A stretch of DNA of 29,123 nucleotides from a virus, in the IMG/VR virus record IMGVR_UViG_3300028388_001036, positions 1 to 29,123 of that record. The stretch is one strand, 5' to 3'. The notes beneath the pieces were generated by a model. The model made no database searches, was not told where the DNA came from, and saw nothing but the letters and a program-made list of their open reading frames with translations. Both the position numbers and the translations under genes were made by a program. Positions 1 to 29,123 of the stretch are shown in pieces (position 1 is the stretch's first letter; every line of letters starts with the position of its first letter).

Positions 1-1750
1 GTTTGTCTTTGACGGCGCCTCGGAACCAGCGATTAAACAGATCCGTCAGCTACTTCTTTTGGCCGGCTGTGGTTCCATCAACTTCCAGGTCGATGAGATC
101 GGATCCAACCTCGACAAGTCCAACGAGGCTCTGAACACCTACCTCGAGCTTTACGACCAAGGCCTAATCAAGTCCAAGCTTACCAAGAACTCCAACGACA
201 ACCGTCGTAACAAGGAGATCGAAGGTAAGACTCCTGCCAACATGCTACTCTTCGGCACCCCTGTAAAACTCATGGATGCTGGATCCACTGAACGCAAGTT
301 CATGTCCATGCTGGAGACAGGGTATGCTCGTCGATGCCTCTTCTGCGAAGGGGATCCCAAGACTGCCATGGATCTCAACCTCACTCCTGCTGAGATCTAT
401 CAGCGTCGTATTGATCCAGGGAACCACCATGCCATCGCTGCATGGAAACAGCACTTCGCTTCTCTGGCTGACGTCACCAAGATGGACTGGACTGTCGAAG
501 TTCCTGACGATGTAGCCATCCGTCTCATTGAGTATCAGCAGCATTGCAACCAGCAGGCTCGGACAATCCCTGAGCATGACGACATCAGGAAAGCTGAGCT
601 CGAGCACCGTTACTACAAGGCTCTCAAGGTAGCCGGAACTTTTGCTTTCGTTGAAGAGTCCCTGACAATGACGATGGATCAGCTCATGGCTGCCATCAAG
701 CTGGTCGAGGAATCCGGTGAAGCATTTGGTTCCCTGATGAACCGCGAAGAACCTTACATGAAGCTGGCTCGGTTCATTGCTAACGAGAACCGGGAACTGA
801 CCCATGCCGATCTCGACTCTAAGCTGGGCTTCTACAAGGGCTCACAGAGAGACCGGCAAGACCTGATGACCCTGGCAACTGCCTGGGGTTACACCAACCA
901 CATCATGATCAAAAAGACCTACGTGGAAGGCATAGAGTTCTTCTCCGGAGAGACTCTCGAAGAGACTGATATCGATCAGGTTCTGGTGTCCTACTCCGAT
1001 GACTGGGCCTATCACTACCAAGCTGAGAGAGTCCCCTTCAAAGATCTCCATGTCTTGACCCAGCATACAGACATGCACTGGGCCAGCCATGCTTACAAAG
1101 ATGGTCACAGAACCGAAGAGACAGCCATCCCTGGCTTCAATCTCGTGGTCCTCGACATCGATGACAGCATCTCTCTGCAAGCTGCTCACGATCTCCTCGA
1201 AGACTTCACGTTCATGACCTACACCACGAAGCGTCATACCCCGGAGCAGAACAGGTTCCGCCTGATCCTACCCACCAACTACCACCTGAAACTTGACAAG
1301 AACGACTACCGGGAGTTCTACAAGAACCTCTGCGAGTGGCTTCCGTTCAAAGTCGATGAGGCTGCAAACCAACGGTCTCGCAAGTGGGCTTCCTTCGACG
1401 GGGGAACCTATCACTACAACCGGCTTGATGAGAAAGATCTCAATCTTCTCGACATCTTGCCGTTCGTTCCCAAGACGTCCATGAACGAAAAGCATCAGAA
1501 GAAAGTCTCTGAGCTTGGTTCCTTGGACAGTCTGGAACGTTGGTTCGCTCAGCGCTTCGCTGAAGGAAACCGAAACAACCACATGATCAAGTATGCTCTT
1601 GCTCTCGTGGATGCTGGTTTCCCTTACAGGGAAATCGAGAACAAGCTGATCGCTTTCAACGCAAAGATGTCGAACAGCTTGCCTGAAGATGAGCTGCACA
1701 AGACCGTCTTGGTCACCGTGGCTCGACGTATGCAGGGTGAGTCCGTGTAG
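1..1750 (+). CDS. Helicase/primase, C-terminal part (AEP-type primase domain)
   Basis: The reading frame is open from the first bases of the window, so the gene starts outside it and the TTG at 59 is not the real start. Residue numbers here count from that TTG. The first ~100 residues (FGTPVKLMD, then a GYARRCLF segment) resemble the end of a DUF3987-type helicase/ATPase domain. Residues ~330-470 look like an archaeo-eukaryotic primase (AEP) catalytic domain: LDIDD gives D366 and D368, the TTKRH element gives H393 followed by RFRLILP, and a KWASFD element gives D447. Residues ~500-560 (GNRNN, then ALVDAGF and LPEDELHKTV) resemble the helical PriCT domain that follows such primases. The expected role is primer synthesis and unwinding at the phage fork, matching the primase (gp43) position in N4. 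A P-loop ATPase and an SSB-like gene follow. The family call is by motif only; the ATPase part is the less certain half. Confidence 0.8.
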   Translation, partial: FVFDGASEPAIKQIRQLLLLAGCGSINFQVDEIGSNLDKSNEALNTYLELYDQGLIKSKLTKNSNDNRRNKEIEGKTPANMLLFGTPVKLMDAGSTERKFMSMLETGYARRCLFCEGDPKTAMDLNLTPAEIYQRRIDPGNHHAIAAWKQHFASLADVTKMDWTVEVPDDVAIRLIEYQQHCNQQARTIPEHDDIRKAELEHRYYKALKVAGTFAFVEESLTMTMDQLMAAIKLVEESGEAFGSLMNREEPYMKLARFIANENRELTHADLDSKLGFYKGSQRDRQDLMTLATAWGYTNHIMIKKTYVEGIEFFSGETLEETDIDQVLVSYSDDWAYHYQAERVPFKDLHVLTQHTDMHWASHAYKDGHRTEETAIPGFNLVVLDIDDSISLQAAHDLLEDFTFMTYTTKRHTPEQNRFRLILPTNYHLKLDKNDYREFYKNLCEWLPFKVDEAANQRSRKWASFDGGTYHYNRLDEKDLNLLDILPFVPKTSMNEKHQKKVSELGSLDSLERWFAQRFAEGNRNNHMIKYALALVDAGFPYREIENKLIAFNAKMSNSLPEDELHKTVLVTVARRMQGESV

Positions 1751-1774
1751 CCCGGTACTCGTTGATTCCCCTGC

Positions 1775-1830
1775 TGGGGGAGGTTGTTCGACCCTGCACC
1801 CACTCACGGAGCACCTCCCCCACCCTTTTT
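1775..1830 (+). terminator. Candidate intrinsic terminator or attenuator between primase and ATPase genes
   Basis: A 10-bp perfect stem pairs 1775-1784 (TGGGGGAGGT) with 1813-1822 (ACCTCCCCCA). It is followed by ACCC and then TTTTT at 1826-1830. The loop is long, 28 nt. The left arm can instead pair with 1767-1771 (TCCCC with GGGGA, loop TGCTG), and that pairing would prevent the terminator. This mutually exclusive layout resembles an attenuator. It sits in the 107-base gap between the primase stop and the ATPase start. The pairing is seen in the sequence; function is inferred. Confidence 0.5.
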
Positions 1831-1857
1831 CTGAACCCATCAACTCTTGAGGGACGT

Positions 1858-2598
1858 ATGAGCGACTTCAACAAACAACTCCTGCTAATCGCAGGAGAAA
1901 GCGCATCAGGTAAATCCGCCAGCCTGATGAACATTCGTAACCAGGATCGTTGGCTTTACCTGAACTGTGAGGTTGGTAAGCACCTACCCTTCAGGAATAA
2001 GTTCAACAGCCATACGATCACAGATCCTTACCAGATCTACGAAGCGTTCCAGGAGACGACTCCTAACGGCGCTTTCTACGACCAAATCGATGGTATCATC
2101 GTCGACACCCTGACCTTCCTGATGGATATGTTTGAGTCCGTCTACGTCAACAATGCCTCCAACACCATGAAGGCATGGGGTGACTACAATCAGTTCTTCA
2201 AGAAGCTCATGCAAGAGCATGTGGCTGGCTCTGAAAAGTCGGTGATTTTCCTAGCTCACACTCGTCAGGACCTCGATGAGAAAGCCATGGAAATGAGAAC
2301 TTCCGTTCCCATCAAGGGTGCGCTGAAGAACAACGGAGTCGAAGCCTACTTCTCGACTGTCGTTGCTACCAAGAAAATCTCGCTCAAGGATTTGGAGTCC
2401 TACCACTCGGATCTCCTGAACATCACTGAGCAAGATGAAATGCTGGGCTACAAACATGTCTTCCAGACCCAGTTAACCAAGTCGACAGTGGGTGAACGTA
2501 TTCGTTCCCCAATGGGCATGTTCACAAAAGATCAGACCTTCATGGACAACGATGCCCAGCTCCTGCTCGACCATCTCCGAACCTACTACGGTTCTTAA
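1858..2598 (+). CDS. Sak4-like AAA/RecA-fold P-loop ATPase
   Basis: This 246-residue protein starts at ATG 1858, with a GAGGG ribosome binding site at 1849-1853. Walker A is GESASGKS (residues 13-20). Walker B is the IIVDT segment with D83. A strand ending FLAHT (H134) fits the RecA-fold sensor position. Length and motif spacing match the phage ATP-binding proteins grouped as AAA_24/Sak4, which bind single-stranded DNA and work with SSB in recombination. The SSB-like gene directly downstream and the RuvC-like resolvase after it support a recombination or replication role. An in-frame TTG at 1762 would lengthen the protein by 32 residues, but it lacks a ribosome binding site and would translate the terminator-like hairpin, so I rejected it. 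The family is fairly sure; a general replication ATPase is the alternative. Confidence 0.8.
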   Translation: MSDFNKQLLLIAGESASGKSASLMNIRNQDRWLYLNCEVGKHLPFRNKFNSHTITDPYQIYEAFQETTPNGAFYDQIDGIIVDTLTFLMDMFESVYVNNASNTMKAWGDYNQFFKKLMQEHVAGSEKSVIFLAHTRQDLDEKAMEMRTSVPIKGALKNNGVEAYFSTVVATKKISLKDLESYHSDLLNITEQDEMLGYKHVFQTQLTKSTVGERIRSPMGMFTKDQTFMDNDAQLLLDHLRTYYGS

Positions 2599-2633
2599 CC
2601 ACACCACATCCAACCAAAGAAAGGCACACCTTC

Positions 2634-3365
2634 ATGGGTAAGCTCTTTGAAAAACTCCAGGCTGCTGACGCCGAGACCCAAGAAGACCGGGTTGTCGGTG
2701 GCTACGAACCCCTCCCCAGTGGCATCTATGATGCTGAGATCACCCTGGCCTATGCCGGCAAAGCTCAGAACAGCGATGCTCAGAACGTCACCGTCCATGC
2801 CCAGATCGATGGCAAGGAATACCGGGAGACGATCTACATCACCAACCGCAATGGTGAACCCTTCTTCGTCGACAAAAATAGCGGTAAACAGGTCTACCTT
2901 CCCGGTTACAGCACGATCAATGATCTGTGCCTGTTTGCCACGGAAGCCCCTCTCACCGAGCAAGAGACCGAAACCAAGACCATCAAGCTCTACAACTTCG
3001 ATGAGCGCAAAGAGCTTCCTACGGAAGTTCCGGTTCTGACTGGTCTCATCGGCCAGAAAGTGAAGCTCGCCATCCTGCGCTGCATCGATGACAAGCGGGC
3101 TCGTCAGCAGGACGGTAGCTATGCCGAAACTGGAGAGACCCGTGTCTCGAACGAGATCGACAAGGTCCTCCACCCCGAGACCAGCCGCACCGTCAACGAG
3201 TATCTGCGAGAAGTGGATCCCGGTGAGTTCGCAGACGCTTGGATCAAGAGGAATGAGGGCAAAGACCGTAACCGTGCCAAGGGAGTTAGCTCCATGGGCG
3301 GTTCCTCTGGTTCCGGCACTCCTGCTGCTATCGGTGGCCAACGCAAAAGCCTCTTTGGCAAATGA
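2634..3365 (+). CDS. Putative single-stranded DNA-binding protein (N4 gp45-like by position)
   Basis: This 243-residue protein has a GAAAGG-type ribosome binding site ahead of ATG 2634. No catalytic motif is visible. The body (residues ~20-165) is rich in short alternating hydrophobic stretches, as expected for an OB-fold. The tail from ~213 is Gly/Ser-rich and ends in a basic GGQRKSLFGK. That differs from the acidic tail of bacterial SSBs. N4 SSB also has a basic C-terminus, which is implicated in activating host RNA polymerase at late promoters. Position after the primase and Sak4-like ATPase matches N4 gp45. If homologous, it coats single-stranded DNA and may also turn on the minus-strand virion genes. 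The call rests mainly on context and size. The stop codon overlaps the RuvC start (ATGA). Confidence 0.65.
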   Translation: MGKLFEKLQAADAETQEDRVVGGYEPLPSGIYDAEITLAYAGKAQNSDAQNVTVHAQIDGKEYRETIYITNRNGEPFFVDKNSGKQVYLPGYSTINDLCLFATEAPLTEQETETKTIKLYNFDERKELPTEVPVLTGLIGQKVKLAILRCIDDKRARQQDGSYAETGETRVSNEIDKVLHPETSRTVNEYLREVDPGEFADAWIKRNEGKDRNRAKGVSSMGGSSGSGTPAAIGGQRKSLFGK

Positions 3366-3853
3366 TCATCATTGGGATTGATCCTGGCTACACTGGAGCG
3401 ATCGCCGGTCTGGATACCCAGACTGGCTCGCTTGTTGTTCAAGACATGCCAACTGTTCCTTCCCCCAAAGGAAAGGTCATGTTGGACATGGCAGAGCTAC
3501 ACCGTTTCCTGGATCCCCAAGGACGTCAGGACATAGGCGTTGTGATCGAAAAAGTGTCAGCCATGCCCAGACAAGGGGTTTCTTCTACCTTCAGATTTGG
3601 AGAATGCTTCGGTGCGATCCAAATGGCTGTGGTAGCACACCAGTTGCCTTACCAGTTAATCACCCCACAGTCCTGGAAGAAACATTTTGGCCTCACCTCA
3701 AACAAGGGAACTAGCCGTGGACTCGCATCACAACGCTTTCCCCAATACTCAAAACAGTTCGCCCGCGTCAAAGACGACGGCAGAGCTGAAGCTGCCCTCC
3801 TCGCTCTCTTCGGATTCGAAAAACTCTCCTGGACCAACTCAGGACGAGTTTGA
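3362..3853 (+). CDS. RuvC-like Holliday junction resolvase
   Basis: This 163-residue protein belongs to the RNase H-fold RuvC group. IGIDPGYTGAIAG gives the first catalytic acid, D7. VVIEKV gives E63 on the central strand. The C-terminal KDDGRAEAAL helix gives D139 and E143. The positions agree with the D, E, D, D/E set of RuvC enzymes, which coordinate two Mg2+ ions to cut four-way junctions. In a phage this resolves replication and recombination intermediates before packaging. The start overlaps the previous stop by ATGA, so the two genes are translationally coupled. The last ~130 bases are also open in another frame, which continues as a separate small gene. Confidence 0.9.
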   Translation: MIIIGIDPGYTGAIAGLDTQTGSLVVQDMPTVPSPKGKVMLDMAELHRFLDPQGRQDIGVVIEKVSAMPRQGVSSTFRFGECFGAIQMAVVAHQLPYQLITPQSWKKHFGLTSNKGTSRGLASQRFPQYSKQFARVKDDGRAEAALLALFGFEKLSWTNSGRV

Positions 3854-3947
3854 CGACATCGAAGACATTCTCGACGAGGTCTTTCGCAAGGTACTCCGCA
3901 AGTATTACGAAGAGCACCCCAAAGAACCTCACACCAAACCGCAGTAA
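3717..3947 (+). CDS. Small acidic protein overlapping the end of the RuvC-like gene
   Basis: This frame overlaps the resolvase gene by 137 bases and then runs ~90 bases beyond it. The unique tail (DEFDDIEDILDEV, then VLRKYYEEHPKEPH) is acidic and helical and uses codons like its neighbours, so the downstream part looks genuinely coding. The start is uncertain. GTG 3717 has a good AAGGGA ribosome binding site (3704-3709) with 7-base spacing. TTG 3687, with GGAAGAA ahead of it, is an alternative. The overlapped N-terminal part is low-complexity Ser/Pro, consistent with a frame constrained by the resolvase. A +1 frameshift product of the resolvase is another possibility. I do not recognise a family. 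Confidence 0.5.
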   Translation: MDSHHNAFPNTQNSSPASKTTAELKLPSSLSSDSKNSPGPTQDEFDDIEDILDEVFRKVLRKYYEEHPKEPHTKPQ

Positions 3948-3961
3948 AGAAAGACACACCC

Positions 3962-4327
3962 ATGCAGATCACTCTGAACCACAACGAAATCATCGATGCG
4001 ATCGACAGCTTCGTTCGTAAGCAGATCAACATCCGCTCCGATCAAGAGATCGACATCGACCTCAAAGCAGGCCGTGGTGATAACGGTTTCAGTGCAACGC
4101 TCGATATCCGCGATGCTAAAAAGCGTCCTGCCGCTCGTTCGATGCCGACCGCTGAAGAAGCACCGGCACCTTTGGCTCCCAAGAAGGACAAGCCTGTCAT
4201 CATCGAAGAAAAGGACGAGGAGAAAACCGAGGAAACTCCCGAACCTGTTGCTGAAACGAAGAAAGACGAGCCGGCCGAAGATAAAGAGAAGCCGAAAGCA
4301 ACGTCGATCTTCTCCAAGGTGTCCTGA
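3962..4327 (+). CDS. Hypothetical protein with acidic/basic charged tail
   Basis: This 121-residue protein has two parts. Residues 1-52 form a compact segment (NHNEIIDAIDSFVRKQ, then an IDIDLKAGRG strand) that could be a small alpha/beta domain. Residues ~60-121 are low-complexity, rich in Glu, Lys, Pro and Ala, and probably disordered, ending KATSIFSKVS. AAAGAAAG precedes ATG 3962. There is no recognised motif. A folded head with a charged disordered tail is common in phage DNA-binding or assembly accessories, but I cannot assign a role. It follows the resolvase block on the same strand. Confidence 0.75.
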   Translation: MQITLNHNEIIDAIDSFVRKQINIRSDQEIDIDLKAGRGDNGFSATLDIRDAKKRPAARSMPTAEEAPAPLAPKKDKPVIIEEKDEEKTEETPEPVAETKKDEPAEDKEKPKATSIFSKVS

Positions 4328-4346
4328 CTGAGCACCTTGGCCCTGA

Positions 4347-4370
4347 GCCGGGGCAGGGGTTCTCCCCGGC
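4347..4370 (+). other. GC-rich stem-loop in the gap after the 121-residue gene
   Basis: A perfect 7-bp stem, GCCGGGG (4347-4353) with CCCCGGC (4364-4370), has a 10-nt loop. The right arm can instead pair with GGGG at 4356-4359 in a smaller hairpin. No long T run follows (ACCTCTTTAAGG), so it is a weak terminator at best. It ends about 9 bases before the AAGGA ribosome binding site (4379-4383) of the next gene and may act as a processing or stabilising hairpin. Confidence 0.4.
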
Positions 4371-4391
4371 ACCTCTTTAAGGATTCCAACC

Positions 4392-4814
4392 ATGTCCGAA
4401 ACAAAGAACCAGAAGTTCCTTCGTCTCGCTGAGAACAGGTATACAAATGCTGCCAAATCTATCGAGCTCCTTGGAAACCTCACAGGCTATGCCTACGAAA
4501 GCACTCCCGAGCAGCGGCAACTGGTCGTGGATCTCCTTCAGAAGAACATCTCGGATCTGGCTGAGACATATGGAGTGCCTCTGAATGGCTCTGAGAAGCC
4601 CGCTGAGGCGGCATCAGCTACTTCAGCACCCCAGACACCCGAAGATACCCAACGGGCGTCTGTGAGCCCTGTACGGACCGCTCTGACGCTTACCCGGTCC
4701 TACATCTCCCGAGCCATTCGATACATCGAGGGTGAGGATGTGCCTGCTGCTAAGCAGGTTCTTCACAAGGCTCTGTATATTCAGCCCGAAGAAGACAAGG
4801 GAGACGCAGCATGA
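4392..4814 (+). CDS. Hypothetical protein, two helical parts joined by a Ser/Pro/Thr linker
   Basis: This 140-residue protein has an AAGGA ribosome binding site 8 bases ahead of ATG 4392. Residues 1-64 are predicted by eye to be helical (KFLRLAENRY, then DLLQKNISDLAETYG). Residues ~66-92 are a low-complexity linker rich in Ala, Ser, Thr and Pro. Residues ~93-132 are again helical (ALTLTRSYISRAIRYI, then AKQVLHKALYI). I do not recognise the family. Its stop overlaps the start of a small membrane protein (ATGA), so the two are translationally coupled. Confidence 0.75.
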   Translation: MSETKNQKFLRLAENRYTNAAKSIELLGNLTGYAYESTPEQRQLVVDLLQKNISDLAETYGVPLNGSEKPAEAASATSAPQTPEDTQRASVSPVRTALTLTRSYISRAIRYIEGEDVPAAKQVLHKALYIQPEEDKGDAA

Positions 4815-4984
4815 AATTTCTCTTCGGACTAGGCCTCTTCCTGGTGGCTCTGGGTGTACTGGCAAATGCTCTCAACCTCGCAGCAGCTTTGACTGTGAAC
4901 GTTATCCTGCTCGGAGTGATCCTGATCTGCATCCATCTCCTGGTGTCCAACACCAACGACCATAACCCCCCATGGAGAAAATGA
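4811..4984 (+). CDS. Small membrane protein with two predicted transmembrane helices
   Basis: I read this 57-residue ORF directly from the sequence. Residues ~3-21 (FLFGLGLFLVALGVLANAL) and ~28-46 form two hydrophobic helices. The tail (SNTNDHNPPWRK) is polar and ends in basic residues. The start overlaps the previous stop by ATGA and the end overlaps the next start by ATGA, so it lies inside a translationally coupled chain. Two short helices on a tiny protein could suggest a holin. However, it sits in the plus-strand middle-type block rather than next to lysis genes, so an inner-membrane host-modifying protein is equally likely. Confidence 0.75.
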   Translation: MKFLFGLGLFLVALGVLANALNLAAALTVNVILLGVILICIHLLVSNTNDHNPPWRK

Positions 4985-5184
4985 TGGGACCCAAAAGAGC
5001 CATGCACATTGCGGAAGTGCAAAATGCTATCATGGATCTCGATGGAGCCAGGATCATCGACATCATGCACTACACCAAACTGCCCTATGGCACTGTTCAG
5101 GACGCTACTCAGTTCCTTCGTCAGAAAGGTTGGGTCAGCCACGAACAGCGGGGCAGGGAGCTCTGGTTCACCAACAAGGAGTAA
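4981..5184 (+). CDS. Small winged-helix DNA-binding protein
   Basis: This 67-residue protein is one wHTH domain. A first helix (MHIAEVQNAIMDL) is followed by ARIIDIMHYTKLP and the recognition-type helix YGTVQDATQFLRQKGWV. A polar hairpin (SHEQRGRELWFT) fits the wing. It resembles MarR/FaeA-like minimal domains. ATG 4981 is preferred because it forms the ATGA overlap with the upstream stop and has GGAG at 4974-4977. ATG 4972 and ATG 4984 are in-frame alternatives. A lone winged helix in a phage middle region suggests a transcription regulator of phage or host promoters. The fold is fairly clear; the target is unknown. Confidence 0.75.
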   Translation: MMGPKRAMHIAEVQNAIMDLDGARIIDIMHYTKLPYGTVQDATQFLRQKGWVSHEQRGRELWFTNKE

Positions 5185-5189
5185 GGTCC

Positions 5190-5363
5190 ATGATCACTCG
5201 AGAAGACATGGAACGCTTTAAGGATGACCTCTCCACGGAAACGTTGATCCAGATAGCCAGGAACAGACACCCAGCACACACCACGCATGGACCATTCATT
5301 CAGCGCTTAGCGGATAGACTCGAGGAGCTTCAACGCATCCTCGATCAGAGGACAGCAGGTTAA
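5190..5363 (+). CDS. Hypothetical small protein, 57 residues
   Basis: The start is ATG 5190. An AAGGAGTAAGG sequence across the previous stop codon (5176-5186) gives a very strong ribosome binding site. A longer in-frame form from 5130 would lie mostly inside the preceding gene and lacks such a site. The protein is hydrophilic, with a central RNRHPAHTTHGPF segment carrying three histidines and a C-terminal amphipathic helix (LADRLEELQRILDQ). I recognise no family. It belongs to the same run of short genes. Confidence 0.7.
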   Translation: MITREDMERFKDDLSTETLIQIARNRHPAHTTHGPFIQRLADRLEELQRILDQRTAG

Positions 5364-5365
5364 GT

Positions 5366-5524
5366 ATGAGCAAGTTTGATGATATGATCAAAACAGTACA
5401 TCGCTTGAATCTGATTGCGGAAAAGATAAACATGCTTAGCGACCAAGGTAGGAACGATGAGACTTATGAACTCCGGGAACTACATCGTCAGCTCGAACTA
5501 GCGATTCAGGATCTCAAATCATGA
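5366..5524 (+). CDS. Hypothetical 52-residue coiled-coil-like protein
   Basis: I read this short ORF directly. ATG 5366 lies two bases after the previous stop, and the stop overlaps the next start (ATGA). The protein is almost all helical and charged: HRLNLIAEKINMLSDQ, then ETYELRELHRQLELAIQDL with leucine spacing that suggests a short coiled coil. The ribosome binding site is weak (CAGGT across the previous stop), so translation is probably coupled. Function is unknown. Confidence 0.65.
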   Translation: MSKFDDMIKTVHRLNLIAEKINMLSDQGRNDETYELRELHRQLELAIQDLKS

Positions 5525-5724
5525 GTGCCGGCGCCATCGAAGTGAAAATACTTATTGGATTGGATCACATCGAACCAAACCAAAGCACTCGCTTCGAGTT
5601 GGCTCGAGTGCTCAACAATGCAGCCAACCATTTCTTCGAGTCTGAGCCAGAGAGCTGGACACACATCCAGAGCATCGCTGGGGATGTCATCGGAGAGATG
5701 AAATATGAGTTTATTCCTGACTGA
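5521..5724 (+). CDS. Hypothetical 67-residue protein
   Basis: The start at ATG 5521 forms an ATGA overlap with the upstream stop. Residues 5-16 (AIEVKILIGLDH) look like a beta strand. They are followed by a helix (RFELARVLNNAANHFFE) and another mixed segment ending KYEFIPD. This could be a small alpha/beta fold. I do not recognise it. It is the last gene before the 246-base gap holding the 77-nt element. Confidence 0.6.
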   Translation: MSAGAIEVKILIGLDHIEPNQSTRFELARVLNNAANHFFESEPESWTHIQSIAGDVIGEMKYEFIPD

Positions 5725-5727
5725 ATA

Positions 5728-5804
5728 AGTCCCAACCTCCTTAAGGGCGCGTATCGTGGCGTGTCCGATAAAACCAGCTTGGTCTGACATGCGGCGTTGG
5801 GACT
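5728..5804 (+). ncRNA. Candidate 77-nt structured RNA element with tRNA-like size
   Basis: A perfect 9-bp closing stem pairs AGTCCCAAC (5728-5736) with GTTGGGACT (5796-5804). Inside are a 5-bp hairpin TATCG/CGATA (5752-5756 with 5766-5770, 9-nt loop) and a 4-bp hairpin ACCA/TGGT (5773-5776 with 5780-5783, loop GCT). A CCTTAAGG palindrome lies at 5739-5746. The total length and multi-branch shape recall a tRNA, but stem positions do not fit the canonical cloverleaf and there is no TTC-type T-loop. It could be a tRNA-like element, a processed leader or a regulatory structure. A 4-bp hairpin (TGCC/GGCA, 5804-5815) abuts it. The base pairing is seen; the RNA role is inference. Confidence 0.35.
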
Positions 5805-5848
5805 GCCCATAGGCATTTATGTACCCGCAAGATCAGGAAACAGCGTCA

Positions 5849-5872
5849 GGGGAGAACGAGATCTCCTTGTTT
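5849..5872 (+). terminator. Weak terminator-like hairpin
   Basis: The stem is GGAGA (5851-5855) with TCTCC (5862-5866), loop ACGAGA. Two flanking G-T wobble pairs extend it, and TTGTTT follows. The stem is short and the T run is broken. It lies in the gap between the two small-gene runs, where transcription may stop or pause. An AT-rich hairpin, GTAAAA with TTTTAC (5913-5930), lies downstream. Confidence 0.25.
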
Positions 5873-5955
5873 ATCGACTACGGGGAATTCACCAAAATTT
5901 GCGCTCTAGCATGTAAAATTCCCTTTTTACGGTGAAGCGTAACAAACCACACCAA

Positions 5956-5962
5956 AGAGGAG
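5956..5962 (+). promoter_or_regulatory. Strong ribosome binding site serving a six-codon minicistron
   Basis: AGAGGAG lies 8 bases before ATG 5971, which is ideal spacing. It is about 25 bases from the ATG at 5988, too far to serve that gene directly. This site decides that translation begins on the minicistron. Confidence 0.6.
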
Positions 5963-5970
5963 CGCAGCAC

Positions 5971-5991
5971 ATGACTGGATCCAAGACATGA
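5971..5991 (+). CDS. Six-residue leader minicistron (MTGSKT)
   Basis: ATG ACT GGA TCC AAG ACA TGA encodes six residues behind a strong AGAGGAG site. The stop overlaps the ATG of the next gene (ATGA at 5988-5991). The downstream gene has no good site of its own, so ribosomes probably reach it by termination and restart. Whether the peptide itself matters is unknown. Confidence 0.45.
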   Translation: MTGSKT

Positions 5992-6194
5992 CCAAGGCTC
6001 AACCTCGAGCATTCACAGCCCAGATCCATGTCGTTCTCTATAAGACAGACGACGAGATCATAAAGGAAGCGACCAAGCTCGGCCGGCATTGGGGTCGGGA
6101 TAACGATTGGGTTCCTGCCAATCTCAACGATGCAATCAAGGAGATCGTGCTTTGGTCCGATGCTTCTGCTGACTACGGAGTCGAGATACAATGA
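5988..6194 (+). CDS. Hypothetical 68-residue protein
   Basis: The start at ATG 5988 is the only in-frame one, coupled to the minicistron by ATGA. A hydrophobic strand (TAQIHVVLYKT) is followed by a helix (DDEIIKEATKLGRHW). A middle segment holds NDWVPANLNDAIKEIVLW, and the end is acidic. The composition suggests a small folded alpha/beta protein. No family is recognised. Its stop overlaps the next start (ATGA, 6191-6194). Confidence 0.65.
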   Translation: MTKAQPRAFTAQIHVVLYKTDDEIIKEATKLGRHWGRDNDWVPANLNDAIKEIVLWSDASADYGVEIQ

Positions 6195-6388
6195 CCCTAG
6201 GATACTCTCTCAAAGATGACGGCCAAGGCAACGTCACCTTGTCTTGCGACAAGAGCGGCAGACCCCTCAACCGAACCGATAAGTTGGGCATGTTCTGTGA
6301 CGCTGAACCATGCACCTGCGAGATTGAGGCGTACAAGCTAGACCAAAGTTTTCTTTCTTACTTCGGGATAGAGACCAATGAACAATGA
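6191..6388 (+). CDS. Hypothetical 65-residue protein with four cysteines
   Basis: The protein has C19, C36, C41 and C43 (SCDKSGRP, then MFCDAEPCTCE). The CDKSGRP element looks like one knuckle of a zinc ribbon in which a second cysteine has become serine. A four-cysteine zinc site is possible but not certain. The start overlaps the upstream stop by ATGA. The C-terminal part (YKLDQSFLSYFGI) is hydrophobic and aromatic. Function is unknown. Small zinc-binding proteins in phage middle regions often bind host enzymes, but nothing here proves that. Confidence 0.65.
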   Translation: MTLGYSLKDDGQGNVTLSCDKSGRPLNRTDKLGMFCDAEPCTCEIEAYKLDQSFLSYFGIETNEQ

Positions 6389-6560
6389 CGACAGCTGGAA
6401 AGGTGAACATCTTCTCTACGGGATCAAGGCAGACCGGAGAGAAGCGAACGGCTGGAACATCGCAGGCGGCAAGAAGCTCAGAGCGCGTCTCAAGGATGCT
6501 CAACAGAAGGCTCCTAAAAGCAAGAGAAGCTCCCCTAAATCTAAGAGAGCTCCTAGCTGA
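6378..6560 (+). CDS. Small basic protein, last gene of the plus-strand block
   Basis: This 60-residue protein is strongly basic at the C-terminus (LRARLKDAQQKAPKSKR, then SSPKSKRAPS), as in nucleic-acid-binding tails. The N-terminal half (WKGEHLLYGIKADRREANGW) uses codons typical of the neighbours. An overlapping frame from ATG 6385 to 6594 is also open. That one fits the local ATGA habit and has a plausible C-terminus (LRELLAESGFLPGK), so the choice of frame is not settled. No family is recognised. Confidence 0.5.
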   Translation: MNNDDSWKGEHLLYGIKADRREANGWNIAGGKKLRARLKDAQQKAPKSKRSSPKSKRAPS

Positions 6561-6610
6561 GTCAGGTTTCTTGCCTGGGAAAACTGCTGCCTGACGCTTT
6601 AAGTTTAAAG
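6561..6610. terminator. Candidate terminator region between convergent gene blocks
   Basis: Plus-strand genes end here and the minus-strand block ends at 6619, so a terminator is expected for at least one direction. Two hairpins are visible: GTCAGG (6561-6566) with CCTGAC (6590-6595), and CTTTA (6597-6601) with TAAAG (6606-6610). The second is followed by GACTTTTCTT, a modest T tract for plus-strand transcription. No clear T run serves the minus strand. If the alternative frame ending at 6594 is real, it overlaps the first stem. Confidence 0.35.
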
Positions 6611-6618
6611 GACTTTTC

Positions 6619-9600
6619 TTAGTTTACAAGATTCCACCATGGGTTCAGGCTCATAGAGTCCCAACCCATGCCTGGTCCGATGCTGTATCCCAGATCTCCA
6701 TCGGCAATATTCCCTGGCAAAGATCCGCTCCAAAGAGTGTCTTGATCCAAGGCAGGGCCAACCACCCCCATCAGTAGTAGTGAGTTCAGCGGACGTTCCC
6801 GTACGTTCTTCATCATGATCTTCGTGATGCGAAGCTTGTAGTTGTAGAACCAGAGCAATCCATGGTTCTCCACGAAATCTCTACCTCTACCAGGAAGACG
6901 GTTATAAGCCACGAACTCTTCGAAGATCTCATCGAGAGCTTCTTGCTTTTCCATCTTCTTGGTCTTTGTCATGTGATCGTAAAGCACAGCCTTGGCTACA
7001 AAATCTCCATACTGAACGAAGCGATTCAGACCCTGGAAGAGTGCCGTGTCCTTAGTGATCAGGAGATTTTTAGCAACGCCTCTGCTCCACTCAGGAAGCC
7101 TGTCTGTTGCGTTTTCCATCAGGTCTGACCACCGACCTTCACGGATAGCCACGTCAGCCTCAGTAAGGTTTTCCGAGATGGTGCTGAACTCACCAGCATC
7201 GATCAGCGGCTTGATCGACATTTTCGAGTTCGCGTCATTCAATGCCTGGATCTGAGCTTCCAACCTACGTTGCTCAGGTACATTGCTGAAGTTGGCTGCC
7301 AGATCGATTTGAAGCCGGCTAATCTCTTCCTTGTTTCTTACATATTCAGTCAGCTCAACGAACTTGTCCCGCATTCCGCCGAGAGCCTCAACGAAACCAA
7401 TTCCGTTGTTCATCAGCTGAAGAACGTTCGAGATCAAGTTTCCATAAGCCACCACCACAGAACGCACCACGATGTTTGTCTTCGCAAAGGAGACCGCATC
7501 ATTGATGGTTTGGTCCCCGATCGCCAGGTACTTGAAGGCGTTGTTCCCGATCATCCGACGAGCAAACTGACGGAACCTTTTCTGGTTCTCAGGAGACCAA
7601 CGTGAAGTTCCAGTCCAGAAGTCAGTCACACCAGCTGACCGGAAACCAATAGCATCGTCTACCATGTCCCGACGAACAGGAACAAAGTTAGCCTGTCCAA
7701 AGGTAGCCGCAGCATGAGCCTTGATCTGCCAGCCCAGAGTATCCCAGGCATCTTTGATGACAGCATCTCCCTGCTTGGGATCAGCCACGTTCACAAAGAC
7801 TGCACCAGGCTTATCTTTCTCACGATCGTAAATCTCTTTCAGAGTCTCGATCAGTTGCTTGTTGAAGTCATCAGCCGCAGTCTCTTCCACGATACGACCA
7901 GCCCAGACACCCAGCATCCGACCCAGGTGAGTGTCTCGCTTGATGCCTTTTAGCATCTTGGGATCCATCGGACGTTCATACGCCTGCACGTCACCGTTCT
8001 TGTCAAAACGAGGGATGAGGTACTCTCCAGGGGGTAGCTTGTTATCGTTGGGAGATATCTTCCTACGAGACAGACGAGCCACTCTGGAACCCCTAACGAT
8101 GCCAGCAGTGGATCCATGGTAGGTCAGACCAGTTCGGCTATCTACGCCAGAGAATGTCTCATGTACCGTCTGGGCAATCCCTTGACGGAACGTGTTCATC
8201 GCTGAGACGGTCGACTGGTAGTAGTAGCGTTTTCCTTTGTAGCCTTCAGCCTGGTCCCCATAGTAGCGACCCAGACGAACATATCCACGATCGAGCATGA
8301 TGGCGTCATCTTTGATGTCTCGCACCACAACCTGGCTACCTTCCTGAACAACAGACGGAATAAAACCCTTCCAACCATTGTTCTGGGCAACCTTGTTGAG
8401 ACCCAGACGATCTCGACGTTCAATCTCCGCCTGACGTGTGGTGTTGAGCACCGCTACAAGAGAGTTCATTCCATCAGGCTCTTTGTCCATCAGTTCGAAG
8501 ATCTTGTTCTGAACATCAGGATCAAGCTTCTGAAACGCATACAAACTCGTCAGCTCATCAATTGCTTGGATGAGATTTGGTGTGACTTGATGCGGAAGCT
8601 TGGTGCTCTCGTTGAACAGGTAGGCGATGGCATGAGCATTGGGCAGAAGGTTTTTCGAGATTACTTCCTTTTTGACCATGTAATGAGCCAGGGCATTTGC
8701 CTTCTCCATGTAAAGATCAGCCGTCTTACGGCCGAGCACACGGATCCTTTCCTCGGTCCCTGCAATCTGCTTCTGTACCGTGGCCTGAGACTTGATTGCG
8801 CCAAGAGCACGACGCTGACCCAGAGCAAGTACGTCAGCTTCTCCAAGCGCGTAAAGCTGGTTCCACTCTTCTCTAGTGAGCTTCCGGCTGAAACGCTTAG
8901 CCAGTTCTTTTGGCATCTTCTCACGAGAGTCCTGACGAATAGCATCGATCATGGCTCGGACAGGGTTCACAAGCCTCATCAGAGCACGGTTGGCATCCGT
9001 GACTCCCCGAAACTCCCTGATCAGTGCTCGCACAGCATCGTAGTTCGGGCTGGCGTTGAGAATGGTCGTCAGACCTTCTCCATAAGCTGCGCTGAGATCC
9101 TTGTCTCCCAAAGCTGCAACGAACTTAGCAGCCTCAAACCCGTTCTTTACTCGCTGGTTCGTGAACCTTTGGCTCTGATCGTCGACAAACTTAACCGCTT
9201 TCTTACTGGCTCGGGATAGCTGCTCACTGGCGTAGTCATTGACTACGTCCATCTTGGCAAAGATCTTCGCAGTCGAGAGGAACCTTCGTTCATTCTCGAT
9301 CGCAGACAAAGCATCGGCCAGAACATCAAGCTCTTGCTTGACGTTGGGCTGGTTCCGTACCCCACGCAAAGACAGACGGGTTAGAAGATCCACAACAATC
9401 TTACCGATCCTGGAAACAAATCCATCGATCGATCCTGTCTCCAACTCCAGAACCTTGGGTGTTTTCTTCTTAGCCAGAGCTGCTCTCAGATCATCATTCA
9501 CCATCCCGAGAGCGATGAACGTCGCCAGTAGATCAGACTGGTTGTTTTTGTTGGTTCTAATCCCATCCGTCGAAGCCAGGAACCGAACCTTATCAACAGC

Positions 9601-12600
9601 CTCGGCATACTCTGTCTGAGTGTAGTTTTCACCCAGGAAGTCTTCTGCCTTCAGGCTTTTGATGGTCTGGGTGTAGAGCTCATTCACCTGCCGGAAGAGA
9701 GATGGATCCAGTTTCATCCCTGACTGGATCGCAGCATGGATCGCTTCGAAAGCGTACGCCTGACGAGGATTCATCCCATAGCCGGCAAAGTTAGCCAGCT
9801 CTGCTGCGTCATGAGCTTCCTTCTTCAGGGTAGCGACCTTCAGATGATACTCATCCATAGCCCGCTTACTCTGACGATTTTCAGCTTCTTTACGTTCAGC
9901 GTTGAGGTACTGAACCATCCTTTGAATGAACTGATTCTCGATCCGAGCTAGTCGAGGATTATCAGGGTAAACCTGGTTCAGAACTTCATTCGTAACTGCG
10001 TTCTGCTTTGCTTCTTCGATGTGAAGTGGTGTGGCAGCAATCACTTCGGCATTGAAGCGAATGTTCGAGAACAGTGTTCGACCTGGACCAGCCTCAATTC
10101 CCAACAGTCTCTTGAGAACTTCCAGACCTTTGCGGATCACATCGCTGATCGGAGTAAAGACACGCTTCTCCTGACCCAGCTCAATGAGATTCTGGTTCGT
10201 CAACATCCAGCTGATGAACTCACTCATCTGAGCTGCACGGTTACCCGACAGTCTCTGTATCTCACCACGAAGCGTAAGCAGGGCAGGGAGGTCTGCCCCG
10301 AGCTCCATGTTCATGGTGGTCTCGAGTAGGCTCTCCATCCTCTTGACAGCATCCCTGGTTTCTTCAGGCACGCTCGTAGGATCGTTGTAGTAGGCAACCA
10401 ACGTCTCAAAGGTATGACTGTGCAGGATCTCGTGCAGCACTGTTTCGGGTGCTGCATTTGTAGCCAGTACGACGCCTCCATAATGGGCTGAGAACAGACC
10501 CAGTTTGATCGGCGCCTTGGGTATCTTCCAGTAGAGGTCATCTCGCATGTCAGCAAGAGCCTGCTCTTCACCGAAGTAGAACGTGATGTCTTTGAAGGCA
10601 GGGCTGCTCATCACACCCCGAACCAAGGACAGCTGCTCACGGGAGATGTTCTTTGCAGATCGTAGGAACGTCACCAGACGACGGGCAGGGACCTTTTTTA
10701 CGTTGGGGTGGTTCTCTACCTCATCGCTTTGCTTCTCCAGGAACTTCTGAAGAGCAGGGTCTGGTTCCTGAACAACAGGCTTTTGGCGCTCAGTCTCTAT
10801 CTCCTTGAGACGACGCTCCATGTACTCCCGAGCAAGCTGATTCAACTTCTCAGCTATCTCACTATAGCTCGTAGGATTGTCAGTGCTCGTCACCTCGGTG
10901 CCGTTAGCATAAGGTGCTTCTGCGCTAGCCATGTGATCTGTCTGAGTAGCCATCTGAGAGATGGCATACTTACGAGCTTCGCTTTCAAGAGCTGCTTTTT
11001 GAAGCAGATTATTCAGCACCGTCAGATCAGATTTGGAAACATTCTCCAGCTTCTGGGTTCGGCCTACAGCCTTGGACAGAGAGATCCTCGCCTTCTCGGG
11101 CAAAGCCTCCAGCTCCGAGGAAGAAATCTCACCCAGGATCTGGGAGAAACCTTCCTGCACGGACTGGAACACATTACTGGCCATCCATGCTTTGAAAACG
11201 CTCTCGTTGATCTGCCTGGATCCAGCGACAGCATTCTGAGAAGCCAGTTCCACGCCGTCAAAAACAGCCAGAGACGTATCGAGAGTGCCATCAGCATTAG
11301 CATAGATCTCGATCATCATGCGACCGTCACCTGTGCCGATCGTCGTGTAGGGAGAGACCTTCACAGAAGGATCCTTAGCTCCCAGAACTGTCAGCTTAGA
11401 GCTGAACCGTCCATCTAACGACTGGGAAACAGTTCGATCTATTGGAGCACGATTCTGAGCAGCAATGTGGAACTCCTGAACCGACGTTCCATAGATGGGA
11501 GCAACACGCATAGTCTCTTCAAAGACCTCTTGCATGTCTTGTTCGGAAAGCTCTTCGGTTTTCAACAGTTCGCCTGATTTACGCTTCTCTTGGAGGCGAG
11601 CATTCAGGGCTGCTTCCAGCTTGTTCTGGAACAGGTAAGCCTGCACCTGAGAGGCTGTCTGAACGAGCTGCATATTTTGAGCCAGTCCACCAGTTGTTTC
11701 ATCGATGGACTTGAGCATCGGCTCTGCAAATTCTTTCTCCACCAACTCTGTCAGCTGTGCTTCTGCCTGTGACTTCAGTTCAAACTGGCTCGGGTTTTTC
11801 AGTACAGCGTCAGCAAACTGCTGGCCAAACAGATTTCGGAAGGCTGCAATCTTCGAAGCATGGTTCGCTTCGTTGTATGTGCCGGCTTTTTGCTCTGCTG
11901 CGATCTGGCTGAGCATCTTGTAGAAATCTTTCATTGCAGCTTTGAAGATCTTGCCGGCAATACCATTGGCGCCTGAGCCGTACAGAAAGACCGTTAACGG
12001 GTTCTTCGTGATATTCCGTTCGATCGTAAAGTTGATGTCCTGGATCTGGTTCTGATCATCCCGATCAACCTGCATCTCGAAGTCAGGGAGGAACTGAGAC
12101 AAAAACTCCAGGACAGCCATCGTTTGGTTCAGATCCTCAGAGCTGGAGACAGCTTGAAGAAGATCTCGGTGAAACACTTCAGCCGCCATCTGGTAGAGGT
12201 CTTTGTGTTTTTCAGGCACATTTTTGACACGCTGCTCTTCCGCCATGAACTGGCTCAGAGACATGGGCTGGCTGGTAAAAAACAGACCCCCTTTAGCCAA
12301 ACGTTCGATTTCCTTCTCGTCGAACCGACCAGTCGCCATGTGGATCATCGCATTGATGGGACCATCAGTCTTACCATCTGCCTCGATTGCCAGAGCTGAC
12401 CGGAAGCTGGCCAATCCACCTTCTTGAGTTGCCACATTCATCCGGGCTACATCCAGCATGGCGTGAAGAGCCTTTGGCGTCATCTCCAGCTCACTGGGAA
12501 TAGAGAAGTTTTCCAGCTTCCCATTCTTCAGATAGCCCTCCAGAGCCTCCACAGCAGGCTGTAGAGCCCCGTTAATCATCTCCTGGGCCTCACGTACGCT

Positions 12601-15600
12601 TTCGGCATGAGGCTGCTTCTCGATGCTGATACCGAGCGATTGAGCCACTGCAAGCCAGAAGGTTTTTATGTGTTCTTCGTTGGATTCGAGATCCAGATCA
12701 GACCATGTGGCGCTGATGGTTTCCCGAATCGTCTTGTCACCCTGCGGTGTGATCGGTCCTTGCTGCTGAAGACGAGCGACAGACGACACTCTCCATGAGA
12801 AAAAGATCGAGACGGCGTCTCGAGATGAACCCGTCGCTGAGGCTTCTTCTTCTACTTCAGCGAGGTATCCCCGCAGACCATCGAGAGCACTTCTCAGGGA
12901 AGTGTTCTTACCCTCTTGGCTGGCTGCATCAACTTTGTTCATGGTCTTGGGGATGTCTTGATACCCCATCAAACGCATGTAGACGTCATCCCCCAGAGCC
13001 TCGATCAGATCAACCATCGGACTGTTAATCGTGAACCGCGTTTGCTGAAGCCGTTCTACGACATACAGCTCCCACTTGGAGAGTTTAGCCAGCCGGTTCC
13101 CCAGCTGGGTTCTGCTTATCGATTCAGGAGGTGAACCAACGAACCGGGCTTTGCTGTGACCTGATGTGAATATCCTCGTGAAGACATCGGGCATAGCCTT
13201 CATCGTTTTCACGACACCCGAAGGCTTTTGTCCTTTAGAGGGATCACCAACAAACTTGGGATCCAGGTTCAACGTCACGAAGGATTTCTGCTCACCTTTC
13301 CCATTGGTGTATTTATAAGGATCATTCCGACGTACTACCCCGTTCTTCTCAGCAATCATCAGGGCATTGGCAGCCATGTGCCGAAAGATACCCTGAGACC
13401 GTGTAGCACTGATCTTGTTCGTAGGCTCAACACCCAGCAGGGTCTCAATCTTTCGAGCGATTTCGTTGATAGCTGTCTGTTGGTTCAAGCCGCTTTGGAC
13501 TGCTTTTCGATCCTCGGCCGAAACAGTTCCAAACCGTCCACGACCCAAGGCTTTCGAAACAGCTTCGTCATCCATGTAAGGACGGCCCTTGAAGGCTGTC
13601 TCAAACATCCACTCGTTGATTGCCATGTACGTGGCTTGAGCTACTCGACGATCGAGTTGAGTCTTACCGTTCTCCCCCTTCACCATGAAGTTGGCGATCT
13701 GGGCTTCTGGGAAGCTGAGCATTATATCCAGCTTCTTTTCCCAACCTTTCTGTTTCATCGTCTGGATAAAAGCCTGGGTCAGTTGCTGGGCAAAGCTGGA
13801 AGCTCCTTGAGACACCAGCTGCTTAACCACACGCTTTTCAGCATCATTCAGCTCACGGGACAGACCATTCTGGTCTGTCACGAGGTTGTCGATGTTTTCC
13901 AAAACAAACTGGGCAGGATCCTCATGAGCAGTAAGCGTAGATCCCTCGCTACGAGCCTTAAATGCCTTCAGGAAGTAGTTCACACCTTCCATCGCACCGA
14001 ATGCCAACTTCTTTAAAGACTCCAACCAAGCAACAGCAGGAGGTGGAGACCGCTCAGGCCCCTTCTCATCGACTTCCGCTTGACCAGCGGAAGTCTCTTC
14101 GGAAGGCCGAGCTTCCTCGACTTCTACAAGGGTGTCGTCTTCACTGAGGACATCGAGAGTTGTATCTGGCTCTGCTGATTCAATGACTTCTTCGCTCGAA
14201 ACCTGATCTTCTGCTGCTGGCGCTTCTTCTTGCGTTTCTGCGACAGGGGCTTGTTGCTCGGTTTCTCGAGTCCTTGAGTCATCCGTCCTCGCTGTTTCTT
14301 GGTTTTGTTGGGTTCGTTGGGTTTGTTGGGTCTCTTGTCTCGGTGCTCGAGGCTGGGGCAGGGCGCCTACAGCTGCCCAAGCTGCACGACGCTTTTCACG
14401 TTCAGCGAGAGCCACAGTCTCAGGGTTTTGGATTTCAGGATTGTCATAGACATCCCACTCCTGCTGGAGACCCAGATCACTCTCCCGAACCACGGAATTT
14501 CCTCTGATGTCTTCATCCAGGGCTGTGAACAGATCACTGATCGTGGAACCAGCGGGAAGGAAGCCAGCTTCGATGGCAGCCTCAGTCAGTTCGTCGGAGG
14601 TACGGCCACCCTTATTATCGCTCAGACCGCTGCTTGTCGTTCTCAGGCGTTCTCGCTTGAAGAATCCGGGTCTCCGGTATCCCAGAGCACGAGCCTCTCC
14701 AATGTTCGCATCTTCGAGCCAGAAACCACCCTGCTGAGTGACGAATTCCTTTAACGTCTCAGGTCTTTTTTGTTCTGGTTTTGCAGGCTTCTGAATGCGT
14801 TCTGCATACTTGAGCTCAGATTCCGTGACTGGCCCTTCAAGAGGAAATTGCCTGAGGTTTTTCAGACGTTTTGGAAGGTCAGGATCACCCACCAAAACTC
14901 TGTTGGGGACAGTGTTCCCATCCGAGTCAAACGTGTCAGTCTCATCGATCAGAGACTGCCGGCCGACAGGTCCACGGGCATCTTTGCGAATACGCCGTTC
15001 AGGCTTGGAACCATCGGGTTCACCTTCGATCGGCGCAGAGACTGCTTCGGAGATCTCGGCAGCCAAAGGCTCCATCGAGAGAGGAGCAAAGTTTTTATTG
15101 TTTTGGAGACCCAGAGAGTCAACCAGTTCAGCGTATATCGTGTTGTAGGTGTCGACGACTGCTCGAGCATCAATCTCAACTTCCCGAGCCAGGGCCACAC
15201 TGTTGGGGACGGCAGGGTTAAACCAGGCGCCCTCCTCAAGACGGTAGCCTTGGTCAGCTTCCTTGATGTCGAAGAACTGACCAGACGGATTCACAGCCTG
15301 ATAGCTGAGACCGTTCTCTTCGCTCGTTACCCCAGTCCGAGCTGCTTCATTGAAAGCTCCCAGCTTGTTCAGTTGAGACTGAGCAAACTTTCGGAGAAAC
15401 AGGAGATAGTCCGTCGCCTCAACAGTCTGACCAGATGAGAACGCATCCAAGATTTGCTGACGATGTCTCGTGATACCGGGGAGCTTGTTGAAAAAGTTCT
15501 CCCCAACCAGAATATCATCACGGACCATATCCTTAGTCCGGTATTTAACGCCTGGGGAGACTTCGACTTCTTCAAGCTGGGCTTTTTCTTCACTGGTTCG

Positions 15601-17805
15601 TGTGAAGATCTCCGCAAGTTTCTTGGCCATAGCCAAGCTCTTCCGAAGAATACTGTTGTCTTGGTTCAGTCCCGTTGTTTGGTTCAGAACCGTGTCATAC
15701 TGGTTCTGAGGCACCGCTTCAGGATTCACCTGAGCGATGGCAGCAATGATCTGCTCCAGACCAGCCCTATCAGCTTCGGGGATCGTCTCGTCTTGAAGGA
15801 CGCTAAAGTCGATGATCTTTGCAACGTCTTCAGCGCTAACATTCTTCAGATATTCCTGAGCCTTTTCGAGAATACCCGAACTCTCGAAAGTGCTGATGGA
15901 GTCAACGAGTTGAGTGTATGCTTGTCTCTCTACCGCGTCAGGCGCAAGGCTCTCGACCTCCGCTGTCGCTTCGGTCGAGGCCACGCTTCTGACGCTGTTG
16001 AAGTCGGAGATGATGCTGGCAGCAGAAATCAGCTTGGCATCTGTACTTACGTCTTCCAAATCCAGAATTTGGGACGCTGTCTCCATTGCAGCGAAACGAG
16101 AAATCTGTCCCGTGTCGGTTCTGGGCGTTCCTTCGTAAAGAGGAGACGTTGCTTCAGCTTCATCCAGGAACAAAGCATTCTGCACTGACTGGGTCAGAGC
16201 ACTGGGGGCAGGGGCTTCTTCGGCTTCTTCTGTGGTTTGGTTTGGTGTGACCGAATCCAACAAAGCAGCTCCAGCAGCCGCAGCTGTTTCAGCGGCTTCC
16301 GTTCGTGCAGCTGTCCCTACAGCACTGACATCATCAGCTTGTTGATCCAGCTGAGCATCTCTCGCTGAGAGAACATTGCTGGCAGCTCGTCCAGCGCTCC
16401 TCAGAGCCTCAGCAGTGGTTCCGAAGGCTACCCCAGGGACCTGTAAGGGACCGGCGCTCAGAGCGCCTCCCAAGGCGCCTATAGCACCTGCTTCAGCCAC
16501 ACCCTCATCAAGGGCTACATCGATATCTCCAGAACGGAGACCGATGTTGCTGGCCAGTTGGGTATTCGCTTCTTGAAGAGTTTCCTCAACAGTCTCTGCT
16601 GCGGTATTCCGAGCACCTCCAGCGATCGAGGATCCAATGGTTCCAGATCCACGGGTGCGGAGAGGATTGGCAGCAAATGGAGCAGCGATCTTACCAGCAA
16701 CTACAGCTCCAGGAATGGCAGAGATGGCAGCAATGGTGCCTTGGTTCATCGCCATCTCTTCGCGAGCCTGATCAGGCTTCATGCCAGCATCAATGTATCC
16801 TTGGTAGATCTCACTTTTAGCCAGTTCTGCTTCTGGCATGGACAGGATTTCTTGCTGAGTTTGGGTGAGGGCAGACCCACCTTCAGCTGCACCAATGACC
16901 GCAGGAGCTGCACGTTGAGCAGCCGCATCTACAGCTTCTCTGCCAGCCTTTGTCTTAAGGTAGTCTGAGATCTCTTTGTTGGATTTGCCGGCAGCTCTCA
17001 GTTCAGCGATCACAGCTCGACGGCCGGCAGTTCGAATGAGGCCAGCAAAGCCTGCAACCGAAGCAATCCCCTCAGGAACAATCGAACCAGTGATGATTGG
17101 GTCTTCAAGAGTGTTCTCGATCGTATCGTAGAACGCATCACCTTGCTTCTTGAGCCAGTTGAGAACACCCTTGCCTTCACCAAACTCAGCTTCTCGGTCT
17201 TGGCGGTCCAAGTCTTTGGCTAGTTCCACCTGAGCCCGACGCTCTTGCATCAGTTGAGACTGATTTGATCTGCCTTGTTCGTTGATCCACTGAAGTCCCT
17301 GACTCACAAACGGAGTAAGAGGTTCAGGAGGCTGGATGACTTCTTCACCAGCTACCGTATTGATTAAATCGGCGGGAGCACTGAGGAGCTTGTCTCCAAC
17401 CAGAGTTCCCAGAGCAGCAGTAGATCCCAAGACATTGGTAACAGCCAGACCAGCATCGATTGCCGAGTCCTTGATGACATCTGAACGGGGACGTTCTCTA
17501 TCCAGAAGCGTTGCAAGATCCTGGTAAGCTTTACCGTAGACGTTTCTTGCTACAGCCGCTTCAGGACCATACTTGGCCGCAAATTCCAGAGGATCGAGTT
17601 CTGTAAGTTCCCGAACGTCAGGTTGTTGACCCAGATCGTTCCCATTCATTTGGGCCGTAGCAATGGCACGACGTTCAAGATCACTACCATAGAGAGCCTG
17701 TTTCTGACGAGACGTCAGCTCCAGATACTCTTTCTTCGCAGCAGATCTTTCAGGGAAGGTGATAGGCGAACCAATCCGGTACGTCTTCAGCGAGGAGTAT
17801 TCCAT
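6619..17805 (-). CDS. Giant virion-packaged RNA polymerase (N4 gp50-like vRNAP)
   Basis: The product has 3,728 residues, close to the ~3,500 of N4 vRNAP. Single-subunit polymerase motifs occur in order. R1678 of SVAR is followed at T7 spacing by PQG. Motif A has D1810 (EADGKTDGP). Motif B is an exact R-x3-K-x7-YG with R1930, K1934 and Y1942 (RNITKNPLTVFLYG). Motif C is FDGVEL with D2183. Spacing resembles the N4 enzyme as I recall it. Residues ~1-1140 form an Ala/Gly-rich N-terminal region with hydrophobic stretches. Residues ~1150-1260 are a Gln/Thr then acidic linker, ~1280-2330 the polymerase core, and ~2600-3728 the C-terminal region. A zincin-like HEILHSH (H2458, E2459, H2462) with E2529 in SEFISW lies after the core. 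The enzyme is injected with the DNA to transcribe early genes. It is the last gene of the virion block and has a weak AGGG ribosome binding site. Confidence 0.93.
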   Translation of the reverse strand: MEYSSLKTYRIGSPITFPERSAAKKEYLELTSRQKQALYGSDLERRAIATAQMNGNDLGQQPDVRELTELDPLEFAAKYGPEAAVARNVYGKAYQDLATLLDRERPRSDVIKDSAIDAGLAVTNVLGSTAALGTLVGDKLLSAPADLINTVAGEEVIQPPEPLTPFVSQGLQWINEQGRSNQSQLMQERRAQVELAKDLDRQDREAEFGEGKGVLNWLKKQGDAFYDTIENTLEDPIITGSIVPEGIASVAGFAGLIRTAGRRAVIAELRAAGKSNKEISDYLKTKAGREAVDAAAQRAAPAVIGAAEGGSALTQTQQEILSMPEAELAKSEIYQGYIDAGMKPDQAREEMAMNQGTIAAISAIPGAVVAGKIAAPFAANPLRTRGSGTIGSSIAGGARNTAAETVEETLQEANTQLASNIGLRSGDIDVALDEGVAEAGAIGALGGALSAGPLQVPGVAFGTTAEALRSAGRAASNVLSARDAQLDQQADDVSAVGTAARTEAAETAAAAGAALLDSVTPNQTTEEAEEAPAPSALTQSVQNALFLDEAEATSPLYEGTPRTDTGQISRFAAMETASQILDLEDVSTDAKLISAASIISDFNSVRSVASTEATAEVESLAPDAVERQAYTQLVDSISTFESSGILEKAQEYLKNVSAEDVAKIIDFSVLQDETIPEADRAGLEQIIAAIAQVNPEAVPQNQYDTVLNQTTGLNQDNSILRKSLAMAKKLAEIFTRTSEEKAQLEEVEVSPGVKYRTKDMVRDDILVGENFFNKLPGITRHRQQILDAFSSGQTVEATDYLLFLRKFAQSQLNKLGAFNEAARTGVTSEENGLSYQAVNPSGQFFDIKEADQGYRLEEGAWFNPAVPNSVALAREVEIDARAVVDTYNTIYAELVDSLGLQNNKNFAPLSMEPLAAEISEAVSAPIEGEPDGSKPERRIRKDARGPVGRQSLIDETDTFDSDGNTVPNRVLVGDPDLPKRLKNLRQFPLEGPVTESELKYAERIQKPAKPEQKRPETLKEFVTQQGGFWLEDANIGEARALGYRRPGFFKRERLRTTSSGLSDNKGGRTSDELTEAAIEAGFLPAGSTISDLFTALDEDIRGNSVVRESDLGLQQEWDVYDNPEIQNPETVALAEREKRRAAWAAVGALPQPRAPRQETQQTQRTQQNQETARTDDSRTRETEQQAPVAETQEEAPAAEDQVSSEEVIESAEPDTTLDVLSEDDTLVEVEEARPSEETSAGQAEVDEKGPERSPPPAVAWLESLKKLAFGAMEGVNYFLKAFKARSEGSTLTAHEDPAQFVLENIDNLVTDQNGLSRELNDAEKRVVKQLVSQGASSFAQQLTQAFIQTMKQKGWEKKLDIMLSFPEAQIANFMVKGENGKTQLDRRVAQATYMAINEWMFETAFKGRPYMDDEAVSKALGRGRFGTVSAEDRKAVQSGLNQQTAINEIARKIETLLGVEPTNKISATRSQGIFRHMAANALMIAEKNGVVRRNDPYKYTNGKGEQKSFVTLNLDPKFVGDPSKGQKPSGVVKTMKAMPDVFTRIFTSGHSKARFVGSPPESISRTQLGNRLAKLSKWELYVVERLQQTRFTINSPMVDLIEALGDDVYMRLMGYQDIPKTMNKVDAASQEGKNTSLRSALDGLRGYLAEVEEEASATGSSRDAVSIFFSWRVSSVARLQQQGPITPQGDKTIRETISATWSDLDLESNEEHIKTFWLAVAQSLGISIEKQPHAESVREAQEMINGALQPAVEALEGYLKNGKLENFSIPSELEMTPKALHAMLDVARMNVATQEGGLASFRSALAIEADGKTDGPINAMIHMATGRFDEKEIERLAKGGLFFTSQPMSLSQFMAEEQRVKNVPEKHKDLYQMAAEVFHRDLLQAVSSSEDLNQTMAVLEFLSQFLPDFEMQVDRDDQNQIQDINFTIERNITKNPLTVFLYGSGANGIAGKIFKAAMKDFYKMLSQIAAEQKAGTYNEANHASKIAAFRNLFGQQFADAVLKNPSQFELKSQAEAQLTELVEKEFAEPMLKSIDETTGGLAQNMQLVQTASQVQAYLFQNKLEAALNARLQEKRKSGELLKTEELSEQDMQEVFEETMRVAPIYGTSVQEFHIAAQNRAPIDRTVSQSLDGRFSSKLTVLGAKDPSVKVSPYTTIGTGDGRMMIEIYANADGTLDTSLAVFDGVELASQNAVAGSRQINESVFKAWMASNVFQSVQEGFSQILGEISSSELEALPEKARISLSKAVGRTQKLENVSKSDLTVLNNLLQKAALESEARKYAISQMATQTDHMASAEAPYANGTEVTSTDNPTSYSEIAEKLNQLAREYMERRLKEIETERQKPVVQEPDPALQKFLEKQSDEVENHPNVKKVPARRLVTFLRSAKNISREQLSLVRGVMSSPAFKDITFYFGEEQALADMRDDLYWKIPKAPIKLGLFSAHYGGVVLATNAAPETVLHEILHSHTFETLVAYYNDPTSVPEETRDAVKRMESLLETTMNMELGADLPALLTLRGEIQRLSGNRAAQMSEFISWMLTNQNLIELGQEKRVFTPISDVIRKGLEVLKRLLGIEAGPGRTLFSNIRFNAEVIAATPLHIEEAKQNAVTNEVLNQVYPDNPRLARIENQFIQRMVQYLNAERKEAENRQSKRAMDEYHLKVATLKKEAHDAAELANFAGYGMNPRQAYAFEAIHAAIQSGMKLDPSLFRQVNELYTQTIKSLKAEDFLGENYTQTEYAEAVDKVRFLASTDGIRTNKNNQSDLLATFIALGMVNDDLRAALAKKKTPKVLELETGSIDGFVSRIGKIVVDLLTRLSLRGVRNQPNVKQELDVLADALSAIENERRFLSTAKIFAKMDVVNDYASEQLSRASKKAVKFVDDQSQRFTNQRVKNGFEAAKFVAALGDKDLSAAYGEGLTTILNASPNYDAVRALIREFRGVTDANRALMRLVNPVRAMIDAIRQDSREKMPKELAKRFSRKLTREEWNQLYALGEADVLALGQRRALGAIKSQATVQKQIAGTEERIRVLGRKTADLYMEKANALAHYMVKKEVISKNLLPNAHAIAYLFNESTKLPHQVTPNLIQAIDELTSLYAFQKLDPDVQNKIFELMDKEPDGMNSLVAVLNTTRQAEIERRDRLGLNKVAQNNGWKGFIPSVVQEGSQVVVRDIKDDAIMLDRGYVRLGRYYGDQAEGYKGKRYYYQSTVSAMNTFRQGIAQTVHETFSGVDSRTGLTYHGSTAGIVRGSRVARLSRRKISPNDNKLPPGEYLIPRFDKNGDVQAYERPMDPKMLKGIKRDTHLGRMLGVWAGRIVEETAADDFNKQLIETLKEIYDREKDKPGAVFVNVADPKQGDAVIKDAWDTLGWQIKAHAAATFGQANFVPVRRDMVDDAIGFRSAGVTDFWTGTSRWSPENQKRFRQFARRMIGNNAFKYLAIGDQTINDAVSFAKTNIVVRSVVVAYGNLISNVLQLMNNGIGFVEALGGMRDKFVELTEYVRNKEEISRLQIDLAANFSNVPEQRRLEAQIQALNDANSKMSIKPLIDAGEFSTISENLTEADVAIREGRWSDLMENATDRLPEWSRGVAKNLLITKDTALFQGLNRFVQYGDFVAKAVLYDHMTKTKKMEKQEALDEIFEEFVAYNRLPGRGRDFVENHGLLWFYNYKLRITKIMMKNVRERPLNSLLLMGVVGPALDQDTLWSGSLPGNIADGDLGYSIGPGMGWDSMSLNPWWNLVN

Positions 17806-17818
17806 CTCAGACCCTGAG

Positions 17819-19615
17819 TTAGAAGTTCAGCCACCGTTCGGGCCAATTGAGAAGATCACGCACTGCATCGCTGTCGACGTCTTTGCCCTTTTCTCGAGCT
17901 TCATCGATCAGCTTCCACACCCTGTCTCGATACTCTTTACGTTTGCCATCTGTCAGCGGCCGACGAGTGTTGGGATCCGTCCCAGTTGTCAGCGCTTCCA
18001 CGGCAGTACGAGCAGAGTCCACAGTTTTGGGTCCAACGCCAAGGCTTTCACCCAGAGCACTCAGAGTATCCAGGGGATTGGCTTGAGCAGCTTCGAGGTT
18101 AATCTGTGCCGGCTCAGGAATGCTCGACGGAGTGGCAGGAACTGAAAGTTGCGGCCGATTGCCTCTTCTGGGAGCAGAGTCCGTAGTCTGTGCAGGAGCA
18201 CCAGAACCATCTCTGTTGGCAAAGGGACCATCCAAAAACTGCCCGCTTTCATTGTCATAGGCGGCATTTGGAAACGCCAAGCGTCGGAGAGCATCACCGA
18301 AGTTATTGGTCCCCAGCAACATAGACTCGTAGGGCTCTAGAGTTGGGTCCACGGGAATAGGATCAGGGAACTGGATGCTTCCCGAGTTTTGATCAGGACG
18401 CTGAGAACCACGAGTAGCGGGACCTTGGCTCGGGTATTCACCACTGAACTCTGGAACATCAGCACCTCGAGCAACAGCTGCCTCAGGAGTATCAGGAGCA
18501 AAGCTTCCAACCAGGCTGATAAGCTCCTGACGAGCTTGTGCAGCGTCTGCCATACCCCGTTCAGTTCCACGGCTTGTACCTACCTGGATTCGACGAACCA
18601 GATCATCCCGACGCTGGCGGATGCCATTCAACTCACGCTCTCGAGCAGCGTAGGTTTCAGCATTTTGATTGAGCGCAGCAAAGCGAGTCTCATCCGAGAA
18701 GTTCTTCAGGATGTCATTGGCACGCCTGGTATTTGTCTGAACCTTGTCTCCACTGAATACCCAACCATCGCCTTCAAACGAAGCTTCCATGGCGCTGGCA
18801 ACCAGCTCAGGAGGCAAGCCAGGATTCTTCTCCAAAAGCTCATTGAAGATCTTGGTGACACGGCCACCGTCTTCAGAGAAGAGTTTATCAATTTCTTCTC
18901 CGTCAGCTTCCAGCTGTGTGTCGTTAATCACCCGGTTCCGCATACGATCCAGAGCATTTGCTCCAGTCCCCGTCGGAGCTTCATCCAGAATCTGAAGAGT
19001 ACGGTAACCAATGTCACCACCGCGCTCGAGATTAAGAGCACGGTTCCTTTCCCGAAGACCTTGATCCAATACATCGAGGTTGGTCTGAGTTTCAGGCCGG
19101 AACGAGAAAGAAGGATCTACTCCGTAGAGACCTTCGGAGTTATACCGATCCATCAGGGCACGAGCCATGTCAGGATTGTCTTCGAAGTTGGACATCACAG
19201 CTCTGCGATATCCTTCTTCGGAGTAGGTGTTCTGCATCAGGTCGAAAGCAGCCTGATCTGCTTGCTGCTCAAAGGCTGCCCGAGCCTGAGCATCTTCCGC
19301 AGCTTTCTTTTGAACCAGTTGGCCACGACGACCAGCCAGCATCTGCATGGCTTCCGGAGACATGCGACTGACAGTTCCAAAGGCGCCGAGACCTTGGTCA
19401 GCCATGATCCGATCCCAGGCTTCGAGATCTCTGACACCCATGGCTGCTTCGATCGCTCCAGCGGACACTTCGTTGTCCCGACGATCTTGCATATTCCTGA
19501 ATGCAGAACCGAAGTTGCCGGCAGCATTCGAAAGCATAAGAGCTGCTGCTCTCTGCGAACTCGACGAGTCAGAGATGTCAGGTGCTGTAACGTTTTGCCA
19601 AGTGATGCGTGCCAT
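17819..19615 (-). CDS. Putative internal virion protein upstream of vRNAP
   Basis: The product has 598 residues. The N-terminal ~350 are largely helical and Ala/Arg/Glu-rich, with no membrane segment. Residues ~360-500 are Pro/Ser/Gly-rich and probably flexible. The C-terminal ~90 (ALGESLGVGPKTVDSARTAV, then KRKEYRDRVWKLIDEAREK) are helical again and end in WPERWLNF. No enzyme motif is seen. The GAGGAG ribosome binding site overlaps the previous stop codon, and vRNAP begins 13 bases after this gene ends. Genes in this position of N4-like phages encode minor virion proteins, possibly ejected with vRNAP. Co-ejection is inference. Confidence 0.7.
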   Translation of the reverse strand: MARITWQNVTAPDISDSSSSQRAAALMLSNAAGNFGSAFRNMQDRRDNEVSAGAIEAAMGVRDLEAWDRIMADQGLGAFGTVSRMSPEAMQMLAGRRGQLVQKKAAEDAQARAAFEQQADQAAFDLMQNTYSEEGYRRAVMSNFEDNPDMARALMDRYNSEGLYGVDPSFSFRPETQTNLDVLDQGLRERNRALNLERGGDIGYRTLQILDEAPTGTGANALDRMRNRVINDTQLEADGEEIDKLFSEDGGRVTKIFNELLEKNPGLPPELVASAMEASFEGDGWVFSGDKVQTNTRRANDILKNFSDETRFAALNQNAETYAARERELNGIRQRRDDLVRRIQVGTSRGTERGMADAAQARQELISLVGSFAPDTPEAAVARGADVPEFSGEYPSQGPATRGSQRPDQNSGSIQFPDPIPVDPTLEPYESMLLGTNNFGDALRRLAFPNAAYDNESGQFLDGPFANRDGSGAPAQTTDSAPRRGNRPQLSVPATPSSIPEPAQINLEAAQANPLDTLSALGESLGVGPKTVDSARTAVEALTTGTDPNTRRPLTDGKRKEYRDRVWKLIDEAREKGKDVDSDAVRDLLNWPERWLNF

Positions 19616-19626
19616 GTATCAGCTCC

Positions 19627-20136
19627 TCAAAGGCTCCACTTGCGGATGTATTCTTCCGTTGATTCTGGATCTGCTCCCGTCTGAACACCTTGTGCTCTCA
19701 TCCGGCCGTCGAGAGCCATGTTGTAAGATTTGATCTGGTTCGCCAGGTTCGTCTCGAATGCTCGCTTCTGAAGTCCGTATTGCTTCTTGGCGAGACTGTT
19801 TGCCTGCATCCCGAAGTAGAGGTTCCCCAGTCCACCCAGTACATCCATGGCATCCCCGAGAGCATCCCAACTGAAGGTGTTGTCATCCCGGTTGTAGAAC
19901 ATCTGACCGAAGGCATTTCTCTTAGCCCAGTCCGCATTCGGAGCACCGACTGTGGATGTATCGAGAGACGATCCACTCCCCGATCCTACACTGCTGTTCT
20001 CACGAACAACGCTTGCCGGCATACCTGTTTCTAGCGCTGTCGTCGGCATTCCAAAGGAACCAAGAGACGACGCGAAATCGTTTTCATGCCAAAGGGGCAA
20101 ACCAGACGGAAGACCCGAGAAGTTGTAACGTGCCAT
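19627..20136 (-). CDS. Putative minor virion protein, 169 residues
   Basis: The N-terminal ~70 residues are Ser/Gly/Pro-rich (MARYNFSGLPSGLPLWH, then a SVGSGSGSSLD stretch). The middle (WDALGDAMDVLGGLGNLYFGMQANSLA) is a moderately hydrophobic helix, and residues ~118-145 form a polar helix. A strong GGGAGGA site precedes ATG 20136. The gene lies between two large virion genes on the same strand with short gaps, so a structural role is likely. I recognise no family. In N4 this interval holds small genes of the gp51-gp53 group, but a one-to-one match cannot be made by eye. Confidence 0.65.
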   Translation of the reverse strand: MARYNFSGLPSGLPLWHENDFASSLGSFGMPTTALETGMPASVVRENSSVGSGSGSSLDTSTVGAPNADWAKRNAFGQMFYNRDDNTFSWDALGDAMDVLGGLGNLYFGMQANSLAKKQYGLQKRAFETNLANQIKSYNMALDGRMRAQGVQTGADPESTEEYIRKWSL

Positions 20137-20175
20137 GCTATCCTCCCGTGAGAACGACTCTATGGCGATGCAGGA

Positions 20176-22434
20176 TTAAGTGCTGAGAGGAAGTTCGAGA
20201 GAGATGCTGGCGAAGTCATGGATCATAGCGAAACTTAGTTCGCTGATCTCAGTGCCTGTCAGTAGAGTTCTGGACAGGAACAGTTCGCTGCTTTCTCCGA
20301 AGTATTCCGAAGCTTCAGTGAGTATCATAGGATCAATTTCTTGCGACGTCATGCCTAGAATTTCACGAGTGCGTCTTTCCACTTCCGCAAACTGATCCGC
20401 ATACTCATTCTCCAGCTCTCCCATCTTTTCGTAGATCTCGGCCGTGTCGAGAGCCAGATAGTTCGTGTATGCATCTCCAACTGCATTAGTCAGCTGAAGA
20501 AGGTTCTCAGCACGTAGCCAGGAGTTCCAATCAATACTGAAGGTTCCGGTCTCCACCCAGCTTTGCATACCTTGCCCAGTTACCAGCAAAGCTATGGTTC
20601 CAACTATCGCTCCCAGTTTCTCTCCAAAGATCTCTGTGGCGCCCATGGAGATCACTTGGCTCACGATCATGGCTGCGATGTAGTTGGCGATTGCCCCGCC
20701 TACGACAGCGGCTGCACCTGTAAGACCGATCGCTGCTCCCACGGCTGCATTGCTTCCCAGGAGACCAGTTGCACTCGCAAAGGCGCTTGGATTCACCACC
20801 ACGACAACAATGATGACGATAACCAGAAGGATCTTGAAGAAGCCTCTAGCGTACCAAGGAATTTTCTTCCGCTTGTAGGAATTCAGAACCAGGTAGCTGC
20901 TCGAGGTCACCAACTGTGCTCTCTTAGAAAACGGAATCGTTTTCCATGTCGGGTAGTGCAGGGGGACAATGAATCCTGATTGATCTGACTCTTCGGCAAA
21001 AGCGTCTGCCAGATTGGTTATGACAGCTTTGGTTTTGTAGGCGTAGTTGTAGTGAATCGGATTCGTCACTTTGATGCGACGAAACCTGTATTTTTCATAC
21101 TGGTGGAAGATGAACAGGCTTTCGATGTCCTGCTCTACGGGCGTCCCGTTCAGCGTGGGGTAGGTTTTAACAGCAGTCCCCGGAGCAACGGCGTACTCAC
21201 CTGTCACTGCATCTTCTGGATTAGGCGTGACAAGATAGTAGTTGAAGTTCCCAACATACTCTCGCTCATCAATAGAGCTCCAGGTGATCCTGTACTTGAA
21301 CCAGGCATCAGTGGCCGGTTCTAGGATCAGTTCTTTCACAGGAGGGTACTCACTCAGAACCTGGTTATCTGCGAGAAGCTCCCCGTAGTTTGGATCATCA
21401 AACGTGTTAGTGATGTTGCTGTAGTTCGTATAGCTCTCGTTGGAGAAATCCTGGTTGCTAACAAAGTTGTCCAAGATGATCTGATCACTCTGAGGAGCCA
21501 AAGTGCCCAGATACTTGAAAAACTCATAGAGGTACTGCTTTCCGACATTTTCTGGAGTCGTCAGATCTACACCCTTCACGATGTAGACATGATCGACATC
21601 ATTCTCGACATCCGTGTTTCCCTGGAGATCAGCCAGCAGGTTCTCAATTCTCGCTGAACCAGTAAGATCTCGATAAGCTCCAACGATGTCAGAATAGGTC
21701 GCTTCAAAAGATGGATCATCCACCCAGGTATTGTTCACTCGAATAGGGATGATCGGAAAGAAGTCCGACATGTTGACGTTGAAGCCATCCAAGGCATCCA
21801 ACGCTACGTTGCCTGACTCCATGCGGTAAGTCAGAAGAGTTGATCCAGTGTAGTTGTAGAGCAGGGTATTCGGGTCCCTGGTTCCAACCCTATGGACGAT
21901 GTAGAGGAGCCTTCTATCCGTCGATTCGGCAACCCAGAGAAGGTCTGCGGGAGCTGCAAATCTGATATCAGCTTCGGCTTCTGGAGTGATAATCACTTCA
22001 TTAGTGACATCATCCAAGTCTGGTTCCCAGTTCGTAGCGAGCAGATCAGGCCTATTGGCTCTCAACCAGTCTTCAACAAAGTAACCCAGGTTCACGTTGT
22101 CGATATCTGCAAACTCGATCTTGAGCTCTTGCTCAAGTGTCAGACCTAGAATGGTTCTAACCTGGGGGTAGATCACCGTGGGATCCAAATCAGTCCCGGT
22201 CACGATGCTCGAGACATTGATCCGGTAGGGATAGCTGGTGAAGTTGTTGCGGTAGAACCTTCGATCGCCAGTAAGCGTACCTGACAATCCTTCGAGGAGA
22301 GTCTTACCCAGACCTCCTTCTGTCCCGCTCAGGGTTTTGTTCAGGACCAAGCTTTTAAGAATGTTTGGCCGGAGATCAACATCCCCGGCCAAGTTGTAGG
22401 TCGTTGCCGCTACAGCTGTTTTGTATTTGCCCAT
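20176..22434 (-). CDS. Large virion protein with a long hydrophobic segment (N4 gp52-like by position)
   Basis: The product has 752 residues. Residues ~1-530 are beta-rich with many Tyr, Asn, Asp and Thr (for example NYYLVTPNPEDAVTGEYAV), like a virion surface or baseplate-type domain. A basic stretch (YKRKKIPWYARG) leads into a very hydrophobic region (FFKILLVIVIIVVVVV, then Ala/Gly-rich helices) of roughly 100 residues that could span a membrane several times. The C-terminal ~150 residues are helical and acidic. A protein that carries both a soluble body and a membrane-inserting segment would suit a channel for vRNAP and DNA entry across the host envelope; this is inference. The AAGGAG ribosome binding site is strong. 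The gene sits directly after the repeat protein. Confidence 0.7.
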   Translation of the reverse strand: MGKYKTAVAATTYNLAGDVDLRPNILKSLVLNKTLSGTEGGLGKTLLEGLSGTLTGDRRFYRNNFTSYPYRINVSSIVTGTDLDPTVIYPQVRTILGLTLEQELKIEFADIDNVNLGYFVEDWLRANRPDLLATNWEPDLDDVTNEVIITPEAEADIRFAAPADLLWVAESTDRRLLYIVHRVGTRDPNTLLYNYTGSTLLTYRMESGNVALDALDGFNVNMSDFFPIIPIRVNNTWVDDPSFEATYSDIVGAYRDLTGSARIENLLADLQGNTDVENDVDHVYIVKGVDLTTPENVGKQYLYEFFKYLGTLAPQSDQIILDNFVSNQDFSNESYTNYSNITNTFDDPNYGELLADNQVLSEYPPVKELILEPATDAWFKYRITWSSIDEREYVGNFNYYLVTPNPEDAVTGEYAVAPGTAVKTYPTLNGTPVEQDIESLFIFHQYEKYRFRRIKVTNPIHYNYAYKTKAVITNLADAFAEESDQSGFIVPLHYPTWKTIPFSKRAQLVTSSSYLVLNSYKRKKIPWYARGFFKILLVIVIIVVVVVNPSAFASATGLLGSNAAVGAAIGLTGAAAVVGGAIANYIAAMIVSQVISMGATEIFGEKLGAIVGTIALLVTGQGMQSWVETGTFSIDWNSWLRAENLLQLTNAVGDAYTNYLALDTAEIYEKMGELENEYADQFAEVERRTREILGMTSQEIDPMILTEASEYFGESSELFLSRTLLTGTEISELSFAMIHDFASISLELPLST

Positions 22435-22443
22435 CTCATCTCC

Positions 22444-24339
22444 TTAGGTGAGAGACAGGTTCGTCCGCAGCTTGTTGAGCACGGTGTTGATAGTGGCATC
22501 CGTGAATTCTGCCGGCGCGGGAAGAGCCTCGTTGATGGACTTTTGAGTGATCCAGGTATCCACGAGCATCTTGGCAACCTTGCTCTCAGCGTCACGCTTG
22601 TAGCTGTCGATCTGCTGCTGATAGAGCTCTTTCTGTTTGCCGATGGCGCCAGTGATCGCTGTGAGGCCATCCGTCCGGGTATCCATCGTTTTACCACGAT
22701 GAGCTTCTGTCTGCTCCTGGATGCTTTCAAGCTGTGCCGGTAGGATGAAGTCATTGTTGTAGGTCTTGCCCACCGTATCGGCTGTGACGTTTGCCGTACG
22801 AGCAGGTGCTTCACTGGTTCTCTGGTAATCTACCAGAGCCGTGTCAGCGTCGATCTTGAGCTTCTGAGCAGGCAATACGTTTGCCGTCTCGTAGAGCACC
22901 TGATCCTTCTGTGCCGTAACCCTAGAGGTATCTGCACCGATGTTGGTGATCTCAGCATTGGTCTTTGACAGTGTTGCCGGGAGTAGGTTAGCCGTCTGGT
23001 ACTCGACCTGGAGTTCCTGAGCATTTGTCAGAGCCGTCTCTGCGCCGATGTTGGCAACCTCTGCCTGGATCTTAGCCAATGTCTCAGGCTGAATGTTGAG
23101 CGTCTCATACTGCATCTGAGTGAGCTTCTCAGCAGCAATCGAAGTCTCTGCTGTGATGTTCGAAGTCTGAGCACCCAAACGTGCAACTTCAGCCGGCAAC
23201 AACGTGCTGACTTCATAGTCGACCTTGGCATCTTGGGCTGCTGTCAGGGCAGCTTCTGCGTCGATGGCGAGCTTCTGAGCATTGATGCGACTCACCTCTG
23301 CCGGGATGAGCGAGCTCACCTCGAGATCGATCTTCGCATCCTGTGCCTGGGTGAGAGCTGTCTCAGCTTCGATACCAGCCACCTCAGCTGTGATCTTCGC
23401 AAGTTCTTGGGGCTTGATGTTCAGAGTGTCGTACTGCATCTGCGTGAGACGCTCAGCAGCCAGAGCAGTTTCAGCTGAAAGATTCGACGTCTGAGCTGCA
23501 ATCCTCGAAGCTTCAGCCGGGAGAATGTTCGCAGTTTCGTATTCCGTCTTGAGCTCTTGTGCGTTCACCAGATTGGTCTCGGCACCAAGCTGCGAGGTCT
23601 GAGCACCAATCCGTGTCACCTCAGCAGGCAGGAGAGACCCAACTTCGTAATCCACCTTGGACTTGTTCGACGTGACCAGGGCAGACTCTGCATCGATACG
23701 AGACCCTTCTTTACCAAGGTTGACAACCTGGGCTGGAAGAAGAGAAGTCACTTCGTAATCCAGACGATCTTTCTGAGCCAGGGTAAGAACGTAGTTCGCA
23801 TCCTCGCTCGACAGGCGCATCTTGTTGAGAGCGTATTCTGCCTGAAGCGAGTAAGCCTGTGCTCTCTGACCCACCAGTTCTACCTTGGCGATCTCAAGAC
23901 GTACACGTTCTGTAATAGCCTGTATTTCAGCCGCTCGAGCTTGGCTCTGAGCCAGTTGAGCCTGGTAGAAGGTCGAGTCCCGGTTCAGTAGATACTGAAC
24001 AGCATTGCCCATGGCTGCTTGGGTCAGCTGCACATAAGCCTTGGAGTATTCTTCCCCAGTGATCCGGTTCTGGGAATACTGCTCATCGAGGTGAGCATTG
24101 ATAGCCGACATCAAGCCATCAAAGAGACCCGTTCCACCGACAGTTCTGGAGGTCAGGTCAGATTCTGTGAGACGAATGACGTCGGCGTAGAGCGGGTTAT
24201 CCAGCTCAGGCGGAAAAGCATATGCCGAGCCAGAGAAGTCGACGGTGGGGATGGTAAAGTCCGTCCCCGCCGTCAGGTTTGAAAAGAGGGTCCCTGCCAG
24301 ACCATCGGCATTGAAGTTAGAGTTGCCGTCTACCGACAT
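22444..24339 (-). CDS. Coiled-coil virion protein with 36-residue repeats (N4 gp54-like by position)
   Basis: The product has 631 residues. Residues 1-125 are a mixed N-terminal domain. Residues 125-190 are long charged helices. Residues 195-482 are eight 36-residue repeats plus a partial ninth, with consensus Y-E-x-x-x-L-L-P-A-E followed by an Ala/Glu/Thr helix. Residues ~560-631 are a C-terminal helical domain. The Pro at position 8 of each repeat would break helices regularly, giving short coiled-coil rods. There is no signal peptide or membrane segment. GAGAGG precedes ATG 24339. It lies between the small post-capsid gene and the membrane-associated virion gene, where N4 encodes structural proteins. 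A fibrous or rod-like virion component is likely; the exact location in the particle is unknown. Confidence 0.75.
   Translation of the reverse strand: MSVDGNSNFNADGLAGTLFSNLTAGTDFTIPTVDFSGSAYAFPPELDNPLYADVIRLTESDLTSRTVGGTGLFDGLMSAINAHLDEQYSQNRITGEEYSKAYVQLTQAAMGNAVQYLLNRDSTFYQAQLAQSQARAAEIQAITERVRLEIAKVELVGQRAQAYSLQAEYALNKMRLSSEDANYVLTLAQKDRLDYEVTSLLPAQVVNLGKEGSRIDAESALVTSNKSKVDYEVGSLLPAEVTRIGAQTSQLGAETNLVNAQELKTEYETANILPAEASRIAAQTSNLSAETALAAERLTQMQYDTLNIKPQELAKITAEVAGIEAETALTQAQDAKIDLEVSSLIPAEVSRINAQKLAIDAEAALTAAQDAKVDYEVSTLLPAEVARLGAQTSNITAETSIAAEKLTQMQYETLNIQPETLAKIQAEVANIGAETALTNAQELQVEYQTANLLPATLSKTNAEITNIGADTSRVTAQKDQVLYETANVLPAQKLKIDADTALVDYQRTSEAPARTANVTADTVGKTYNNDFILPAQLESIQEQTEAHRGKTMDTRTDGLTAITGAIGKQKELYQQQIDSYKRDAESKVAKMLVDTWITQKSINEALPAPAEFTDATINTVLNKLRTNLSLT
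22894..23757 (-). repeat. Eight tandem 108-bp units encoding 36-residue repeats
   Basis: The units cover residues 195-482 of the coiled-coil protein. Successive repeats begin YEVTSLLPAQ, YEVGSLLPAE, YETANILPAE, YDTLNIKPQE, LEVSSLIPAE, YEVSTLLPAE, YETLNIQPET and YQTANLLPAT. A partial ninth (YETANVLPAQ) follows. Repeats 3-4 resemble 6-7 more than their neighbours, so a three-repeat (324-bp) block may have been duplicated. Confidence 0.9.
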
Positions 24340-24365
24340 GGTCCACCTCTCAAGTTAGCCAGCTA

Positions 24366-24950
24366 TCAGGCGCCAGCTTTGGCAGCCTGCATCTTTGCGA
24401 GCTCTGCCAGTTCTTTATCCGTCAGCGGAGGAAGCACTTCGAGAGCAAACTCGGGAGCCCAGGTTTGCTCAACGGCAATGTTCCCCGTCGTGCGATCGGG
24501 ACGAGTCCTAATGTTCAAGAACTTCCGGGCTTTCAGCTGTTTGTAGATGATGTTCGGAACGTGGTAGCCATTTTCAGTGGCTTCCCCGTAAGGAACGTAC
24601 TTCTTCACGATGCCCACATACTTGTTAGCGACAGTGAAGATCTCCCCGTGAAGATCTTTCTTCTGGGGATTCAGGTTGGTGATCCTGAGACGAACCAACG
24701 CAAGCTCTGAGTCTCGCATGTCAGCTCGAATCTTTTGTTCCTTTTCGCGCTCAGAAAGCTCCTTCGTCTCTTCAACCTCCTCCTCTTTGGGAGGGTTGAG
24801 AGCGTCATTCACTTTCGCGCGAAGAGCGTCGACACCAATCTTGGGGGAATACTTAATTCCCATCTGATCGGCACGGGCTTTCAAAACCGAGAGCTCGTCG
24901 ATCGGGTTTTCACCCCCATCCGCTTGATCGTTTTGAACTTTGTCGTTCAT
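24366..24950 (-). CDS. Small virion or head protein downstream of the capsid gene (N4 gp55-like by position)
   Basis: The product has 194 residues. Residues ~20-55 (LSVLKARADQMGIKYSPKIG, then DALRAKVNDAL) resemble a HeH/LEM-like helix-extended-loop-helix motif, which binds DNA or protein. A charged Glu/Lys linker follows to ~85. The rest is a beta-rich domain (DLHGEIFTVANKYVGIVKKYVPY, then GYHVPNIIYKQL and RKFLNIRTRP). AAGGGA precedes the start. The gene directly follows the major capsid gene after a strong hairpin. Position and mix of domains fit a minor head or connector protein of N4-like phages; a precise role cannot be given. Confidence 0.7.
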   Translation of the reverse strand: MNDKVQNDQADGGENPIDELSVLKARADQMGIKYSPKIGVDALRAKVNDALNPPKEEEVEETKELSEREKEQKIRADMRDSELALVRLRITNLNPQKKDLHGEIFTVANKYVGIVKKYVPYGEATENGYHVPNIIYKQLKARKFLNIRTRPDRTTGNIAVEQTWAPEFALEVLPPLTDKELAELAKMQAAKAGA

Positions 24951-24973
24951 CTCATTTCCCTTGTGTGAAGAGA

Positions 24974-24999
24974 ACCAGGGGAACCGAAGTCCCCCTGGT
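24974..24999 (-). terminator. Very stable hairpin with UUCG loop after the capsid gene
   Basis: Read on the minus strand, ACCAGGGGGA pairs with TTCCCCTGGT (one G-T wobble), and a closing C-G pair holds a TTCG tetraloop, for 11 pairs in all. C(UUCG)G is among the most stable RNA loops known. It lies between the capsid stop (25012) and the next start (24950). The tract after it (TCTCTTCACAC) is only partly T-rich, so partial termination or protection of the capsid mRNA 3' end is more likely than full termination. Confidence 0.65.
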
Positions 25000-25011
25000 C
25001 AATGGTTAGGA

Positions 25012-26451
25012 TCAGACCTTGGCGACGGTCTTGATCAGGCCGATACGTTCGGGACGAAGGATCATCGTGCCGTAGTACCACTTGATCGAGCTGAAGCCCG
25101 TCTCACCATACGGATCCGTCCGGTCGGCAGTTTCCTTACCGGGCATCTTCGTGGTGATCTTGAACTTCATCATCTTACCGCCAGTCTGGAAGCCGATGGT
25201 CGTGAACGAGCCATCACCAACGCAGAGCATCGGGAAGACGCTGTAGTGACCGTTCTCAGCTTCGTAGCCAGGGTTCGAAGACTCTTCTGCGCCAGCGCCG
25301 GCCCAGTGAAGCATCTCGGGAACCACGACAATCCGGAACTGGTCGATCGAGCCGATCTCACCGTTCATGATCGTGCCTGCATTGGCGTACTTGTGCGCCG
25401 GAATGAAGGCCTCGTTCGAGAACAGATCCGTCATGCCCTTCACGACCGATTCGAGTTCCGAACCGATGTAGAGAACACGACCGGAGTTGATCGTCTTCGT
25501 GTCGATCATGCGCGAACCAGCGATGATCTTGGTCTGCTTCGGAGTCCGGTTGTCGTTCAGGATCCGAGCGAGACGCATCAGGTCGTCATAGTCGACAACC
25601 GAAGGCGTGCCACCTTCACCCGTGATTTCCGAATCCTCGGTCGCTGCACCGGCATAGACCACCACACCTGCTGCGGCGAGAAGGTCCTTCTGGAGGACTG
25701 CTTCCGTCAGCTGGGTTGCACCCGTAACCAGCTCGCGGCTGAGGTGCATGTACAGCTCTTCGTCCGAGTCGAAGTCCAGGGATTCCTGGGTGAACTCGGT
25801 GAAGAAACCGAACTTGGTGATCGAACCCGTCCGCATGATACGAGTGAAACCAACGCGGTTCACTCGACCACCGACTTCGGTCAGCGTCGGGAGCTTGCCC
25901 GTGATCGTACCGATGTCTTTGGACGAACCGTAGAGGTTACCGTTGCCGGCCACTGCCACTGCACCGAGATCGAATGCAAGGACTGCATCCTTCTTGGTCG
26001 TGTTCAGGTATTTGGCCGTCAGGTTACCCGTCAGGGTAATGGTCGTGAAACCAGTCCCAGCCGAGTCAGCCGCACCAGCCGCAGCCACGAGGGTAGCGCC
26101 CACGTTGTCGTTGATCGCGGTTTCCGCACCGGCAGCCGAAGCATTCGCAACAGCAAGCGTTGCCGACGGGTAGGTGACGAACCACTCGGTCGATGCAATG
26201 GTCACGCCTGCTGCATCGATACCCTGATCGTTGACGTTACGGTCATCGAGCAGCGGGATGTAGTGGTAGACGCGGATCTCTTTGCCGTAGTGCTTCGGCA
26301 TAGCAGTCACGTCTGCGAGCGGGGTGAAATACATCTCCTTCTGAGCTTCGATCAGCGCACGGCGCTGCCAGAAGAAGGTATTCATTTGGGACGAACCGGC
26401 ACCTTCGATCGTCGAAGGAGACCCGTTCGGGTCGTTATAAAGATGAGCCAT
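25012..26451 (-). CDS. Major capsid protein, N4-gp56 family
   Basis: The product has 479 residues. The N-terminal segment ([20 protein letters not shown], then [20 protein letters not shown]) is characteristic of the N4-gp56 capsid family with the HK97 fold. So are the middle helix ([20 protein letters not shown]) and the later [20 protein letters not shown] segment. Residues ~105-185 form an Ala/Thr/Gly-rich insertion. It is the shell protein of the icosahedral head. A TGGAGTGAG ribosome binding site precedes ATG 26451, 13 bases after the scaffold stop. GC-rich, uniform codons and a strong downstream hairpin fit high expression. Confidence 0.92.
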
Positions 26452-26464
26452 GACTCACTCCACT

Positions 26465-27811
26465 TCAGAAGCGGTTTGTAGTGATGGACAGAATTTCCTC
26501 ATCCGACATTGCGAATGGGTCAAACTCCTGTCGCTTGGATTTCGGGGCCGTAGGCGCCGGTGAGGCTGCCTTGGCTTTGTCTCCATTGGTCATGGGCTTA
26601 CGACGTGTCTCGGGTCGAGTTTCCAATACCTGGCGCTGAGTCTGGGGACTTTGAGCAGTGGTCTGGGGCTGTTGCTGAGTTTGCTGCCCTTGAGACTGTG
26701 CTACTTGTCCGAACTTGCCTTCGGCTTGGAGTCGATCCCCGACCATCTTGTATGCCTGGATGAACGGGACATTTTCCAGATTACCCAAGGTCCTCTGGCG
26801 ATCGATTTCAGCGGAGATTTGGTCATAGATGCCATTTGCTCGCTGTTCGTGAATAATCGCCAGAACCTGAGGTTCCTGGTATATTACCTGCTTACTCGCA
26901 TGATCCCAAGTGTCATTTACATGGCGAATGGTTTCTCGGCCCTGATCAGTGGAACCAACGTCCGTGACCACGTCCTGGAAAGCCATCTCGGCATCAGACA
27001 CTTTCTGATTGCTCGGCTGGTAATTGGATTCCTTGGTAGTATCGAGATCCAGTGGATCGATCTTACCATCTTGCAGTAACTTCGTGATGGCTTCTGGATT
27101 CTTCTGATCCAGATCAATCAAGAAGTTGATCTTCTCCTCATCGAGGAGATTGTTGTTCTCGAGCATCCTCATCAGCCGCAGGTTCGGCTTCAGAGCCTGC
27201 ATCTTCTTGGTGTAGTTCGCTCCCATCTGCATGAGACGAACCACTTCTTCGGGAGACGCGGGAGCAAATTCACGCCCGTTCGCTTTGAACGGAGCCATAA
27301 TCTGCTTGTAGAGGTTCTCGTAATCGGGAGCTTCAGCAGTTTCCTCCGAGGTTTTTTCTTCCCCGGATTCCTTGCTTTGCTTTGGTGTGGTTTGCTCAGA
27401 AGAGTCTTTTACCGTTCCCGGTTCAACGTCTCCGTCAGCCTTTTCATTTCCGCTTTTTGCCTTTTGCGCATCGACCGGATCAGCCTCTTTCTTTGGCTCA
27501 GCTTCTCCGCTTTCTTCTTGAGACGCTTCCTCAGGCTTTTGCTCGGCGTCATCTGCCTCACCAGGTTCTTCAGGCTGACCCTCTTGAGAGGGTGGGGGAC
27601 CCAGACGATCTTCCAACACGCCGCCACTTCGGTCGGGAGTAGGTTCTTCAGGATCAGGACCAGCTTGCACTTCAGCAGAGAAAGCTTGGTTCAAAAACTC
27701 CTCATCTGACATGGAGTCAAAATCCATCTCCACGCCCTGAGACGTTTCGTCCGCCTCCAGGGTCTCAGGATTTTCAGGCGCCTGTTCTTTTTGCTTCTGC
27801 TCGTCTGCCAT
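26465..27811 (-). CDS. Putative scaffolding or head assembly protein (N4 gp57-like by position)
   Basis: The product has 448 residues. Residues 1-150 are extremely acidic and low in complexity (Glu, Pro, Asp, Gln). The middle (~155-380) is helical with charged repeats, and residues ~360-430 are Gln/Thr/Pro-rich before a short C-terminal motif. No catalytic or membrane features are seen. A long acidic helical protein directly upstream of the capsid gene is the usual place for a scaffold that guides capsid assembly. The motif F-x-x-M-S-D-E-E occurs near the N-terminus (DFDSMSDEEFL) and again at the C-terminus (DPFAMSDEEIL). ATG 27811 overlaps the expected stop of the preceding gene (TGATG). Confidence 0.7.
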   Translation of the reverse strand: MADEQKQKEQAPENPETLEADETSQGVEMDFDSMSDEEFLNQAFSAEVQAGPDPEEPTPDRSGGVLEDRLGPPPSQEGQPEEPGEADDAEQKPEEASQEESGEAEPKKEADPVDAQKAKSGNEKADGDVEPGTVKDSSEQTTPKQSKESGEEKTSEETAEAPDYENLYKQIMAPFKANGREFAPASPEEVVRLMQMGANYTKKMQALKPNLRLMRMLENNNLLDEEKINFLIDLDQKNPEAITKLLQDGKIDPLDLDTTKESNYQPSNQKVSDAEMAFQDVVTDVGSTDQGRETIRHVNDTWDHASKQVIYQEPQVLAIIHEQRANGIYDQISAEIDRQRTLGNLENVPFIQAYKMVGDRLQAEGKFGQVAQSQGQQTQQQPQTTAQSPQTQRQVLETRPETRRKPMTNGDKAKAASPAPTAPKSKRQEFDPFAMSDEEILSITTNRF

Positions 27812-28106
27812 CAGTCATCTCCCTCGACTGTCCGCATTTCGTCCAGAAGCTCCTCCGGACAATGTTTTGCATATATTGGCGGAAATGTGAGATGCCTTTG
27901 ATCGCATCGAAGATGTCATCTTGATGATCTTTGAAGTTCTCTTCACCGCTGATGCTCACCAGTCGAGCAGCTTCTTCTTTGAAGTAGCCCTCGAGAACCA
28001 GTTTCTTGAATTCCCGATTATTGCTCAGTTTCATGGCCATATCGCGCTTCTGGATTATCTCCTTAGCGTGAGTAATGGACAGTTCAACTTCTTCGATTTC
28101 CGACAT
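27774..28106 (-). CDS. Small helical protein between portal and scaffold, with an apparent frameshift
   Basis: The uninterrupted frame encodes 110 residues. The first ~84 (MSEIEEVELSITHAKEI, then HFRQYMQNIVR) are helical and natural-looking. The last ~26 (RSFWTKCGQSREMTDG and on) are not, and they overlap the scaffold gene by 38 bases. One frame over, from ~27855, the sequence reads EELLDEMRTVEGDD and stops at 27811-27813, exactly overlapping the scaffold ATG as TGATG. With one extra base the gene would encode 98 residues. A one-base deletion near 27855, a sequencing error or a -1 frameshift are the possibilities. A GGAAGGGATG site precedes ATG 28106. Function is unknown; N4-like phages have a small gene here (gp58-like by position). 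Confidence 0.7.
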   Translation of the reverse strand: MSEIEEVELSITHAKEIIQKRDMAMKLSNNREFKKLVLEGYFKEEAARLVSISGEENFKDHQDDIFDAIKGISHFRQYMQNIVRRSFWTKCGQSREMTDGRRAEAKRTGA

Positions 28107-28138
28107 TTCATCCCTTCCAGGTTCGGTTGTCGATCAAT

Positions 28139-28172
28139 GTTATGTTAAATCTTGTCACATTTTTCAAGTCAA
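28139..28172 (-). promoter_or_regulatory. Candidate sigma70-like late promoter
   Basis: On the minus strand TTGAAA (28167-28162) and CATAAC (28144-28139) are separated by 17 bases. An overlapping pair, TTGACT (28172-28167) and TTTAAC (28149-28144), also has 17-base spacing. The region is AT-rich, unlike its surroundings. The -35 element overlaps the portal stop codon (28166-28164). It would drive the scaffold and capsid genes. In N4, late promoters use host RNA polymerase with phage SSB as activator. Confidence 0.45.
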
Positions 28173-29123
28173 TGAGCGGGTTAGCTGCTGATAACCCAAA
28201 GCTTCACTGACTTCTTTCGCCTTATTGGCGCCTGAAGTCTCATCAGGAGTGAGAAGACGCTTCGTAATCTCCAGCTCTTTGTTCCCTTCAGCCTGAGCTT
28301 TCTGCTTATCCAGATCCCTCAGATGCTTGGTTCCAGTCTCTTGCTCAATGAAATCCAGATCCTTGAGATCAGCTTCAGATCCAAGTCTCCGAGCATCAGC
28401 CAACTCGCTTTGAACCTTCGCCTGATCCAGTTGGGCCTGCCCCTGTAGGCGCATGATTTCAGCCTCAACCTTGGCAATCTCGAGCTCTTTGAGCTTCTGT
28501 TCCAACGGATCTGGTTCAGGCTCAAACCGTTTGATGTCTTCTGTCAGCTCCGGCATCCGCTTGAGACGGGCAATCTCCATAAGGATCTTCTTCGTGATCT
28601 CGAAGGGAACAGTGTTCCCGAGAGTCTGGAGCATGAAGCCAAGATCCTGTGCTTTGGCTTCGTCGAATTCGGCCGTAGCGATGTCCACTTTCAGGTTGAA
28701 CTCTCCAACCAGATCGTCCCGAGAGATCCTCACGAATTCTTCGTTTGTGACCTGAACAACTTCCTCATCGCTGAGGAACTGACTGTTCATGGCAATGATT
28801 TTTCTACCGATTTCTTCCATGCCCTGAGCCAGTCGACGCAGAATGCCCATTTCCCGCTTACTGGCCGCATCTAGCATCCCTCGGATACCAGCAGCTACCT
28901 CACCGTAAGTCTCGCCTGAGAGACCGCCTGAGAAGGCTTTCACGCCCGTCAGCGCTTCTGCCTCCTGGTTCTGGAGCATCATCATGTTCATCGCTGAATC
29001 AGGGATGGACGGATACTGGTGCTGGTAGATGTGGGATGCCGGGTTTCCAGTCTGGGGATTGAACTCGTAATCGTCACCAGCTTGGTAACGACGCTTGTTC
29101 ACGACATCGAGCATCCCCTTGGC
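28164..29123 (-). CDS. Portal protein, C-terminal part (N4 gp59-like)
   Basis: The frame is open to the window edge (AKG precedes the first ATG), so at least the N-terminal half lies outside; N4 portals are ~760 residues. About 319 residues are visible. Segments such as NKRRYQAGDDYEFNPQTGNP, SGGLSGETYGEVAAGIRGML and FLSDEEVVQVTNEEFVRI are typical of N4-family portals near the crown and stem. The last ~130 residues are a charged coiled coil (KLKELEIAKVEAEIMRLQGQ and on). The portal is the dodecameric ring at the head vertex through which DNA and vRNAP pass. It is the first visible gene of the minus-strand virion block. Confidence 0.88.
   Translation of the reverse strand, partial: AKGMLDVVNKRRYQAGDDYEFNPQTGNPASHIYQHQYPSIPDSAMNMMMLQNQEAEALTGVKAFSGGLSGETYGEVAAGIRGMLDAASKREMGILRRLAQGMEEIGRKIIAMNSQFLSDEEVVQVTNEEFVRISRDDLVGEFNLKVDIATAEFDEAKAQDLGFMLQTLGNTVPFEITKKILMEIARLKRMPELTEDIKRFEPEPDPLEQKLKELEIAKVEAEIMRLQGQAQLDQAKVQSELADARRLGSEADLKDLDFIEQETGTKHLRDLDKQKAQAEGNKELEITKRLLTPDETSGANKAKEVSEALGYQQLTRSLT

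Follow-up and report, generated by a model that had tools for sequence, protein, structure and literature searches.

The giant virion RNA polymerase (vRNAP) encoded in the window (a DNA stretch of 29,123 nucleotides, part of the 38,446-base virus record IMGVR_UViG_3300028388_001036) contains a segment that is supported, by its sequence and by a predicted model, as a zincin-like metallopeptidase domain, and support extends that far. The features of the gene and its neighbourhood, all on the minus strand, are as follows.

6619..17805, minus strand: giant vRNAP gene, homologue of N4 gp50 and largest ejection protein, 3728 aa
10927..13059, minus strand: polymerase Pfam domains vRNAP_dom_2, N4_RNAP_helical and vRNAP_dom, residues 1583-2293, upstream of the zincin
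9865..10824, minus strand: C1-equivalent domain with the zincin-like metallopeptidase, residues 2328-2647, from AlphaFold2 and a family profile matching N4 2098-2409
10102..10629, minus strand: predicted zincin core, made up of strands and the helices that hold HExxH and the Glu, residues 2393-2568, from AlphaFold2 and Foldseek
10420..10434, minus strand: HEILH, residues 2458-2462, with predicted zinc ligands H2458 and H2462 and predicted general base E2459
10219..10221, minus strand: E2529, predicted third zinc ligand, from sequence and invariance
6622..10008, minus strand: C2-equivalent C-terminal domain, residues about 2600-3728; homology reaches the last N4 residue, and the boundary is placed by analogy with PMC12633501
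17819..19615, minus strand: 598-aa neighbour upstream of the vRNAP, possible ejection-protein homologue, PHROG 6126

The 3728-aa open reading frame was identified as an N4-like vRNAP by PHROG 2206 (E=0), by N4 gp50 in the PDB (11gp, E=4e-286) and by three vRNAP Pfam families above cut-off (PF21769, PF21867, PF21894). Homology with N4 gp50 spans the polymerase and the C-terminal domains, and the size of the protein (3728 aa, for a range of about 3,000-3,700), its late-gene neighbourhood and the adjoining virion structural protein genes are likewise those of a Schitoviridae vRNAP. Residues 1-115 of the 598-aa neighbour match the virion structural protein family PHROG 6126 (E=1.7e-11), and its position suggests a possible role as an ejection-protein homologue.

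An earlier note on this DNA, made from the sequence alone, had pointed to an HExxH motif followed by a distant glutamate, and both elements were found where it had placed them. VLHEILHSH is read at residues 2456-2464, with the triad H2458, E2459 and H2462 at window positions 10434-10420, and SEFISW at residues 2528-2533, with the codon of E2529, 67 residues past H2462, at window positions 10221-10219. The segment does follow the polymerase core, as polymerase Pfam matches stop at residue 2293. HExxH occurs once in the 3728-aa protein, where about 0.02 occurrences are expected from composition. An additional histidine, H2464 (window 10414-10416), lies two residues past the motif; relatives have Ala or another residue at this position.

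Conservation was assessed in four sets of sequences. Among 28 diverged domains from 27 schitovirus vRNAPs, representing many genera across the family and including 12 members fetched via polymerase or C2 similarity only, H2458, E2459, H2462 and E2529 are the sole four invariant columns of about 320; N2537 is kept in 26 of the 28. The alignment of relatives suggested by the earlier note thus found the motif neither missing nor variable. The possibility that the motif seems conserved merely because hits were found through it was ruled out with an unbiased set, in which loci were picked by the C-terminal 300 aa alone. All 66 usable loci (those with enough upstream sequence) contained exactly one HExxH, lying 958-1041 residues upstream of where the C-terminal query matched; the four residues were invariant across the 62 distinct sequences of this set. 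HExxH and the distal Glu were also intact in 45/45 IMG/VR loci recovered by a domain-profile search and in 7/7 loci from bacterial genomes. The conservation of the motif is far above chance. The C1 segments of relatives share 10-12% identity with that of the window, with 35-38% gaps, and within the C-terminal half C1 belongs to the less conserved regions, so conservation is concentrated in the four residues. Judged from sequence, four invariant residues amid a diverged domain have the look of a selected active site.

A global alignment of 14 whole vRNAPs misplaced the motif in some sequences, because insertions displace it, and local domain alignments were used for this reason. For scans with degenerate patterns, the all-subfamily profile proved too divergent, and a search of IMG/VR for close relatives with the window domain alone as query found nothing. 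The vRNAP of Vibrio phage 1.238.B (CDS 4-10944) has two tandem HExxH domains, at residues 2286 and 2609, about 320 apart. A 248,734-base "partial genome" of Enterobacter phage SonariX encodes a 3623-aa N4-like vRNAP at 1050-11921; the record far exceeds any schitovirus in size and may be a joined assembly. Public vRNAP genes are often mislabelled, for example, as DNA polymerase, translation initiation factor 2, coil containing protein or lysozyme domain protein, and the record of the Pantoea phage G19 vRNAP gives "metallopeptidase" as its sole name.

At the structural scale, AlphaFold2 was run on residues 2328-2647 with 44 sequences and returned a confident model with pLDDT 84.4 and pTM 0.78 (pLDDT 85.5 for the trimmed core, residues 2393-2568). 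Strands are predicted at model positions 81-85, 109-112 and 118-121, the HExxH (positions 131-135) lies inside a predicted helix at 126-147, and the distal Glu (position 202) lies inside another at 196-209, after two inserted helices. This predicted order of sheet, HExxH helix and Glu helix is the core layout described for zincins (Iyer et al. 2017, PMC5512222), in keeping with the zincin pattern that the earlier note had recognized. In a Foldseek search of the PDB, N4 vRNAP ranked first (E=3.5e-6) and an M34 zincin came next, short of significance (E=0.11, probability 0.54); the trimmed core gave the same order, with the M34 zincin again below significance (E=0.27). The only recurrent HExxH fold outside vRNAPs in the structure search was the zincin. 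Matches among predicted viral structures were vRNAPs, phiKMV-like internal core proteins and "large polyvalent protein associated" proteins, together with a weak match (E=0.04) to a crAss-like "RNAP associated protein fused to zincin protease", a giant RNAP-associated protein of phage ctbg_1. The polymerase of the crAss-like system is of an unrelated type. With thresholds as loose as E<=10, Pfam left the window domain unmatched and gave only weak M90, M91 and SprT matches, none past cut-off, for its homologues; Pfam and NCBIfam together assigned no peptidase family to the domain or to the gp16-type proteins discussed below. A match to a curated peptidase model is not defining for the zincin fold, and this family is very divergent.

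The zincin domain of N4-like vRNAPs is already known as a domain prediction. A metallopeptidase (MPTase) was described in N4-like polymerases, with N4 vRNAP among the founding examples (Iyer et al. 2017, PMC5512222); the prediction is restated for N4 and CB1 in a 2021 review (PMC8472413), and a 2025 preprint on N4 cryo-EM notes a conserved HExxH in subdomain C1 (2124-2375; PMC12633501). Protease activity is reported in none of these three papers, and no zinc content, cleavage product or substrate of the domain was found in the literature consulted. N4 C1 (PDB 9pnr, 9pnt, 11gp) likewise lies between polymerase and C2 and matches the family profile that includes the window over its full length (E=1.7e-79), with H2228, E2229, H2232 and E2310 as the equivalent residues, read from the profile alignment. 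The two domains are divergent, with a single-sequence match of just E about 1e-10, and the window vRNAP differs in being 228 residues longer overall than N4 gp50 and in having the extra H2464. With the MPTases of polyvalent proteins (PMC5512222), the domain shares the sheet followed by HExxH and Glu helices, and its place within a giant multidomain protein that, by analogy with N4 (PMC12633501), would be delivered with the phage DNA. It differs from them in having no Pfam peptidase match above cut-off; the Asp that follows HExxH in another MPTase clade (PMC5512222) is missing, and an A/S-x-T stretch is found instead.

Homologous zincins were also found in ejection proteins that contain no polymerase. 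The vRNAP zincin profile matched PDB 9sfn_G, a 1337-aa chain named "internal virion protein" (E=2.4e-20), and PDB 8vb2_A, the tetrameric ejection protein (TEP) of Pectobacterium phage PhiM1 (E=9e-5), an assignment to PhiM1 that rests on agreement in name, gene number and length. By Tblastn, the part of 9sfn_G that matched has identical copies in phiKMV-like Pseudomonas phages, LUZ19 among them, and PHROG 2206 independently matches the LUZ19 protein (E=6.8e-17). In both phages the zincin lies in the largest ejectosome protein, encoded as follows.

3756-7769 of LUZ19: gp16-type ejection protein with H, E, H and E intact, 1337 aa
4198-7989 of PhiM1: gp16-type ejection protein with H, E, H and E intact, 1263 aa

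HExxH and the distal Glu were kept in all 12 IMG/VR copies of the gp16-type zincin, and in a joint alignment of 32 domains all four residues were invariant. The LUZ19 and PhiM1 proteins are annotated as exotransglycosylase or endolysin-like, and the PhiM1 paper labels TEP 268-528 "endolysin/exotransglycosidase-like". HEAAH at residue 385 of PhiM1 TEP falls inside this region and Pfam detects no transglycosylase in either protein; the sequence suggests that the "endolysin-like" label is probably wrong. The phiKMV protein gp37 (1337 aa) has been given as the gp16 equivalent with a protease unmentioned (PMC8954989). The structure of T7 gp16 was absent from the zincin-profile search even at E<=10, so the module is seemingly not universal among podophages. 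Another large phage protein, gp10 (PDB 23sg_S, 1239 aa), gave a weak match to the profile (E=0.007). What is new here, as read from sequence comparison, is the zincin module with all four residues in gp16-type ejection proteins, and this is a modest extension of what was known.

We infer zinc binding, catalysis, timing and substrate from these observations together. A gluzincin-type domain (C1) would lie in the injected vRNAP with the T7-like polymerase on one side and the large C2 on the other; H2458, H2462 and E2529 would be the ligands of a zinc ion, and E2459 the residue that activates water. We favour, with moderate confidence, the reading that this metallopeptidase domain is intact and works a single time, in the envelope or cytoplasm of the host once ejection has taken place; its target would be a host or ejectosome protein or, under certain conditions, a linker of the vRNAP itself, and constitutive self-processing would not be its role. 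The vRNAP and the gp16-type proteins have host delivery in common, not transcription, and the presence of the module in polymerase-free ejection proteins speaks more for a role after ejection than for one in transcription. N4 vRNAP is reported to be packaged without processing and to be full length in virions (PMC5512222), and in the published model the PhiM1 TEP forms a tetramer within the capsid, the zincin-overlapping domain included; together with the shared delivery, this makes a peptidase acting after ejection the most economical reading. Counted against it are the lack of a Pfam peptidase family past cut-off and a structural similarity to solved zincins outside vRNAPs that stays below significance, at E about 0.1-0.3.

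An autoprotease that cuts the vRNAP, for example, at the linker between polymerase and C-terminal domain, and so lifts autoinhibition inside the cell, is unlikely, although it best survives among the alternatives. The zincin directly follows this linker, the C-terminal domain inhibits transcription by N4 polymerase (PMC12633501), and self-processing has been proposed for such domains in polyvalent proteins (PMC5512222). However, packaging of N4 vRNAP unprocessed makes constitutive self-trimming unlikely, the module also occurs in gp16-type proteins that have no polymerase, and in published work N4 gp50 produced recombinantly in E. coli was found undegraded. Its survival of expression argues against constitutive self-cleavage. 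As a disproof of protease activity in general, the intact recombinant protein is weakened by the way it was purified: the lysis and purification buffers contained 0.5-1 mM EDTA, which makes it weak evidence against activity.

Less probable still is a HExxH domain that binds metal but has no protease function, for instance an alphaKG-HExxH type of oxygenase or a metal site with a purely structural role. The activity of the domain is only predicted, and HExxH domains of radical SAM fusions are named beside zincins in PMC12633501. Against this, a distal Glu in a later helix, invariant together with HExxH, is the zincin signature, no other HExxH fold recurred outside vRNAPs in the structure search, and the predicted general base E2459 never varies, though it would be needless for a structural site. 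A processing enzyme working in the capsid or at assembly, on the vRNAP or other head proteins, is very improbable: the C-terminal region is required for encapsidation and P1 DdrB is cleaved before packaging (PMC5512222), but N4 virions contain full-length vRNAP and the PhiM1 TEP keeps its domain in the capsid.

Altogether, a peptidase acting after ejection would be consistent with a broader scheme, which we put forward tentatively and hold as somewhat less than an even chance: in two or more unrelated podophage lineages, one zincin module would serve the largest ejection protein (the vRNAP of Schitoviridae and the gp16-type protein of phiKMV-like and PhiM1-like phages) in a shared proteolytic delivery step at the inner membrane rather than in transcription, and the "endolysin-like" domain of PhiM1 would be a protease. 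If the zincin is active, every schitovirus would inject a protease alongside its polymerase, and phiKMV-like phages would inject one too, adding a proteolytic step to phage genome delivery, for which current descriptions give only the building of a channel and the digestion of peptidoglycan.
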